Below are positions 1 through 64,000 of a stretch of 64,000 nucleotides of DNA, piece after piece; the first letter of the stretch is position 1, and every line of letters starts with the position of its first letter. The notes below the pieces were generated by a model. The model was not told the origin of the DNA. It ran no database searches and saw nothing but the letters and a program-made list of their open reading frames with translations. The translations under genes and the position numbers were made by a program. The stretch is from Shinella zoogloeoides (GTDB taxonomy: Bacteria; Pseudomonadota; Alphaproteobacteria; Rhizobiales; Rhizobiaceae): the NCBI RefSeq assembly GCF_022682305.1, contig NZ_CP093528.1, positions 4,208,501-4,272,500 of the forward strand. Reading direction: 5' to 3'.

Positions 1-20
1 CCGCCACCAAGGGAGCCTGA
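1..20 (+). CDS. End of an upstream ABC transporter gene (3' fragment)
   Basis: The last codons of an open frame (Ala-Thr-Lys-Gly-Ala-stop, TGA at 18-20) end three bases before the next permease start. In nucleoside/simple-sugar ABC operons two permease genes are usually adjacent, so this is most likely the first permease. Only the tail is visible, so the product is inferred from position. Confidence 0.5.
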
Positions 21-23
21 TCC

Positions 24-995
24 ATGGAGTTCTTTCAGGTCTTCATCGAGCTCGCGCAGTCGACCGTCCGCCTTTCGACGCCGCTGATCCTCGCCGCCCT
101 TGCCGGCCTCTTCACCGAGCGGGCCGGCGTCTTCGACATCGGCCTCGAGGGCAAGATGCTGGGCGCGGCCTTCGCCGCCGGCTCGGTCGCCTATATCACC
201 CAGTCGGTCTATATGGGCCTTGGCGCCGCCATCCTCGTTTCGGTGTTGCTGGCGCTGGTGCACGGCTATGCCTCGATCACCCAGCGCGGCAGCCAGATCG
301 TCTCGGGCGTGGCCATCAACTTCGTCGTCGCCGGCTCCACGGTCATCCTCGGCGAGGCCTGGTTCCGCCAGGGCGGCCGCACGCCCGCGCTTTCGGCCGA
401 TGGCCGCTTCGGCACGATCAAGCTGCCCTTCGCCGATGCGGTGCGCGAGGTGCCGATCCTCGGCCAGATCTATTCGGGACTGCTGTCAGGCCATTCGCCG
501 CTCACCTATCTCGCCTTCCTGATGGTGCCGGCGAGCTGGTGGATCCTCTACCGCACGCGCTTCGGCCTTCGCCTTCGCGCCGTCGGCGAGAATCCCGGCG
601 CGGTCGACACGGCCGGCATCTCGGTCATCTGGCTGCGCTACCGCGCCGTCATCTGCTGCGGCATCCTGTGCGGCATCGCCGGCGCCTATCTGTCGCTGGC
701 GGCCAATGCCGGCTTCACCAAGGGCATGACGGCCGGCAAGGGCTATATCGCGCTCGCCGCGCTGATCTTCGCCAAGTGGCGGCCGAAGAACATCCTCTTC
801 GCCTGCCTGCTCTTCGGCTTCCTCGATGCCTTCGCGATCCGCTACCAGGGTTATGCCTTCCCGCTGATCGGCAAGGTGCCGGTACAGCTCATGCAGGCGC
901 TGCCCTATATCCTCACGGTGATCCTGCTTGCAGGCTTCATCGGCAAGGCCATCCCGCCGAAGGCCGGCGGCGTGCCCTATGTGAAGGAACGATAG
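24..995 (+). CDS. ABC transporter permease, BMP/nucleoside or simple-sugar type
   Basis: 323 residues, highly hydrophobic, with about nine or ten membrane segments. It has the family pattern 'ERAGVFDIGLEGKM' near the N terminus and the EAA-like loop around 'RLRAVGENPGAVDTAGIS'. It would be the inner-membrane half of an importer of the BMP lipoprotein-dependent class, which carries nucleosides in several bacteria. It is followed at once by cdd, purine nucleoside phosphorylase, deoC and deoA, which supports nucleosides as substrate. The start follows a GGGAG ribosome binding site and lies three bases after the previous stop. Substrate is inferred from context. Confidence 0.88.
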   Translation: MEFFQVFIELAQSTVRLSTPLILAALAGLFTERAGVFDIGLEGKMLGAAFAAGSVAYITQSVYMGLGAAILVSVLLALVHGYASITQRGSQIVSGVAINFVVAGSTVILGEAWFRQGGRTPALSADGRFGTIKLPFADAVREVPILGQIYSGLLSGHSPLTYLAFLMVPASWWILYRTRFGLRLRAVGENPGAVDTAGISVIWLRYRAVICCGILCGIAGAYLSLAANAGFTKGMTAGKGYIALAALIFAKWRPKNILFACLLFGFLDAFAIRYQGYAFPLIGKVPVQLMQALPYILTVILLAGFIGKAIPPKAGGVPYVKER

Positions 996-996
996 A

Positions 997-1389
997 ATGT
1001 CCCACGACCTCTTCGAGGCGGCACGCGCGGCGATGAGCTTCGCGCATGCACCCTATTCAAAGTTCCCCGTCGGCGCGGCCATCCGCGCCGAGGACGGCAA
1101 GATCTATGCCGGCGCCAATATCGAGAACCTGTCCTTCCCGCAGGGCTGGTGCGCCGAGCCGACCGCGATCAGCCATATGATCATGGCCGGCAACAAGAAG
1201 ATCATCGAAATGGCCGTCATCGCCGAAAAGCTGCCGCTCTGCCCGCCCTGCGGCGGCTGCCGGCAGAAGATCGCGGAATTCGCCACGGCGAAGACGCCGA
1301 TCTATCTTTGCGACGAGACCGGCGTGAAGAAGACCATGACCATGGAAGAGCTGCTGCCGCACAGCTTCGCGACGGACATCCTCGGATGA
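997..1389 (+). CDS. cdd: Cytidine deaminase
   Basis: 130 residues, the usual size of homotetrameric cytidine deaminase, which converts (deoxy)cytidine to (deoxy)uridine in the cytoplasm. Zinc ligands are seen as C52 in 'WCAEPTA' and C85/C88 in 'PCGGCRQ'; E54 is the proton shuttle. The residue after CAE is Pro where many family members have Arg. The start codon is one base after the permease stop, so it is in the same operon. It feeds the uridine branch of the salvage pathway encoded downstream. Confidence 0.93.
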   Translation: MSHDLFEAARAAMSFAHAPYSKFPVGAAIRAEDGKIYAGANIENLSFPQGWCAEPTAISHMIMAGNKKIIEMAVIAEKLPLCPPCGGCRQKIAEFATAKTPIYLCDETGVKKTMTMEELLPHSFATDILG

Positions 1390-2198
1390 GCGGCGCGACC
1401 ACGGACCTGCTGCTCTCGCGCCTCGGCGGCGTTGCGCCGCGCTACGGCATCGTGCTCGGCTCCGGCCTCGGCACGCTGGTTGAGGCGGTCGAGAACCCCT
1501 TGCGCATTCCCTATTCGGACCTGCCGAGCTTTCCGGTCAGTTCCGTCTCCGGCCATGCCGGCGAGATGGTCATCGGCACGCTCGGCGGCGTACCCGTCAT
1601 CATGCTCTCCGGCCGCGTGCATTTCTACGAGCGTGGCGATGCAAACGCCATGCGCACGCCCATCGAGGTGCTGAAGGGTCTCGGCGTCACCTCGCTGATC
1701 CTCACCAATTCGGCGGGCTCGCTGCGCGAGGACATGCCGCCCGGCTCGGTGATGCGCATTTCCGACCACATCAATTTCTCCGGCACGAACCCGCTGATCG
1801 GCCTTGAGAGCGACGACCGCTTCGTCGGCATGACGAACGCCTATGACGCGGACCTTGCCGCGCGCATGGAGGCGGCAGCGGCAAAGCTCGATATCCCCCT
1901 GTCGAACGGCGTCTATATGTGGTTCTCCGGTCCGAGCTTCGAAACGCCGGCGGAAATCCGCATGGCGCGCGTCTTCGGCGCGGATGCCGTGGGCATGTCG
2001 ACGGTGCCGGAAGTGCTGATCGCCCGCCATCTCGGCCTCAAGGTCGCGGCGGTCTCCGTCATCACCAACTACGGCGCCGGCATGACGGGCGCCGAACTCA
2101 GCCATCACGAAACGAAGGATATGGCCCCGATCGGCGGAAAGCGGCTTGCCGCGATCCTCGCCGAGATGATCGCGGGCGGAGGCAATGACCATGCTTGA
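1386..2198 (+). CDS. punA: Purine-nucleoside phosphorylase (trimeric, PNP/MTAP type)
   Basis: 270 residues. It cleaves purine nucleosides with phosphate to base plus (deoxy)ribose-1-phosphate. Visible family motifs: phosphate-binding GSGLG (residues 25-29), 'HAGEMVIG' (from 57), 'GRVHFYE' (76-82), and the purine/ribose pocket 'GPSFETPAEIRMAR' and 'AVGMSTVPE'. The ATG overlaps the cdd stop (ATGA), implying coupled translation. This start was chosen over a much longer upstream frame because that would run through cdd. The symbol could equally be deoD or xapA by local convention. Confidence 0.9.
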   Translation: MSGATTDLLLSRLGGVAPRYGIVLGSGLGTLVEAVENPLRIPYSDLPSFPVSSVSGHAGEMVIGTLGGVPVIMLSGRVHFYERGDANAMRTPIEVLKGLGVTSLILTNSAGSLREDMPPGSVMRISDHINFSGTNPLIGLESDDRFVGMTNAYDADLAARMEAAAAKLDIPLSNGVYMWFSGPSFETPAEIRMARVFGADAVGMSTVPEVLIARHLGLKVAAVSVITNYGAGMTGAELSHHETKDMAPIGGKRLAAILAEMIAGGGNDHA

Positions 2199-2952
2199 GG
2201 AAACGGCAAAGAAGGCGCTCTCGCTGCTCGACCTGACGGACCTGACCGACACTTGCGACGCGGCTGCCATCGAAAAACTCTGCCGGCAGGCGCAGACGCC
2301 CTTCGGCACGACCGCCGCCATCTGCATCTGGCCGCGTTTCGTCGCGCAGGCGCGCGGCATCCTCGGTGCGGGCCATGCGGTGAAGATCGCCACGGTCGTC
2401 AACTTCCCCTCCGGTGACCTTGCCGTCGCGGACGTGCTTGCCGAAACGCGCAAGGCGATTGCCGATGGCGCGGACGAGATCGACCTTGTCATTCCCTACC
2501 ACGCCTTCATGGCCGGCGACGAAGCGGCGGTGACGGCGATGGTGACGGCGGTGAAGGCCGCCTGCACGCCGCCCGTCATCCTGAAAACCATTCTGGAGAC
2601 CGGCGAGATCAAGGACGCGGCGCTGATCCGCCGGGCATCCGACCTCGCCATCGCCGCCGGTAGCGATTTCATCAAGACCTCGACGGGCAAGGTCGCCGTC
2701 AACGCGACGCTCGAAGCCGCCGGGGTCATGCTGGCGGCGATCAAGGAGAGCGGCAAGCCGGTCGGCTTCAAGCCGGCAGGCGGCGTGCGCACGGTGGGCG
2801 ATGCGGGCGAATATCTCGCCCTTGCCGCCTCGATCCTCGGTGAGGGCTGGGCGACGCCCAGGACCTTCCGTTTCGGCGCGTCCGGCCTGCTTGGCGATAT
2901 CCTTTCCGTGCTCGGCGGCCAGGCGGCACCCTCCGCGCCCGCGAGCTACTGA
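2185..2952 (+). CDS. deoC: Deoxyribose-phosphate aldolase
   Basis: 255 residues. It splits 2-deoxyribose-5-phosphate into glyceraldehyde-3-phosphate and acetaldehyde, the last step of deoxynucleoside catabolism. The Schiff-base lysine lies in 'FIKTSTGK' (K164), the second active lysine in 'GFKPAGG' (K196), and the catalytic aspartate in 'EIDLVIP' (D100). It resembles the longer E. coli-type enzyme. Two in-frame ATGs (2185 and 2191) lie inside the end of the preceding gene, so translation is probably coupled; which is used cannot be decided. Confidence 0.95.
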
Positions 2953-2953
2953 A

Positions 2954-4267
2954 ATGCTGCCGCAGGAGACGATCCGCCGCAAGCGGAACGGCGAACCGCT
3001 TTCCCGCGAGGAGATCGCCCGCTTCATCGCCGGCATCACCGATGGCAGTGTTTCCGAAGGGCAGGTAGCGGCGTTCGCCATGGCGATCTGGTTCAAGGGC
3101 ATGGCACGCGAGGAGACCGTCGCGCTGACGCTGGCGATGCGCGATTCGGGCGACGTTCTCGACTGGTCCGATATCGACCGGCCGATCGCCGACAAGCACT
3201 CCACCGGCGGCGTCGGCGACAATGTCTCGCTGATGCTGGCGCCGATCGCCGCGGCCTGCGGCCTTGCCGTGCCGATGATCTCCGGACGCGGCCTCGGCCA
3301 TACCGGCGGCACGCTGGACAAGCTGGAATCGATCCCCGGCTATACGATCATGCCGTCCGCCGACCTCTTCCGCCGCACGGTGAAGGATGTCGGCTGCGCG
3401 ATCATCGGCCAGACGGCGGCGCTCGCGCCGGCCGACAAGCGCATCTATGCCATCCGCGACGTCACGGCGACGGTCGATTCGGTGCCGCTGATCACCGCTT
3501 CCATTCTCTCCAAGAAACTCGCCGCGGGCCTCCAGTCGCTGGTGCTGGACGTTAAGGTTGGCAACGGCGCCTTCATGGTGGATGCGGCCGAAGCCGAGAT
3601 GCTGGCCCGCTCGCTGGTCGAGGTGGCGAACGGCGCGGGCGTGAAGACCTCCGCCCTCATCACCGACATGAACCAGCCGCTCGCGGACGCGGCCGGCAAC
3701 GCCGTCGAGATCGCCAATTGCATTGCCTTCCTCAAGGGCGATAAGGCCGGGACGCGGCTGGAGCGCATCGTGCTCGCCTTCGCGGCGGAAATGCTGGTTT
3801 CGTCGGGGCTGGAAAGTGATCTTTCTGCCGCCGAGGCAAAGGCGGCGCGGGCGCTGGCAAGCGGTGCGGCGGCCGAGGTCTTCGGCCGCATGGTGCATGC
3901 GCTCGGCGGGCCTGCCGATATCGTCGAGCGGGCGGATGCCTATCTCGCCGCCGCCCCGGTCATTCGTCCCATCCTCGCGGCGGAAAGTGGCTACCTCGCC
4001 TCCTGCGACACGCGGGGCGTCGGCCTTGCCGTCATCGAGCTTGGCGGCGGACGCAGCCGGCCGGACGATGTCATCGACCACCGCGTCGGCTTCGACCGCC
4101 TTCTGCCGCTCGGCACCCGGGTCGAGAAGGGCATGGAGATAGGTCGCGTGCATGCGGTGAACGAGGCCGATGCCGCCCGCGCGATGGAACGGCTCGGCGC
4201 GCTTTACCGCGTGCGTGCGGAAGCGCCGGCGGCTGCGGCGGATATCCTGACGCGCATCAGCGCGTGA
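2954..4267 (+). CDS. deoA: Thymidine phosphorylase
   Basis: 437 residues, the normal family length. It phosphorolyses thymidine and deoxyuridine to base and deoxyribose-1-phosphate. The pyrimidine nucleoside phosphorylase signature is '[11 protein letters not shown]' (residues 80-90), followed by '[16 protein letters not shown]'. The ATG lies one base after the deoC stop; a longer frame would overlap deoC and was rejected. It is the last gene of the plus-strand salvage operon and overlaps the converging protease gene by 11 bases. Confidence 0.94.
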
Positions 4268-4796
4268 GGTGCAGCTTGCCCTCTTCGACCTTGTAGGAGG
4301 AGAGGGCCTTCAGGAAGCTCATGCCGATCAGCGTGCCCGAGAGCGCCTTGTCTTCAAGCACCATGGCCCCGACATTCTCGATGCGCACCGGGCCGATCTC
4401 GATCCTGTCGAGGCGGATATAGGCGGCGCGGGCCTTGCCGTTGGCGGTATCGACCGCATAGCGGAAATCGAGGTCGGCCTTGTCGATGCCGATACGCTGG
4501 GCCGTCGAGACATTGAGCGCGACCATGCTGGCGCCCGTATCCACCATGCCCTCTTCCTTGCGGCCGTTGATGGAGAAGAGGCCGGTGAAATGGCCGCTGG
4601 CGTCGCCGCCGATCACGGCGCTGCGATTGCCGGTGTAGCGCGCCGCATCCTGACCGGCCGGAACGGAAACCTTCTCGACCTTGACCTCTTCGGGTGCCTT
4701 GCCGGTTGCGGCAAGATAGCGGGTCGCAAGATTCGGCACGAAGGTGGCGGCCGCGATGACGGAACCGACGACGAGGACGAGGCTGCGAACGAACAT
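4257..4796 (-). CDS. Retroviral-type aspartic protease, TIGR02281-like
   Basis: 179 residues. An N-terminal signal anchor (residues about 5-22) suggests a periplasmic, membrane-tethered protein. The catalytic motif 'VDTGAS' is at 85-90 and a late 'GTLIGMSFL' matches the second conserved block of single-domain clan AA proteases common in alphaproteobacteria. It probably acts as a dimer. The substrate is unknown. It converges on deoA and there is no sign of a functional link. Confidence 0.8.
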
Positions 4797-4853
4797 GGGG
4801 TGGTCTCCGGGAGGATTTGTCCCGAAATAGCACGGTCCTCGCTAACGGACGGC

Positions 4854-4880
4854 AAAAGGGGCGCTTTCAGGCGCCCCTCT
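4854..4880 (-). terminator. Rho-independent terminator of upp
   Basis: A perfect inverted repeat GGGGCGC (4858-4864) / GCGCCCC (4871-4877) with loop TTTCAG lies downstream of the upp stop. On the minus strand it is followed by TTTT (4857-4854). Confidence 0.75.
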
Positions 4881-4921
4881 CCACGATCTTTGCTTCGCTT
4901 GGTAAAGGCGGGGTTAACCCG

Positions 4922-5551
4922 TCACTTCGTGCCGTACATGCGGTCGCCGGCATCGCCGAGGCCGGGCACGATATAGCCCTTCTCGTTGAGCTGGCGGTCG
5001 ATGGAGGCGGTGTAGACCGGCACATCAGGGTGGTGGGCGCGGAAACTCTTGATGCCTTCCGGCGCGGCGAGCAGGCAGAGGAAGCGGATATTGGTCGCGC
5101 CGCGGGCCTTCAGCGTGTCGATGGCGGCGATGGCGGAATTGCCGGTCGCCAGCATCGGGTCGACGACGATGACGAGGCGCTCGTCGATGCTGTCGGGGGC
5201 CTTGAAGAAATATTCGACCGCTTCCAGCGTCTCGTGATCGCGGTAGACGCCGATATGGGAGACGCGGGCCGACGGCACCAGCTCCAGCATGCCCTCGAGC
5301 AGGCCGTTGCCGGCGCGCAGGATCGAGGCGAAGACCAGCTTCTTGCCCTCGAGGACAGGTGCGTCGATTACTTCCAGCGGCGTCTCGATGCGCGCCGTGG
5401 TAAGTTCCAGGTCACGCGTGACTTCATAGCAGAGCAGCGTGGAGATTTCCCGCAGCAGGCGGCGGAAGCTGCCCGTGGAGGTCTCCTTCTTGCGCATGAT
5501 GGTCAGCTTGTGCTGCACGAGCGGGTGATCGATGACTGTAACGCCGTCCAT
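4922..5551 (-). CDS. upp: Uracil phosphoribosyltransferase
   Basis: 209 residues. It converts uracil plus PRPP to UMP in the cytoplasm. The PRPP-binding loop 'DPMLATGNS' is at 131-139 and the uracil-binding tail '[16 protein letters not shown]' closes the protein. The start at 5551 was chosen because GGAAGG precedes it and because homologues begin '[10 protein letters not shown]'; the open frame extends 29 codons further upstream. It shares the salvage theme with add and deoB just upstream on the same strand. Confidence 0.95.
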
Positions 5552-5657
5552 GGCCAACCTTCCGAAAGTAAGTGATGACTTCTTTTTCCACGGAACGGCG
5601 GCCCGCCGCAAGAGAAGAGAGCCGGCGGAGGGCAACATCCCCAGCCGGCTGCGGTTT

Positions 5658-6626
5658 CTAGAGGCGTGAAAGCAGCCGCTGGCGCGTCGGCTCGTCCACG
5701 AAGGCGGCCTCGATGGCGGTGCGCGTCATGCCGAGGATGTCTTCGTCGCTGAAGCCCATGACGGTCGAGGCGATCTCGTATTCGCGGGCGAGCGAGGTGT
5801 GAAAAAAGGGCGGGTCGTCGGAGTTGAGCGTGACGCGCACGCCGGCTTCATGCAGCGCCCGCAGCGGGTGGCTCTGGAAATCCGGGAAGACGCCGAGGGC
5901 GATATTCGAGCCGGGGCAGACCTCCAGCACCACGCCCTCGTCCGCCAGCCGTTTGACGAGGTCCGCGTCCTCGATGGCGCGCACGCCATGGCTGATGCGC
6001 GCGGGGCGGACATGGTCGAGCGCATCGCGCACGCTGAAGGCACCGGAGAGCTCGCCGGCATGGATGGTGATGCCGAGGCCGGCATCGCGGGCGATGTCGA
6101 AAGCGCGGGTGAAATCGGCAACGCGGTGCATGCGCTCCTCGCCGGCAAGGTTGAAGCCGGTGATCAGGGGATGCGGCCGGCGCGCGGCATATTCCGCTGC
6201 CCTTACCACGCGCTCCGGGCCGAAATGGCGAATGCCGACGACGAGAAGACGCGTCTCGATGCCGGTCTTCGCCTTGGCGCGCTCGGCGCCTTCCGCAAGA
6301 CCGCGCATATAGGCGTCCGCGCCGATGCCGACCGCGTCGCCCTGGTCGGGCGAGGCGATCAGCTCGCTGTAGATCACGCCCGCCTCGGCGATCTCGGTGA
6401 GGTACGTTTCGGCGAGCAGCGCATAGTCCTCCTCCGTGCGGAAGAGGTTGGCGGTGGCGTCATAGCTCTGCACGAAGCTGGTGAAGTCCTGCCAGCAATA
6501 TTCGCCGTCCTTGATGAAGCCGGATGTGTCGATGCCGTAGCGCTTTGCCTGGGCGGCGGCGAGGGCAGGGGGCGTCGCACCTTCAATATGGCAGTGCAGT
6601 TCCGCCTTGGGCATGGTTTTCGTCAC
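5658..6626 (-). CDS. add: Adenosine deaminase
   Basis: 322 residues. It deaminates (deoxy)adenosine to (deoxy)inosine. Zinc ligands H11 and H13 in 'ELHCHIEG'; further active-site blocks are 'TIHAGEL', 'RISHGVRA' and 'LNSDDPPFF'. A GTG start at 6626 is preferred over ATG at 6614: the GTG overlaps the deoB stop (GTGA) and GGAAGGAG lies six bases upstream, so translation is probably coupled to deoB. Its inosine product is a substrate for the purine phosphorylase encoded at 1386-2198. Confidence 0.93.
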
Positions 6627-7852
6627 AAAAAACTCCTTCCGTGCGGCCCCTGCGGGATGCCGAGATGACGGGCGATGCTCTCGCCGATATCGGCGAAGGT
6701 ATTGCGGGTTTCGATGAGGCGCGAGCGCAGGCCCGGGCCGAAGCTGAGGATGGGCACGCGCTCGCGTGTATGGTCTGTGCCGCGCCAGGTGGGGTCGCAG
6801 CCGTGGTCGGCGGTGAGGATGACGATATCGCCGGGCTTCAGCTTGCGGTCCACCTCCGGCAGGCGGCGGTCGAAGGCTTCGAGCGCGGCGGCATAGCCGG
6901 GCACGTCGCGCCGGTGGCCGTAGAGCATGTCGAAATCGACGAAATTGGTGAAGACGAGATCGCCGTCCCTGGCCTCGTCCATCACGCGCAGCGTCGCGTC
7001 GAACAGCGCCATGTTGCCGTTTGCCTTGGTGAGCGTGCCTATTCCCTGATGGGCAAAGATATCGCCGATCTTGCCGACGGCATGCACGGTGCGCCCGGCT
7101 TCCGCCAGCCGGTCGAGCAGCGTGGGTTCGGGCGGCAGGACGGAATAGTCGCGGCGGTTGCCGGTGCGCTCGAAGGTCTCGGGTGTTTCGCCGAGGAAGG
7201 GTCGCGCGATGACCCGGCCGATGCGCCCGCCCGGCCGCTCGTCGAGGATTTTCCGCACGGTCTCGCAGAAGGCCAGGAGGCGGGCGAGGCCGAAATGCGC
7301 CTCGTGTGCGGCGATCTGGAAGACGGAGTCGGAAGAGGTGTAGCAGATGGGCTTGCCGGTGCGGATATGCTCCAGGCCATGGCGGGCGATGATATCGGTG
7401 CCGGAGGCGTGGCAATTGCCGAGAATGCCGGGCACGTTGCCGGCGCTGCGGATTGCTTCCACCAGTTCCGGCTCGAAGGCGTCGCCATCGGCGGGGAAAT
7501 AGCCCCAGTCGAAGGAAACCGGCGTGCCGGCTATCTCCCAGTGACCGGACGGTGTGTCCTTGCCGTTCGAGACCTCGCTCGCTGCGCCGTGATAGCCGAA
7601 GACGCGCTGCGGCACATCCATGCCTTGCGGAAAATGCCCTGTCGCGGCGCGGGCGGCATGCAGAAGGCCGAGTGCCGACATGTTGGGAAGCTTCAGCGGC
7701 CCCTGTCGCAGACCAGGCCTGTCGGCGGCGCCAGCCGCGCAGAATTCGGCAATATGGCCGAGCGTATCGGCGCCAAGATCGCCGAATTTCTCCGCATCAG
7801 GCCCGCCGCCGATGCCGAAGGAATCGAGAACGAAGAGAAAGGCTCGCGCCAT
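6623..7852 (-). CDS. deoB: Phosphopentomutase
   Basis: 409 residues. It interconverts (deoxy)ribose-1- and -5-phosphate, linking the two nucleoside phosphorylases to DeoC. It belongs to the alkaline phosphatase fold: 'VLDSFGIGG' at the N terminus binds metal, '[12 protein letters not shown]' holds the catalytic threonine, and 'TADHGCDPT' plus 'HTRE' supply C-terminal metal ligands. It is the promoter-proximal gene of the minus-strand deoB-add group, with upp about 100 bases further downstream. The start follows AGGTGATCC. Confidence 0.95.
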
Positions 7853-7928
7853 GGATCACCTGCCGTCTGTCCGCATCCCAAGGGAATGGCATGGCGGCGG
7901 CGAGGGGTTCAAGCGAAATCGCGCTCCG

Positions 7929-8546
7929 TCAGCAATTGCTGCAGGTGATGTTCTTGCCGATGCGCGCGCGGAAATAGCTCGTCTTGCCCAGCGTGATCTC
8001 ATTGACGCGCGAGGACAGGTTGGGCGCCATCAGCAGGAGCGGGTGTTGCATCTCGAACTCCGTGCGCACGATGAAGCCTTCCTTCGCCACGGTGTTCGCA
8101 GGCAGGGTCACGGCATCGCCCTTGGTATAGGGCGTCCCCTCGCTTTCGTTGGTCGCGCCGCTTGCGCGCGACCATTCGCGCGACCAGGCGACCTTTGCGT
8201 TGCCGCCAGCGTCGATGGCGATGCCGGTCATCTTCAGGCTGTAGGCGTTCTGCGCGAACGGCGCGACGACGCTCCGGGTGACTTCCTTCATGGCGGAGAG
8301 CATCGTCGTGTTCGTCTTCTCGACCCGCGTGAGGAGGTCGGAGACGTTGCTGGAGGCGCGGGCGACCTTGCGCGCGACCGTAATGCCGACGGTGATCTCG
8401 AAGGCGCCGATATAGGTCATGATGAGAAGCGGCGCGACGATCACGAATTCGATGGCGCCCACACCGCTGCGGTCGGCGATGAAGCGGCGCAGCGTCTGGA
8501 GGAGACCCTTGCCGGTCTGCGGGCTGGAGGCATGCCGGGACATCAT
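7929..8546 (-). CDS. TadE/TadG-like minor pseudopilin
   Basis: 205 residues. After a short basic head comes 'DRSGVGAIEFVIVAPLLIM' (about residues 25-43), the class IVb pseudopilin pattern with a conserved glutamate at the start of the hydrophobic helix. Such proteins are processed by CpaA and assist Flp pilus assembly at the inner membrane. The ATG overlaps the stop of the next upstream gene (ATGA), pairing two minor pseudopilins. The C terminus carries a 'CSNC' pair that may form a disulfide. Confidence 0.8.
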   Translation of the reverse strand: MMSRHASSPQTGKGLLQTLRRFIADRSGVGAIEFVIVAPLLIMTYIGAFEITVGITVARKVARASSNVSDLLTRVEKTNTTMLSAMKEVTRSVVAPFAQNAYSLKMTGIAIDAGGNAKVAWSREWSRASGATNESEGTPYTKGDAVTLPANTVAKEGFIVRTEFEMQHPLLLMAPNLSSRVNEITLGKTSYFRARIGKNITCSNC

Positions 8547-9097
8547 TTGTAGTCCTCAGTCTGCACGATGGTCGTTGCGACCATCAGGTAGTTGCGGGTC
8601 GTGCCGTCGGCCGCCGTGACGCTGGAGAGCAGGGGGCGCACGATATCCGTGATGATGTCCCAGCGATAATAGGCGCGCACGATGTTGATGGAGTTCTTGC
8701 CGCCCGGTGCGAATTTGAAGGCGGCGGTGTCGAGATTGTCCTCGACGATGGAAACCGCCGGGGTGATGTCGGCGTAGCTCGCGAAGCTCTCCACATGGAT
8801 GAAGAGCCTGTCCTCGGTCTGCGCCTCGGTATTCGAGCAGGGCATGAGGAGCTTGATCTCCTCGCAGAAGGCCTCACGGTAGGCGACCCTGTCCGTATTG
8901 GTGGAGTTGATGACGCCGGTCCGTATCCTGCGCGCCATGGTCTCGTTGGCGTTGGCGAAGAGCTGTTCCGCCGAGAATGCCAGGAAGGTCTCGAGCGAGG
9001 CGAAGACGATGAGGAAGAAGGGCAGGGCGAGCAGGGCGAATTCGATCGCCGTCGCGCCATCGCGGCGGGTGAGGAAACGCCTGAACAGTCCGTTCAT
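8543..9097 (-). CDS. TadE-like minor pseudopilin
   Basis: 184 residues with 'RRDGATAIEFALLALPFFLIVF' near the N terminus; the glutamate of 'IEF' and the following 17-residue hydrophobic stretch are the TadE hallmark. It is first in a two-gene unit with the 7929-8546 gene. The start is uncertain: ATG at 9097 gives the usual short basic leader, while another ATG at 9136 would add 13 residues. Confidence 0.8.
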   Translation of the reverse strand: MNGLFRRFLTRRDGATAIEFALLALPFFLIVFASLETFLAFSAEQLFANANETMARRIRTGVINSTNTDRVAYREAFCEEIKLLMPCSNTEAQTEDRLFIHVESFASYADITPAVSIVEDNLDTAAFKFAPGGKNSINIVRAYYRWDIITDIVRPLLSSVTAADGTTRNYLMVATTIVQTEDYK

Positions 9098-9247
9098 CGG
9101 CCGTCGGCGGTTTGCTGCATCATGATCGGGCGACATCGCGATCCGTTCCGAGGATACTGGAAGTCCCGACAGTAGCGGACAGAGCGTTTATATTTCGTGT
9201 GCGCGACTGCGGGAAGCCGAGGGGTTTCCCGTTTACGGCGGCCGATG

Positions 9248-9658
9248 TCAGTCGCCGTTGACCTTGGGGGCGTGCACTTCGCAATTCGGCGTGCAGGACA
9301 GCACGGAGCGGTCCGTCTGCCGGAAGACGCGCACGGTATTGCCCTCGTCGATGGACACGAGGATGCGCTCGTCGACAATCGCATTGCCGTCGACATCGAG
9401 GAGGACGAGGTTGGTCGTTCCGAAATTGCGGCCGGTCAGCACGATGGTCTGGGCGTCCGCCACCGTGGCATCGGCCACCTTGGCGTTGCCGACGATCACC
9501 TTGCTGACGGGCCGGTCGAGCCGCAGCACGCGGGCGTGGTCCATATAAACGCGCAGATAGGGTTCCTCCGCACTCGCGGCAACAGTCGTCGCCAACAGGA
9601 CGAAGGCGGTCGTCGCAAGCTTTGCTGCATCCGCAGCGAGGGTCCAGTCGCGTCCCAT
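9248..9658 (-). CDS. Small secretin N-domain-like protein (pilus assembly N-terminal domain)
   Basis: 136 residues with a signal peptide ('AFVLLATTVAASAEEP'). The mature part has the pattern also present at the start of CpaC secretins ('VLRLDRPVSKVIVGNAKVADATVADAQTIVLTGRNFGTTNLVLLD'-type block), so it is a stand-alone periplasmic secretin N domain. It probably contacts or assists the CpaC channel encoded at 11,856. Two C-terminal cysteines ('SCTPNC') may form a disulfide. Confidence 0.8.
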   Translation of the reverse strand: MGRDWTLAADAAKLATTAFVLLATTVAASAEEPYLRVYMDHARVLRLDRPVSKVIVGNAKVADATVADAQTIVLTGRNFGTTNLVLLDVDGNAIVDERILVSIDEGNTVRVFRQTDRSVLSCTPNCEVHAPKVNGD

Positions 9659-9991
9659 AAACAGTCATCCCGGCAAGTAACTGGGTGACAGCATCGCCTG
9701 GAATGGTGAATGAAGCTTTAAGCCGAAGGGGCGGCAGTCTCGTTTCAACCCTGGCGCTTGTCGCATGCGCCGCGCGGAATCGATGACCAAAAAATGGAAA
9801 AGCGTGCGCAAGTGCGCTTTACGAGGGTTTTAACCGACGGGAAACCATAAATCGGACAACGGTGTGGCAAGGTTGTGTTAACCGAACTCCTTAAGCGGAT
9901 GGAAATGGCCGGCCTGTAGGTTGCAGTCATCCGAACAACGGCAACAGTTGGCGGACGTGCTGAACCAACATCGTGGAGCTAGGAGAATACC
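9659..9991. promoter_or_regulatory. Intergenic region upstream of flp (divergent promoters)
   Basis: 333 bases without a gene between the minus-strand secretin-domain gene and flp. It is less GC-rich than its surroundings and holds TTAACC at 9830-9835 and 9878-9883, the second followed by TTAA at 9891-9894. TTAACC-type half-sites resemble CtrA boxes of alphaproteobacteria, but the spacing (TTAA-N9-TTAA) is not the classic N7, so CtrA control is only a suggestion. AGGAG at 9980-9984 is the flp ribosome binding site. Confidence 0.5.
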
Positions 9992-10189
9992 ATGACCAAG
10001 ATTTTCGCTCGCCTTCTTAAGGATGAGTCTGGCGCAACCGCCATCGAATACGGCCTGATCGCAGCCCTGATCTCCGTCGCGCTGATCACCGGCGCCACCG
10101 CCCTCGGCGGCTCGCTGGACAACATCTTCACGGGTCTTTCGGAGCAGATGGATGCGGCTGACGACGCGATGCCCGCCACTGGTGGCTGA
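9992..10189 (+). CDS. flp: Flp type IVb major pilin
   Basis: 65 residues, typical for Flp/PilA (ctpA). 'ESGATAIEYGLIAALISVAL' contains the prepilin processing site: cleavage is expected after G14, leaving E19-Y20 in the mature helix. It is the pilus subunit of the Tad apparatus encoded to 18,895. The C terminus reads 'ADDAMPATGG'; just after the stop a near-copy of the same DNA reads 'ADEAMPAASGGTQ' in another frame (see findings). Confidence 0.95.
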   Translation: MTKIFARLLKDESGATAIEYGLIAALISVALITGATALGGSLDNIFTGLSEQMDAADDAMPATGG

Positions 10190-10246
10190 CGAAGCGATGC
10201 CCGCCGCTAGCGGCGGCACCCAGTAATTCGAGCCAAGCTCGACGCG

Positions 10247-10270
10247 AAAGCCGCCCTCACGGGCGGCTTT
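10247..10270 (+). terminator. Terminator after flp
   Basis: A perfect 10-bp stem AAAGCCGCCC / GGGCGGCTTT with loop TCAC. It lies between flp and cpaA and probably lets flp be expressed far above the machinery genes, as expected for a major pilin. The T-run is short (CTTTCTGCTTT). Confidence 0.7.
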
Positions 10271-10339
10271 CTGCTTTCCGGCATTATCTTTTCCGAAACG
10301 GATCTGGCGCATCATCCGGTCCGATAAAAGGAGATCATC

Positions 10340-10846
10340 GTGACCCAGGCCATCATCTTCGTCGTATTTCCGCTCTGCCTCGCGGTCGCAGCCTGTTCCG
10401 ATTTCTTCACGATGCGCATTCCCAACCGGGTCCCGGCGATCCTGCTGGCCGCTTTCTTCATCGTCGCGCCGCTCGCCGGCCTCGGCCTGACCGACATCGC
10501 CATGCATGTGGGTGCGGGCCTCATCGTCTTTTCGGTCTGCTTCGCGCTCTTCGCCCTTAACGTCATGGGCGGGGGCGATGCGAAGCTCCTGACGGCGAGC
10601 GCCGTCTGGTTCGGGCTGACCTTCTCGCTTTTCGAGTTTCTCGTCCTCGTATCGTTCTTCGGTGGCGTGCTGAGCCTTGCGATCATAAGGCTGCGTGCCC
10701 ATACGAACACGATCCTCGCCTCCGGCCTGCCCATTCCGAGCCATCTCGTGCTGGAGAAGAAGGTTCCCTACGGCATCGCCATCGGTATCGCGGCCTTCAT
10801 GGCCTATCCAGGCTCGCCGCTGATGCTCGCCGCTCTCGGCGGCTGA
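10340..10846 (+). CDS. cpaA: Prepilin peptidase CpaA/TadV (A24 family)
   Basis: 168 residues, polytopic inner-membrane aspartic peptidase that cleaves Flp and TadE-type prepilins. The two catalytic aspartates are D21 in 'ACSDFFTMRIPN' and D80 in the 'GGGDAK' motif. It lacks the N-methylation domain of PilD, as CpaA proteins do. GTG start at 10340 with AAAGGAG upstream. It corresponds to ctpB in Agrobacterium nomenclature. Confidence 0.93.
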   Translation: MTQAIIFVVFPLCLAVAACSDFFTMRIPNRVPAILLAAFFIVAPLAGLGLTDIAMHVGAGLIVFSVCFALFALNVMGGGDAKLLTASAVWFGLTFSLFEFLVLVSFFGGVLSLAIIRLRAHTNTILASGLPIPSHLVLEKKVPYGIAIGIAAFMAYPGSPLMLAALGG

Positions 10847-11027
10847 CGCACTCTTTCCGAACGGCTACGCGTCCGGCGGGTGGCAGGAAGGCCGCCCTGA
10901 ACGCGTTTCGGCGGATCGCGCCGTCAACCGGGCGTTAACCATACATGTAAGGCGACTGTTAACCATAATTACACCATTGCCGGTCAATGTGGGCGGATAG
11001 GCGACTCCGCAGCTCAGGAACAACCAC
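10847..11027 (+). promoter_or_regulatory. Probable promoter region of the cpaBCDEF-tadBC operon
   Basis: 181 non-coding bases. Two copies of TTAACCAT (10935-10942 and 10959-10966) are separated by 24 bases, about two helical turns. The octamer resembles a CtrA half-site; a regulator binding both copies on one face is an inference. Confidence 0.4.
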
Positions 11028-11834
11028 ATGAAACCGGCGCGAATCATCATTCTGGCAGTAGCCGTCGTTTCGGCGGGCGTCGCGGGGCTGCTTGCCCTGC
11101 AGGTCGCCCGCGGCGGGCGCGTGGTGTCGCGGACCGAAACCGTCGTCGAGCGCGAGCCGACGATCAACGTGCTGGTCGCCAAGGAAAGCCTGCCGGTCGG
11201 CGCGCGCCTCAACCCGAGCACGGTCGCCTGGGCGGCCTGGCCGAAGGGGTCGCTCGTCGAAGGCTTCATCACCGACCAGAACCGGCCGGACGCGGTGGAA
11301 GCGCTGAACGGAGCCATCACGCGCCTGCCGATCTTCAACGGCGAGCCGATCCGCCAGGAGAAGATCGCCGATTCGTCGAACCGGATCATGTCCTCGCTGC
11401 TGCCCTCCGGCAAACGCGCCGTGGCGACGGAGATTACCGTGGCGACGGGCGCGGGCGGCTTCGTGCTGCCGAACGACCGCGTCGACGTCATCATGGTGCG
11501 CAAGGGTGATACCGGCGGCTACGTGACCGAGACCGTACTGTCCAACGTGCGGGTCCTCGCGATCGACCAGCAGATCCAGGAAAAGCCCGACGGCTCGAAA
11601 TCGGTCGTCGGCAACACGGCCACGCTGGAACTCAACCCGGACCAGACCAGGGTGATCATGGTCGCCCAGGAAATGGCCGAGCGACTGTCGCTGGCGCTGC
11701 GTTCCGTTGCGGATGCGCAGGAGCCGGACAACAGCGCGGCCGACTACCTGCTTAGCGGAAAAGACGGCGCGCCGCAGGTCCAGATAATCAAGACCGGTGA
11801 AATCGTCGGCTCCTCCAAGCCGGCCGCAGAGTAA
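11028..11834 (+). CDS. cpaB: Flp pilus assembly protein CpaB
   Basis: 268 residues. One N-terminal membrane anchor ('IIILAVAVVSAGVAGLLAL') is followed by a SAF-like domain ('VLVAKESLPVGARLNPSTVAWAAWP') and the RcpC/CpaB domain with 'VATEITVATGAGGFVLPNDRVDVIM'. CpaB is a periplasmic component that aids the secretin channel. It is followed by cpaC after 21 bases and is the first gene of the long operon. Confidence 0.92.
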   Translation: MKPARIIILAVAVVSAGVAGLLALQVARGGRVVSRTETVVEREPTINVLVAKESLPVGARLNPSTVAWAAWPKGSLVEGFITDQNRPDAVEALNGAITRLPIFNGEPIRQEKIADSSNRIMSSLLPSGKRAVATEITVATGAGGFVLPNDRVDVIMVRKGDTGGYVTETVLSNVRVLAIDQQIQEKPDGSKSVVGNTATLELNPDQTRVIMVAQEMAERLSLALRSVADAQEPDNSAADYLLSGKDGAPQVQIIKTGEIVGSSKPAAE

Positions 11835-11855
11835 GAAACGATCAGGAGCTGACCC

Positions 11856-13319
11856 GTGTTTGGTATTGCCAGGACTTTTAGAGCTTCTGTCGCAGGCGGA
11901 CTGAGTTTCTGCCTGGCGTTTTCCGGCCTGCCGGCCGTTTATGACGGCGGCCTCGCCGCCTCGGCGGCGACGTCGTCGGTCATCCGCATCCAGGACAGTG
12001 GCCCCGGCGCGCGCAAGGCGATCCGGCTCGGCCTCAACAAGGCCATCGTCATCGACCTGCCGAGCGACGCGCACGACATTCTCGTCGCCGACCCGGTGAA
12101 GGCGGACGCCGTGACGCGCACCTCGCGCCGCATCTATCTCTTCGGCAAGGAAGTCGGACAGACCAACATCTTCGTCTTCGGCCCGAATGGCGAGGAGATC
12201 GTCAGCATCGACCTGAATGTGGAGCGCGACGTCGACGGCCTTCAGGCGAACCTGCGCCGCTTCATTCCCGATTCCGACATCCAGGTCGAGATCATCTCCG
12301 ACAACATCGTCCTCAGCGGCACCGTGCGCACGCCGCAGGACGCGACCCAGGCGGTCGATCTGGCGGAAATCTTCCTCAAGGGCGGCGAGGCGGCGACCCG
12401 CAAGCTCGACTACAAGTCCGGTGAGAACACCATCAGGGGCGGTTCCCGCGAATCCCAGGTGGTCAACATGCTGCGCGTCGAGGGCGAGGATCAGGTCACG
12501 CTGAAGGTGACCGTCGCGGAAATCCGCCGTGAAGTCCTCAAGCAGCTCGGTTTCGACAACACGTTCCAGCGTCTTCCCGGCGCCTCCGGCTCCGGCCTCG
12601 AGACACTGATCTTCGATACGGCCAGCAACGGCGTCGCTGGCAATGTCGTCGGCAATATCGGCAAGCTCGGCATAGACACCGCTCTCAGCGCGCTCGAACA
12701 GGCAAAGGCCATCCGCACGCTGGCCGAGCCGACCCTGACCGCGGTTTCCGGCCAGTCCGCCACCTTCAACTCCGGTGGCGAGCGGCTTTACTCCGTCTCG
12801 GACGGCGATGGCGGCACCCGCATCGAGACCTATCAGTACGGCATCTCGCTCGGCTTCACGCCCACGGTGCTCTCCTCGGGCCGTATCGGCCTGCGCATCA
12901 AGACCAAGGTTTCTGAACCCGTTCTGGACTCGAAGGGCGCGGTCGGCGAATACCGCCGCCGCGACGCCGAAACCGTCGTCGAGCTTCCGTCGGGCGGTTC
13001 CATCGCGCTGGCGGGCCTCATCCGCGACGAGACGCAGCAATCCGTATCCGGCACGCCGGTCGCCTCCAAGGTTCCGGTGCTCGGCGCGCTGTTCCGCCAC
13101 AAGGCCATCGAGCGCAACGAGACGGAACTGGTGATCATCGCCACGCCCTATCTGGTCAAGCCGGTCAACCGCAACGCGCTTTCGCGGCCGGATGACAATT
13201 TCAGCGCGGCCAACGACGCGGCGAGTGTCTTCCTCGGCCAGGTGAACCGGCTCTACGGCCGGAAGAACGGGCTGCCGGCCCAGCGCTACGAAGGCAGCGT
13301 CGGGTTCATCTACAAATGA
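11856..13319 (+). CDS. cpaC: Type II/IV secretion secretin CpaC (RcpA)
   Basis: 487 residues. A signal peptide leads into a pilus-assembly N domain ('KAIVIDLPSDAHDILVADPVKADAV'), a BON-like segment, then the secretin core ending 'IALAGLIRDETQQSVSGTPVASKVPVLGALFRH', which is the conserved secretin signature. It forms the outer-membrane pore for the Flp pilus. GTG start at 11856 with AGGAG eight bases upstream. Confidence 0.95.
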   Translation: MFGIARTFRASVAGGLSFCLAFSGLPAVYDGGLAASAATSSVIRIQDSGPGARKAIRLGLNKAIVIDLPSDAHDILVADPVKADAVTRTSRRIYLFGKEVGQTNIFVFGPNGEEIVSIDLNVERDVDGLQANLRRFIPDSDIQVEIISDNIVLSGTVRTPQDATQAVDLAEIFLKGGEAATRKLDYKSGENTIRGGSRESQVVNMLRVEGEDQVTLKVTVAEIRREVLKQLGFDNTFQRLPGASGSGLETLIFDTASNGVAGNVVGNIGKLGIDTALSALEQAKAIRTLAEPTLTAVSGQSATFNSGGERLYSVSDGDGGTRIETYQYGISLGFTPTVLSSGRIGLRIKTKVSEPVLDSKGAVGEYRRRDAETVVELPSGGSIALAGLIRDETQQSVSGTPVASKVPVLGALFRHKAIERNETELVIIATPYLVKPVNRNALSRPDDNFSAANDAASVFLGQVNRLYGRKNGLPAQRYEGSVGFIYK

Positions 13320-14062
13320 TCGGGTGCGACGTGACGAAGGGACGGGCCCAGCCAATGGCAAACGAAATGCACAGCACCGGAAAGAACGACCGCATGAACC
13401 GCAATCCGAGGCGCAACGCCGCGCTCCTGGCCATGGCCGCCGTCATCGCGCTCGCCTCCGGTTGCGCCAATGCCGACCGCACGACGACCGGCGCCTTGCC
13501 GGACGACTACCGCACCCGCCACCCGATCGTCGTCGGCGAGCAGGAGCGGACGATCGACATCCCGATCGCCACGGGCGCGACGCGGCTGACCCGCGGCCAG
13601 AGCGAGGTGATCGCCGGCTTCGCGGACCGCTATTCCAACGAATCCTCCGGCATGTTCCGCATCGTCGTGCCGCAGGGCTCGCGCAACGACGCGGCGACCA
13701 CGGTGGCCGCCCGCCAGATCCGTAAGGTCCTCGCCCGTCAGGGCGTGCCGGCCAATCGGGTGCTGATCGAAAGCTATTCCGCCCCCGATCCGGAGGAGGC
13801 CTCGCCGATCCGGCTCAGCTATTTCGCCATCGCCGCTTCGACGGCGCCCTGCGGCCAGTGGCCGGAGGATATGGTGTTCAACACCTTCGAGAACAAGAAT
13901 TACTATAATTTCGGCTGCGCCACGCAGAGCAACCTCGCAGCCCAGATCGCCGATCCGAACGACCTTCTCGGCCCCCGCCGCATGACGCCGGCAGACGCCA
14001 CACAGCGCGGCAAGGCGCTGGAGCGTTACCGCGAAGCCTATACCAGCATGGGAGGATCGTGA
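13316..14062 (+). CDS. cpaD: Flp pilus assembly lipoprotein CpaD
   Basis: Up to 248 residues, CpaD/TadG-box family periplasmic protein. 'LLAMAAVIALASGC' is a lipoprotein-type signal with the acylated cysteine at residue 50 counted from 13316. That is far in, so the true start may be the ATG at 13394 (cysteine then at 24). The 13316 ATG overlaps the cpaC stop (ATGA). The core has 'TRGQSEVIAGFADRYSNESSGMFRI' and ends with 'NFGCATQSNLAAQIADPNDLLGPR', a block typical of CpaD. Confidence 0.88.
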   Translation: MIGCDVTKGRAQPMANEMHSTGKNDRMNRNPRRNAALLAMAAVIALASGCANADRTTTGALPDDYRTRHPIVVGEQERTIDIPIATGATRLTRGQSEVIAGFADRYSNESSGMFRIVVPQGSRNDAATTVAARQIRKVLARQGVPANRVLIESYSAPDPEEASPIRLSYFAIAASTAPCGQWPEDMVFNTFENKNYYNFGCATQSNLAAQIADPNDLLGPRRMTPADATQRGKALERYREAYTSMGGS

Positions 14063-14102
14063 CGATGCCTTCCCACTCCCCGAGCAAAGCCAGGGTAACG
14101 CC

Positions 14103-15389
14103 ATGAGCACGGTTGATTACGACTTCGACAACGGGCGTATGCAGGACGCGGCGGACGAGACGGTTCGCGCCGCGGACCTCGAGGCCCTGCGTCCGCTGCC
14201 GCGCATCTCCGTGCACGCCTTCTGCGAGAGCGAGGCGATGCTGCGCATGATGGAGCGCTGCGGGCAGGACCGCCGCATGGCGAAGGTGAGCCTGAAGGTT
14301 TCCAGCGCCAGCATCGCGGCGGCGGCCAGCATGTTCGCTTCCGCGCCGACGCCCAATCTCCTGATCCTCGAAACCTCGGCGCAGCCGGGCGACATCATGG
14401 ACGAGCTGGCCCCGCTCGCCGAGGTGTGCGACCCCAGCACCAAGGTGATCATCGTCGGGCGCTACAACGATATCCCGCTCTACCGCGAGCTGATCCGCAA
14501 CGGCATTTCCGAATATATGGTCGGCCCGGTCGGCATGGCCGAGGTGCTGAACGCCATGGCGGCGATCTTCATCGACCCGGACGCCGAGCCGCTTGGCCGC
14601 TCCATCGCCTTCATCGGCGCCAAGGGCGGGGTCGGGTCCTCGACCATCGCGCATAACTGCGCCTTCGACATTTCCAGCCTGTTCCAGACCGAGGTGATCC
14701 TCGCCGATCTGGACCTGCCCTACGGCACGGCCAATATCGATTTCGACCAGGATCCGCCGCAGGGCCTTTCCGAGGCGATCTTCGCGCCGGAACGGCTCGA
14801 CGAGGTCTTCCTCGACCGCCTGCTGGCGAAGTGCTCCGAGCATCTTTCGCTGCTCGCCGCCCCCTCCATGCTCGACCGCGCCTACGATCTCGAGCGCGGC
14901 GCCTTCCAGCCGGTCCTCGAGGTGCTCCAGCGCAGCGCGCCGGTGACGGTGCTTGACGTGCCGCACGCCTGGTCGGAATGGACGCGCACCCTGCTGTCGG
15001 AGGTCGACGAGCTGGTCATAACGGCCGTGCCCGACCTCGCGAACCTGCGCAACACCAAGAACATGATCGACGCGCTGAAGAAGCTCCGGCCGAACGACAA
15101 GCCGCCGCACCTGATCCTCAACCAGGTCGGCATGCCGAAGCGCCCGGAAATCGCCCCGGCGGATTTCTGCGAGCCGCTCGGCATCGAGCCGGTTGCGATC
15201 ATCCCCTTCGACGCACAGCTTTTCGGTACGGCGGCCAATAGCGGCCGGATGATCGCGGAGATGGATCGCAAGTCGCCGACGGCGGAGACCTTCTCGCAGA
15301 TCGCTCATCTGGTGACGGGACGCGCGACGGTGAAGAAACCAAAGAAGGCCGGCCTCGGCAAGATGCTCGGCCTGCTCGGACGGAAGTAG
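14103..15389 (+). CDS. cpaE: Pilus assembly ATPase CpaE (TadZ-like)
   Basis: 428 residues. The N-terminal half (about 33-155) is a receiver-like domain; the C-terminal half is a ParA/MinD-type ATPase with deviant Walker A 'GAKGGVGSST' at 172-181 and 'ADLDLPYGTANIDF' after it. CpaE proteins place the Tad apparatus at the cell pole. It lies 40 bases after cpaD. Confidence 0.92.
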   Translation: MSTVDYDFDNGRMQDAADETVRAADLEALRPLPRISVHAFCESEAMLRMMERCGQDRRMAKVSLKVSSASIAAAASMFASAPTPNLLILETSAQPGDIMDELAPLAEVCDPSTKVIIVGRYNDIPLYRELIRNGISEYMVGPVGMAEVLNAMAAIFIDPDAEPLGRSIAFIGAKGGVGSSTIAHNCAFDISSLFQTEVILADLDLPYGTANIDFDQDPPQGLSEAIFAPERLDEVFLDRLLAKCSEHLSLLAAPSMLDRAYDLERGAFQPVLEVLQRSAPVTVLDVPHAWSEWTRTLLSEVDELVITAVPDLANLRNTKNMIDALKKLRPNDKPPHLILNQVGMPKRPEIAPADFCEPLGIEPVAIIPFDAQLFGTAANSGRMIAEMDRKSPTAETFSQIAHLVTGRATVKKPKKAGLGKMLGLLGRK

Positions 15390-15425
15390 CCCATAGGGGC
15401 GATGCAACAGACTGGATGAAGCGGC

Positions 15426-16889
15426 ATGTTCGGCAAGCGCGGCAATGAAGGTTCCGGCAAGAGCGGCACGATGGGTCAGGCAGCCCATGCCGTGCCCGCG
15501 GCCGCCACGACGGTAACGGCCGAGCGGCCGGTCGCCGCCGCGCCCGCGCAGCCCGTCTTCGAGCCGGCGCCGCCGCCGCCGGCCGCGGCCACGCGCCGCC
15601 GCGTGGCGCGCACGGAAGATTACTACGACACCAAAAGCCAGGTCTTCTCCGCGCTCATCGACACGATCGACCTGTCGCAGCTCGCCAAGCTCGACACGGA
15701 AAGCGCGCGCGAGGAAATCCGCGATATCGTTAACGATATCATCACGATCAAGAACTTCGCGATGTCGATCTCCGAGCAGGAGGAACTGCTCGACGACATC
15801 TGCAACGACGTTCTCGGCTACGGTCCGCTGGAGCCGCTGCTGGCGCGCGACGACATTGCCGATATCATGGTGAACGGCGCCGGCAAGACCTATATCGAAG
15901 TGGCCGGCAAGGTGCAGGAATCGGAGATCCGCTTCCGCGACAATGCCCAGCTTCTCTCGATCTGCCAGCGCATCGTCAGCCAGGTCGGCCGCCGCGTCGA
16001 CGAATCCAGCCCGATCTGCGACGCGCGCCTTCCCGATGGCTCGCGCGTCAACGTCATCGCCCCGCCGCTCGCCATCGACGGCACCGCGCTCACCATCCGC
16101 AAGTTCAAGAAGGACAAGCTGACGCTCGACCAGCTCGTGCGCTTCGGCTCGATCACGCCGGAAGGCGCGGCGCTCCTCCAGATCATCGGCCGCGTGCGCT
16201 GCAACCTCGTCATCTCCGGCGGTACCGGCTCGGGCAAGACGACGCTGCTCAACTGCCTCACCAACTATATCGACCGGGACGAGCGGGTGATCACCTGCGA
16301 GGACTCGGCCGAACTCCAGCTCCAGCAGCCGCATGTCGTGCGCCTCGAAACCCGCCCGCCGAACATCGAGGGCGAGGGCGAGATCACCATGCGCGACCTC
16401 ATCAAGAACTGCCTGCGCATGCGTCCCGAACGTATCATCGTCGGCGAAGTGCGCGGCCCGGAGGTCTTCGACCTGCTGCAGGCGATGAACACTGGCCACG
16501 ACGGCTCCATGGGCACGATCCACGCCAACACGCCGCGCGAATGCCTTTCCCGTATGGAATCGATGATCGCCATGGGCGGCTATACCCTGCCGGCCAAGAC
16601 CGTGCGCGAGATCATCGCCGGCTCCATCGACGTCATCATCCAGGCCTCGCGCCTGCGCGACGGCTCGCGCCGCATCACCCACATCACCGAAGTGGTCGGC
16701 ATGGAAGGCGACGTCATCGTCACGCAGGACCTGATGCGCTTCGAGATGCAGGGCGAGGACGCCAACGGCCGGATCATCGGCCAGCATATGGGCACGGGCA
16801 TCGGCAAGCCGCACTTCTGGGATCGCGCCCGCTACTTCAACGAGGACAAGCGCCTGGCGGCGACGCTCGACGCGATGGAAAAGCCGTAA
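15426..16889 (+). CDS. cpaF: Pilus assembly ATPase CpaF (TadA)
   Basis: 487 residues. A proline/alanine-rich N-terminal linker (about 20-57) is followed by a secretion ATPase core: Walker A 'GGTGSGKTT' (265-273), an Asp box near '[10 protein letters not shown]', Walker B '[12 protein letters not shown]', and the His box '[12 protein letters not shown]'. It powers both assembly and retraction of Flp pili in the cytoplasm. It is followed by tadB after nine bases. Confidence 0.95.
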
Positions 16890-16898
16890 GGGGCAGGG

Positions 16899-17909
16899 AT
16901 GTTCGGACTGGATATCACCATCGTCGCGATTTTCGCGTTGGCCGCGCTCTCCACCGCGGGCCTCGCCTACGGGCTGCTCTTCTCGCGCATCGAGGCGCAG
17001 AAGAAGGCGGAAAGCCGCGTTCGCCGCGTACAGGCCAGCGAGACGGACCAGGCCCGCGCGAAGGTCGCGCGCGACCGCATGCAGGAGCTTTCCAAGCGCC
17101 GCCGGTCGGTACAGGAATCCCTAAAGGATCTCGAGAAGAAGCAGCGGGAACAGACCAAGCGCGTCGCGACGACGCTGAAGGCGAAGCTCGCGCAGGCGGG
17201 CCTATCGGCCACGCCCACGAAATTCTACGTGCTCAGCGCCGTTTTCGGTCTCTTCGCCTTCGTGCTGACGCTCCTGGCGGGCGCCGGTCTTCTGATATCG
17301 CTCGGTGTTGCCTTCATCGCCGCAGTGGGCTTTCCCCGCTGGTTCGTCGGTTTCCTCATCAAGCGCCGGCTGAAAAAATTCCTTCAGGAATTCCCCAATT
17401 CGCTCGATGTCATGGTGCGCTCGATCAAGTCGGGCCTGCCGCTTACCGACGCCCTTCGGCTCATCGCGTCCGAGGGACAGGAACCGGTGCGCACGGAGTT
17501 CCGCAAGGTCGTCGAATCCCAGCAGGTGGGCCTCAGTGTGCCGGAGGCCTGCGCGCGCATGTTCACCAGCATCCCGCTGCCGGAAGTCAACTTCTTCGCC
17601 ATCGTCATCGCCATCCAGAGTCAGGCGGGCGGTAACCTTTCCGAAGCGCTCGGCAATCTTTCCCGCGTGCTGCGCGAACGCCGCAAGATGCGCGAAAAGG
17701 TCGGCGCGCTCTCGATGGAGGCCAAGGCCTCGGCGGTCATCATCGGCGCCCTGCCGTTTATCGTGACGCTGCTCGTCTACTTAACCTCGCCGGAATACAT
17801 CATGGTCCTGTTCACGGATCCGCGCGGCCATATCATCCTCGGCATTTCCGGGGTCTGGATGTCCATCGGTATCTTCGTGATGCGCAACATGATCAATTTC
17901 GACATCTAG
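16899..17909 (+). CDS. tadB: Inner-membrane platform protein TadB
   Basis: 336 residues, T2SSF/GspF-family. One N-terminal segment, a charged coiled-coil-like stretch (about 30-90), two segments around 105-145, the cytoplasmic GspF domain ('FPNSLDVMVRSIKSGLPLTDALRLI', 'IQSQAGGNLSEALGNLSRVLRER') and C-terminal segments. It pairs with TadC as the platform above CpaF. Confidence 0.92.
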   Translation: MFGLDITIVAIFALAALSTAGLAYGLLFSRIEAQKKAESRVRRVQASETDQARAKVARDRMQELSKRRRSVQESLKDLEKKQREQTKRVATTLKAKLAQAGLSATPTKFYVLSAVFGLFAFVLTLLAGAGLLISLGVAFIAAVGFPRWFVGFLIKRRLKKFLQEFPNSLDVMVRSIKSGLPLTDALRLIASEGQEPVRTEFRKVVESQQVGLSVPEACARMFTSIPLPEVNFFAIVIAIQSQAGGNLSEALGNLSRVLRERRKMREKVGALSMEAKASAVIIGALPFIVTLLVYLTSPEYIMVLFTDPRGHIILGISGVWMSIGIFVMRNMINFDI

Positions 17910-17920
17910 GATATCCGGTC

Positions 17921-18895
17921 ATGGTCGCCCTGCTCACCGATCCAGCGTTCCTTCTCCCGGCCTTCGTGGTGATCGCCATTCTGGCGACCTTCTATACGCT
18001 TGCTGCGCCCTATTTCGAACGCGGCGACCTCGACAAGCGCATGAAGTCGGTGGCGCTGGAGCGCGAGCAGATGCGCGCGCGCGAGCGCGCCCGCCTCAAT
18101 GCGGAAGCCGTGCAGAACAAGGCCTCGCTGCGCGCCCAGCACAACACCTCGGTCCGTCAGGTCGTCGAGCGGCTGAACCTGCGTGAGGCGCTGGTCGATG
18201 CCAATACGATGAACCGTCTGCGGCAGGCGGGCTACCGCTCCCAGAACGCACTCAACGTTTTCCTCTTCGCGCGCTTCATCCTGCCTTTCGTTTTCCTGGC
18301 GCTCGCCGTCTTCTACATCTTCTATCTCGGCTTTCTCGGCGACAAGCCGCTGCCTATGCGCCTTTTCGCAACGATCGGGATCGCTTATCTCGGCTTCTAT
18401 GCGCCGAATATATTCGTTTCCAACCAGGTGTCGAAGCGCCAGCAATCGATCCGCCGGGCCTGGCCGGATGCGCTCGACCTCATGCTGATCTGCGTGGAAT
18501 CGGGCATTTCCATCGAAGTGGCCTTCAAGCGCGTCGCCGACGAGATCGCCATGGCCTCGCCGGCGCTGGCCGAGGAGCTGGTGCTCACAACGGCCGAGCT
18601 TTCCTTCCTGCAGGAACGGCGGCAGGCCTACGAGAATCTCGGCACGCGCGTCGGTCTCGACACGGTGAAAGCGGTAACGCAGGCCCTCATCCAGGCCGAG
18701 CGCTACGGCACGCCGCTCGCCCAGGCGCTGCGCGTGCTGGCGCAGGAATGCCGCGACCAGCGCATGAACGAAGCGGAAAAGAAGGCCGCCGCCCTGCCGC
18801 CGAAGCTGACCGTGCCGATGATCCTGTTCTTCCTGCCCGTGCTGATCGCCGTCATCCTCGGCCCCGCCGGCATCCAGGTTTCCGACCGCTTCTAA
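17921..18895 (+). CDS. tadC: Inner-membrane platform protein TadC
   Basis: 324 residues, second GspF-family platform protein ('WPDALDLMLICVESGISIEVAFKRVADE', 'ALIQAERYGTPLAQALRVLAQECRDQRMNEAEKKAAALPPKLTVPMILFFLPV'-type block). Membrane segments flank the domain. Last gene of the plus-strand operon, closed by the terminator at 18910-18946. Confidence 0.92.
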   Translation: MVALLTDPAFLLPAFVVIAILATFYTLAAPYFERGDLDKRMKSVALEREQMRARERARLNAEAVQNKASLRAQHNTSVRQVVERLNLREALVDANTMNRLRQAGYRSQNALNVFLFARFILPFVFLALAVFYIFYLGFLGDKPLPMRLFATIGIAYLGFYAPNIFVSNQVSKRQQSIRRAWPDALDLMLICVESGISIEVAFKRVADEIAMASPALAEELVLTTAELSFLQERRQAYENLGTRVGLDTVKAVTQALIQAERYGTPLAQALRVLAQECRDQRMNEAEKKAAALPPKLTVPMILFFLPVLIAVILGPAGIQVSDRF

Positions 18896-18909
18896 CCCTC
18901 CGGACATGA

Positions 18910-18946
18910 AAACGCCCCGGTCGACGTTCTGTCGGCCGGGGCGTTT
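18910..18946. terminator. Bidirectional terminator between tadC and tadD
   Basis: Left arm 18910-18925 and right arm 18931-18946 form a 16-bp stem (one wobble) around loop GTTCT, with A's on the left and T's on the right. It can end transcription from both converging genes. Confidence 0.85.
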
Positions 18947-18971
18947 GCGTCTTGGGAGGGACGCTTGGTTG

Positions 18972-19781
18972 TCAGTTCGTGCCGCCGCTGTCGTCGGCCG
19001 CCAGCTTCTTCCAGGCGTTCTGCTGGGTCAGCATGGCGCGCAGATACGCGACATTGGCCTCGGCCTGCGCGGCGGTCAGCTCCTGGCGGGCGATGGTCTC
19101 GGCCTCCTGGAAGCGGCCCTGCAGGCCGACGGCGAGCGCGAGGTTCTGGCGCACGCCGCTGTCGGCGCCGGGTTGCTGGGCGGCCGAGCGCAGATAGGTC
19201 TCGGCAGTCTTCAGGTCGCGGGCGAGCACATAGGACATGCCGAGATTGGACAGGACCGAAGGCTCGTTCGGCTGGATATCGAGCGCTTCGCGGTAGCGCT
19301 GGCGCGCTTCGCCCGAGCGGCCGAGCTGGTCGAGGATCGCGCCCTCGGCGGATTTCAGCTTCCAGTCCGGCCGATCCGGGGTCTGGGCGCGCAGGATCGT
19401 GTCCAGCGCCTGCTGGAGCTGGCCGGCGGCGGCCTGCGCCTTGCCGTAGGCGGCGAGCACCTCGCGGTTGTTGGGATTGTTGATAGCGACCTGCTGCATG
19501 ACGGCGAGCGCCTGGTCGTTGCGCCCGTTCATGCGCAGGACGCTGGCATAGTTCATGCCGACCTGCGGGTCCTTGGGGTTTTTCTCATAGGCCTGGCCGA
19601 TGCTGTCGGCGGCGCTGCGCAGCTCCGTCGCGGTCATCGTGCCGACCGGCTTTCCGCTGTTCGGGATGGAGCCGGTGGTCATGTTGCTCTTGCCGGCGCA
19701 GCCCGCGACCGTGATGCCGATGGCAAGGAGGGCCGCGCCGGTCAGGAGCGTCGAGCGAAATGAAGGAGGGCAAGCGGCCAT
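18972..19781 (-). CDS. tadD: TPR lipoprotein TadD
   Basis: 269 residues from the chosen start. Lipoprotein signal 'LAIGITVAGC' is followed by a 'TTGSIP' linker and about four tetratricopeptide repeats (for example 'ALDIQPNEPSVLSNLGMSYVLARDLKTAETYLRSA'-type helices). TadD acts in the periplasm or outer membrane as a pilotin-like scaffold for the secretin. ATG 19781 is preferred to ATG 19808 because GGGGA precedes it. Transcribed toward the cpa-tad operon. Confidence 0.88.
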   Translation of the reverse strand: MAACPPSFRSTLLTGAALLAIGITVAGCAGKSNMTTGSIPNSGKPVGTMTATELRSAADSIGQAYEKNPKDPQVGMNYASVLRMNGRNDQALAVMQQVAINNPNNREVLAAYGKAQAAAGQLQQALDTILRAQTPDRPDWKLKSAEGAILDQLGRSGEARQRYREALDIQPNEPSVLSNLGMSYVLARDLKTAETYLRSAAQQPGADSGVRQNLALAVGLQGRFQEAETIARQELTAAQAEANVAYLRAMLTQQNAWKKLAADDSGGTN

Positions 19782-19917
19782 GATCAGTCCCCGAAGCGAT
19801 TTCCGCATCCCGCGGCGGTTAAGGAATCACGCCGCAATCTCCGCTCCAGCAATAATCTGTTAACCCTAACAGAGTGTTAATTGCCCTCGTTCAGAGATTC
19901 GCTTCAAAGGTTCCGCC

Positions 19918-21309
19918 ATGGCCCCCTTCCAGTTCATCGACAGGCCCTCTCCTTTCAATACGAAAGGCGGCAGGACCCTGCCGATCTTCGCCATCACCCC
20001 GGCCCATATCGAGACCGGGACGATCGATCCGATCGCGCTCGATTGGGCGAAGAAGGCCGGTTTCAAGGCGGAAGCGGGTGCGCTCCTGATGGTGCCGACG
20101 GAGGACGGGCATCTCGGCGGCGCGTTGTTCGGCCTCGGCAAGAACCCGTCGGACGCACCCTTCCTGACGGGCAAGCTCGCCCGCGCACTCCCGGCTGGCG
20201 ACTGGCATATCGAGACCGCGCCGCTGACGGCGAACCGTCTCTCCCTCGGCTACGGCCTCGGCAGCTACCGCTTCGAGCGCTACAAGGCGTCCGCCTCAGA
20301 AGCGCCGACCCTGCTCATTCCGACCGATGCCGACGCGACGGACATCAAGCGCCAGCTCGCCGGCGTCTTCCTTGCCCGCGACCTCATCAACACGCCGACC
20401 AACGACATGGGTCCGGAAGTGATGGAGGATGTCTTCCGCGCGCTGGGCGAGCACTACAAGGCGAAGGTCTCGGTCATCACCGGCGACGATCTCCTCAAGG
20501 AGAACTTCCCGCTCATCCACACGGTCGGGCGCGCCGCCGCGCAGGCCCCGCGCCTGCTCGAACTGCGCTGGGGCAAGAAGGGCGGCAAGCGGGTGACGCT
20601 GGTCGGCAAGGGCGTCTGCTTCGACACCGGCGGCCTCGACATCAAGCCGGCCTCCTCCATGCTGCTGATGAAGAAGGACATGGGCGGCGCGGCGAATGTC
20701 ATGGGCCTTGCCCTGATGATCATGGATGCCAAGCTGAAGGTGGACCTGCGCGTGCTGCTGCCGGTGGTGGAGAATTCCATCTCGGCCAATGCCTTCCGCC
20801 CCGGCGACATCTACAGGAGCCGCAAGGGCCTGACGGTGCAAATTGACAACACGGACGCCGAGGGCCGGCTGATCCTTGCCGATGCGCTCGCCTATGCGGA
20901 CGAGGAGGATGCCGATCTCATCATCGATATGGCGACGCTGACGGGCGCCGCCCGCGTCGCGCTCGGCCCGGATCTTCCGCCCTTCTTCACCGACGACGAG
21001 GACCTTGCCCACGACCTCACCGAGGCGAGCCTTGCGGTGGACGATCCGATGTGGCGCATGCCGCTCTACATGGGCTACGACAAGGATGTCTCCGCCCGCA
21101 TCGCCGACCTCACCAATGCTCCCTCGGGCGGCATGGCGGGCTCGATCACGGCGGCGCTCTTCCTCAAGCGCTTCGTGACGCGCAACAAGCGCTGGGCGCA
21201 TTTCGACATCTACGGCTGGGCGCAGGCCGAGCGGCCGCATTCGCCTATCGGCGGCGAGGCGCAGGCGATCCGCGCGCTCTACCATCACCTGCGCAACGTC
21301 ACCGCGTAA
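19918..21309 (+). CDS. Leucyl aminopeptidase (M17)
   Basis: 463 residues, cytosolic hexameric metallo-aminopeptidase. The signature 'NTDAEGRL' is at 311-318; other metal and catalytic residues are in 'VGKGVCFDTGGLDIKP' (K231, D236) and 'MKKDMGGAA'. It is slightly shorter in its N-terminal domain than E. coli PepA and looks like the alphaproteobacterial PepB/PepA-like subgroup, so no symbol is given. It starts a plus-strand run with the MarR and NlpC genes. Confidence 0.93.
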   Translation: MAPFQFIDRPSPFNTKGGRTLPIFAITPAHIETGTIDPIALDWAKKAGFKAEAGALLMVPTEDGHLGGALFGLGKNPSDAPFLTGKLARALPAGDWHIETAPLTANRLSLGYGLGSYRFERYKASASEAPTLLIPTDADATDIKRQLAGVFLARDLINTPTNDMGPEVMEDVFRALGEHYKAKVSVITGDDLLKENFPLIHTVGRAAAQAPRLLELRWGKKGGKRVTLVGKGVCFDTGGLDIKPASSMLLMKKDMGGAANVMGLALMIMDAKLKVDLRVLLPVVENSISANAFRPGDIYRSRKGLTVQIDNTDAEGRLILADALAYADEEDADLIIDMATLTGAARVALGPDLPPFFTDDEDLAHDLTEASLAVDDPMWRMPLYMGYDKDVSARIADLTNAPSGGMAGSITAALFLKRFVTRNKRWAHFDIYGWAQAERPHSPIGGEAQAIRALYHHLRNVTA

Positions 21310-21377
21310 GCCCGAAGCTTCCCTTCGGGCGAATGATACGGTAGCGTAACGAAATCATTCGCCCGGGAGAAACCGCC

Positions 21378-21728
21378 GTGCCGGTAGATCTGTCCCCATC
21401 GCAGGCCCTCGGCCTCTGGCACGCGGTCACCTTGCAGCAGGTGCATCACGACGGGCGCGACCTGACGCTGCGCCAGCTTGCCATCCTGCTCGAAATCTAT
21501 CTCGTGCCGCCGCCGCATACCGTGCGGGGGCTCGCCGCCAAGCTCGGCGTCACCAAGCCGGTCATCACGCGGGCGCTCGACACGATGGGCGAACAGGGCC
21601 TCGTCACCCGCCAGCGCGACGAGCGCGACAAGCGCAACGTCGTCATCAAGCGCACGGTGGAAGGCGCCCTCTTCCTCGAACGCCTCGGCGATCTTATAAT
21701 CGCCACAGGCCGCAGCCAGACTTCCTGA
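21378..21728 (+). CDS. MarR-family transcriptional regulator
   Basis: 116 residues from a GTG start (GGGAG upstream). Winged-helix core: 'LTLRQLAILLEIYL', recognition region 'TVRGLAAKLGVTKPVITRALDTMGEQGLVTRQR' and wing 'DERDKRNVVIKRT'. Shorter than typical MarR proteins because the dimerisation helices are reduced. Lies between leucyl aminopeptidase and the NlpC/P60 gene; the target is unknown. Confidence 0.85.
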   Translation: MPVDLSPSQALGLWHAVTLQQVHHDGRDLTLRQLAILLEIYLVPPPHTVRGLAAKLGVTKPVITRALDTMGEQGLVTRQRDERDKRNVVIKRTVEGALFLERLGDLIIATGRSQTS

Positions 21729-21747
21729 AGGTTTCCGCGAGAAGATC

Positions 21748-22605
21748 ATGAACGCCCAGCCAGACCGTCGCCTCCACGCCTATCGTCCCGATCTTGCCGA
21801 GGAGGCCCTGCGCGGCTCCGTCACGGCCGGACACTATGTCGCCGGCACGCCGGCGCGCCTTTCCGCCCCCGTCGCCTCCCTTCGACCCCGACCGGACGAG
21901 ACGGCCGGCATCGATACGCAGGTGCTGTTCGGCGAGGGCGTCCGCGTGCTCGACCGGGCGGACGGCTGGGCCTGGGTGAAATCGGATTTCGACGGTTATG
22001 TCGGCTATCTGCCGGAAACGGCGCTGGATGCCACGGTGACCCCGGCGACCCACGTGGTCGCCGTTCCGCGCACCTTCGCCTATACCGGCCCGGACCTGCG
22101 CACGCCCACGGCCTTTGCGCTCTCTATCGGAAGCCGGCTAACGGTTGTCGGCGATAGCGAGACGCGCGGGACGCGCTATTTCACATTGGAAGGCGGGCAG
22201 TCCGTCGTTGCCGGCCATTGCCTGCCGGTCGGCGGGACGGCGAGCGACGACTATGTCGCCATTGCCGGCCGTTTCCTTGAAACGCCCTATCTGTGGGGCG
22301 GCCGCTCCGGCTTCGGGCTCGACTGTTCGGCCCTCGTGCAGCTCTCGATGATGCTGGCAGGAAAGAGCGCGCCGCGCGATTCCGACATGCAGGCAGCCGG
22401 CCTCGGCACGCCCATTGAGCGGGAAGAACTGCGGCGCGGCGATCTGGTGTTCTGGAAGGGCCATGTCGCCATCATGGAAGACGAGGCGACCATCATTCAC
22501 GCCAACGGCCATACGATGAGCGTGGCGCGCGAGCCGCTCGCCGACGCCATCGAGCGCACCGGCTACCTTTACCAGCAGCCGACGGGCTATCGCCGTCCTG
22601 TTTAA
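21748..22605 (+). CDS. NlpC/P60 family peptidoglycan hydrolase with SH3 domains
   Basis: 285 residues. N-terminal bacterial SH3-like regions (about 40-160) precede a C40 papain-like domain with C193 in 'LDCSALVQ', H239 in 'WKGHVAIM' and a third residue in 'IIHANGHTMSV'. These enzymes cut D-Glu-diaminopimelate peptide bonds. No signal peptide is seen, which is common for this rhizobial family member. Its last bases overlap the converging Spx-like gene. Confidence 0.9.
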   Translation: MNAQPDRRLHAYRPDLAEEALRGSVTAGHYVAGTPARLSAPVASLRPRPDETAGIDTQVLFGEGVRVLDRADGWAWVKSDFDGYVGYLPETALDATVTPATHVVAVPRTFAYTGPDLRTPTAFALSIGSRLTVVGDSETRGTRYFTLEGGQSVVAGHCLPVGGTASDDYVAIAGRFLETPYLWGGRSGFGLDCSALVQLSMMLAGKSAPRDSDMQAAGLGTPIEREELRRGDLVFWKGHVAIMEDEATIIHANGHTMSVAREPLADAIERTGYLYQQPTGYRRPV

Positions 22606-22946
22606 AACAGCGTCTCGTAGGTGTCGGGCTTGAATCCGGCGGTCAGCGTGCCGTCGCGGTCGAGGATCGGGCGCTTGATCATCGAGGGCTGGGCGTGCAT
22701 CAGCGCGATGGCTTTCGCGGCGTCGATGTCCTGCTTGTCGGCGTCCGGAAGGGCGCGGAAGGTGGTGCCGGAGCGGTTGAGCACGGTTTCCCAACCGAGC
22801 GCCTCGACCCAGCGCGCAAGGCTCTCCGTGTCGATGCCTTCCGCCTTGTAGTCATGGAGGCGGTAGGCAACGCCCCTTGCGTCGAGCCAGGTCCGGGCCT
22901 TCTTCATCGTGTCGCAGTTCTTGATGCCGTAGAGCGTGACCGTCAC
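22602..22946 (-). CDS. Spx/ArsC-like reductase family protein (YffB type)
   Basis: 114 residues, thioredoxin fold: 'YGIKNCDTMKKARTWLD' has a single active cysteine without the second Cys of glutaredoxins, followed by 'SMIKRPILDRDG', where Lys-Arg-Pro is the family mark. Of unknown function in most bacteria; distinct from the true arsenate reductases at 30.6-31.6 kb. A GTG start at 22946 is preferred because GAGGAGA precedes it; an upstream ATG (22979) is possible. Confidence 0.82.
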   Translation of the reverse strand: MTVTLYGIKNCDTMKKARTWLDARGVAYRLHDYKAEGIDTESLARWVEALGWETVLNRSGTTFRALPDADKQDIDAAKAIALMHAQPSMIKRPILDRDGTLTAGFKPDTYETLF

Positions 22947-22994
22947 GTCTGTCTCCTCATGCTTTGCCAGCGCCTTCATAGAGCGCCGGCGTCC

Positions 22995-23615
22995 TTACGT
23001 CACCCCGAGATAGCGGCCGGGGCGATGGTTGATGGCGAGCGTCATGTTGACGACGACCGCGCCGAGCACGGACAGGGCGAGGCGGTCGAGCGGAATGACG
23101 AAGAAGGCGGCCGAGAGAATGGCAAGGTCTACGGCGAGCTGGAAATAGCCGGCGCGCAGGCCGAAACGGTCCTGCAGGTAGATCGCCACGACATTGATGC
23201 CCCCGAGACCCGTGCGGTGGCGGAAGAGGATGAGAAGGCCGGTGCCCGACAACGCGCCACCCATGATCGCCGCATAGAGCGGGTCGAGATGGGAAAACGA
23301 GATCAATTCTGATGTGAGCCGGCTAAAGATCGAGACCAGCGTGACCGCCGCAAAGGTGCGCAGCGTGAAGGCCCAGCCGAGCTTTTTCACGGCAAGGATG
23401 TAGAAGGGCAGGTTGATGGCGAAGAACAGCCACCAGAAGCCGATACCGGTCGCATATTGCAGGAGCAGGGCGAGGCCCGCCGTGCTGCCGGCGAGCAGCA
23501 CGGCCTTGGTGTAGATCACCACGCCGAGCGCCATGAACATCGTGCCGACGAGGATGGCGATGATATCCTCGTAGGCGGAATGGCGCTCGGGCTGGGTTGC
23601 TGTCTCGACGCTCAT
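22995..23615 (-). CDS. YitT family membrane protein
   Basis: 206 residues with five or six membrane segments and the family block 'GTGLLILFRHRTGLGGINVVAIYLQDRFG'. YitT/DUF161 proteins are of unsettled function (possible transporters). GAGGGAAAG precedes the start. Its start lies seven bases from the end of the aminotransferase gene on the same strand. Confidence 0.82.
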   Translation of the reverse strand: MSVETATQPERHSAYEDIIAILVGTMFMALGVVIYTKAVLLAGSTAGLALLLQYATGIGFWWLFFAINLPFYILAVKKLGWAFTLRTFAAVTLVSIFSRLTSELISFSHLDPLYAAIMGGALSGTGLLILFRHRTGLGGINVVAIYLQDRFGLRAGYFQLAVDLAILSAAFFVIPLDRLALSVLGAVVVNMTLAINHRPGRYLGVT

Positions 23616-23622
23616 CTTTCCC

Positions 23623-24792
23623 TCAGAGGCTCAGGAATTTCTCGATGACGGCATCGACTTCCGCCGTCTTGAGACCGGCAATGTTGATGCGGCCGGAGGT
23701 CGGCATGTAGATGGCGTGCTCGGCACGCAGCTTCAGGACGTCGGCCTCTTCCAGCGGCAGCAGCGAGAACATGCCCTCCTGCTCGCGGATGGCGGTCAGC
23801 ACCTGCCAGCGGGCGGAAAGGCCAGCGGCAAGGCGTTCGCGGATCGCGGTGATGCGCAGGCGCATGGTCTCAATTTCGGCCTTCCAGTCGGCCGCGAGCG
23901 CCGCATCGCCGAGGATCGTGCTGACGATTGCCGCGCCATGGTCCGGCGGCATGGAATAGCTGGTGCGGGCGAGCGCGGCGAGGTTGCTGCGCACGGAAAG
24001 AGCGGTGTCGGGATTGCCGCAGACGGCATAGATCGCGCCGGTGCGCTCGCGGTAGAGTCCGAAGGACTTCGAGCAGGAGACGGACACGAGCGCTTCCGGC
24101 ACGGTGGAGAGCAGCGTGCGCAGGCCCGCGGCGTCCTCGTCGAGGCCGCGACCGTAGCCCTGATAGGCGATGTCGACCAGCGGCAGCAGGCCCTTTTCCG
24201 CGATGAGGTCGGAAACGGCGCGCCACTGGTCGGCCGAAAGGTTTGCGCCCGTCGGGTTGTGGCAGCTGGCATGCAGCAGCACGGCATCGCCCGGTGCCGC
24301 GCCCGCGAGCGCTTCCATCATGCGGTCGAAGAGAACGGCCTGCGAGGGGATGTCGAAGAAGGGATAGGTGATGACCTCCAGGCCGGCGGCCTTGAAGATG
24401 CTGGCATGGTTCGGCCAGCTCGGCAGGCCGAGCCAGATGCCCTTGGTGCCCATGCGCGCCATCAGGTCGGCGGCAAGGCGCAGCGCGCCGGAGCCGCCCG
24501 GCGTCTGGAGAGCGGCGGTGGCGCGGCCCTTGCCGGCCTCGCCCGTCGTCAGCGCCCAGAGGCGGTCGAGGAAGACCGGGTCGCCTTCCGGGCCGACATA
24601 GGCCTTGGTCGGCTGCGTTTCGACGAGGCGGCGCTCGGCTTCCTTCACCGCGCGGAAGATCGGTGTCGCGCCCGTCTCGTCGCGATAGACGCCGACACCG
24701 AGGTCCACCTTGCCGGCGCGCTCGTCCGCCCGGAAAAGGCCGATGAGGGCGAGTAGCGGATCGTCAGGCTGGCGGGTGAGGGCGTCGAACAT
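23623..24792 (-). CDS. tyrB: Aromatic/aspartate aminotransferase (class I)
   Basis: 389 residues. PLP-dependent enzyme of the TyrB/AspC subgroup: begins 'MFDALTRQPDDPLLAL', has 'LHASCHNPTGANLS' and the PLP lysine in 'VSCSKSFGLYRERTG'. It transfers amino groups between aromatic or acidic amino acids and 2-oxo acids. Start at 24792 follows AGGAAACC; the open frame runs 29 codons further up but lacks support. It is divergent from an Lrp-family regulator, which suggests direct control. Confidence 0.9.
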   Translation of the reverse strand: MFDALTRQPDDPLLALIGLFRADERAGKVDLGVGVYRDETGATPIFRAVKEAERRLVETQPTKAYVGPEGDPVFLDRLWALTTGEAGKGRATAALQTPGGSGALRLAADLMARMGTKGIWLGLPSWPNHASIFKAAGLEVITYPFFDIPSQAVLFDRMMEALAGAAPGDAVLLHASCHNPTGANLSADQWRAVSDLIAEKGLLPLVDIAYQGYGRGLDEDAAGLRTLLSTVPEALVSVSCSKSFGLYRERTGAIYAVCGNPDTALSVRSNLAALARTSYSMPPDHGAAIVSTILGDAALAADWKAEIETMRLRITAIRERLAAGLSARWQVLTAIREQEGMFSLLPLEEADVLKLRAEHAIYMPTSGRINIAGLKTAEVDAVIEKFLSL

Positions 24793-24941
24793 GGCCGGTT
24801 TCCTGTGTGGGTGGAGTGTGACAGCGGTGTAGGACAAAGTGCTCGCAAAATCGACTATGATATTGCGAGGAAAGCGCAAGAAGCTTTTGTCTTATTGCTG
24901 CATATCGATAGATTGATATGGGTTTTTGCGTGGAGGACAAT
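24793..24941. promoter_or_regulatory. Divergent promoter region with a palindrome (tyrB / lrp-like)
   Basis: This AT-rich 149-base gap separates the divergent genes. CATATC (24901-24906) and GATATG (24915-24920) form an inverted repeat with an 8-base spacer, 21 bases before the regulator start. Lrp/AsnC proteins bind such sites and often control themselves; that is inferred here. Confidence 0.5.
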
Positions 24942-25421
24942 ATGGAGAAAAGAGCGGGCGGCGAGCCGGTGCTGGACCAGACGGATCGGCGCATCATCCG
25001 CCTGCTCGTCGAGGATGCCGGACTCTCCAACAACCAGCTCGCGGAGAAGGTCGGCCTCTCGCCCGCGCCGCTCTCGCGCCGGCTGGCGCGGCTGGAGGCG
25101 AGCGGCGTGATCCGCCACACGGTCATCGTCGATCCGCGCGCGGCCGGCATCGGTTTCCAGGCGTTTCTGGAGGTGACGCTGGAGCGCACGGCGCCGAAGG
25201 TGGGCGAGCGCTTCATCGATCTCGTGCGGCGCATGCCGGAGGTGGTGGAGTGCCATACGGTCGCCGGCGATTTCGATTTCCTCCTCAAGATCGCGGTGAA
25301 GGACGTCGCGGATTACCGACGGCTGCTGTGGAGCGAATTCGAGCGCATGGGCGAGATCAAGACGCTGCGCTCGACCATCCTGCTCGACAGTCCGAAGATG
25401 CAGGACAGCCCGCTTCCCTGA
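24942..25421 (+). CDS. Lrp/AsnC family transcriptional regulator
   Basis: 159 residues. N-terminal HTH ('LDQTDRRIIRLLVEDAGLSNNQLAEKVGLSPAPLSRRLARLEASGVI') and C-terminal RAM domain ('VVECHTVAGDFDFLLKIAVKDVADYRRLL'). ATG 24942 is preceded by an excellent GGAGGAC site; an earlier ATG at 24918 falls inside the candidate operator. Probably senses an amino acid and controls the divergent aminotransferase. Confidence 0.9.
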   Translation: MEKRAGGEPVLDQTDRRIIRLLVEDAGLSNNQLAEKVGLSPAPLSRRLARLEASGVIRHTVIVDPRAAGIGFQAFLEVTLERTAPKVGERFIDLVRRMPEVVECHTVAGDFDFLLKIAVKDVADYRRLLWSEFERMGEIKTLRSTILLDSPKMQDSPLP

Positions 25422-25479
25422 GATATTCGCGGAACCTTTCTTGGCGGCCGGAGGTTGCCGATGGAGGTAAAGCGCCCAT

Positions 25480-26349
25480 ATGATGGGCTGCGCCACGAAG
25501 GAAGGGCAAGTGGACAGGAAGCTGAACGACAAGGTCATGTCGGCCGCGCTGCTGGCGGCCATCCGCAACCGCCGCGGCCACCGGCCGCCGGAGAACAATC
25601 GCCCGGGCGACACCGTCATCGCGTCCTACAACGTGCACAAATGCGTGGGCGTCGACCGGCGTTTCGATCCCGAACGCACGGCAAGCGTGATCGCGGAGAT
25701 AGACGCCGACATCATCGCCATCCAGGAAGCGGACAAGCGCTTCGGCGAACGCTCCGGCCTCCTCAATCTCGATGTGCTGGAGCGCGACTGCGGCCTCGTG
25801 CCGGTGCCCATCACCGCGCTGTCCTCCACCGGCCACGGCTGGCACGGCAACATGATCATGATCCGCAAGGGCGCCGTCGGCGGCGTGCGGCAGCTCAAGC
25901 TGCCGGGCGTCGAGCCGCGCGGCGCGCTGGTCGTGACGCTCGACCTGCCGCTTGGCAAGCTGCGGCTCGTCGCCGCGCATTTCGGCCTCCTGAAGCGTTC
26001 GCGCGAGCAGCAGGCGATGGCGATCCTCGCCTCTGTCGCGGAGGAAGAGGACATGCCGACGCTGCTCGTCGGCGATCTCAATGAATGGCGGGTCGGCCGC
26101 CGCTCCTCGCTATCGCGCCTCCAGCCGACCTTCGATCCGGCCTCCGGCGCGGTGCCGAGCTTCCCGTCCCGCTTTCCGGTTCTGGCGCTCGACCGGGCGC
26201 TCGGCCATCCGCACGATCTTGTCACCTCCGTCGAGGTGCACGACACGCCGCTCGCCCGCATCGCCTCCGATCACCTGCCGATCAAGGCGCATATCGATCT
26301 CAAGGTCGCTTCCGAGCGTTCTATAGATAGGGTGAGCCAAGCCATGTGA
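25480..26349 (+). CDS. Endonuclease/exonuclease/phosphatase (EEP) family protein
   Basis: Up to 289 residues. EEP fold: 'VIASYNVHKCVGVD' (metal-binding Asn), 'IDADIIAIQEAD' (catalytic Glu), 'LVGDLNEW' and the closing 'RIASDHLPIKAHI' with Asp-His. Such proteins cleave phosphodiesters in nucleic acids or lipids. The next gene on the other strand is a phospholipase D-type protein, a frequent pairing in rhizobia, so a lipid role is possible. Starts at 25480, 25483 or GTG 25510 cannot be distinguished. Confidence 0.85.
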   Translation: MMGCATKEGQVDRKLNDKVMSAALLAAIRNRRGHRPPENNRPGDTVIASYNVHKCVGVDRRFDPERTASVIAEIDADIIAIQEADKRFGERSGLLNLDVLERDCGLVPVPITALSSTGHGWHGNMIMIRKGAVGGVRQLKLPGVEPRGALVVTLDLPLGKLRLVAAHFGLLKRSREQQAMAILASVAEEEDMPTLLVGDLNEWRVGRRSSLSRLQPTFDPASGAVPSFPSRFPVLALDRALGHPHDLVTSVEVHDTPLARIASDHLPIKAHIDLKVASERSIDRVSQAM

Positions 26350-27781
26350 TGCGCTCGACGAGGCGCTGGGCGAAGGGCCGCGCCGTGAGGTCTTCGAGCT
26401 TCACTTCCCTCGCCTGCGAAAGGGCGGCGTCGATGCGATTGCCGATGAGGTCGGCGAAGTCCGGATCCACCACCTCGATATCCACCTCGAAATTCAGCCG
26501 CAGCGAACGCGGGTCGATGTTCGACGAGCCGACATAGGACCAGGCGCCATCGACGACCGTGAGCTTGGAATGGTTGAAGGCGCCGGAGGCCCGCCAGATG
26601 CGGCAGCCGTATTTCAGAAGCTGGTCGAACTGCGCCGTCATGGCGAGATCGACGAGCTTGAGGTTATTGGCGGAGGGTACGACGATGTCGATCTCCACCC
26701 CGCGCCGCGCGGCGGTGACGATGGCGCTGATCAGCTCGCGGTCGGGCAGGAAATAGGGCGACATGATGCGGATATGCCGCTTGGCGACGGAGACCGCGCC
26801 CATCAGCATGCGGTGGTTCGTCTCAAGGCTCTTGTCCGGCCCGGAGGGCACGACGCGGGCGAGCATGCCGCTGTCGGGCGCGTCCGGCGGCGGGGCGATC
26901 TGCCAGGTCTCGCCGGAGAGGTTGTCGCCGCCGGAAAAGCGCCAGTCCTCGCAGGCGATGCGGAAGAGATCGCTGACGACGGGGCCTGTGAGGCGGAAAT
27001 GCGTGTCGAGCGCCGCCGCCTCGCCGGAGAACTCCGTGCAGAAGCCGGCACGGATATTGAGGCCGCCGGTAAAGGCGACGCTGCCGTCGACGATGAGGAT
27101 CTTGCGGTGGGTGCGCAGGTTCGCATAGGGCAGGCGCAGACCCATGACGATATTGCCGTTGAAGACGTCGACGGGCACGTTTGCCTGCCTGAGGTCCGAG
27201 ACGATGGACGGAATGGAATAGCGCGCGCCGACCGCATCGATCAGCACGCGCACCGCCACGCCGCGCGCGACGGCTGCCGAAAGCGCCGCCACGAAGCGCT
27301 CGCCCGCGCCGTCGCGGTCGAAGATGTAGGTCTCCATGAGAATGGAGCGCTCGGCCGTGTCGATGGCGGCGAGCATGGCGGCATAGGCTTCGTCGCCGGT
27401 CGAAAGCAGCGCGATGCGGTTGCCGGAGGTGAGCTTGCAGCGGCCGACGGCATCGCCGAGGCGCTGCATGGCAGCGAGCGCCCCGCCATAGGCAACCTGC
27501 ACATGCTCGTTGGAGACGTCGTATTCCGCCATATGGTGCCAGCCGGCGGCAAGCAAGCCCTCGCGGCTGAGGTTCAGCGTCTTGCGGCGGATGCGGTTCA
27601 CGCCACCGACGGCATAGATGAGGGGGCCGACGACCGGCGACAGCATGATGACGCCGACCCAGCCGATGGCGGCCCGCACCTCCTCCTTCGTCATGGTCGC
27701 GTGGATGGCGGCCGGCACGCCGAGGACGATCGACAGGGCGACGAGGATATGCGGCCAATAGGTGGAGAGCGTCTCAAACAT
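26321..27781 (-). CDS. Phospholipase D-like / cardiolipin synthase
   Basis: 486 residues from ATG 27781. Two N-terminal membrane segments (about 8-60) are followed by two HKD phospholipase D motifs, 'HRKILIVDG' and 'HSKLTVVDG', as in bacterial cardiolipin synthases that join two phosphatidylglycerols. It overlaps the converging EEP gene by 29 bases. An alternative ATG at 27802 adds seven residues. Confidence 0.88.
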   Translation of the reverse strand: MFETLSTYWPHILVALSIVLGVPAAIHATMTKEEVRAAIGWVGVIMLSPVVGPLIYAVGGVNRIRRKTLNLSREGLLAAGWHHMAEYDVSNEHVQVAYGGALAAMQRLGDAVGRCKLTSGNRIALLSTGDEAYAAMLAAIDTAERSILMETYIFDRDGAGERFVAALSAAVARGVAVRVLIDAVGARYSIPSIVSDLRQANVPVDVFNGNIVMGLRLPYANLRTHRKILIVDGSVAFTGGLNIRAGFCTEFSGEAAALDTHFRLTGPVVSDLFRIACEDWRFSGGDNLSGETWQIAPPPDAPDSGMLARVVPSGPDKSLETNHRMLMGAVSVAKRHIRIMSPYFLPDRELISAIVTAARRGVEIDIVVPSANNLKLVDLAMTAQFDQLLKYGCRIWRASGAFNHSKLTVVDGAWSYVGSSNIDPRSLRLNFEVDIEVVDPDFADLIGNRIDAALSQAREVKLEDLTARPFAQRLVERITWLGSPYL

Positions 27782-27852
27782 GATGTGTGCGGACCATCCC
27801 AAGGCGGCAAACGCTTTTGCTGCCTTTATATATTGCTCTGGATGATACGAAT

Positions 27853-27878
27853 GCGAGGGGGAGGATAGTCCCCCTCGC
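27853..27878. terminator. Hairpin downstream of the M14 deacylase gene
   Basis: A perfect 10-bp inverted repeat GCGAGGGGGA / TCCCCCTCGC with loop GGATAG. There is no strong T-run on either strand, so it may be a weak terminator or an mRNA-stabilising hairpin. Confidence 0.5.
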
Positions 27879-27886
27879 GAAAGATT

Positions 27887-28945
27887 TTAATCTTCCAGCG
27901 TGCCGGGCTTGCGGTCCTTGCGCGTCGCCTCGTGGCAGGCAAGTTTCATCAGGTCCTCGCCGCGCCGCGCATAGCGGGCGGAGGCGCGGGTGGCGATCAG
28001 CCCGTCATGGCCGGCCTTGACCTCTATTGCACCGTCCGGCTCGCCCGGCCGGGCGATGAGTGTCGCCAGAAGATCGCCCGCCTTCACGGTCTCGCCGATA
28101 TCGCGGTGGAAGAGCACGACACCCGGCGCGGGCGCCCTCACCATCTCGATATTGTCGAGCGGCACGGCGGGACCGGTATAGGCCTTCGCCTTGTGCGCCG
28201 GGTCGGAAACGACGCCGCGCCCGGCGAGGAAGGCCCAGAGGCCGCCTGCGTCGCGCTCTGCCATCGCGGGATAGACGTCGCGACGGCCGCGCAGCTCGAC
28301 GGTGACGGCAAGACGGCCCGGCACGCTCTTCAGCTTCTCGCCGCCCTGGTGCTTGAAGGCATGGCCGACCGCCTCTTCGAAGGCGGTGCTTTCGCCATCC
28401 GAGAGGAACACGGCCTCCATGTTGAGTTCGCCCGCAAGGTCGGCGGCCTCCGGCCAGAAGGCCTCGTCGATATAGGCATATTGCAGGGATTCGTCGTCGC
28501 AGTGCAGGTCCAGCATGAGATCCGCGCCGAGCGCCATGTGCAGCAGAGAGCGCTTCAACTGGTCGGCGGCGCTGCGGCGGTCGAGGTTTTCCAGCAGCGT
28601 TTCCCGCCCGGCAAGGGCGACCAGCGGGAAATCACGGTTGAAATTGGTGCGCGAGGCAAGGTCGAACCGGCCACCCATCTCGCCGAAATGGTACTGGGCG
28701 AGACCGATGGCATTGGCCTGCGGCACGACGGTGATGTCGCCGCGGATCGCACCCTCGGCATCCGCCTTGCGCAGCCGCTCGAGGAGGAAGTGGAGGAGCG
28801 CCGTGCCGGGCAGCTCGTTGGCATGCAGCGCGGCCTGGATATAGACCGAGGGCGCCGCCTTGTCACTGCCCGCGAAGCGGAAGACCGGCACGCGCCATTC
28901 GCTGCCTGCCGTATCGCCGCTGATGATGATCTCGGAACGCTCCAC
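27887..28945 (-). CDS. Succinylglutamate desuccinylase/aspartoacylase family deacylase
   Basis: 352 residues, M14-type zinc hydrolase. Zinc motif 'HANELPG' (His-x-x-Glu), 'RTNFNRDFP' and 'LDLHCD' are the family blocks; the C-terminal region ('VKAGDLLATLIARPG') has a lipoyl-like beta fold common in this subgroup. It probably removes an acyl group from an N-acyl amino acid; the substrate is not clear. A GTG start at 28945 is chosen because GAGGAGA precedes it. Confidence 0.85.
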   Translation of the reverse strand: MERSEIIISGDTAGSEWRVPVFRFAGSDKAAPSVYIQAALHANELPGTALLHFLLERLRKADAEGAIRGDITVVPQANAIGLAQYHFGEMGGRFDLASRTNFNRDFPLVALAGRETLLENLDRRSAADQLKRSLLHMALGADLMLDLHCDDESLQYAYIDEAFWPEAADLAGELNMEAVFLSDGESTAFEEAVGHAFKHQGGEKLKSVPGRLAVTVELRGRRDVYPAMAERDAGGLWAFLAGRGVVSDPAHKAKAYTGPAVPLDNIEMVRAPAPGVVLFHRDIGETVKAGDLLATLIARPGEPDGAIEVKAGHDGLIATRASARYARRGEDLMKLACHEATRKDRKPGTLED

Positions 28946-29076
28946 GTCGCTTCTCCTCAGGTGGTTTGCGGCGTTTATGCGAATTGGCGGGGCAAGGCGC
29001 AAGCCCCGGCAAGAAACGGGTTGAAAGCGCGCGGGCAAAGCCCGATCTTGTGACGAAACGGGAACAGGAGCCGAAA

Positions 29077-29637
29077 ATGACCGGCAAGACCCATTATCTG
29101 ATCTTCGACACCGTGGGCGGCCCCTGCGGCATCGCCTGGACGGCGGCCGGCGTCGTGCGCTTCCAGCTCCCCGGCGAGGACGCCGCCACCACGCGCCGCC
29201 TGCTGCTGCGCCATCTGCCAGAGGCGGAAGCGGCCGAGCCGCCGCCGCCGGTCGTGCGCGCTGTCCAGGCTGCGCAACGCTATTTCGCGGGCGAGGAGGC
29301 CGATTTCACCGATATCCCGCTCGACCTTGCCGGCCAGAGCGATTTCTTCCTGTCGGTTTACGATGCGGCGCGGCGCGTGCATTGGGGTGAGACGACGACC
29401 TACGGCACGCTCGCGCGCGATCTCGGCGCCGGCCCGGAAATGGCCCGCGAGGTGGGGCAGGCCATGGCGAAGAACCCCGTCGCCCTCATCATCCCCTGCC
29501 ACCGCGTGCTTGCGGCCGGCAACAAGGTCGGCGGCTTCTCCGCGCCGGGCGGGGCGTCCTCGAAGGTGAGGATGCTGGCGCTCGAAGGCATCTCCTTCGC
29601 CCCGCCGGAACCGGCGCAGCAATCGTTCGGATTTTAG
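29077..29637 (+). CDS. ogt: Methylated-DNA-[protein]-cysteine S-methyltransferase
   Basis: 186 residues. Suicide repair enzyme that takes alkyl groups from O6-alkylguanine. The acceptor is C141 in 'IIPCHRVLAAGNKVGGFSAPGG'; the HTH part includes 'VHWGETTTYGTLARDLG'. No Ada-type N-terminal domain. CAGGAG precedes ATG 29077; a longer frame from 28966 lacks support. It is the last chromosomal gene before the ICE junction. Confidence 0.92.
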   Translation: MTGKTHYLIFDTVGGPCGIAWTAAGVVRFQLPGEDAATTRRLLLRHLPEAEAAEPPPPVVRAVQAAQRYFAGEEADFTDIPLDLAGQSDFFLSVYDAARRVHWGETTTYGTLARDLGAGPEMAREVGQAMAKNPVALIIPCHRVLAAGNKVGGFSAPGGASSKVRMLALEGISFAPPEPAQQSFGF

Positions 29638-29740
29638 GACCGACCGCCGTTCAGCCCATGCCGACCTGCAAATGGCACTCTTCCGGACATCCGGTGCTCA
29701 CGTGCCGAAAGTACACTGCGCTTCGGGTCCCGGAAACGCA

Positions 29741-29768
29741 AAAGCCCCGGTGCGGGCACCGGGGCTTT
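29741..29768 (-). terminator. Terminator of the displaced guaA gene
   Basis: A 12-bp perfect stem AAAGCCCCGGTG / CACCGGGGCTTT with loop CGGG, followed on the minus strand by a T-rich stretch. It lies about 30 bases downstream of the guaA stop codon left at 29798-29800, so it served the guaA transcript before the insertion. Confidence 0.8.
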
Positions 29769-29797
29769 CGGATTGCTTCATGGGGAGCGCAGCGCGC

Positions 29798-29812
29798 TCA
29801 CTCCCACTCGAT
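29798..29812 (-). other. ICE attachment site in the 3' end of guaA (left junction)
   Basis: Read on the minus strand these 15 bases are ATC GAG TGG GAG TGA, i.e. Ile-Glu-Trp-Glu-stop, the C-terminal end of GMP synthase (GuaA proteins end '..IEWE'). Upstream of this in guaA direction (29813 onward on the plus strand) the reading frame no longer encodes GuaA; instead AT-rich DNA and then ICE genes follow. The 3' end of guaA is a known integration target for islands and ICEs, including one of the attachment sites used by tripartite Mesorhizobium ICEs. The core could be slightly longer. Confidence 0.8.
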
Positions 29813-30256
29813 TATTGATTGGGATCATAACGCCTTGAAATATCGTCATTAAAAATATTTTTCGCGGCAATATACCGTCAGCCATTCCGCCAAAACGGCT
29901 GGCTTTTGAAATTATTGGATTTTTCCGGGATACCCCGAAAAACCGTACTTTCGGGATCTATCGTCAAGCGAGGAACGCAGGAAACAATCCGACTCGATCC
30001 GTGCATTCCGCCGATCTCGCGCTGTGACCCTATCATCGTGAAGGCCGACTGTCACCTCCGAGCCTTCCAATGAACCAGTGCCGGTGACGCTGGCCGAACT
30101 TGCAGCCCGTTTCAGGAATGGCTCACCGGGCGCTTATTCCGTCTCCTATCGCCTACCAAAAGCGCACCTTGCGTCCGCGACATATTCTCATTTTGGGGAC
30201 GCGGTTGTGCGCCAAGGCGGAACCCTTGGGTCGCACCGGGCTAGACTACGGCCAAC
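29813..30256. other. Gene-free left end of the ICE
   Basis: About 440 bases without a convincing gene. The first 150 bases are clearly AT-rich. An inverted repeat CCCGAAA (29934-29940) / TTTCGGG (29949-29955) with an 8-base spacer may be an integrase or excisionase arm site. A short open frame from 30078 has no recognisable product and is not called. Confidence 0.6.
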
Positions 30257-30257
30257 A

Positions 30258-30275
30258 TGTCGATTAGTCTCGACA
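30258..30275 (+). promoter_or_regulatory. Candidate ArsR operator
   Basis: TGTCGA (30258-30263) and TCGACA (30270-30275) form a perfect inverted repeat with a 6-base spacer one base before the arsR start codon. Size and place fit an ArsR dimer site that shuts off the ars operon; no ribosome binding site is visible here, so a leaderless message is possible. Confidence 0.6.
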
Positions 30276-30276
30276 C

Positions 30277-30648
30277 ATGGAATCAGATGCCGCCATCCTC
30301 GCTTTCGCCGCGCTCGCGCAATCGACCCGTCTCGACGTGTTCCGTCTCCTGATGGAGCACGGACCGGACGGAGTACCCGCAGGCGAGATTGCCCGTAGGC
30401 TGGATGTCCCGCACAACACCATGTCCACGCATCTGGCGACGCTGACGCGCGCCGGCCTGATCGACGCCGAGCGCCACAGCCGGTCGATCATCTATCGGGC
30501 AAGGCTCGAGGCCGTGCATGCGCTCACCAGCTTCCTGGTCAAGGATTGCTGCGGCGGTCGCCCCGAACTCTGCGCGCCGCTGATCGCTGACCTTTCCCCC
30601 TGTTGCCCGCCGCAATCCCTCGCCGCCAAGGAGGCCGCCCATGACTGA
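30277..30648 (+). CDS. arsR: ArsR-family arsenic-responsive repressor
   Basis: 123 residues. Winged helix ('LAQSTRLDVFRLLMEHGPDGVPAGEIARRLDVPHNTMSTHLATLTRAGLI') and a C-terminal cysteine set (C91-C92, C99, then C109-C110) in 'KDCCGGRPELC', which is the likely As(III) site in this rhizobial subgroup rather than the E. coli helix site. First gene of the ars operon; expected to bind the operator overlapping its start and to be released by arsenite or antimonite. Its end overlaps arsC by eight bases. Confidence 0.92.
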   Translation: MESDAAILAFAALAQSTRLDVFRLLMEHGPDGVPAGEIARRLDVPHNTMSTHLATLTRAGLIDAERHSRSIIYRARLEAVHALTSFLVKDCCGGRPELCAPLIADLSPCCPPQSLAAKEAAHD

Positions 30649-31168
30649 CCGCATCTACAACGTCCTCTTCCTCTGCACGGGGAATTCGGCCCGCTCGATT
30701 CTCGCCGAGAGCATCCTGACCAAAGACGGCGCAGGCCGCTTCCGCGCCTTCTCGGCCGGGAGCCAGCCGAAGGGCGCGGTCAACCCGTTCGCCCTGAAGG
30801 TGCTCGGAAGCTTCGAGTATCCGACCGAAGGCTTTCGTTCGAAGAGCTGGGAGGAATTCGCCCAGCCCGACGCGCCTATCATGGATTTCGTCTTCACCGT
30901 CTGCGACAGCGCCGCCGGCGAGGCCTGCCCGGTCTGGCCGGGCCAGCCGATGACCGCGCATTGGGGCATCGAAGACCCCGCTGCCGTTGAGGGGCCGGAC
31001 ATCGAAAAGGAAAAGGCGTTCGTCGCCGCCTTCCGCTACATGCGAAACCGGATTGCCGTCTTTACGGCTCTGCCCGTGGCAAGCCTCGACAAGGCCGCGC
31101 TTGGCACCAAGCTGCGCGAGATCGGCCGCAGCGAAGGCGCAACGTCTCCACGCCCTGACGTCGCGTGA
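30641..31168 (+). CDS. arsC: Arsenate reductase, low-molecular-weight phosphatase type
   Basis: 175 residues. 'FLCTGNSARS' (nucleophile C12) is the PTP-loop of the LMW-phosphatase class of arsenate reductases, and 'MDFVFTVCDSAAGEACPVWPGQPMTAHWG' is typical for the ArsC/ArsI-type enzymes of proteobacteria. It reduces arsenate to arsenite in the cytoplasm for export by Acr3. Overlaps arsR by eight bases. Confidence 0.9.
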   Translation: MTDRIYNVLFLCTGNSARSILAESILTKDGAGRFRAFSAGSQPKGAVNPFALKVLGSFEYPTEGFRSKSWEEFAQPDAPIMDFVFTVCDSAAGEACPVWPGQPMTAHWGIEDPAAVEGPDIEKEKAFVAAFRYMRNRIAVFTALPVASLDKAALGTKLREIGRSEGATSPRPDVA

Positions 31169-31176
31169 GGCCAGTC

Positions 31177-31602
31177 ATGGACGTCATCATCTATCACAAC
31201 CCCGATTGCGGCACCTCGCGCAACACGCTTGGCTTGATCCGCAATGCCGGTGTCGAGCCGCATGTCATCGAATATCTCAAGACGCCGCCGAGCCGGACCA
31301 TGCTTGAGCAGCTCATCGCACGCATGGGTATCTCCGCTCGTGCTTTGCTACGCGAGAAGGGCACACCCTATGCCGAGCTTGGCCTTGGCGACGCGGCTCT
31401 GACTGACGGTCAGCTTCTCGACGCTATGATGGCGCATCCCATCCTCATCAATCGTCCGATCGTGGTCACGCCAGAAGGGGTGAGGCTGTGCCGGCCATCC
31501 GAGGAAGTGCTGGACCTGCTGCCGCCGCAGCGCGGGGCCTTCGTCAAGGAAGACGGCGAGCGGGTGATCGACGAACACGGCCGCCGCGTCGCGGCGGCTT
31601 GA
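31177..31602 (+). CDS. arsC: Arsenate reductase, glutaredoxin-dependent type
   Basis: 141 residues. 'IIYHNPDCGTSRNTL' with catalytic C11 and 'NRPIVVTPEGVRLCRPSE' are the E. coli ArsC plasmid-type motifs. It uses glutathione/glutaredoxin, so the operon carries two evolutionarily unrelated arsenate reductases. ATG 31177 follows GAGG; a GTG at 31165 overlapping the previous stop would add four residues. Confidence 0.93.
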   Translation: MDVIIYHNPDCGTSRNTLGLIRNAGVEPHVIEYLKTPPSRTMLEQLIARMGISARALLREKGTPYAELGLGDAALTDGQLLDAMMAHPILINRPIVVTPEGVRLCRPSEEVLDLLPPQRGAFVKEDGERVIDEHGRRVAAA

Positions 31603-31610
31603 GGAAGACT

Positions 31611-32666
31611 ATGTCCACCTTCGAACGCTATCTCACCCTTTGGGTCGCCCTGTGCATCGTAGCCGGCATTGCGCTCGGCCACCTCATACCGGGCGTCTTC
31701 CACGCCATCGGCGCGGCCGAAATCGCCAAGGTCAATCTGTCTGTCGCAGCGCTGATCTGGCTCATGATCGTGCCGATGCTGGTCAAGATCGACTTCGCCG
31801 CGCTCGGTCAGGTCAAGGAGCATTGGCGCGGCATCGGCGTCACGCTCTTCGTCAACTGGGCGGTGAAGCCCTTCTCGATGGCGGCGCTCGGCTGGCTGTT
31901 CGTCGGCTATCTCTTCCGACCCTACCTGCCGGCCGAGCAAATCGGCTCCTATATCGCCGGCCTCATCATTCTTGCCGCCGCACCTTGTACGGCGATGGTC
32001 TTCGTCTGGTCGAACCTGACCAAGGGCGAGCCGCATTTCACGCTCAGCCAGGTTGCGCTCAACGACACCATCATGGTGTTCGCCTTCGCGCCCGTCGTCG
32101 GGCTGTTGCTGGGTCTCTCAGCCATCTCCGTGCCGTGGGATACGCTGGTCCTGTCCGTCGCGCTCTATATCGTCGTGCCGGTGATCGCCGCGCAGGTACT
32201 GCGCCGCCGGATACTCGCCAATGGAGGCGAACCGGCGCTGAAGCGCTTCCTCGATCTCCTTCAGCCGCTTTCGCTGGTGGCGCTGCTCGCCACGCTCGTG
32301 TTGCTGTTCGGCTTTCAGGGCGAACAGATTCTTGCCCAGCCGCTCGTGATCGCGCTGCTCGCCGTGCCGATCCTGATCCAGGTCTATTTCAACTCTGGTC
32401 TCGCCTATCTCCTCAACCGGCTGGCCGGCGAACAGCATTGCGTCGCGGGACCGTCGGCTTTGATCGGGGCATCGAACTTCTTCGAGCTGGCGGTCGCGGC
32501 CGCCATCAGCCTGTTCGGCTTTCAGTCGGGCGCGGCGCTCGCCACCGTGGTCGGCGTGCTGATCGAGGTGCCGGTGATGCTCTCCGTCGTCTGGATCGTG
32601 AACCGCTCGAAAGGCTGGTATGAGCGCGGAGAGAAGCCCAGGGCCGTGGCCGAGGCGAAGCGCTGA
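31611..32666 (+). CDS. acr3: Arsenite efflux permease Acr3
   Basis: 351 residues, about ten membrane segments. '[14 protein letters not shown]' holds the conserved transport cysteine (C126), and '[18 protein letters not shown]' is a second conserved block. It expels As(III). ATG 31611 follows GAGGAAG and lies eight bases after the previous stop; a longer frame runs through arsC and is rejected. Also named arsB in some annotations, but it is not of the ArsB family. Confidence 0.94.
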
Positions 32667-33379
32667 TGCTGCGCGATCTGCCCAACATCGATGGCGCATG
32701 CCTAGACGTGCCGACAATCGACCGGCTCCGGGCTGCGCCTTCGACCCATCCGCCGCGTATCCTCTTGCTCTACGGCTCCCTGCGCGAGCGCTCCTACAGC
32801 CGCTTCCTCACGCAAGAAGCCGAGCGCCTGCTCAATCACTTCGGCGCTGAAACGCGCATCTTCAATCCGCAGGGCCTGCCACTGCCGGACGGCGCCGAGG
32901 TCAACCATCCGAAGGTCCAGGAATTACGCGAGCTCTCCCTCTGGTCGGAAGGTCAGGTCTGGACCAGCCCGGAGCGACACGGCGCGATGAGCGGAGTGAT
33001 GAAGGCGCAGATCGACTGGATTCCACTCTCGGTCGGCGCGGTGCGGCCGACGCAGGGCCGCACACTCGCCGTCATGCAGGTGTCGGGCGGCTCGCAGAGC
33101 TTCAATGCCGTCAACCAGATGCGGGTGCTCGGCCGCTGGATGCGCATGGTGACGATCCCCAACCAGTCCTCTGTCGCCAAAGCGTTCCAAGAGTTCAACG
33201 AGGCTGGTCGGATGAAACCCTCCGCCTTCTATGACCGGGTGGTCGACGTGATGGAGGAACTGATCAAGTTCACGCTGCTGACGCGCGATGTCTCTACCTA
33301 CCTCACCGACCGCTATTCCGAACGCAAGGAGAGCGGCGAAGCCCTGATGCGGCGGGTCAATCTGACCGCCGCGACCTGA
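32666..33379 (+). CDS. arsH: Organoarsenical oxidase ArsH
   Basis: 237 residues, NADPH-dependent FMN flavodoxin-fold protein; '[13 protein letters not shown]' is the FMN phosphate loop. ArsH oxidises trivalent organoarsenicals and is common in rhizobial ars operons. The ATG shares one base with the acr3 stop (TGATG). Confidence 0.93.
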
Positions 33380-33438
33380 ACCATCTAACGATCTGGCGTC
33401 ATCGCCCGCGAAATGACCCAGCCAATGAGGTCTCCTGA

Positions 33439-34638
33439 ATGGATCACAGCCCAGAGCAGTCAAAGGCAAGCGTCTCCGAGGTATTCCGCGTCTTCCTGAA
33501 GCTAGGGCTCACCTCCTTCGGAGGCCCGATCGCGCATCTGGGCTATTTCCGCGACGAGCTGGTGACGCGGCGAAAGTGGCTGAGCGAAAGCGCCTATGCC
33601 GATCTGGTGGCGCTATGTCAGTTCCTGCCCGGACCCGCCTCCAGCCAGGTCGGCTTTGCGCTCGGCCTGACACGGGCGGGTTGGGGCGGCGCGTTTGCCG
33701 CTTTCCTCGCCTTCACCCTGCCATCGGCTCTGATCCTCCTCGCGCTCGCCATGACGGCAACGCGGCTGGAAAGCCCGCTTGCGCTAGGCGTCCTGCATGG
33801 ACTCAAGATCGTCGCCGTCGCTATCGTGGCGCAAGCCGTGTGGGGCATGGCGAAAAACCTCTGCCCCGACAAGGAGCGCGCCACCATCGCGGTCGTGGCC
33901 GTGCTTCTGCTTGCCTGGGCGCCAAGCGCCATCGGAATGATGGCCGCCATACTGCTGGGCGTAATCGCGGGGTTGGCCCTCGGCAAGGGACAGGTCACGA
34001 TCGGCGACCATCTGCCGGTCCCGGTCTCACGCAAAGCTGGCCTGGCGGCCTTCGCGCTGTTCGTCGCCTTGCTGATTGGCCTGCCGGTCCTGGCGGGGCA
34101 AGCGCAAGGATGGGCGCTCGCCGACAGCTTCTATCGCGCCGGTTCACTGGTCTTTGGTGGCGGTCACGTGGTGCTGCCGTTGTTGCAGGCCGAAACCGTC
34201 ACACCAGGATGGGTCTCCAATGGCGCCTTTCTCGCAGGCTATGGCGTGGCGCAGGCGGTGCCAGGACCGCTCTTCACCTTCGCCGCCTGGCTCGGGGCGA
34301 TCATGGGGCCCGCCCCCAATGGTGCTGCCGGTGCGGCAATCGCTCTGGTTGCCCTCTTCCTGCCGGGCTTCCTGATCCTGATCGGCGCGCTGCCCTTCTG
34401 GGATCAGTTGCGCCGCACGATATGGGCGCAATCGGCCATGCAGGGCGCGAATGCCGCCGTCGTCGGCATTCTCGGAGCGGCGCTCTATTCGCCCGTCTTC
34501 ACCAGCGCGATCGGCGGCATGCCGGACTTCGCACTGGCCCTGATTTGCTTTGTGGCGCTGATGGTCTGGAAAGCTCCGCCATGGGTTGTCGTACTATTGG
34601 CGGCCACGGGCGGGGCGGCGCTCACCTTGGTGTCGTGA
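33439..34638 (+). CDS. chrA: Chromate efflux transporter ChrA
   Basis: 399 residues, long-chain CHR family with duplicated halves: 'FGGPIAHLGYFRDE' with 'FLPGPASSQVGFALG' in the first, 'FGGGHVVLPLLQ' with 'AVPGPLFTFAAWLG' in the second. It expels chromate. About 60 bases separate it from arsH with the same direction, so it may share the ars promoter or have its own. No chrB regulator is present. Confidence 0.92.
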   Translation: MDHSPEQSKASVSEVFRVFLKLGLTSFGGPIAHLGYFRDELVTRRKWLSESAYADLVALCQFLPGPASSQVGFALGLTRAGWGGAFAAFLAFTLPSALILLALAMTATRLESPLALGVLHGLKIVAVAIVAQAVWGMAKNLCPDKERATIAVVAVLLLAWAPSAIGMMAAILLGVIAGLALGKGQVTIGDHLPVPVSRKAGLAAFALFVALLIGLPVLAGQAQGWALADSFYRAGSLVFGGGHVVLPLLQAETVTPGWVSNGAFLAGYGVAQAVPGPLFTFAAWLGAIMGPAPNGAAGAAIALVALFLPGFLILIGALPFWDQLRRTIWAQSAMQGANAAVVGILGAALYSPVFTSAIGGMPDFALALICFVALMVWKAPPWVVVLLAATGGAALTLVS

Positions 34639-34666
34639 GACAGCCCCATACTTTCCCCTGCATTCC

Positions 34667-35683
34667 TTATGTCGCCGAGCGATTTGCGCGTTCGGCGATG
34701 TCCGCGCATCGCTCGATCAAAACCTCGAACGGCTCGGCATCATCGAAGAGCAGCCCATCCTCGACCATGCGCACATAGTCTTCCTCCAGCGCCTTGGCGC
34801 CATCGCCGGCGGGGACCAGTTGCAAGCCGCCATTGACGGCTGCGCCATAGTCGATCGACGTGCGGTCAGCGGCCTTTTCAGCGAAGAACATCGACTTGTG
34901 GCGGGCAACCGCGTTCGCCAGTTCGCGATCCGCGAAGGCAGCGTCCGCAAGACCGGCTTCATCGAGCCGGGCGACATCATGCCAGTGCCGGGCGAAGCGG
35001 TCCCCACGCAGCCGGTCCTGGTGGCAGAAGACATGGATGGCGGTCGCCTTCTCCCAGAACGTCCGCTCGGCGTGCATGACGCGCGGACGCGCTGTCGGGA
35101 ATATCAGGCCATCGATCAGGCCAGAGGCATCGCAGACGACATCGCGCAAACTGGCCGGCTCGCCCGTCGACCGCGCGCCGAACTCCAGCATGACACTGGG
35201 GGCGACATAGCCTGATCCGGTTGCGGTCGGTTCGTAGTCGATAAAGAGCCGATCACCTTCGACGCGGATCGCCGCAGCCAAACCTTCCGTTGCCAGGGCG
35301 TCAGCGATCACCGGCTGCACGACAGCGGCGACCCATTCCGGCAGCCGGCGACGAACCTCGCTGGACCAGCGCTTTTCCTCGCTTCGCGTTTTCGGCAGGG
35401 CCTCGCCATTGTCCCCGACCAGGTCGGGCGCAATCGCTCGGATGTCGTAGGTCAGATCGACATCTTCGGAAAACCGATGGATGACCTGATAGGCTTTCGA
35501 CAGCGATGTGCCGCCCTTGAACACCAGATGCTCACCAAGCGGCGCCGCGTAGAGCGTGCTCAACGCCCACACCACCCAGACGTCCTTTTCGAACAGATGC
35601 GCGGGCCGCCCCGAACGATCCGCCGCGACGCCAAGGGCGTCGCGGCGATCCTGAGCCGAGAGGAGCAGGAAGGTTTCAGCCAT
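34667..35683 (-). CDS. AbiEii-type nucleotidyltransferase toxin
   Basis: 338 residues. Nucleotidyltransferase core: 'HLVFKGGTSLSKAYQVIHRFSEDVDL' has the GG-S and D-x-D of the family, with C-terminal helices. It is the toxin half of AbiE type IV toxin-antitoxin systems, which cause abortive infection and can stabilise mobile elements. It overlaps the antitoxin gene by eight bases. ATG 35683 was chosen because the longer frame overlaps the antitoxin further. Confidence 0.85.
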   Translation of the reverse strand: MAETFLLLSAQDRRDALGVAADRSGRPAHLFEKDVWVVWALSTLYAAPLGEHLVFKGGTSLSKAYQVIHRFSEDVDLTYDIRAIAPDLVGDNGEALPKTRSEEKRWSSEVRRRLPEWVAAVVQPVIADALATEGLAAAIRVEGDRLFIDYEPTATGSGYVAPSVMLEFGARSTGEPASLRDVVCDASGLIDGLIFPTARPRVMHAERTFWEKATAIHVFCHQDRLRGDRFARHWHDVARLDEAGLADAAFADRELANAVARHKSMFFAEKAADRTSIDYGAAVNGGLQLVPAGDGAKALEEDYVRMVEDGLLFDDAEPFEVLIERCADIAERANRSAT

Positions 35684-36269
35684 AGGCCGCCTTCCCGACA
35701 CTCTGTGCCAACCATGTCGGAAGCTGCGGCGCGGCCGCCACCAATTCGCCAAAGGCGCTGGGCGGCAACTTTCGCTTCAATGTCCTGAGCGCAGTTTCGG
35801 CTTTCTCCGGGCCGAGCCAGGCCAAGGCCCGGACGGCCTCTCCCGCCGGCCGGTTGGCCAGAGCCAATTGCCAGCGCGGGGCATGGCGCAATTCCACGAC
35901 CTGCTTGCCGAGATTCATCTTCCGGCTGCGCCCGGAGGTCAGATAGACCGAACGAACCGGCACCTGCGTCGTCAGGCCAAGGGCGTTTGCGGCCGCCGCA
36001 CCGTTCGAGACGATGGTCTCGCCACGCTGGCTGGCAAGGGCTTCCACAGCCTGTTCCACCGACGGCGCGCGCGTCCCGAACCGACTGGCGACGGGGCGGA
36101 GATAGACACCGCGCCCAGCCCGGATGAGTTGTTCGCGCTCGGCCAGACGCGACAAGGCCTGGTCCACCGCGGCGCGATTGCCGAGATGGAGCAGCCCTTT
36201 AGCGGACACAGAAGCGCCCTCGGGCAAACCCGCCATATGCGACAGAATCTGTTCGGTCAGCCGTGTCAT
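35676..36269 (-). CDS. AbiEi-type antitoxin/transcriptional regulator
   Basis: 197 residues. An N-terminal winged HTH ('QILSHMAGLPEGASVSAKGLLHLGNRAAVDQALSRLAEREQLIRAGRGVYLRP') is followed by an AbiEi C-terminal domain ('NGAAAANALGLTTQVPVRSVYLTSG'). AbiEi proteins repress their own operon and neutralise AbiEii. AGGAGAAGG precedes ATG 36269. Transcribed away from ardC. Confidence 0.85.
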   Translation of the reverse strand: MTRLTEQILSHMAGLPEGASVSAKGLLHLGNRAAVDQALSRLAEREQLIRAGRGVYLRPVASRFGTRAPSVEQAVEALASQRGETIVSNGAAAANALGLTTQVPVRSVYLTSGRSRKMNLGKQVVELRHAPRWQLALANRPAGEAVRALAWLGPEKAETALRTLKRKLPPSAFGELVAAAPQLPTWLAQSVGKAAYG

Positions 36270-36279
36270 CGTCCTTCTC

Positions 36280-36309
36280 CTGTCAGGAACATACGTAGTT
36301 TTCTGACAG
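36280..36309 (-). promoter_or_regulatory. Candidate AbiEi operator
   Basis: Inverted repeats CTGTCAG (36280-36286) and CTGACAG (36303-36309) with a 16-base spacer lie directly upstream of the antitoxin start. Other AbiEi proteins bind inverted repeats in their own promoters, so this is the likely autoregulation site. Confidence 0.5.
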
Positions 36310-36428
36310 TTTTCAAGGAAACACATCCGGGACGGAAAGCTGGGACAAGGGGGAAAGCCTTCCCCTGCGGTCGAGCCTTGGGTCTCGCCCGACCCCTTCT
36401 GCGGGGAGATCCCCGCAACGCCCCCCAT

Positions 36429-36502
36429 AGAGTGAGAGTGCGGACGGGTTTCCCGTGACGGGTTGAGGGCTGGAGAAGAGGTCTCCGGCGCCCGTCGCGG
36501 AG
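36429..36502 (+). promoter_or_regulatory. Structured leader of ardC (leader family 1, copy A)
   Basis: AGAGTGAGAG (36429-36438) is followed by a nested hairpin: outer stem GACGGG (36457-36462)/CCCGTC (36491-36496), inner stem GCTGGAGA (36469-36476)/TCTCCGGC (36482-36489). The outer stem ends directly before the ribosome binding site (GCGGAG). Two further copies precede the genes at 38313 and 41679 (see findings). Confidence 0.65.
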
Positions 36503-36509
36503 AACCGCG

Positions 36510-37460
36510 ATGTTCAGGAAAAACCACGGCGCCCGCGCCAGTTCAGGCCGGACGAGCCTCTATGACGACATCACCGACAAGATCATCGCCGAGCTTGAGG
36601 CGGGCCGCGCGCCCTGGGTCCAGCCATGGGGATCGGCCGCAGCCAAGGCGCCGCTCGCCATGCCCCGCAACGCTGCGACCGGACGGCACTATTCCGGCAT
36701 TAACGTGCTCATCCTCTGGGGCGCGGTGATCCAGCACGGCTTCCCTAGCCAGAGTTGGCTCACCTTCCGCCAGGCGCTGTCGCTGGGCGGCAATGTCCGC
36801 AAGGGCGAGCATGGCACGACCGTCGTCTATGCCGACCGCTTCACGCCGGAGGACGAGAAGCGCCGCGCCCGCGAGACCGGCGAGGACGCCGCCGCGTTTC
36901 CCTTCCTCAAGCGCTTCACCGTCTTCAACGCCGCGCAATGCGACGGCCTGCCGGACGACATCGCCGCCATCGCTCCACCGCCGCCGCCTGGCCTCATCGA
37001 GCCGCGCGTCGAGGCTCTGATCGAAGCGACGGGCATCGATTTCCGCATCGGCGGCGATCGCGCCTTCTATGTGCCGGCGCACGACTATGTGCAGGTGCCC
37101 CCGCCGCAGGCCTATTTCGAGCCGATCAACTGGCACCGCACGGCCCTGCACGAACTCGGGCACGCCAGCGGCCATGCCTCCCGGCTCGGCCGCGATCTGA
37201 CCGGCGGTTTCGGCACGAAGAAATACGCCTTCGAGGAGTTGGTGGCCGAGATCAATGCGGCCTTCTGCTGCGCGTCTCTCGGCATCGTACCGACCGTCCG
37301 CCATGCCGACTATATCGGCGCCTGGCTCGAGGTGCTGCGCGAGGACAATCGCGCCATCGTCCGCGCCGCCTCCCAGGCCAGCAAGGCGGCCGATTGGCTG
37401 CTCGGCTTCCTGCCGGATGCGGATGTCGGCATGGCCGGCCACGGACGGGAAGCGGCGTGA
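36510..37460 (+). CDS. ardC: ArdC-like antirestriction protein
   Basis: 316 residues. N-terminal ssDNA-binding domain ('LYDDITDKIIAELEAGRAPWVQPW', 'YSGINVLILW', 'GGNVRKGEHG') and C-terminal metallopeptidase-like domain with 'HELGH' at 214-218 and 'EELVAEINAAF'. ArdC proteins protect incoming conjugative DNA from restriction. Preceded by the repeated structured leader with GGAG seven bases before the ATG. Confidence 0.9.
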   Translation: MFRKNHGARASSGRTSLYDDITDKIIAELEAGRAPWVQPWGSAAAKAPLAMPRNAATGRHYSGINVLILWGAVIQHGFPSQSWLTFRQALSLGGNVRKGEHGTTVVYADRFTPEDEKRRARETGEDAAAFPFLKRFTVFNAAQCDGLPDDIAAIAPPPPPGLIEPRVEALIEATGIDFRIGGDRAFYVPAHDYVQVPPPQAYFEPINWHRTALHELGHASGHASRLGRDLTGGFGTKKYAFEELVAEINAAFCCASLGIVPTVRHADYIGAWLEVLREDNRAIVRAASQASKAADWLLGFLPDADVGMAGHGREAA

Positions 37461-37575
37461 TGGACACACATGGTGAAATCGGCCCACGCAAGGCTTAACA
37501 GTCCATTACTGACCTTGCTGTAGACTTCCCCCAGCCTTTGCAGGCAACAGGACGCAGTGGGATTCGAAACTCGTG

Positions 37576-38076
37576 ATGGAAAACACCTTGGGGCCAGATA
37601 ACGCCATATGGGATGATGGTGAATGGGTGAGCTGGGACGAAATCAATCAGCAAATTCAATATAAAGAGTGGCGCGCGCGCTATCCCAATGCCGACCTGTC
37701 GCTTGTATCGGTCTTTGAGTCGCTGATCGGCACCGCCGAGGAATATTACCATCTCACCGGCAGACACCTGCAAGTATATGGTGACATTGGCGAGCTGTAT
37801 GGCGCGATCACCCATGGCATCAAGCTGCACCGCAATTACGCCAAGGGGTCCGATGGCCGTCTTGGCAATGACTTCGTTGAGGTGAAAACCATCACGCCAT
37901 TCAAGAACTGTGATGTTGTCGAGATCAATCTTGAGCGCAATTTCAGCAAGATCCTGATCGTGAAGATCAACGCGGATTTTGAGGTGCGAGGCAAGTTGAT
38001 CGACCGCAAAGCCCTCCCCAAAGGCAAGGTAAGGGGGCACCGGCTACGCATCGACTGGTCGCTTGTGGAAGCGTAG
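37576..38076 (+). CDS. Uncharacterised protein with PD-(D/E)xK-like motif (DUF6998-like)
   Basis: 166 residues. Not recognised with certainty. The block 'IGELYGAITHGIKLHRNYAKG' followed by 'GRLGNDFVEVKTITPF' has an acidic residue, an Asp and Glu-x-Lys in the order found in PD-(D/E)xK nucleases; the arrangement recalls DUF6998 proteins. A lower-GC, more lysine/asparagine-rich composition than its neighbours suggests separate acquisition. A GTG three bases upstream is an alternative start. Confidence 0.6.
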   Translation: MENTLGPDNAIWDDGEWVSWDEINQQIQYKEWRARYPNADLSLVSVFESLIGTAEEYYHLTGRHLQVYGDIGELYGAITHGIKLHRNYAKGSDGRLGNDFVEVKTITPFKNCDVVEINLERNFSKILIVKINADFEVRGKLIDRKALPKGKVRGHRLRIDWSLVEA

Positions 38077-38229
38077 CCGGCGATAGCAAGCCGCACTCCG
38101 ACATGAATGGATTGTGTGTGACCCAATTAATGGGAGGCCTCGCGCAGCGTAACGATCCTGAAAACCGGAAAGGCGGGAAAGCGGGACTCCGGCTTCACGC
38201 CTTTCCGCTTCTGCGGCGCTGCCCTTCTT

Positions 38230-38304
38230 AGAGTGAGAGGGCGGCGCTTCGCTTCGTGACGGGTTGGAGGTCGAGAGAGGGTCTCCCGGCCGCCCGTCGC
38301 GGAG
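38230..38304 (+). promoter_or_regulatory. Structured leader of the parB-like gene (leader family 1, copy B)
   Basis: AGAGTGAGAG (38230-38239), outer stem GACGGG (38258-38263)/CCCGTC (38293-38298), inner stem GGTC+GAGA (38269-38276)/TCTC+GGCC (38282-38291, CC bulge). The inner stem differs from copy A in sequence but keeps pairing. GCGGAG follows at once and serves as ribosome binding site. Confidence 0.65.
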
Positions 38305-38312
38305 TAACGAAC

Positions 38313-40415
38313 ATGGCGAGTGCCATCCAGAAGATCACCCTGTCGTCGGCGCGCGACATCCCCTTCAACAAGCTGGTGCTGAGCCAGTTCAACGTCCGCC
38401 GCGTCAAGGCCGGCGTCTCGATCGAGGAAATGGCCGAGTCCATCGCCCGGCGCGGCCTCATCCAGAGCCTCCATGTCCGTCCCGTCCTCGACGCCGATGG
38501 CGCGGAGACCGGAATGTTCGAAGTGCCTGCCGGCGGTCGCCGCTATCGCGCACTCGAACTGCTCGTGAAGCAGAAGCGTTTGGCCAAGACGGCGACGGTG
38601 CCCTGCGTCATCGGCGACGCCAACAGCGACATCCTCGTCGACGAAGTATCGCTGGTCGAGAACATGGAACGCGCACCGCTCCATCCGCTCGACCAGTTCC
38701 GCGCCTTTCAGGCCATGCGCGACAAGGGCATGACCGAGGAGGCCATCGCGGCGGCCTTCTTCGTCAACGTCACGGTGGTAAAGCAGCGCCTGCGCCTCGC
38801 CTCCGTCTCGCCGACCCTGCTCGAAATCTATGCCGATGACGGCATGACGCTCGAACAGCTCATGGCCTTCACCGTCAGCCCCGACCATGCCCGTCAGGGG
38901 CAGGTCTGGGACGCGATCAAGGATAGCTGGCAGAAGGAGCCCTATCAGATCCGGCGGATGCTGACCGAGACCGCGGTTCGCGCCTCGGACAAGCGGGCCG
39001 TCTTCATCGGCATCGAGGCTTATGAGGCCGCGGGCGGCGTCGTGCTGCGCGATCTGTTCCAGTCCGACGACGGCGGTTGGCTGCAAGACCCCGTCCTGCT
39101 CGACCGTATGGTGGCGGAGAAGCTGAAAGCCACCGCCGATCAGATCGCCGAGGAAGGCTGGAAGTGGATCGAGGTCGCGGTGAGCTTCCCCTATGGCCAC
39201 GACCACGGCCTGCGTGAACTCGCCGGCGTTGCGGTCGATCTGACCGACGAGGAGCGTGCGACCCGCGAAGCGCTGCGCGAGGAATATGACCGGATCGAAG
39301 CGGAATATTCCGAGGCCGACGAGTTGCCAGACGTGATCGATCAACGTCTCGGCGAGATCGAGCAGGCTCTGGAGGCCTTCGAGAACCGCCCCGTCAGCTA
39401 CGATCAGGCCGACATCGCAATCGCCGGCGCCTTCGTCAGCCTCGACGCCGACGGCTCGCTGTCGATCGACCGCGGTTATGTCCGCACCGAGGATGAACCC
39501 CAGGCCGAGCCCGATGGCGAGGCGTCCGGGGGCGACCAGCCCGATACGCCGGCCGTCCAACGCGCGGTCATCACCATCGGTGGCAAGCCCGCCGAGCCCG
39601 AGGACGATGAGGAAGACGGCATCAAGCCGTTGCCCGAGCGTCTCGTGATCGAGTTGACCGCCCATCGCACCCTGGCGCTGCGCAACGCGCTGGCGGAACA
39701 TCCGCACGTCGCCATGACCATGTTGCTGCACAAGCTTCTGAGCGACACCTTCATCCACACCAACCCGTCCGGTTGCCTCGAGGCCAATGTCCGCCACATC
39801 TTCTTCTCGGCCCAGTCCGAGGAATTGAAGGACAGCCCATCGGCGCAGGCGGTCAACGATCGCCACGAACGCTGGGGGGATCACATCCCCGCTGACGATC
39901 AGGCGCTCTGGGCATGGCTGACCGATCTCGATGACGGCACGCGCCTGGAGCTTCTGGCGCTTTGCGTCAGCTACGGCGTCAATGCGCTGTTCGAACGTCC
40001 GAACCCCTATTCCGGCTCGGGCGTCAGCCAGCATGGCCTCGACGTGCGTCTGGCGCAGGCCGACCGGCTCGCACGGGCTACGGGCATGGACATGGTGGCC
40101 GCAGGCTGGAAGCCCACGGTCGGCAACTATCTCGGCCGCGTGACCAAGCCCCGCATTCTCGAGGCCGTCCGCGAAGGTGCCGGCGAGCGGGCCGCGCAGC
40201 TCATCGACCACATGAAGAAGGGCGACATGGCCAAGGAAGCCGAACGCCTTCTGACCGACAGCGGCTGGCTGCCCGAACCGCTGCGCCTGGCGTCCATCGA
40301 TGGCGATCAGGCCGATACCGGCGAAGACACCGCCTTGCCGGACTTCCTCACCGAGGACGGCGAGGACGAAGACACCGGCGAGGATGAGGTCCAGCACGCC
40401 GTCGCCGCCGAATAG
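38313..40415 (+). CDS. Large ParB/Spo0J-domain protein of the ICE
   Basis: 700 residues. The N-terminal ParB nuclease/CTPase-like domain has 'FEVPAGGRRYRALE' (70-83) and 'LVENMERAPLHPLDQFRAF' (from 114), followed by an HTH ('MTEEAIAAAFFVNVTVVKQRLRLA'). The remaining 450 residues, with acidic stretches near 405-450 and at the C terminus, are peculiar to this plasmid/ICE family. It is about twice the size of a normal ParB and stands far from parA, so its role may be regulatory rather than partition. GGAG lies eight bases before ATG 38313. Confidence 0.85.
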   Translation: MASAIQKITLSSARDIPFNKLVLSQFNVRRVKAGVSIEEMAESIARRGLIQSLHVRPVLDADGAETGMFEVPAGGRRYRALELLVKQKRLAKTATVPCVIGDANSDILVDEVSLVENMERAPLHPLDQFRAFQAMRDKGMTEEAIAAAFFVNVTVVKQRLRLASVSPTLLEIYADDGMTLEQLMAFTVSPDHARQGQVWDAIKDSWQKEPYQIRRMLTETAVRASDKRAVFIGIEAYEAAGGVVLRDLFQSDDGGWLQDPVLLDRMVAEKLKATADQIAEEGWKWIEVAVSFPYGHDHGLRELAGVAVDLTDEERATREALREEYDRIEAEYSEADELPDVIDQRLGEIEQALEAFENRPVSYDQADIAIAGAFVSLDADGSLSIDRGYVRTEDEPQAEPDGEASGGDQPDTPAVQRAVITIGGKPAEPEDDEEDGIKPLPERLVIELTAHRTLALRNALAEHPHVAMTMLLHKLLSDTFIHTNPSGCLEANVRHIFFSAQSEELKDSPSAQAVNDRHERWGDHIPADDQALWAWLTDLDDGTRLELLALCVSYGVNALFERPNPYSGSGVSQHGLDVRLAQADRLARATGMDMVAAGWKPTVGNYLGRVTKPRILEAVREGAGERAAQLIDHMKKGDMAKEAERLLTDSGWLPEPLRLASIDGDQADTGEDTALPDFLTEDGEDEDTGEDEVQHAVAAE

Positions 40416-40547
40416 CGCGGATCGCGCGGGGCGGCGCCGTTCGTCCCGCGCATCCCACCCCGATCTTCCACACCGCCCGGTCCCACGCTCGACAGCCTGC
40501 GCGGCTGTACCGCGCGGGCCGGGCATTTCTCGTTTCAGGAGCCTGTC

Positions 40548-40964
40548 ATGGCCGACTATTTCACCCATTTCTCGTGCCTGCTCGATGTCGGCACGCCCGA
40601 GAACGCCGCCCGCGCGCTCAACCTCTACAACCGCCTCTCCGAGGCCGGCGCATCGGAAGAACCGCCTTCCGACGGCTTCCTCCTCTCGATCCAGCCCGAG
40701 CATGGCGGCACGCAGCTCTGGATGCACGACGACGTCACCGGCGATCCCGAGCGCCTGATCCAGTTCGTGAAGCGCTGCGCCGCAGAATTCGGCCTGAGCG
40801 GCCGCTGGGGTTTCCAATATGCCAACACCTGCTCGAAGCCCCGGCTCGACGGCTTCGGGGGCGGCGCGCATGTCCTCGATCTCGCCAGCGGGGAGACCGT
40901 CGACTGGATCTACACCGATGGCTGGCTCGACCAGACACTCTCCGACGAGGGAGGCCCGCTATGA
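40548..40964 (+). CDS. Conserved ICE/plasmid protein of unknown function
   Basis: 138 residues, acidic, no signal peptide or membrane segment ('MADYFTHFSCLLDVGTPENAARALN' start). It looks like a small globular cytoplasmic protein ('WGFQYANTCSKPRLDGFGGGAHVLDL'). CAGGAG precedes it and its stop overlaps the next start (ATGA). Of unknown function; found by context in the ardC-parB-helicase segment. Confidence 0.75.
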   Translation: MADYFTHFSCLLDVGTPENAARALNLYNRLSEAGASEEPPSDGFLLSIQPEHGGTQLWMHDDVTGDPERLIQFVKRCAAEFGLSGRWGFQYANTCSKPRLDGFGGGAHVLDLASGETVDWIYTDGWLDQTLSDEGGPL

Positions 40965-41227
40965 GCATTCCGTCCCATGCCCAGAGCAATTTTCAAACGC
41001 TGCTGCGCGCTGCCGGTGACGGCAACCTTGCGCTCATGGAATGCCTCGATGCCGTGACCGGCGCCCCGCGTTACGTCATCTGCGCGGTGGGACGAGACGA
41101 TGGTGATTTCGTCTTCACGCCCTTCGGCCACCTCGCCGACGGCAATCCCTATGACGCCTACCTGCCGCCCGACCCCGGCGATCCTGGCGGCTTCATCCAT
41201 CCGGGCACGCCCGGAGAAGCGCCATGA
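40961..41227 (+). CDS. DUF6117-like small protein
   Basis: 88 residues: 'NFQTLLRAAGDGNLALMECLD' and 'TPFGHLADGNPYDAYLPP' match my recollection of DUF6117 proteins from alphaproteobacterial plasmids. Overlaps both neighbours by ATGA, so it is translated as part of a three-gene unit. Function unknown. Confidence 0.75.
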   Translation: MSIPSHAQSNFQTLLRAAGDGNLALMECLDAVTGAPRYVICAVGRDDGDFVFTPFGHLADGNPYDAYLPPDPGDPGGFIHPGTPGEAP

Positions 41228-41520
41228 TGGACATCGACGCCATCTTCGCCGCCGATCGTGAGCGACCGCCCGCAGAGCGCTCGCTTCCCTGGCTGGAAAC
41301 CAGAGACGGCATCACCGTCGTCGTGGAACCCAAGCCCCATTGGGCCAGCGACATGCGGGCCTTCCGGGCCGAGGCTCGCGAATATTGCGCCTATGCCGAT
41401 TGGACCGCGAACGGCGCGCGCGCCCGGTTCTTCCGGCACATCGACACCAGCGGCGATGACCTGATCCGCAAGGCGCGCAGGCTCGTCGCCCGCGAGATCA
41501 CCGACGGACACTGGGCCTGA
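41224..41520 (+). CDS. Small protein of unknown function
   Basis: 98 residues, mixed charge, no recognised motif ('MMDIDAIFAADRERPPAERS' start, 'ARFFRHIDTSGDDLIRKARRLVAREI' near the end). ATGA overlap with the previous gene; a strong terminator follows at 41527. Confidence 0.7.
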   Translation: MMDIDAIFAADRERPPAERSLPWLETRDGITVVVEPKPHWASDMRAFRAEAREYCAYADWTANGARARFFRHIDTSGDDLIRKARRLVAREITDGHWA

Positions 41521-41526
41521 CCCCTC

Positions 41527-41561
41527 AAAGCGCCTCTGCCGCTCGGCCGAGGCGCTTTTTT
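41527..41561 (+). terminator. Rho-independent terminator
   Basis: Stem AAAGCGCCTC (41527-41536)/GAGGCGCTTT (41549-41558) with a 12-base loop and six T's at 41556-41561. It ends the small-gene unit before the helicase leader. Confidence 0.9.
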
Positions 41562-41583
41562 CATGTCGGCAGCGACGTGTTCG

Positions 41584-41678
41584 AGAGTGAGAGGGCCGCC
41601 GGGACGGGTTTGAGTCCGCGCGGTCGAGAGAGAGCGCCGTCCGGGCTTCCCGTTCCCGCTCTCCCGAGGTTCCGATCC
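41584..41678 (+). promoter_or_regulatory. Structured leader of the helicase gene (leader family 1, copy C)
   Basis: AGAGTGAGAG (41584-41593), then GGACGG (41602-41607) pairing with CCGTCC (41637-41642); between them GGTCGAGAGAG (41622-41632) repeats the sequence of copy B. It is more divergent than copies A and B and lies further from the start codon. Confidence 0.5.
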
Positions 41679-44600
41679 ATGAACATCATGTCCCCCGTAG
41701 CCGGTCCGGCTGCGCCCGTTGCCCGCGCGTCCGCCATCATCGCCGCCGCCCATCAGCTTCTCACCCTGCTCGAACGCGGCCAGCGGATCGACAACGCCAA
41801 TCTCCGCATCGCCATGGAAACGGCCTTCGAGGCTTCCGACACGAGCGGCGCCTGGGACTGGAAGACGGCCTACGAAGCCTGTGAAGGCGCGACCGTCCTG
41901 TTCCTGCGCAAATACGGACGTGCGCTTTTCCGTAAAGCCGGCACTCCGGCTGCACGGCTTGCCGCCCTGTCGAAAATCACCGGTCTTCTGCCGACGCACA
42001 CCCGTCGCTCCGAGGAAGCCCAGGCGCTTCAGCAATTCTCGACACCGGTCCCGCTCGGCCTCGCCGCTGTCGCGGCCGCCGCGATCACACCGCACGACAT
42101 TGTGCTGGAGCCGTCGGCAGGCACGGGTCTTCTCGCCATCCTCGCCGAGATCAGCGGTGGCTCGCTGCTCCTCAACGAACTGGCGGAAACCCGCGCCGAT
42201 CTACTTGGCCAACTCTTTCCAGCCCTTGCCGTCACGCGGTGTGACGCCGCCCAGATCGACGACCACCTTCCGACGTGCGCCATCCCTTCCGTCATCTTAA
42301 TGAACCCGCCCTTCTCGGTGATGGCGAACGTCTCCGGTCGGGTCGCCGACGCCGCCGCGCGTCATGTTGCTTCGGCCCTGGCGCGGCTTGCCGATGGTGG
42401 GCGTCTGGTGACGATCACCGGCGCGAACTTCGGCCCCGAGCAACCGGCCTGGCGCGACACCTTCGTTCGGCTTCAAGAGCGTGGCCGCGTCGTCTTCACC
42501 GCGGCGATCCACGGCTCTGTCTATGCCAAGCATGGCACGAGCATCGAAACGCGGCTCACCGTCATCGACAAGCTGCCGGCCGAAGACCCGGCCGCGTTTC
42601 CCCTGTCCGCTGGCCTCGCGCCCGACGGCGCCACACTGCTCGCATGGATCGAAGCGCAGATTCCACCGCGCCTGCCGGTCACGCTGCCTGACATCGCGCC
42701 GCCCGTGTCGGGCTCGGCGCCCCGCACCGTGCGGGGTTATCTTGCGCGTACCGCCACGGAGCATCCGGCCGCACGCTCCACCATGGACCCGCAGGGCGTT
42801 GAACTCGCCTACGACACGATGGACTGGACGCCGCCGGAAGGCGCCCACCTCACGGATGCGATCTATGAAGAATACGGATTGCAGTCGATCCGTATTACCA
42901 GTTCTCAGGCGCACCCCACCAAGCTCGTGCAGTCGGCGGCCATGGCGAGTGTTGCACCGCCCAAGCCGGCCTATCGGCCGATGCTGCCCGCGAACATCAC
43001 CGATCTCCTGTCGGACGCCCAGCTCGAAACCGTCATCTATGCCGGCGAAGCCCATTCGGACTTCCTCACCGGCTCCTGGACCGTCGATGCGACCTGCGAT
43101 CTCGTGCAAGCGGCCAAGCCCGATGCCGAAAACGCCATGCGCTTCCGGCGCGGCTTCATGCTCGGCGACGGCACCGGGGCCGGCAAAGGCCGTCAATCTG
43201 CCGGCATCATCCTCGACAACTGGCTGCGCGGTCGCCGCAAGGCGGTCTGGATCTCCAAATCCGACAAGCTGATCGAGGACGCGCAGCGCGATTGGTCCGC
43301 GCTCGGCATGGAGCGCCTGCTGGTCACGCCGCTGTCGCGCTTCCCGCAAGGGCGGCCGATCACGCTGTCGGAAGGCGTCCTGTTTGCAACCTATGCCACG
43401 CTACGGTCCGACGACCGTGGTGAGAAGGTTTCCCGCGTCCGGCAGATCGTCGAATGGTTGGGCTCCGATTTCGATGGAGTGATCATTTTCGACGAGAGCC
43501 ACGCCATGGCCAATGCCGCAGGCGGCAAGGGAGAACGCGGCGACGTTGCCGCCTCGCAGCAGGGACGCGCGGGCCTTCGGCTTCAGCACGCCCTGGCCAA
43601 CGCGCGCGTCGTCTATGTCTCCGCCACCGGCGCGACCACTGTTCACAATCTCGCCTATGCCCAGCGGCTCGGCCTGTGGGGCGGTGAGGATTTCCCCTTC
43701 GCCACCCGCGCCGAATTTGTCGAGGCGATCGAGGACGGCGGTGTCGCGGCCATGGAAGTGCTCGCCCGCGATCTGCGTGCGCTGGGCCTCTATACCGCCC
43801 GATCGCTCTCCTACGATGGCGTCGAATATGAGCTGATCGAGCACGCCCTGACCGACGAGCAGCGGCGCATCTACGATGCCTACGCCAGCGCCTTCGCCGT
43901 CATCCACAATCATCTCGACGCCGCGATGCTGGCGGCCAACATCACCGGTAGCCCAGATAGTGGGGGAGCCACACTGAACCGCCAGGCCAAGTCCGCCGCC
44001 CGCTCGGCCTTCGAGTCCGCCAAGCAGCGTTTCTTCGGCCATCTGCTCACGTCGATGAAAACGCCCACGCTGATCCGGTCCATCGAACGTGACCTGAATG
44101 ACGGCCACGCCGCTGTCGTCCAGATCGTCTCGACCGGCGAAGCGCTGATGGAGCGCCGGCTGGCGGAAGTCCCGACAGAGGAATGGAACGATATTCGCGT
44201 CGACATCACGCCGCGCGAATATGTTCTGGACTATCTGGCCCATTCCTTTCCGGTCCAGCTCTACGAGCCGTTCACGGATGGCGAGGGCAATCTGTCCTCG
44301 CGCCCGGTCTATCGCGACGGCCACCCCGTCGAGAGCCGCGAAGCTGTCGCGCGCCGTGACGAGCTGATCGAACGTCTTGCGTCTTTACCACCCGTTCCGG
44401 GGGCGCTGGATCAGATCGTGCAGCGCTTCGGCACAGATATGGTCTCCGAGGTGACGGGCCGTTCCCGGCGCATCGTCCGCAAAGGCGAACGCTTCGCCGT
44501 CGAAAACCGCGCGCCATCCGCCAACCTTGCCGAGACGGCTGCGTTCATGGACGACCTGAAGCGCATCCTCGTGTTCAGCGACGCCGGCGGCACTGGCCGC

Positions 44601-45998
44601 AGCTATCACGCCGAACTGTCAGCGAAGAACCAGCGTCTGCGCGTGCATTATCTGCTCGAACCCGGATGGAAGGCCGACGCCGCCATCCAGGGTCTGGGTC
44701 GCACCAACCGCACCAACCAGGCGCAACCGCCGCTGTTCCGCCCGATCGCCACGAACGTCAAAGCCGAGAAACGCTTCCTGTCCACGATCGCACGCCGGCT
44801 CGATACGCTGGGCGCGATCACGCGCGGTCAGCGCCAGACCGGCGGCCAGGGTCTGTTCCGGCCCGAGGACAATCTGGAATCGAGCTACGCCCGCGATGCG
44901 CTGCGGCAGCTCTATCTCCTGATCGTTCGCGGCAAGGTCGAGGGGTGCTCGCTGGGTCGCTTCGAGTCCGCGACCGGCCTGAAATTGACCGATGACAACG
45001 GCATCAAGGACGAGTTGCCGCCGATCACCACGTTCCTCAACCGCCTGCTGGCGCTGACCATCGAGCTTCAGGGCATCCTCTTCACCGCCTTCGAGCAATT
45101 GCTCGACGCCAAGGTGGCCGGAGCCATCGCCAGCGGCGTTTATGATGTCGGGCTGGAAACGCTGACGGCGGAGAGTTTCGTCGTCGCTGAGCGCACGACC
45201 ATCTACACCCATCCGGCAACGGGTGCGCAGACGCGGCTGCTCACCATCACCGAGCGCCGCCGAAACCAGCCAACCACGCTCGATACGGCGCTCGGCTGGC
45301 TCGACGATCCGCATGCCCGGCTGCTCATCAACGCGCGGTCGGGACGCGCTGCTGTCCAGGTGCCGGCGCCGTCCATCATGCTCGACGATGGCGAGATCGA
45401 GCGCCGTGTCCGCCTGATCCGGCCGATGGAACAGCACCACGCAAGCCTCGCCATGATGGAAGACAGCCATTGGCAGGAAGCCGCTCGCGACAGCTTTGCA
45501 GCGGTCTGGCAACGTGAAGTCGCCGAAGTGCCGGCCTATACCGATGGCACCATCCACATGGTCAGCGGTTTGCTCCTGCCGGTGTGGAAGCGCCTGCCGA
45601 ACGAGTCGACGCGCGTCTATCGGCTCCAGACCGACGATGGCGAACGCATCATCGGGCGACGGGTTTCGCCCGCCTGGGCCATGAATGCCGCCTCGACGGG
45701 AACGGCCAACCTCAGCAGCGATGATGCCTATGCCGCTCTGGTGGACGGTCGCACCATCCTCGACCTGGCCAGCGGGCTCCAGCTTCGCCGCGCGCGCGTC
45801 ATGGGCGCGAACCGGATCGAACTGTCCGGCTTCACCGACACCATGCGGGATCGCCTGCGCGCCTATGGCCTCTTCAGCGAGATCATCTCGTGGAAGCTGC
45901 GCTTCTTCGTTCCGGTCGATGCCTCTGGCCCCGCCATCATCGATAAGCTGCTCGCCACCTATCCGGTCGAGCGGATCAGCGAGCGTGAGGCAGCGTGA
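41679..45998 (+). CDS. Fused DNA methyltransferase / Strawberry-notch-like helicase
   Basis: 1439 residues. N-terminal adenine-methyltransferase-like region: SAM motif 'EPSAGTG' (144-150) and catalytic 'NPPF' (209-212). The central part is an SF2 helicase of the Strawberry-notch (SBNO) type: Walker A-like 'GDGTGAGKGRQ' near 495-505 and DExH box 'FDESHAMAN' near 604, then a C-terminal SBNO helicase lobe ('LLEPGWKADAAIQGLGRTNRTNQ'). Such giant proteins are common on alphaproteobacterial plasmids and ICEs and may process or protect transferred DNA. ATG 41679 fits the end of the leader. Confidence 0.88.
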   Translation: MNIMSPVAGPAAPVARASAIIAAAHQLLTLLERGQRIDNANLRIAMETAFEASDTSGAWDWKTAYEACEGATVLFLRKYGRALFRKAGTPAARLAALSKITGLLPTHTRRSEEAQALQQFSTPVPLGLAAVAAAAITPHDIVLEPSAGTGLLAILAEISGGSLLLNELAETRADLLGQLFPALAVTRCDAAQIDDHLPTCAIPSVILMNPPFSVMANVSGRVADAAARHVASALARLADGGRLVTITGANFGPEQPAWRDTFVRLQERGRVVFTAAIHGSVYAKHGTSIETRLTVIDKLPAEDPAAFPLSAGLAPDGATLLAWIEAQIPPRLPVTLPDIAPPVSGSAPRTVRGYLARTATEHPAARSTMDPQGVELAYDTMDWTPPEGAHLTDAIYEEYGLQSIRITSSQAHPTKLVQSAAMASVAPPKPAYRPMLPANITDLLSDAQLETVIYAGEAHSDFLTGSWTVDATCDLVQAAKPDAENAMRFRRGFMLGDGTGAGKGRQSAGIILDNWLRGRRKAVWISKSDKLIEDAQRDWSALGMERLLVTPLSRFPQGRPITLSEGVLFATYATLRSDDRGEKVSRVRQIVEWLGSDFDGVIIFDESHAMANAAGGKGERGDVAASQQGRAGLRLQHALANARVVYVSATGATTVHNLAYAQRLGLWGGEDFPFATRAEFVEAIEDGGVAAMEVLARDLRALGLYTARSLSYDGVEYELIEHALTDEQRRIYDAYASAFAVIHNHLDAAMLAANITGSPDSGGATLNRQAKSAARSAFESAKQRFFGHLLTSMKTPTLIRSIERDLNDGHAAVVQIVSTGEALMERRLAEVPTEEWNDIRVDITPREYVLDYLAHSFPVQLYEPFTDGEGNLSSRPVYRDGHPVESREAVARRDELIERLASLPPVPGALDQIVQRFGTDMVSEVTGRSRRIVRKGERFAVENRAPSANLAETAAFMDDLKRILVFSDAGGTGRSYHAELSAKNQRLRVHYLLEPGWKADAAIQGLGRTNRTNQAQPPLFRPIATNVKAEKRFLSTIARRLDTLGAITRGQRQTGGQGLFRPEDNLESSYARDALRQLYLLIVRGKVEGCSLGRFESATGLKLTDDNGIKDELPPITTFLNRLLALTIELQGILFTAFEQLLDAKVAGAIASGVYDVGLETLTAESFVVAERTTIYTHPATGAQTRLLTITERRRNQPTTLDTALGWLDDPHARLLINARSGRAAVQVPAPSIMLDDGEIERRVRLIRPMEQHHASLAMMEDSHWQEAARDSFAAVWQREVAEVPAYTDGTIHMVSGLLLPVWKRLPNESTRVYRLQTDDGERIIGRRVSPAWAMNAASTGTANLSSDDAYAALVDGRTILDLASGLQLRRARVMGANRIELSGFTDTMRDRLRAYGLFSEIISWKLRFFVPVDASGPAIIDKLLATYPVERISEREAA

Positions 45999-47032
45999 TG
46001 GCTCGGCAGGACGCTTCTGAACTGGCACACAGTCTCGGCCGACAGGCCGAGGCGGTCTGCCGCCACTATCTCTCCAACGGCCACCGGCAGGGCAACTACT
46101 GGCAGGTTGGCGATGCTCGTAATGCCGCAGGCCGCTCCATGTTCGTGCGCCTGCGTGACACACCGAAGGGACCAGCGGGCAAATGGACCGACGCCGCCAC
46201 CGGCGAACATGGCGACCTTCTCGACATCATCCGGGAATCGCTCGGCCTCATCGACTTCACAGACGTTGCTCAAGAGGCGCGCACCTTTCTCAGCCTGCCG
46301 CATCCCGAACCCGAGCCGGTATCACGCCGCGGACTGGCGCCAGCGCCATCGGGGTCGCCCGAGGCAGCACGCCGTCTCATCGCCATGACGCAACCAATCA
46401 CCGGGACAATCGTGCAGACCTATCTGCGCAGACGCGACATTACGCTTTTGCACGGAACCGGAAACCTGCGCTTCCACCCCCGCTGCTACTACAAGCCCGA
46501 CGATGGCCCGACCGAGACCTGGCCCGCCATGATCGCCGCCGTCACCGACCTCGCTGGCAAGATCACCGGCGCGCACCGCACCTGGCTTGCGCCTGACGGC
46601 TCCGACAAAGCCCCCATCGACACACCGCGCAAGGCGATGGGCGATCTCCTCGGCAATGCCGTCCGCATCGGTGTGCCCGGCAGCGTGATGGCGGCAGGCG
46701 AAGGTATCGAGACCATGCTGTCGCTCCGGCAGGTCCTACCCGATATGGCGATGGCGCCGGCGCTCTCGGCAGCACATCTGGCCGCCATCCTGTTCCCGGC
46801 GACTTTGCGGCGGCTCTATATCGTCCGAGACGACGATCCGGCCGGTGACGGCGCGCGGGACATACTGATCGAACGGGCGAACGCCGAGGGAATCGAGGCC
46901 ATCCCACTGTCGCCGGCATTCGGGGACTTCAACGAGGATCTGCGGCGGCTCGGTATCGACGCACTTCGGGCAGGCGTTCGAGTGCAGCTCGCTCCAGAGG
47001 ACGTCGCACGCTTCATGAACCTGGCCGCTTAG
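45998..47032 (+). CDS. Toprim-domain (DUF7146-like) primase-related protein
   Basis: 344 residues. N-terminal part resembles a primase zinc-binding-like fold without clear cysteines; the C-terminal Toprim domain has 'MAAGEGIETMLSLRQ' (the catalytic Glu) and 'LYIVRDDDPAGDGA' (the Asp pair). Probably supports replication or lagging-strand synthesis of the transferred strand. ATG shares a base with the helicase stop; GTG 45995 is an alternative. Confidence 0.85.
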   Translation: MARQDASELAHSLGRQAEAVCRHYLSNGHRQGNYWQVGDARNAAGRSMFVRLRDTPKGPAGKWTDAATGEHGDLLDIIRESLGLIDFTDVAQEARTFLSLPHPEPEPVSRRGLAPAPSGSPEAARRLIAMTQPITGTIVQTYLRRRDITLLHGTGNLRFHPRCYYKPDDGPTETWPAMIAAVTDLAGKITGAHRTWLAPDGSDKAPIDTPRKAMGDLLGNAVRIGVPGSVMAAGEGIETMLSLRQVLPDMAMAPALSAAHLAAILFPATLRRLYIVRDDDPAGDGARDILIERANAEGIEAIPLSPAFGDFNEDLRRLGIDALRAGVRVQLAPEDVARFMNLAA

Positions 47033-47379
47033 CCGGAAGGGGCTGACAGGTGGCGCGCAGCCCCCATGCCGCAACGATGCGCCAGTGACGGCAAAAGGAC
47101 CGCGCCTCGGCCTTCGAGAGGGCGATCGGCCATCAGCCGGGCCGGATCAGCAATGGCTGCGGCCGACGATTTTCCGGCGGCGCATGTCCACCCCACGCGG
47201 CAAGCCGCGCGGGGACCCCGAACCCGCGCCTTTCCATCGCGAAACAAAATCGCCGGCCTTCGCCATCCTCCGCTGGCGCTTCGGCCCTACGCTCCGCTCC
47301 GGGTGCAGGTCCGTCCCGCCCGACGGCTTCGTCGCCATGAAGGCCGCGACGGTCGCGGTCCTTGCCGACGGAGCATCCC
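47033..47379 (+). promoter_or_regulatory. Non-coding leader region (leader family 2, copy D)
   Basis: 347 bases without a credible gene. Positions 47237-47274 (TCGCGAAACAA...CGCCATCCTCCGCT) and 47332-47347 (TCGCCATGAAGGCCGC) recur in the same order upstream of the DUF736 gene at 50663. The repeat begins 143 bases before the DUF2493 start codon. Open frames through this region are in conflict with the downstream gene and are ignored. Confidence 0.5.
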
Positions 47380-48306
47380 ATGAGCGAGCACGACGACTAC
47401 GAACCGCACCACGAGTCATCCCCGACCGACCATCTGATCCAGGACTTGCAGCTCCACGGCTATCGCCCCTCCGAAGACGAGTTGGACCAGCGCCCGCCAC
47501 CGGAAGACCGCATCATCGAAGGCGCCGTCGCCGACATCTTCGACGCCCTGGTCGCCACGATCACCGACACCAGCCTCGACTTCGATCTCCCCGATCTCCT
47601 CTGGTCGACCGTCAATATGTTCCACCGCGCCGTGGACCGCATCGAACAGAAGCTCGACGACAACGAGCAGGCGCAAAGGCAGCTTCAGCGCGAACAGGAT
47701 GGCTCCGAGGTGAAGTCCCTCCAGCTCGAGCGTCTCATCGACATCGGCATGAACCTGATCGACCGCCGCGACGGCATGGAAACCTTCCGCGAAGCCGCCG
47801 CTGGACGCTACCTCATCGCCACCGGCTCACCCTGGTCGCAACGCACCGGATCACGGGTCAACCATCGCAACCTCACCGCGTCGCTGATCGACAGCCGGGA
47901 TTTCCTCGCCGCCAGGAGGCGCGCAGATACCGAGGTACTCGTACCCGCCGGCCCGAAGATCGCCTTCTCGGGCGGCGACACCGCCGACCACAAGCAGATC
48001 TGGGCCAAGCTCGATCAGATCCATACCAAGCACCCCGACATGGTGCTGCTGCATGGCGGCTCGCCGAAAGGCGCCGAAAAGATCGCTTCCCGCTGGGCCG
48101 ACAGCCGCAAGGTGCCGCAGGTCGCCTTCAAGCCGAACTGGACGAAGCACGCCAAGGCCGCACCGTTCAAACGCAATGACCAGATGCTCGGCATCGTGCC
48201 GATCGGGGTCGTGATCTTCCCCGGCACGGGCATTCAGGACAACCTGGCCGACAAGGCCCGCAAGATGGGTATCCCGGTCTATCGGTTCGGCTCGGGCGGC
48301 GCGTGA
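47380..48306 (+). CDS. DUF2493 (SLOG-like) domain protein
   Basis: 308 residues. The C-terminal half ('KIAFSGGDTADHKQIWAKLDQIHTKHPDMVLLHGGSPKGAEKIASRWADSRKVPQVAFKPNW') is the DUF2493/YAcAr domain, a Rossmann-like SLOG relative that may bind nucleotide ligands. The N-terminal half is helical and acidic. Widespread on alphaproteobacterial conjugative elements; molecular role unknown. GGAG lies before ATG 47380. Confidence 0.85.
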   Translation: MSEHDDYEPHHESSPTDHLIQDLQLHGYRPSEDELDQRPPPEDRIIEGAVADIFDALVATITDTSLDFDLPDLLWSTVNMFHRAVDRIEQKLDDNEQAQRQLQREQDGSEVKSLQLERLIDIGMNLIDRRDGMETFREAAAGRYLIATGSPWSQRTGSRVNHRNLTASLIDSRDFLAARRRADTEVLVPAGPKIAFSGGDTADHKQIWAKLDQIHTKHPDMVLLHGGSPKGAEKIASRWADSRKVPQVAFKPNWTKHAKAAPFKRNDQMLGIVPIGVVIFPGTGIQDNLADKARKMGIPVYRFGSGGA

Positions 48307-48335
48307 GCGCCGCCGGGACCGGCCGCCTTGAAAAA

Positions 48336-48393
48336 TGATAGCAATTCTTATATTATGCCATCATCGCTATCAAACTTGCAGGAGGCGCTATCA
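48336..48393 (+). promoter_or_regulatory. Toxin-antitoxin operator repeats
   Basis: TGATAGC (48336-48342), GCTATCA (48366-48372) and GCTATCA (48387-48393) lie before and into the antitoxin start codon. The last two are 21 bases apart, two helical turns. They fit binding of an RHH antitoxin dimer pair in an otherwise AT-rich promoter. Confidence 0.65.
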
Positions 48394-48647
48394 TGCCCGC
48401 AGTCACGATCAGGAATCTGTCCGACGCGACGCATCGCGCCCTCAAGGTGCGGGCGGCGCAGCACGGCCGCAGCGCCGAAGCGGAAATGCGCGACATCCTC
48501 GAAATGGCTGTCCGCCCCGATACGCGCCTCCGGCTCGGCACGGCGCTCGCGGAACGCAGCCGTCGCCTTGGCTTGACCAATGAGGATGTCGAGGCCCTCG
48601 ACCAGGCGCGTGACAAGGCGCCCGCCAAGCCGATGAGCTTCGAATGA
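48393..48647 (+). CDS. FitA/VapB-like RHH antitoxin
   Basis: 84 residues. The N terminus 'MPAVTIRNLSDATHRALKVRAAQHGRSAEAEMRDIL' is a FitA-type ribbon-helix-helix DNA-binding domain; the C-terminal tail would wrap the toxin. Overlaps the toxin by ATGA. AGGAGG precedes the start, interleaved with the operator. Confidence 0.88.
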   Translation: MPAVTIRNLSDATHRALKVRAAQHGRSAEAEMRDILEMAVRPDTRLRLGTALAERSRRLGLTNEDVEALDQARDKAPAKPMSFE

Positions 48648-49066
48648 TCCTCCTCGATACCAATGTCGTATCGGAGGCGATGAAGCCCGCTCCCGACGAT
48701 GCCGTGCGCGCATGGCTCGACGAACAGGCGGCGGAAACACTCTTTCTCTCCAGCGTCACCATCGCCGAGCTGATGTTCGGCATCGGCGCGCTCCCCGAGG
48801 GCAAGCGCAAGGAGCGTCTCACCGAAGCCCTGGATGGGGTGATGGAACTGTTCGCAGACCGCGTCCTCCCGTTCGATGTCGATGCTGCGCGCCGCTATGC
48901 GGATCTCGCCGTCAAAGCCCGAACGGCCGGGAAAGGCTTCCCTACTCCCGACGGCTATATCGCGGCGATCGCAGCCGCCAAGGGCTTTGCCGTCGCCACG
49001 CGCGACAACAGCGCATTCGAGGCCGCGAATGTCACGGTCATCGATCCCTGGAAGGCCGGGCGCTGA
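48644..49066 (+). CDS. FitB/VapC-like PIN-domain toxin
   Basis: 140 residues. PIN ribonuclease with the acidic set D5 ('LLDTNVVSE'), E42 ('AELMFG'), D103 ('FPTPDGYIAAIA') and D121 ('ATRDNSAFE'). Such toxins cut tRNA or rRNA; in an ICE the pair favours retention of the element. Confidence 0.9.
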   Translation: MILLDTNVVSEAMKPAPDDAVRAWLDEQAAETLFLSSVTIAELMFGIGALPEGKRKERLTEALDGVMELFADRVLPFDVDAARRYADLAVKARTAGKGFPTPDGYIAAIAAAKGFAVATRDNSAFEAANVTVIDPWKAGR

Positions 49067-49347
49067 CATCCGGCCACCGGCAGCGCAGGTGAGGCCAGCC
49101 GAGCCGGCGGCAACAGCCCTCGCGGCAAGCAGACAATCCGGTCTCCTGATCGGACGACCACCCCCGCTTCAAGACGCTGATCCTTGGGTTCAGCCGATGG
49201 CCTGACGCCATCAACCCGTAAAGGGTCGGACTACGCATAGCGTGCCGCCGCTCCGGCTTCGCCTGCACGGTGATTGCGGCCACCGGCCGAACTCTTCGGG
49301 CGCCTGTCAGCGGGGGATGGACCTCCGCTCAAACAGGAGCCAGATCG

Positions 49348-49515
49348 ATGTCCTTCCAAACCGCTCACGCCTTCGCCTTCAGCCTCGCTACCACCCTGAT
49401 GGCGGCCATCGTCATCTATCGCGCCGGAGACGGCACGCTCTCCGTCACCCCGACGTCGGAATATGATGGCGATGAAAACGCCATCGTCGGCGAAATCGAC
49501 CCCTTCGCCTCATGA
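49348..49515 (+). CDS. Small membrane protein of unknown function
   Basis: 55 residues with one hydrophobic segment ('FAFSLATTLMAAIVIYRA') and an acidic tail ('SEYDGDENAIVGEIDPFAS'). CAGGAG precedes ATG 49348. The 280 bases before it (49067-49347) hold no gene I can support. Function unknown. Confidence 0.55.
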   Translation: MSFQTAHAFAFSLATTLMAAIVIYRAGDGTLSVTPTSEYDGDENAIVGEIDPFAS

Positions 49516-49649
49516 GGCGAACCGGGTCGCGCAGTCGGCGGGCGCTTCACGCTTCTGCTCCCCCCGCAGCTCGAATTCTGCTAATCTCGCGTGTGCGCCG
49601 TGGTGGTGGTGGAGGCGCATCCGTCTGACATTTGACGAAAGACACCACC

Positions 49650-50090
49650 ATGATCTTCATCGGCATTCTCCTCAGCATCGCCGCCATCGGCTTCCTCTGC
49701 TGGCTCCTCTTCACGCTTGCGGTGTTCGCTCTTCCGTTCTTCGCGGGCGTGACTGCCGGCACATGGGCCTATGGCACAGGCGCGGGCTGGCTCGGCGCGA
49801 TTGTCGTCGGCTTTGTCGCCGCCGGCCTGACCTTCGGCATCGGCCAATTCCTGCTCGCCACCGTCCGTCCGACCTGGGCACGCCTGCTCATCGCCGCAGC
49901 CTTCGTCGCCCCGGCCGTCGTCGCCGGATTCCATGCCACCCATGGCATCGTGAAACACACCATGCCATCGGAGACATGGCAGACCGTGTTCTCCGTCATC
50001 GGAGCGATCGCGGTCGGCATCGTCGCCTTCGTGCGCATCACTGGAATGGCGGCCTCCGACCCATCTGCCGGGCATGTGTCCCACGCCTAA
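49650..50090 (+). CDS. Polytopic membrane protein of unknown function
   Basis: 146 residues with four predicted membrane segments (about 2-20, 25-50, 55-75, 85-105 and a last one near 115-135). No recognised domain. Probably an ICE-family membrane protein; a TTG start at 49632 would add six residues. Confidence 0.65.
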   Translation: MIFIGILLSIAAIGFLCWLLFTLAVFALPFFAGVTAGTWAYGTGAGWLGAIVVGFVAAGLTFGIGQFLLATVRPTWARLLIAAAFVAPAVVAGFHATHGIVKHTMPSETWQTVFSVIGAIAVGIVAFVRITGMAASDPSAGHVSHA

Positions 50091-50662
50091 ACCCGCAGCG
50101 CCCATCGCGGCGGGATCCAGCGGCATATACCTTTGCCCTCCACGCCATCTGGTCGCCCGATGGGGAAGCGGCATCGCGAAGCATCGGCTGCGCCCACCTG
50201 TCACGGAACGAAGGAGCGCGTCGGGGCGGCAACGACATCGTGGCCGGCAGCCCCTCAGCGTCGAGGCGTTTCGTCAGAGCTGGCGGAATGGCGAAATGCG
50301 CAGCGCAGGCCTGTTCGAGGGAGGTCTACGCCTGTGATCGCCGGTCGGACTTCCCGGGCCAATGCGAAGGTCGCCGCCGTCTCCGCCGTCGGTCCGTCCG
50401 GCACCCGCGCCAAAACGGCCCCTTCAATGGCCTGATCTGGCCGAAGGACGGCTTTGCCTCGAGCGCCTAAGCCACAACGGCTGGCCCCGACTTTCTTCCC
50501 CTGCCGGCTGCGCCGTCATTCCTCGCGAAACAACAAAGTCGCGCCTGCGCCATCCTCCGCTTTGCTGCGGTCGCAAGCGATGTGTCGTCGCTCGCCTCCG
50601 TCCGGTCGATCGCCATCGAGGCCGCAATGGTGCGGGCTCGAAACGGAAAACGGAGACTTACA
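50091..50662 (+). promoter_or_regulatory. Long non-coding region with leader family 2, copy E
   Basis: 572 bases without a gene I can support. Positions 50523-50561 (TCGCGAAACAACAAA...CGCCATCCTCCGCT) and 50610-50625 (TCGCCATCGAGGCCGC) match copy D at 47237-47347 in sequence, order and distance to the start codon of the next gene. Confidence 0.5.
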
Positions 50663-50989
50663 ATGGCGACCATCGGCACCTTCAAGAAGACCGGCTCGAA
50701 CGAATTCGGCGGCGAAATCGTCACCCTCAGCGTCCAGGCCAAGGGCGTGCGCATCGTCCCCGACCTGCGCGCCAGCGGCGAGAACGCCCCCAGCCACCGG
50801 GTCCTGGTCGGCCGCGCCGAGATCGGCGCCGCCTGGTCCAAGCGCTCCAACGAGGGCCGCGACTATCTGGGCCTCAAGCTCGACGATCCGAGCTTCAACG
50901 CTCCGATCTACGCCAACCTCTTCGATGACGAAGACGGCGAAGGTTACTCGCTGATCTGGTCCCGCCCCAACGGCCGCCGCGCAGACTGA
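50663..50989 (+). CDS. DUF736 family protein
   Basis: 108 residues. 'GTFKKTGSNEFGGEIVTL' and 'EIGAAWSKRSNEGRDYLGLKLDDPSFNAPIYANLF' are DUF736 blocks; this small beta-rich protein is very common on alphaproteobacterial plasmids and ICEs, function unknown. A paralogue is at 56435-56782. The leader copy E precedes it. Confidence 0.9.
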   Translation: MATIGTFKKTGSNEFGGEIVTLSVQAKGVRIVPDLRASGENAPSHRVLVGRAEIGAAWSKRSNEGRDYLGLKLDDPSFNAPIYANLFDDEDGEGYSLIWSRPNGRRAD

Positions 50990-51002
50990 GGCGGCGTCAC
51001 AA

Positions 51003-51026
51003 GGCCCCGGCCGAGAGGTCGGGGCC
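51003..51026 (+). terminator. Terminator after DUF736
   Basis: Stem GGCCCCGGCC (51003-51012)/GGTCGGGGCC (51017-51026) with loop GAGA, 14 bases after the DUF736 stop. T-tail weak (CGCCTTCCT). Confidence 0.6.
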
Positions 51027-51283
51027 GCCTTCCTGCTCAAATCGCACCCGATCGCAGATGCGTGCCCCAAATAGTCGGGTCACACCGAAGGCGCGCGCTC
51101 CAGCTTTACTGCAAAAGCCAGCCCGCAGAACCTTCGCTTCACTGACGACAACGCCTCGATTGCCCGAATCAGCAAATCGCGCCAGCACGACACGGCCCTT
51201 CGGCAACCTCTTTGAGCTGGCAGAAACGGGCCAATACGACTAAAATAGCCGTAGTTCTGGAGCGCGCGCCGGTTGCGATGGGA
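51027..51283. promoter_or_regulatory. Gene-free region upstream of the XRE regulator
   Basis: About 260 bases in which short open frames on both strands (for example 51058-51243 plus) lack a ribosome binding site and any family resemblance. AT content rises toward 51240-51260, as expected for a promoter of the control module. Confidence 0.4.
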
Positions 51284-51303
51284 GGTGATCATGCATGATC
51301 ACC
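51284..51303 (+). promoter_or_regulatory. Perfect palindrome over the XRE gene start (candidate operator)
   Basis: GGTGATCATGCATGATCACC is a perfect 20-bp palindrome covering part of the ribosome binding site (GGAGG 51281-51285) and the start codon at 51295. A dimeric XRE repressor bound here would silence its own gene; the RNA could also fold to hide the start. Confidence 0.6.
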
Positions 51304-51561
51304 GCCCGACAATCACGGGCCGCACGCGCGTTGCTGGGTTGGACACAGGAGACGCTCGCTGACAAGGCCCGCCTATCGCTGACCGCGCTCAAGCGCCTCG
51401 AATCCGAAAGCGGGCTCGATGTGTACGAGACGACGCGCGATCAGGCACGCAGGGCCTTGGAAGCTGCCGGCATCGTCTTCCTGTCGACCGACCGAGGGCA
51501 AGGAGTGCTGCTGGTCGATGATCGCGGAAACAAGCCGAACCGATCTACAGGCTTACGCTGA
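51295..51561 (+). CDS. XRE-family HTH regulator (QseC-like)
   Basis: 88 residues, almost only an HTH_XRE domain ('ITARQSRAARALLGWTQETLADKARLSLTALKRLESE'), then 'RRALEAAGIVF'. It stands directly before a single-domain DUF2285 gene, the same partnership as the QseC repressor and QseM antiactivator of ICEMlSym of Mesorhizobium. By analogy it sets the level of the DUF2285 antiactivator. The assignment rests on size, fold and neighbourhood. Confidence 0.75.
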   Translation: MITARQSRAARALLGWTQETLADKARLSLTALKRLESESGLDVYETTRDQARRALEAAGIVFLSTDRGQGVLLVDDRGNKPNRSTGLR

Positions 51562-51657
51562 CCTGTGGGCAGCCAGGTTCCTCATCATTCGCACTGCCTC
51601 CATTTCGGATCAAACATGGATAATAGACAGGCACCGCATATTCGCCGAGTCTGCACC

Positions 51658-51918
51658 ATGACCGCACCATTCCAGGACCTAGCGCCATCGGGGCAAGATC
51701 TCACCGATTACGACAAGTCGCACGCCAAACTATACATGCGCTTGCTGGATGCGGCCGCTGACGGCGCGCATTGGGAGGAAGCCGTGCGGGTGCTGTTCGA
51801 CCTCGATCCCGCCCGTGAACCCGAACGCTGCCGCCGCATCCATGACAGCCACCTCGAACGCGCCCGCTGGATGACACACACTGGCTATCGGCACCTCCTG
51901 CGACCGGCTCACCGCTGA
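51658..51918 (+). CDS. Single-domain DUF2285 protein (QseM-like antiactivator)
   Basis: 86 residues. 'YDKSHAKLYMRLLDAAADGAHWEEAVRVLFDLDP' plus 'RARWMTHTGYRHLLRP' follow the DUF2285 pattern, including the closing GY-x-HLL-R that is also at the end of the FseA-like protein next door. In the Mesorhizobium ICE a lone DUF2285 protein (QseM) blocks the activator FseA. The start is uncertain: ATG 51658 has a poor ribosome binding site, ATG 51616 would add 14 residues. Confidence 0.65.
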   Translation: MTAPFQDLAPSGQDLTDYDKSHAKLYMRLLDAAADGAHWEEAVRVLFDLDPAREPERCRRIHDSHLERARWMTHTGYRHLLRPAHR

Positions 51919-52047
51919 GAGGTTTGCGAACCGGCGTGATGCCCTTTCGACATCACGCAATGCCCTCCTCCGGGCTTCCAACACCCTCGTCGCGCCCCGA
52001 AAAATCACACGCTCGACTTACGCGCACCACGCGGGAGAGTTGATGCG

Positions 52048-52389
52048 ATGAGGCCCGATACATCGAACTGGCGAGACGACCGCAGCTACGATTTCTTCGA
52101 TACACTTCCGATCGAGGGTCTCGCCTGGGAGTGCCTTCGCAGATACCGCCCTTATCAGGACGATTACGCCAGACTGGTCGATGCTGGCGCCGAGACTCAG
52201 CCGCTGCCTGACGACAGGCAGCAGCGCTGGGGGTTGCGATTTCCCTGCAAGACCAGGTCGTTCTGCCCTACAGCAACAGGTGGTGTGGTCGCCGCAGAGC
52301 GATCCCGCCGTCCTCTTTCTGACAGCGCGGCCGAGCTTTCTGCCGTCCAGCTCAAACAGCCTCGCCGACAGGTTCGCTGCGGGACGTGA
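52048..52389 (+). CDS. DUF6499 N-terminal part of a frameshift-split activator (FseA-like, zero frame)
   Basis: 113 residues in the zero frame. Residues 1-66 ('MRPDTSNWRDDRSYDFFD', 'LAWECLRRYRPYQDDYARL', 'WGLRFP') form the DUF6499 domain. After the CCC codon at 52243-52245 the zero frame turns into unrelated sequence and stops at 52389, while the +1 frame continues the conserved protein. GGGAGAG lies upstream of ATG 52048. See the joined feature. Confidence 0.8.
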   Translation: MRPDTSNWRDDRSYDFFDTLPIEGLAWECLRRYRPYQDDYARLVDAGAETQPLPDDRQQRWGLRFPCKTRSFCPTATGGVVAAERSRRPLSDSAAELSAVQLKQPRRQVRCGT

Positions 52390-52810
52390 TGGCCCTGAAG
52401 GAGCCTATGCCGGTCTTCCCGAGCACGACCTCCAGCTACTCTTCCTACCCGGCATATCCGCACACGACCAGCTTGCGGCGGTCGTCCCCATCGATGACGA
52501 CATCCTCGATCGCATTGATGCGCTGACACGCCTCGCGCGCGCCTGGCTCCAGCGTCCGCCATTGCGCGACACGCGCATGACCGCCGAGCAGCGCCGCCGC
52601 TTTCGCCTCAAACTTCGTGCTGCTGACGGCCGCATGAACGGCGCGACCTATCGCGACATCGCCATCGCAATCTATGGCGCGGCGCGCATCGATACTGACC
52701 CTTGGAAGACCTCGCCGCTGCGGGATGCCGTGATCGCCTTCGCCGAAGCCGGATTGGCCCTCATCGATGGCGGCTATCTGCACCTGCTTCGGCATCGTCG
52801 GCGCACCTAG
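52048..52810 (+). CDS. DUF6499-DUF2285 transcription activator, joined by a +1 shift (FseA-like)
   Basis: Skipping one base (52246) after CCC 52243-52245 joins 66 codons of DUF6499 to 188 codons ending in DUF2285 ('RRFRLKLRAADGRMNGATYRDIAIAIYG', 'GGYLHLLRHRR'), a 253-residue protein. The junction reads Arg-Phe-Pro|Ala-Arg-Pro, as in unbroken homologues as I recall them. In ICEMlSym of Mesorhizobium the activator FseA is made by programmed +1 frameshifting between msi172 and msi171 and switches on the excisionase gene rdfS. Here an excisionase-like gene follows directly. A random mutation or sequencing error is the alternative. Confidence 0.75.
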
Positions 52811-52946
52811 CCTGCGCCACCGACAGGGGTGGGGAATTTAGCCATCCCAAGTCCCCCATCCATCCCGCCGGAGGTTCTCCGCCACCGTTGTCGCTGTCAG
52901 CCGCTGATCGCCAGCGGCCCCCAGCAACCCCACGGAGGCCCGCCCC

Positions 52947-53228
52947 ATGCGACCCGATACCGCCGCGCTCCCGCCACGCTACCTGCGGACCAAGGAAGCC
53001 GCTGAATTTCTCAGCCTGTCCGCCCGCACCCTCGAAAAACACCGCACCTACGGCACTGGTCCGGCCTATCACAAACTCGGCGGGCGCGTCGTCTATTCAG
53101 TCGACGATCTGGAGACCTGGGCCGAGCGCGGCGCCGTGACCTCGACGTCCGATCCGCGCGGCTCCGTGCTTCCCGCAAAGCGCCAGACGCTACCGACCGG
53201 CCAGATCGCCGGCCGACACGCACGCTGA
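52947..53228 (+). CDS. Excisionase-like HTH protein (RdfS-like recombination directionality factor)
   Basis: 93 residues, MerR/AlpA-type winged HTH ('RYLRTKEAAEFLSLSARTLEKHRTYGTGPAYHKLGGRVVYSVDDLETWAERG'). Proteins of this type bend att DNA and turn the integrase toward excision. Its place between the FseA-like gene and repA/traF matches rdfS in the Mesorhizobium ICE. CGGAGG precedes the ATG. The 136 bases before it should contain the promoter for the activator. Confidence 0.78.
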   Translation: MRPDTAALPPRYLRTKEAAEFLSLSARTLEKHRTYGTGPAYHKLGGRVVYSVDDLETWAERGAVTSTSDPRGSVLPAKRQTLPTGQIAGRHAR

Positions 53229-53246
53229 TCGTGGCTGGTCCCTTTC

Positions 53247-54407
53247 ATGGTGGTGCGTCGTCGTGACCCTTCGGAGCGTGGGCAGCTCGACCTGTTTCGC
53301 GCACTTCCCGGCGACTTCGCGCCACGAGACGCGCAGGATCTCATGGCCTATCCCTTCTTCTCCCTCTCGAAATCACACCGCATAGCGCCGATCAACTTTT
53401 CGGCGGGCGGCGTCTCCATCCGGGTAGAGGCCGTTCCCGATCATGGCATGGCCACGATCTGGGACGCCGACATCCTGATCTGGGCCGCCAGCCAGATCGT
53501 CGAGGCCCGCGACGCGGGCCTGCGCACCTCGCGTCTGATGGCGGCGACACCCTATGAGATCCTCACCTATGTCGGGCGCGGCACATCCATGCGCGACTAT
53601 CAGCGGCTCAAGGCCGCGCTCGACCGGCTGCAATCGACCACCATCTCGACGTCGATCCGCCAGCCCGCCGAAGGCCGCCGTCACCGCTTCTCGTGGATAA
53701 ACGAGTGGCAGGAGCGCACGGATCGCCAAGGACGACCGGATGGCATCGAGCTGATCGTCCCCGACTGGTTCTACAAGGCCGTCCTCGATGACGCGCTCAT
53801 CCTCACCATCGATCCGGCCTATTTCGATCTCACCGGCGGCCTCGATCGCTGGCTCTACCGCATCGTGCGCAAACACGGCGGCCGTCAGCGCGGCGGCTGG
53901 CGTTTCGACCTACGCCACCTCCACCTCAAATCCGGCAGCCTGTCGCCGTTCAAGCGCTTCGCCTTCGAACTGCGTGACATCGTGCGGCGCCAACCACTGC
54001 CCGGCTACGTCCTGTCGCTCGAGGTGGAAATCGGCGGGCGCACGCTGCTGGCTTTCGAGCCACTGGCCGCCTATGGAAAACCTGTGGATGGCCTCGTGCT
54101 ATCGGGAACCCGACCTATCGTGCCATCGGGAACCCGAGGCTCGTGCCATCAGGAACCCAGTCCGGCTTTAACGTCTGGAAATCGTGGGCGGATTCGCGCC
54201 CTTAACTTAGAGTCTAACCAAGAATCTAACTTTGAAGAGCGCGCGCGCGATGTGGAAAACCTCATCCGTACCGCCGCAGCGAACCTCCGCGCCGCCGGCA
54301 AATCACCGCTCAAGGGTGCTCCAGCAGCTCAGACGGGCCGGAAAGAGAGCGAACCGGCTTCCCCCGATCAGCTTCCGCTCCTCGATCGGCCTGGAGGTGC
54401 GCGATGA
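53247..54407 (+). CDS. repA: Replication initiator protein A (RPA family)
   Basis: 386 residues. 'QLDLFRALPGDFAPRDAQDLMAYPFFSLSK' and 'TPYEILTYVGRGTSMRDYQRLKAALDRLQSTTISTSIR' mark the RPA plasmid initiator family with winged helices. The C-terminal third is low-complexity and encoded by iteron-like repeats (see oriV feature). It suggests that the excised circle replicates. Followed by parA with ATGA overlap. Confidence 0.88.
   Translation: MVVRRRDPSERGQLDLFRALPGDFAPRDAQDLMAYPFFSLSKSHRIAPINFSAGGVSIRVEAVPDHGMATIWDADILIWAASQIVEARDAGLRTSRLMAATPYEILTYVGRGTSMRDYQRLKAALDRLQSTTISTSIRQPAEGRRHRFSWINEWQERTDRQGRPDGIELIVPDWFYKAVLDDALILTIDPAYFDLTGGLDRWLYRIVRKHGGRQRGGWRFDLRHLHLKSGSLSPFKRFAFELRDIVRRQPLPGYVLSLEVEIGGRTLLAFEPLAAYGKPVDGLVLSGTRPIVPSGTRGSCHQEPSPALTSGNRGRIRALNLESNQESNFEERARDVENLIRTAAANLRAAGKSPLKGAPAAQTGRKESEPASPDQLPLLDRPGGAR
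54094..54240 (+). other. Candidate origin: iteron-like repeats and AT-rich block inside repA
   Basis: Three direct repeats of TCGTGCYATCRGGAACCC at 54094-54111, 54118-54135 and 54141-54158 (steps 24 and 23 bases) are followed by an AT-rich stretch at about 54207-54238 with two TCTAAC copies. A DnaA-box-like TGTGGATGG lies just upstream (54083-54091) and TGTGGAAAA at 54250-54258. This is the layout of an iteron origin. Confidence 0.55.
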
Positions 54408-55057
54408 TCGTCGCGTTCCTCAACCAGAAAGGCGGTGTCGGCAAGACGACGCTGGCGCTCAACCTTGCCGGCGAACTCGCCGGGCGCGGTCAGCGCGTCA
54501 CCCTGATCGACGCGGACCCACAGGGCTCGGCCCTCGACTGGTCTGAGCAGCGCAGCCATGAGGGCCTGCCGCGCCGGTTCGGCGTCGTCGGCCTGGCGCG
54601 CGACACGCTCCACCGCGAAGCGCCGGAACTGGCCCGCGATGTCGACCATGTCGTCATCGACGGCCCGCCGCGTGTCGCAGCCCTCATGCGCTCGGCGCTG
54701 CTCGCCGCCGACCTCGTGCTGATCCCGGCGCAGCCGTCGCCGCTCGACGGCTGGGCATCGGCCGAGATGCTGGCGCTGCTCCGCGAAGCCCGCGTCTATC
54801 GCCCGGAACTGGTCGCCCGCTTCGTGCTCAATCGCTGCGGTGCGCGCACCGTCCTGGCCCGCGAGACCGCCGAGACCCTGGCCGATCACGATCCACCGTT
54901 GCTCGCCACCACCATCGGCCAACGTATCGCCTTCGCCGCCGCCGCGCAGACCGGCCGCCTGGTCGCCGAACTCGCCGATGCGACATCGGCCGCACGCGAG
55001 ATCGCGGCCTTCGCCGATGAACTCCTGCGTCTGCGGATCGACGGGGGCGCACAATGA
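54404..55057 (+). CDS. parA: ParA family partition ATPase
   Basis: 217 residues, small ParA type without an N-terminal HTH. Deviant Walker A 'KGGVGKTT' (9-16), 'LIDADPQGSALDW' and 'VVIDGPPRVAALMRSALLAADLVLIP'. With the RHH protein encoded next it forms a type Ib-like partition pair for the circular form of the ICE. Confidence 0.93.
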   Translation: MIVAFLNQKGGVGKTTLALNLAGELAGRGQRVTLIDADPQGSALDWSEQRSHEGLPRRFGVVGLARDTLHREAPELARDVDHVVIDGPPRVAALMRSALLAADLVLIPAQPSPLDGWASAEMLALLREARVYRPELVARFVLNRCGARTVLARETAETLADHDPPLLATTIGQRIAFAAAAQTGRLVAELADATSAAREIAAFADELLRLRIDGGAQ

Positions 55058-55305
55058 ACGAACGATCCCCCCGTCGCGGCTTCGCCGCACGCCCCGCCGA
55101 TCCCGACCAATGGATCAAGGCTGCGGACGACGCACCACGCGCCGCTGACGTCGCTGCGTTCACCGCCAGGCTCACCATCGATGTGACGCCCGAACTGCGC
55201 GGCCGGATCAAGATCGCCGCCTTCGGGCGCGGCGTCACCGTCGCCGACATGCTGCGCGAGCTGCTCGCGCGTGAATTCCCCTCGACACCAGGAGACACCA
55301 CATGA
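55054..55305 (+). CDS. RHH centromere-binding-like partner of ParA
   Basis: 83 residues. The C-terminal half ('ARLTIDVTPELRGRIKIAAFGRGVTVADMLRELLAREFP') is a ribbon-helix-helix domain, with a flexible basic N terminus, as in ParG-type proteins. Overlaps parA by ATGA, which supports the role. Confidence 0.75.
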   Translation: MNERSPRRGFAARPADPDQWIKAADDAPRAADVAAFTARLTIDVTPELRGRIKIAAFGRGVTVADMLRELLAREFPSTPGDTT

Positions 55306-55823
55306 CCGGCACTGCGGCTCCCCGCATGCGCGGCGGCCCGCTGCCGTCAGCGCTCCCCAATGACAGCATGACCCACGTCGAACTGACGTGGATCGAGAAG
55401 AAGATCGAATACTGGATCAGGTTCGGCCGTGAGGCGCATGAACAGATCCTCGACCGCCGCCGGCGTGTCGTCTCCTTCCGTCCGAACACCGTATTCGCGT
55501 TCGTGCGATGGGCGGCCAACGACTTCGGCACGATCATCTCGCGCATCGACATCGTGCGCGGAGTCGAGCCCGGAGAGCCCTACCAGACGCTGCCTTTCGT
55601 CCGGCCGGGCGGTGAAATCCTGCTCAGGATCGACGGATGGCCGAAGGTCGAAGACGTGCTGCGCCACGTCGATGCCATCGAAGCGATCGGCATCGAGGCG
55701 GACGCCGTTTCGCCGGAACACTGGCGTCACGTCCACAATCGGATGGCGGCTGGACATCAGCCGCGCCCCTATACGCTCGACCAGCATCGCGCCTTCCTCC
55801 TGCGCCGGAGGACGCGGTCGTGA
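55302..55823 (+). CDS. DUF2840 domain protein
   Basis: 173 residues: 'THVELTWIEKKIEYWIRFG' start of the domain, 'WAANDFGTIISRIDIVR', 'RLVGL'-free C terminus ending 'LRRRTRS'. DUF2840 proteins occur regularly between parA and traF in alphaproteobacterial conjugative elements; function unknown. ATGA and GTGA overlaps on both sides. Confidence 0.85.
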   Translation: MTGTAAPRMRGGPLPSALPNDSMTHVELTWIEKKIEYWIRFGREAHEQILDRRRRVVSFRPNTVFAFVRWAANDFGTIISRIDIVRGVEPGEPYQTLPFVRPGGEILLRIDGWPKVEDVLRHVDAIEAIGIEADAVSPEHWRHVHNRMAAGHQPRPYTLDQHRAFLLRRRTRS

Positions 55824-56365
55824 CGCGCGCCGGTCTCTTCCTCGTCATGGCTCTCGCGACCGCGGGCATCAGCTATCCGGCGCTCACCCCGATGCCGATC
55901 AAGCTCCTGTGGAACGCATCGGCGAGCGCCCCCATCGGCTTCTACACGATCGACGTCGATGGCCCGTTCGACGTCACCGATCTCGTTGCCGTCGATGCGC
56001 CCGAGCCGCTCGCGACCTTTATGGCCGAACGCGGCTATCTTCCCAAAGGCGTCCCGCTGCTGAAGCGCATTTTCGGCGTTTCCGGGCAGACCGTTTGCCG
56101 CTCGAACCTCTCCGTCACGATCGACGGCGTCGAGATGGGCGATGCGCTGCCGCGTGATCGCGCAGGGCGCGACCTGCCGATCTGGCAGGGCTGCCGCCGT
56201 ATCCCGACCGGCGAAGTCTTCCTCATGAACTGGCAGGTCCGCGACAGCCTAGACGGTCGCTATTTCGGCCTGACCTCCACCGACCAGATCATCGGCCGCG
56301 CCGTCCCCCTGTGGACCGACGAGGACGGAACGGGCCGCTTCGAATGGCGCGCACCGACGCGATGA
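55820..56365 (+). CDS. traF: TraF-like conjugation signal peptidase (S26)
   Basis: 181 residues from a GTG start overlapping the DUF2840 stop (GTGA). 'WNASASAPIGFY' carries the serine nucleophile (S36) and 'PLLKRIFG' the lysine base (K82). In RP4 TraF matures and circularises the TrbC pilin, and a trbC gene is present downstream. One N-terminal membrane segment. Confidence 0.9.
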   Translation: MTRAGLFLVMALATAGISYPALTPMPIKLLWNASASAPIGFYTIDVDGPFDVTDLVAVDAPEPLATFMAERGYLPKGVPLLKRIFGVSGQTVCRSNLSVTIDGVEMGDALPRDRAGRDLPIWQGCRRIPTGEVFLMNWQVRDSLDGRYFGLTSTDQIIGRAVPLWTDEDGTGRFEWRAPTR

Positions 56366-56434
56366 ACACCTCGCCATCGGCGGGGGCGGCGCCCACCGAT
56401 GGCTTTCCCAACGTCGCCGCAAAGGGAAGTCATC

Positions 56435-56782
56435 ATGCCTCAGATTGGTCAATTCACGCGCCAGGACACGGGCTTCGCCGGCAAGCTGGAGACGTTCACG
56501 CTCTTCCGCGATGTCGTCATCGTGCCGGCAGAGCCCTCCGATGCCGAGAACGCGCCGGATTACCGCGTTCACGCCAGCGACGATGGCAAAGCCGAAGTCG
56601 GCCCCGAAATCGGCGCGGGCTGGAAACGCACCGGCGAGCGCGCGGGCGAATACGTTGCCGTACTGATCGACGACCCTGCGCTGCCGCAGCCGATCCGCGC
56701 CAATCTGTTCCGCGACGATGACGCCGGGAACGCCTGGTCGCTGCACTGGTCGCGCCCGCGCGACCGCGCCGGGAAGGACTGA
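56435..56782 (+). CDS. DUF736 family protein (second copy)
   Basis: 115 residues: 'GFAGKLETFTLFRDVVIVPAE' and 'IGAGWKRTGERAGEYVAVLIDDPALPQPIRANLF'. Clearly divergent from the copy at 50663, so an old duplication rather than a recent one. AAGGGAAG precedes ATG 56435. Function unknown. Confidence 0.9.
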   Translation: MPQIGQFTRQDTGFAGKLETFTLFRDVVIVPAEPSDAENAPDYRVHASDDGKAEVGPEIGAGWKRTGERAGEYVAVLIDDPALPQPIRANLFRDDDAGNAWSLHWSRPRDRAGKD

Positions 56783-56785
56783 CCG

Positions 56786-57565
56786 ATGTCCGGTCCACGT
56801 CCGGCGATAAGCCATCGGGAAGCGCGCGGGCGGCATTACGCCGTCCGGCGCATGGTCTTCCTTCTCCTTTCCGGCCTGGCCCTCGCAGCAGGTGCAACGG
56901 ACGCCGCTCTTGCCCAGTCTGTGTCGGCAGCGCGCACGGTCGCTGGCGATCCGCACGCCGCCTTCGTCACCGAAGCCTCGCAGCGCTTCGGCATTCCCGA
57001 ACACTGGATCGTCGCCGTCAAACGCGCCGAAAGCGCCGGCGATGTGCGCGCGGTATCGTCGGCTGGCGCGCTCGGGCTGATGCAGGTCATGCCCGATACC
57101 TGGGCCGCGCTTCGCGTTCGCTATGGGCTCGGGCGTGATCCCTACGACCCGCGCGACAACATCCTCGCAGGCGCTGCCTACCTGCGCGAAATGTTCGACC
57201 GCTATCGCACGATCCCCGCAATGCTCGGCGCCTACAATGCGGGGCCTAGCCGCTACGACGAATACGTCCAGACCGGCCGCGCCCTGCCCGCCGAAACGCG
57301 CGCCTACATCGCGCTGCTGGCTCCGCAGCTAGGCACGACATCGCCGGCGAGCGCGCCATCGGTTGCGCCGCCACCGCCGCCGGATTGGCGGGAAGCGCCG
57401 CTCTTCGTCGTGCGTTCCGCCGACGCTCGTTCGGCAACATCGCCATCGGAAAACGCACGGTCGAACGATAGCCGCTCCTCCATCGCGGCACGCGCTCTCG
57501 ATACCGCCGAAGACTCGAACGCCGCTATCGTTGTCGCCCGCTCTGACGGTGGAGCGCCCCGATGA
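56786..57565 (+). CDS. Lytic transglycosylase (VirB1/TrbN-like)
   Basis: 259 residues. A signal peptide (about 20-44) and SLT domain with catalytic E82 in 'VKRAESAGDVRAVSSAGALGLMQVMPDTW' and 'AGAAYLREMFDRY'. It opens the cell wall locally for the mating channel. The C-terminal 70 residues are low-complexity (Ser/Ala/Pro). Lies three bases after DUF736. Confidence 0.9.
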   Translation: MSGPRPAISHREARGRHYAVRRMVFLLLSGLALAAGATDAALAQSVSAARTVAGDPHAAFVTEASQRFGIPEHWIVAVKRAESAGDVRAVSSAGALGLMQVMPDTWAALRVRYGLGRDPYDPRDNILAGAAYLREMFDRYRTIPAMLGAYNAGPSRYDEYVQTGRALPAETRAYIALLAPQLGTTSPASAPSVAPPPPPDWREAPLFVVRSADARSATSPSENARSNDSRSSIAARALDTAEDSNAAIVVARSDGGAPR

Positions 57566-57808
57566 GCTGCGGAAGCACCCGTCGCAGTCTGTCGCATTCC
57601 TGCGTGACATGGAGGGCACAAGGGGGAGAGGCAGGCATCACAACCGCACGATGGCAGGATAAAAGGCCGCACATTGCGCGGCGGTCGGGCGGTTGTTTTT
57701 GCAGGATATTTTGGCGCGCTCCGCACATTGCCGTGCTCATCGGCAATGTGCGCCTGACGCCCAATTGCCTGTATCAGCGCGATTTTTCGCACATTGCGGC
57801 CTCGCGTC
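57566..57808 (+). other. Candidate oriT region before the relaxase gene
   Basis: 243 bases without a credible gene. GCACATTGC occurs at 57669-57677, 57723-57731 and 57789-57797. The middle copy is part of a perfect inverted repeat GCACATTGCCG (57723-57733)/CGGCAATGTGC (57741-57751) with a 7-base loop. Hairpin, repeats and position next to the relaxase start fit an origin of transfer. The nick site is not identified. Confidence 0.55.
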
Positions 57809-59548
57809 ATGGCCGATGACCACGAGTTTCGTGTTCGGCCTGGGCGCATCCGGTCAACCCGCGCGCAGTCGGCTCGGCCCTTCATCGCGCAGGCGCTGGC
57901 CGCTGCGAAGAAGGCGGGCGGCTGCGTCTCGCGCTCCGGGCGCGTCGTTGCCGCCAATCGCTCGCGCTTCGGCCGCGGCCAGCGCGCCAGCATCCAGGCG
58001 AACCGCCTCATCACCGCGCGCACGCGCGGCGCAGTCATCAAGGCCCGCGTCGTGCGGCACTCCGGCCGCACCGCGCCGCTTGGCACGCATCTCGATTATC
58101 TCCGCCGCGATGGCGTGACCCGTGACGGAGAAAAGGCCCGGCTGTTCGGGCCGGGAACGGAGGAAGCTGATGGCCGCGCCTTCGCCGGGCGATGCGAGGA
58201 TGATCGCCATCATTTCCGCTTCATCGTCTCACCGGACGACGCCGTGGAGATGTCGGACCTCAAGTCCTTCACCCGCGATCTTGTCGGCCAGATGGAAAGG
58301 GATCTGGACACGCGGCTCGATTGGGTCGCGGTCGATCACTGGAACACCGAGCATCCTCACGTCCATCTGATCGTGCGCGGCGTCCGCGACGACGGCCAGG
58401 ACCTCGTGATCTCGCGCGACTACATCAAGGAGGGCATGCGTGATCGCGCGCGTGACCTCATCACACAGGAGCTTGGCCCGCGCACGGATCTCGATATTCG
58501 CCGCACGCTCGAACGCCAGATCGAGGCGGAGCGCTGGACACAGCTTGATCGGCAGCTTGTCCGCGACGCTGGAAAGATCGGCGTCATCGATGTCGCCCCG
58601 GAGGTCGGCCGCCAGCCCGACGCCTACGCCGTCGAGAAAGTGGGCCGCCTGCGCAAACTCGCAGCCCTCGGCCTCGCCAGTGAAGTCGGACCTGGCCAGT
58701 GGATGATCGACGATCAGGCTGAGGTGACGCTGCGCCAGCTCGGCGAACGCGGCGACATCATCAAGCGCATGCACCGCGCACTCACCGAACGCGGTATCGA
58801 CCGCGGCTCGGGCAACTACGTCCTGGCAGGGGAAAGCCTCGATGTGCCGGTCATCGGCCGTCTGGTCGAGCGCGGCCTCGATGACGAGCTGAAGGGAACG
58901 GCCTACGCCGTGGTCGACGGCGTCGATGGCCGGACCCACCACATCCGCTTGCCGCATCTCGATGCGGCGGGGGACAGCGCGCCGGGCTCGATCGTCGAGC
59001 TGCGCACCTTCGAAGATGCTCGCGGCGAACGCCGCGTCGCGCTCGCGGTCCGCTCCGATCTCGATCTCCAGCATCAGGTGAACGCCTCGGGCGCGACCTG
59101 GCTCGACCGGCAATCCATCTCCCGCGAACCCGTCGCCATGTCGGAGGGCGGCTTCGGCGCCGAGGTGCGGCACGCGATGCGACAACGGGCGGAGCATCTG
59201 GTCCACGAAGGTCTCGCCGAGCAGCAAGGCCGCCGCGTCATCTTCAGCCGCAACCTGATCGAGACGCTTCGCCGCCGCGAGGTGGGCGCTGTTGCCGACC
59301 GGCTGGCGAAGGAGACAGGCCAGCCGTTCAAAGCGGCCGGCAATGGCGAATATGTCGCCGGCACCTATCGCCAGCGCATGACGCTCGCATCCGGCCGCTT
59401 CGCGATGATCGATGACGGCCTCGGCTTCCAGCTCGTGCCCTGGTCGCCGTCCCTCGAAAGCCAGCTCGGCAAGCACGTCTCCGGGGTCGCCCGAGGCGAC
59501 GGCGGTATCGACTGGAGCTTCGGCCGCAAGCGGGGGCTCGGCCTCTAA
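57809..59548 (+). CDS. Relaxase (VirD2-like, DUF3363)
   Basis: 579 residues. Conserved core: 'TAPLGTHLDYLRRDGVTRDGEKARLFG' and the metal-binding 'TEHPHVHLIVRG' histidines (near 182-186), followed by a DUF3363 C-terminal part. It nicks oriT and leads the strand into the recipient. Comparable to RlxS of the Mesorhizobium ICE. ATG 57809 matches homologue starts; a GTG or ATG further up overlaps the repeats. Confidence 0.9.
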   Translation: MADDHEFRVRPGRIRSTRAQSARPFIAQALAAAKKAGGCVSRSGRVVAANRSRFGRGQRASIQANRLITARTRGAVIKARVVRHSGRTAPLGTHLDYLRRDGVTRDGEKARLFGPGTEEADGRAFAGRCEDDRHHFRFIVSPDDAVEMSDLKSFTRDLVGQMERDLDTRLDWVAVDHWNTEHPHVHLIVRGVRDDGQDLVISRDYIKEGMRDRARDLITQELGPRTDLDIRRTLERQIEAERWTQLDRQLVRDAGKIGVIDVAPEVGRQPDAYAVEKVGRLRKLAALGLASEVGPGQWMIDDQAEVTLRQLGERGDIIKRMHRALTERGIDRGSGNYVLAGESLDVPVIGRLVERGLDDELKGTAYAVVDGVDGRTHHIRLPHLDAAGDSAPGSIVELRTFEDARGERRVALAVRSDLDLQHQVNASGATWLDRQSISREPVAMSEGGFGAEVRHAMRQRAEHLVHEGLAEQQGRRVIFSRNLIETLRRREVGAVADRLAKETGQPFKAAGNGEYVAGTYRQRMTLASGRFAMIDDGLGFQLVPWSPSLESQLGKHVSGVARGDGGIDWSFGRKRGLGL

Positions 59549-59574
59549 TCACCTAAGAAGAAAGGACCGCAGCA

Positions 59575-61566
59575 ATGTCCGCGACCAAAATCCTGTGGGG
59601 CCAGATCGCCATCGTCTTCCTCATCGTGCTGCTCACCACCTGGGCGGCGACGCAATATGTCGCATGGAGCCTCGGCTTTCAGGCGCAGCTCGGCGCGCCC
59701 TGGTTTTCCCTGTTCGGCCTACCGATCTACTATCCGCCGGCGTTCTTCTGGTGGTGGTATTTCTACGACGCCTACGCGCCGGAGGTCTTCGCCAAGGGTG
59801 GGATGATCTCGGCGTCGGGCGGCTTCATCGCCATAGCCGTCGCCATCGGCATGTCGGTCTGGCGCGCCCGCGAAGCGAAAAGCGCAGCGACCTACGGCTC
59901 CGCCCGCTGGGCCGGAAAGGACGAGGTGAAAGCCGCGGGCCTGCTCAGTCCCGACGGTGTCGTGCTCGGCCGCTATGACCGCGACTATCTCCGTCATGAC
60001 GGCCCCGAGCATGTGCTTTGCTTCGCCCCGACCCGATCGGGCAAGGGCGTCGGCCTGGTTGTGCCGTCCCTGTTGACCTGGCCGGGCTCGGCCATCGTCC
60101 ACGACATCAAAGGGGAAAACTGGCAGCTCACGGCCGGTCTTCGCGCCCGGCACGGCCGCGTTCTGCTGTTCGACCCGACCAACCCCAAATCGTCGGCCTA
60201 CAATCCGCTGCTCGAGGTGCGCCGCGGCGAATGGGAAGTCCGCGACGTTCAGAACATCGCCGACATCCTGGTCGATCCCGAAGGCTCGCTCGAAAAGCGG
60301 AACCATTGGGAGAAGACCAGTCATGCCCTGCTGGTCGGCGCCATCCTGCATGTCCTCTACGCCGAAGACGACAAGACATTGGCCGGCGTCGCCGCTTTCC
60401 TGTCCGATCCGAAGCGCCCGATCGAGTCGACGCTTGCCGCGATGATGAAGACCAGCCACCTCGGCGAGGCAGGGCCGCACCCCGTCATCGCCAGCGCCGC
60501 GCGCGAACTACTCAACAAATCGGACAACGAACGCTCGGGCGTGCTCTCCACCGCCATGTCGTTTCTCGGCCTCTACCGCGATCCTGTCGTCGCCGAGGTG
60601 ACGCGGCGCTGCGACTGGCGGATCAGCGACATGGTGGGCGGCAAGCTCCCGACCACGCTCTACCTTGTCGTGCCGCCGTCCGACATCAACCGCACCAAAC
60701 CGCTGATACGCCTGATCCTCAATCAGGTCGGTCGCCGTCTCACCGAGGATCTGCAAGCGAAGGCCGGGCGGCATCGCCTGCTGCTCATGCTCGACGAGTT
60801 TCCCGCCCTCGGCCGCCTCGATTTCTTCGAGTCCGCGCTGGCTTTCATGGCGGGCTACGGCCTCAAAAGCTTTCTGATCGCTCAATCGCTAAACCAGATC
60901 GAGAAGGCTTACGGCCCGAACAATTCGATCCTCGACAACTGCCATGTGCGCGTTTCCTTTGCGACGAACGACGAAAGGACCGCGAAGCGGGTCAGCGACG
61001 CGCTCGGAACCGCGACAGAGATGAAGGCGATGAAGAATTACGCCGGGCATCGGCTCTCGCCCTGGCTCGGCCATTTAATGGTGTCGCGCTCGGAGACCGC
61101 GCGACAGCTCCTGACACCAGGCGAGATCATGCAGCTCCCGCCGAGCGACGAGATCGTCATGGTCGCCGGGACGCCGCCGATCCGGGCGAAGAAGGCGCGC
61201 TACTATGAAGATGCCCGCTTCAAGGAACGCATCATGTCACCGCCGGGACTGGCGCGGCCTGCTGAAGGTCGGCCCGACGATTGGAGCAAGCTGCCGATCC
61301 CCGCGCGCCCGGAGATGACCGAAAACGCTGCGCCAACGACGAGCAGTGACGATGAAGAGGATTCCACCGAGTCCGAGCGTCGGCATCAGCCCGAACTCAA
61401 CCGGGTGAACCCCATCGAAAAGAAGGCGCCGATCGACAATGAGTTTGAGATCGATTTGCCTGACGACACAGAGGACGCAGCCGCGCGCAACCAGCGGCTG
61501 ACCCGCGTCATGCGCGGCGTTGCCCGCCAGGTCTCGCTCGATCCCAATGACGGCATGGAGTTGTAG
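59575..61566 (+). CDS. traG: Type IV coupling protein TraG/VirD4
   Basis: 663 residues. Two N-terminal membrane segments (about 8-30 and 45-100), Walker A 'APTRSGKGVG' (from about 151), 'VHDIKGENW', Walker B 'LLLMLDEFPALGRLDFF' (about 400-417). It brings the relaxosome to the mating channel. The C-terminal 90 residues are acidic and low-complexity. Confidence 0.93.
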   Translation: MSATKILWGQIAIVFLIVLLTTWAATQYVAWSLGFQAQLGAPWFSLFGLPIYYPPAFFWWWYFYDAYAPEVFAKGGMISASGGFIAIAVAIGMSVWRAREAKSAATYGSARWAGKDEVKAAGLLSPDGVVLGRYDRDYLRHDGPEHVLCFAPTRSGKGVGLVVPSLLTWPGSAIVHDIKGENWQLTAGLRARHGRVLLFDPTNPKSSAYNPLLEVRRGEWEVRDVQNIADILVDPEGSLEKRNHWEKTSHALLVGAILHVLYAEDDKTLAGVAAFLSDPKRPIESTLAAMMKTSHLGEAGPHPVIASAARELLNKSDNERSGVLSTAMSFLGLYRDPVVAEVTRRCDWRISDMVGGKLPTTLYLVVPPSDINRTKPLIRLILNQVGRRLTEDLQAKAGRHRLLLMLDEFPALGRLDFFESALAFMAGYGLKSFLIAQSLNQIEKAYGPNNSILDNCHVRVSFATNDERTAKRVSDALGTATEMKAMKNYAGHRLSPWLGHLMVSRSETARQLLTPGEIMQLPPSDEIVMVAGTPPIRAKKARYYEDARFKERIMSPPGLARPAEGRPDDWSKLPIPARPEMTENAAPTTSSDDEEDSTESERRHQPELNRVNPIEKKAPIDNEFEIDLPDDTEDAAARNQRLTRVMRGVARQVSLDPNDGMEL

Positions 61567-61570
61567 CACC

Positions 61571-62020
61571 ATGCCCGGACGCAAGAAGAAGGTGCCGATT
61601 TCCGTCTATCTCGACCCCGACATCATGGCGACGCTATCGGACTATGCAGGCCGTCGCGAACAACCGCTCTCCCTGATCGCCGAGGCCGCCATCGCGTCCT
61701 TCCTGTCGCCGGACGACGCGGAGCGGCGTGAAGCAGTGATCGCCAAACGCCTCGACCAGATCGATCGCCGTCTCAACCGCATGGAGCGCGACATCGGGAT
61801 CTCCGTCGAGACCATGGCCGTATTCATCCGGTTCTGGCTCAACACGACGCCGGCGCTGCCCGAGCCCGCAGCCCAGGCAGCGCGCGCCATGGTCGGGAAG
61901 CGCTACGAGGCGTTCATCGCGGCCCTTGGACGGCGCTTGGCTCAGGGACCGAAACTTCGGCAGGAGATCGTTGAAGATGTCGGCGAGTCGCCGCCGAACG
62001 CGACAGAGAGCGATCCATAG
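61571..62020 (+). CDS. CopG/RHH-domain conjugation protein
   Basis: 149 residues. N-terminal RHH ('VPISVYLDPDIMATLSDYAGRREQPLSLIAEAAIASFL'), then a coiled coil ('RLDQIDRRLNRMERDIG') and a helical C terminus. A small gene of this type sits between traG and trbB in related elements and may regulate trb genes or help the relaxosome. Four bases after traG. Confidence 0.85.
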   Translation: MPGRKKKVPISVYLDPDIMATLSDYAGRREQPLSLIAEAAIASFLSPDDAERREAVIAKRLDQIDRRLNRMERDIGISVETMAVFIRFWLNTTPALPEPAAQAARAMVGKRYEAFIAALGRRLAQGPKLRQEIVEDVGESPPNATESDP

Positions 62021-62188
62021 GCTTCAGCGCGCGTGGATCAATAGCATCGTCCGACCGCCGTTCTCCTGTATTTGCACGCCACGCTGCTACGACGGTCGAT
62101 ACTTGTTGAATCGGCTCAATTCGCGGCTCTTTTAATCACCCCGATCCGGGGACCCTCTTTTCCAGCCCCGTCAGGAAGCGGGGCAGGA

Positions 62189-63172
62189 ATGACCAATATC
62201 AGCCAGAAGCCGGAGGCGTTCGCGCGCGGTGCGCGCATGCTTCGCACCGCGCTCGGCTCGACCATCACCCATCTTCTCGAAGACCCGGTCGTCGTCGAAA
62301 TCATGCTGAACCCGGACGGCCGTCTCTGGGTAGATCGCCTCTCCGAAGGGCTGGCCGATACGGGTGAGACGCTGTCGCCCGCCGATGGCGAGCGCATCGT
62401 GCGGCTGGTTGCTCACCATGTCGGCGTCGAGGTGCATCCGCGCAGCCCGCGAGTCTCGGCCGAGCTTCCTGAGACGGGAGAGCGGTTCGAGGGCTTGCTG
62501 CCACCCGTTGTCGCCGCACCGACCTTCGCCATCCGCAAGCCCGCCGTCGCAATCTTCACGCTCGACGATTATGTGGCCGCCGGAATCATGTTCGCCGACC
62601 AGGCGGCGACGCTACGCGCAGCCGTGATGGCGCGCGCCAATATCCTTGTCGCGGGCGGCACCTCCACTGGCAAAACCACGCTGACCAATGCGCTTCTGGC
62701 CGAGATCGCCAAGACGGCGGATCGCGTCGTCATCATCGAGGATACCCGCGAGCTTCAGTGCGCCGCGCCCAATCTTGTCGCCATGCGGACCAAGGATGGA
62801 GTGGCCACGCTCTCGGAGCTGGTCCGCTCTTCGCTACGCCTGCGCCCCGATCGCATTCCCATCGGCGAGGTGCGCGGCTCTGAAGCTCTCGATCTCCTGA
62901 AAGCATGGGGAACCGGGCACCCCGGCGGCATCGGCACGATCCACGCCGGGAGCGGCATCGGCGCGCTGCGCCGCCTTGAACAACTCATCCAGGAGGCCGT
63001 CGTCACGGTCCCGCGCGCCCTGATCGCCGAGACCATCGATCTCGTTGCCGTCCTCTCCGGCCGCGGCTCCGCGCGCCGGCTCGCCGAACTCGCCCGTGTC
63101 GAAGGGCTCGGCCCGGACGGCGACTACGCCATCACCCCCGCAACCCTTGACCGCACAGGAGCGCCAACATGA
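62189..63172 (+). CDS. trbB: Conjugal transfer ATPase TrbB
   Basis: 327 residues, VirB11-type. Walker A 'GGTSTGKTT' (about 156-164), Asp box '[10 protein letters not shown]', Walker B '[12 protein letters not shown]', His box '[14 protein letters not shown]'. ATG 62189 with CAGGA upstream; a longer frame from 62072 is unsupported. First of the trb mating-pair genes. Confidence 0.94.
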
Positions 63173-63501
63173 TCCGCACCACTATGCGCGTTCGCCGCTA
63201 TGCCGCGACGGCCGCCGCCTTCACCTACATCAACCTCGTCCTCGTTCCCGCCGCCCATGCCTCCGGCTCGTCCATGCCGTGGGAAGCACCGCTCCAGAAA
63301 ATCCTCGAATCCATCGAAGGGCCGGTCGCCAAGATCGTCGCCGTCATCATCATTATCGCCACTGGCCTGGCGCTGGCGTTCGGTGACACGTCCGGCGGCT
63401 TCCGGAAGCTGATCCAGATCGTCTTCGGTCTCAGCATCGCGTTTGCGGCGTCGAGCTTCTTCCTGTCGTTCTTCTCATTCGGCGGCGGGGCGCTGGTCTG
63501 A
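63169..63501 (+). CDS. trbC: Conjugal pilin TrbC
   Basis: 110 residues. Signal peptide, then two hydrophobic segments ('IVAVIIIIATGLALAFG', 'FGLSIAFAASSFFLSFF') as in VirB2/TrbC. Expected to be processed by TraF. ATGA overlap with trbB. Confidence 0.92.
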   Translation: MIRTTMRVRRYAATAAAFTYINLVLVPAAHASGSSMPWEAPLQKILESIEGPVAKIVAVIIIIATGLALAFGDTSGGFRKLIQIVFGLSIAFAASSFFLSFFSFGGGALV

Positions 63502-63782
63502 TGGCGGCGGCGCTCGAACAACTCAACGCGGTGCCGGGTTTCACCGTCCCGGTTCACCGGGCGCTGACCGAGCACATTCTGCTCGGCGGCGCACCGCGCG
63601 CGCTCGCCATCCTGAACGGCACGCTGGCCGGAGCCGTGGGCCTCGGCCTGCGCCTCTGGCTCGTGGGTCTGCTGATCTGGGTCGTTGGCCATATCGCAGC
63701 CGTGTGGGCTGCAAAGCGCGATCCGCTCTTCGTCGAGGTCGGCCGCCGCCACCTGCGCATCCCCGCTCATCTGTCCGTCTGA
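63501..63782 (+). CDS. trbD: Conjugal transfer protein TrbD
   Basis: 93 residues, VirB3-like: 'PVHRALTEHILLGGAPRALAILNGTLAGAVGLGLRLW' then a second hydrophobic part and 'FVEVGRRHLRIPAHL'. Shares one base with the trbC stop (TGATG). Inner-membrane partner of TrbE. Confidence 0.92.
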   Translation: MAAALEQLNAVPGFTVPVHRALTEHILLGGAPRALAILNGTLAGAVGLGLRLWLVGLLIWVVGHIAAVWAAKRDPLFVEVGRRHLRIPAHLSV

Positions 63783-63796
63783 GGAGGCGCATCGCC

Positions 63797-64000
63797 ATGA
63801 TGAATCTTGCCGAATATCGCCGCACCGCAACCCGCCTCGCTGACTATCTGCCCTGGGTCGCGCTCGTCGCCGAGGGCGTCGTGCTTAACAAGGATGGCAG
63901 CTTTCAGCGCACGGCCCGTTTCCGCGGCCCTGATCTGGACTCCGCGGTCGCTGCCGAACTGGTCGCCGTCGCCGGGCGGCTCAACAACGCTTTCCGCCGT
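63797..64000 (+). CDS. trbE: Conjugal transfer ATPase TrbE (5' part, cut by window end)
   Basis: The first 68 codons: 'MMNLAEYRRTATRLADYLPWVALVAEGVVLNKDG', the typical VirB4/TrbE start. GAGGAGG precedes the ATG pair (63797/63800). The ATPase domain lies beyond 64,000. Confidence 0.9.
   Translation, partial: MMNLAEYRRTATRLADYLPWVALVAEGVVLNKDGSFQRTARFRGPDLDSAVAAELVAVAGRLNNAFRR

Follow-up and report, generated by a model that had tools for sequence, protein, structure and literature searches.

A probable FseA-type excision activator gene with a +1 frameshift in Shinella zoogloeoides, and a UUU-Y slip site indicated by comparison of its family

The DNA analysed here (the window) is a stretch of 64,000 nucleotides from Shinella zoogloeoides. 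On its plus strand, from 52048 to 52810, lies a gene that is divided between two reading frames. The zero-frame ORF (52048-52389, 113 aa) encodes a DUF6499 domain, matched by PF20109 (formerly DUF6499) at residues 7-66 (E 2.1e-21, 76.5 bits against a cut-off of 23.8), and then a tail of 48 codons past a UUU codon, which is read when no shift takes place and has no domain match in Pfam. The +1-frame part (52244-52810, 188 aa) encodes a middle region and a DUF2285 DNA-binding domain (PF10074, DUF2285/RovC; E 2.5e-33, 115.3 bits against a cut-off of 26.4). ORFs and Pfam matches agree with the first-pass annotation, made from the letters alone, in placing the two parts in different frames. The DUF6499 helix of this copy is AWECLRRY, the FseA-type pattern being AWEFLRRN-like. 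NCBIfam has no match for either part. PF10074 is named after RovC of Yersinia, which has a DUF2285-type domain in common with the C-terminal part and activates a type VI secretion system (PMC10359603; this and the other PMC papers are cited throughout from excerpts); the sequence match of that part to the RovC structure (6xz5) reaches E 0.63 only.

Upstream on the same strand are a QseC-like HTH regulator gene (51295-51561; PF01381 HTH_3, E 6.2e-5), named by its place next to qseM as in PMC8627217, and a QseM-like gene (51658-51918, with an alternative GTG start at 51565). The latter is a putative FseA antiactivator, with a lone DUF2285 and no DUF6499; the ORF 51565-51918 matches QseM (PDB 7uqt, E 1.7e-19) and PF10074 (E 9.8e-7) and nothing in NCBIfam. 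Directly downstream of the split gene is an rdfS-like gene (52947-53228, plus strand) for a recombination directionality factor, as the first-pass annotation had it in calling this gene excisionase-like: it matches the winged-HTH protein RdfS (PDB 8dgl, E 2.3e-9) and PF12728 (E 7.9e-11), and scores only 19.8 bits with the NCBIfam excise model (cut-off 28.8). By analogy with RdfS, its product would stimulate integrase-driven excision.

Further on, all on the plus strand, come a repA-like gene (53247-54407; PF10134 RPA, E 4.8e-90), a parA-like gene (54404-55057; PF13614 and PF01656), a DUF2840 gene, a traF-like signal peptidase gene (55637-56365; PF10502, E 1.6e-25; TraF_Ti 79.6 bits, below the cut-off of 100.25), an RlxS-like relaxase gene (57794-59548; PF11843, E 2.3e-91; NF041267 RlxS, E 1.6e-178, 595 bits, below the cut-off of 850) and a block of traG-type, matchless, trbB-type, trbC-type and VirB3-like ORFs (59575-63782). 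Past the window there are TrbE, TrbK and TrbI matches and then a tyrosine integrase gene on the minus strand (L210, 18468-19730). The same region holds a large gene (L210, 8809-16274) whose product has Swt1-like HEPN and DUF499 domains, and beyond it are two ORFs that, from their first residues, look like an IS21-type pair. The likely arsenic cargo (30277-33379, plus strand) consists, by Pfam, of ArsR-type regulator, LMW phosphatase, SBF-family and FMN-reductase genes, which would correspond to arsR, arsC, acr3 and arsH; together with a chromate transporter gene the ars-type genes span 30277-34638. Conjugation genes and ars genes lie on the same stretch, which supports that part of the first-pass reading of an arsenic-resistance ICE. 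Two pairs of toxin-antitoxin type were also seen, an AbiEii-type gene with a neighbour weakly matching AbiEi (34667-36527) and a FitA-like/PIN pair (48393-49066). When the integrase flank was compared with the window for attachment-site repeats the longest exact match was 16 nt and none was convincing, so the ends of the element are not set.

The closest studied system is FseA (Msi172-Msi171) of ICEMlSymR7A in Mesorhizobium japonicum R7A, which likewise has its DUF6499 and DUF2285 parts in different frames, with a +1 shift linking them (PMC10359603). The two genes also share the WGL codons, a UGGGGG stretch next to the site (noted in PMC10359603), and accompanying RdfS and QseM homologues (PMC10359603, PMC11963761, PMC5882170). 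Gene order differs: in the window qseC-qseM, fseA and rdfS-repA-parA run in one direction, whereas in R7A fseA belongs to a traI2-msi172-msi171 operon near qseM-qseC, and rdfS to a separate rdfS-traF-msi107 operon (PMC5882170). Moreover, ICEMlSymR7A has a traR/traI quorum-sensing circuit, whereas no traR or traI was found on the element of the window: the only AHL synthase match in the genome is on contig C3, and none of the seven AHL-binding domains falls within the element's stretch of C1. We consider 52048-52810 to be, very probably, an FseA-type activator gene with a programmed +1 frameshift, its probable target being the adjoining rdfS. It is a newly recorded copy; the family, its programmed frameshift and the rdfS target are already published (PMC10359603). 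The full-length product probably switches on excision of the mobile element. The sequences themselves establish both frames and their conservation, the UUU-Y rule and the gene neighbourhood; the activity, DNA target, antiactivation and low shift rate of this copy we infer from the ICEMlSymR7A system.

Which codon slips? The codons at 52228-52248 are TGG GGG TTG CGA TTT CCC TGC, and the first-pass annotation had placed the join at CCC followed by T. Whether the ribosome slips by +1 after TTT or only after CCC, the resulting peptide is Phe-Pro-Ala-Arg-Pro, so the window copy alone cannot decide between them. We therefore turned to the family, with a sample of 209 loci drawn from family profile searches. 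It is part of the matches listed (ten others, all at 45 bits or below, were left out), and in many genomes only some of the candidates were scored. With our own profiles, 194 of the 209 DUF6499 matches have a downstream DUF2285 match and 15 do not; the second part is in the +1 frame in 161 pairs, in the same frame in 32 and in the +2 frame in one. These figures uphold the initial reading of an FseA-like split activator whose +1 break is conserved and belongs to the programmed type already published.

A W-G-x-x-x pattern, which leaves the codons free, was found in 153 of the 161 split genes, 149 of them distinct; these form 70 clusters at 60% identity and are related, so that the counts below are not independent. 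The fifth codon of the pattern, for Phe, is TTT in 149/149, against 291/1089 (27%) for the other Phe codons of the same genes, and in 3/20 in-frame homologues that have the pattern. The base that follows is C in 140 genes and T in nine, and the codon that it opens is CCC in 80 genes, CGC in 42 and something else in 27. Of the seven codons around the site, only UUU would retain its first two base pairs following a +1 slip in every one of the 149 genes. The slip is confined by the closest stop codons, which begin 5 nt before UUU in the +1 frame and 9 nt after its start in the zero frame. Taken across the family, the comparison favours UUU-Y as the slip site; in the window copy the most likely slip is from UUU to UUC at 52240-52243. 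The predicted site is CGA UUU C (52237-52243, plus strand), with CGA in the E site, UUU re-paired as UUC in the P site and base 52243 skipped. What the first-pass annotation gave as the product remains right; its slip codon is probably wrong, UUU-C one codon earlier being indicated.

Eight split genes lack the pattern; by eye, seven of them have UUU-Y, and the other (L040) has TGT CGC where the rest carry UUU-Y. One gene (L080) has UUU-C, yet shows a second frame change further downstream. In another (L173) UUU stands directly before UGA, a prfB-like arrangement on the UUU slip codon. L192 has an in-frame DUF6499-DUF2285 gene in which TTC GGC replaces TTT Y, a natural shift-free form. Another 55 loci do not enter the slip-codon counts, since one search peptide (AGGCDFPA) spans the site; the site is readable in 54 and the fifth codon, left free by the pattern, is TTT in 54/54. 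A 2015 PNAS abstract on FseA reportedly describes tRNA-Phe slippage from UUU to UUC, and the UUU-Y rule is independent support for a slip codon that has probably been published already. In excerpts of open papers including PMC10359603, PMC11963761, PMC5882170 and PMC9601964 the +1 shift is stated and the slip codon is not given. A literature search joining DUF2285 with programmed (ribosomal) frameshift(ing) by those words gave no match.

There is a small chance that it is instead tRNA-Pro that slips, from CCC to CCU at CCC-U (52243-52246), as the first-pass annotation held. CCC is present in the window copy, and its first two pairs survive a +1 slip in the 80 of 149 genes that have it after UUU, but the other 69 have CGC, CGT, CCT, TCC, TGC, CAC or another codon there, whose pairs a slip of the CCC type would break, and all 69 retain UUU. 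Relatives of the window gene are among those without CCC (TTT TCC in L230, TTT CGC in L232). Moreover, CCC is followed by G in 53 genes, by C in 14, by T in seven and by A in six, whereas tRNA-Pro(GGG) should favour C or T; and a +1 Pro codon following a pyrimidine necessarily yields CCC or TCC. Aligning the homologues, as had been proposed, in search of the same CCC-T break brings out UUU-Y as the common element (149/149) and not CCC. As a general slip codon CCC-U is rejected by the 149-gene comparison.

It is less probable still, and in our judgement very unlikely, that the locus makes two separate proteins with the DUF2285 part translated from an internal start. Azorhizobium offers a precedent in rihF1b and rihF1a, described as two proteins made with no frameshift (PMC9601964), and 104 of the 149 genes have an ATG, GTG or TTG where the +1 frame is open, within the range -90 to +60 relative to UUU. 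Such a start is lacking in the other 45, however, and is accompanied by a Shine-Dalgarno-like word in just 19 of 149 (a crude test, extending to +60); an internal start would also leave the conservation of UUU-Y unexplained.

That the gene is a pseudogene or the break a sequencing error, to which the matchless zero-frame tail might be thought to point, is scarcely credible, given that the same break recurs in L218-L226, nine records from other genera or strains with 94-99% nucleotide identity, in all six copies of the genome and in 161/194 pairs, and that both frames appear to be under purifying selection. Decay or an intact frame was looked for, as the first-pass annotation had suggested, in 17 close relatives with 77-99% nucleotide identity over the gene, some of them near-duplicates (L223/L224, L228/L229). 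All 17 keep both frames in an ungapped alignment; the +1 frame is open in every one and the frames used are free of stops. Together, the 17 pairings with the window copy give totals of synonymous and non-synonymous changes of 122 and 115 before the slip in frame 0 (34 and 202 if read in +1), and 464 and 322 after the slip in frame +1 (80 and 724, 113 and 715 in the other two frames). Judged by these codon changes both frames are under purifying selection, and the break is not decay. FseA is 96-99% identical at the protein level in Brevundimonas, Nitrospirillum, Sphingomonas, Rhizobium, Aureimonas and Novosphingobium records, and about 61% of 4709 homologues require the frameshift according to PMC10359603.

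The codons ahead of UUU are also biased. In the split genes the Gly codon of the pattern is GGG in 109/149 (12% of other Gly codons) and in 2/20 in-frame homologues with the pattern, the Leu codon is TTG in 87/149 (11% elsewhere), and the E-site codon is CGA in 91/149, that is 91 of the 104 Arg codons at this position (10% elsewhere). In the window copy the GGG belongs to a Shine-Dalgarno-like TGGGGG within the coding sequence (52228-52233, plus strand), 6 nt ahead of UUU. The A-site codons are not rare: CGC makes up 49% of other Arg codons and CCC 27% of other Pro codons. Downstream RNA structure was rejected as a stimulator; in the 75 of 149 split genes covered, mean z scores were -0.04 and -0.15 for two stretches after UUU, against -0.43 upstream and -0.44 in a control stretch farther on.

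A parallel is PA-X of influenza A (UCC_UUU_CGU), where the P-site tRNA-Phe likewise moves from UUU to UUC before a codon starting with C, and for which a wobble argument and an E-site effect have been put forward (PMC3498833). Unlike PA-X, the present site is in a bacterial gene, is followed by a codon that is not rare, and has GGG and E-site CGA enriched upstream. The release factor 2 gene prfB is another bacterial +1 slip with an upstream Shine-Dalgarno-like stretch, which there lies at a spacing of 3 nt, with a stop codon in the A site. The site described here differs in having a spacing of 6 nt and, usually, a sense codon in the A site.

The genome has twelve DUF2285 matches, six of them FseA parts and six weaker and QseM-type (one below the family cut-off), and six DUF6499 domains, every one split by +1 from its DUF2285 part. 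These make up six FseA/QseM/RdfS modules on C1 (L212-L216 and the window copy). In L213-L216 all five window queries (qseC, qseM, rdfS, repA and parA) are matched, the QseC-like gene having 76-84% identical copies at these four split genes; L212 has qseM on the opposite strand and rdfS, and over the 5.9 kb examined nothing that matches qseC, repA or parA. Ahead of rdfS each module has a different repeat, the first arms being, by eye, GTGGGGA, GTGCCGC, GGGCGA, GTGCGA, GTGTCGA and GTGAGGA.

In the window this putative FseA box is an unstranded inverted repeat, GGGGTGGGG, 19 nt, CCCCATCCA (52826-52862), with 7/9 arm matches, a score often reached by shuffles and not significant by itself. Its distance from the rdfS start exceeds the 62-67 nt given for one hexamer in PMC10359603. 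Of 134 distinct but related stretches that precede rdfS-like genes, 61 have a top-scoring inverted repeat with 8 or 9 of 9 arm positions matched, compared with 47 of 670 shuffled versions that keep base composition only; this top-scoring repeat does not always coincide with the box (L006 is an example). Different repeats in the six modules may mean separate specificities. As a rule for coexisting elements in general, different boxes are rejected: in another genome, G005, two modules (L024 and L030) share, by eye, GTGCCG-type arms. A combined proposal, which we put forward tentatively as possible rather than probable, is that the slip depends on a nucleotide-level cassette conserved through the family, GGGGG-YTG-CGA-UUU-C, with a better wobble pair in the P site and a weak E-site codon, and not on a rare A-site codon, and that the six modules are separately regulated, each with its own QseM-type gene and repeat.

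The mechanism that we propose is as follows. Most ribosomes that have passed the DUF6499 domain would stay in frame 0 and make the truncated protein. A minority would slip +1 at CGA-UUU-C, where tRNA-Phe would quit UUU and re-pair with UUC at 52241-52243, and would continue in the DUF2285 frame to give the full protein. This FseA-type protein would bind the inverted repeat upstream of rdfS and turn on the RdfS-like excisionase, which would enable excision of the element by the integrase; FseA could be blocked by the QseM-like product of the upstream gene, through binding to its DUF6499 domain. In the relative that has been studied, it is FseA that determines whether a large mobile element stays in the chromosome or leaves it. 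The same translational brake would act here on a stretch that also bears ars genes, and the family comparison names GGG, TTG and CGA as enriched codons besides the UUU-Y slip site.
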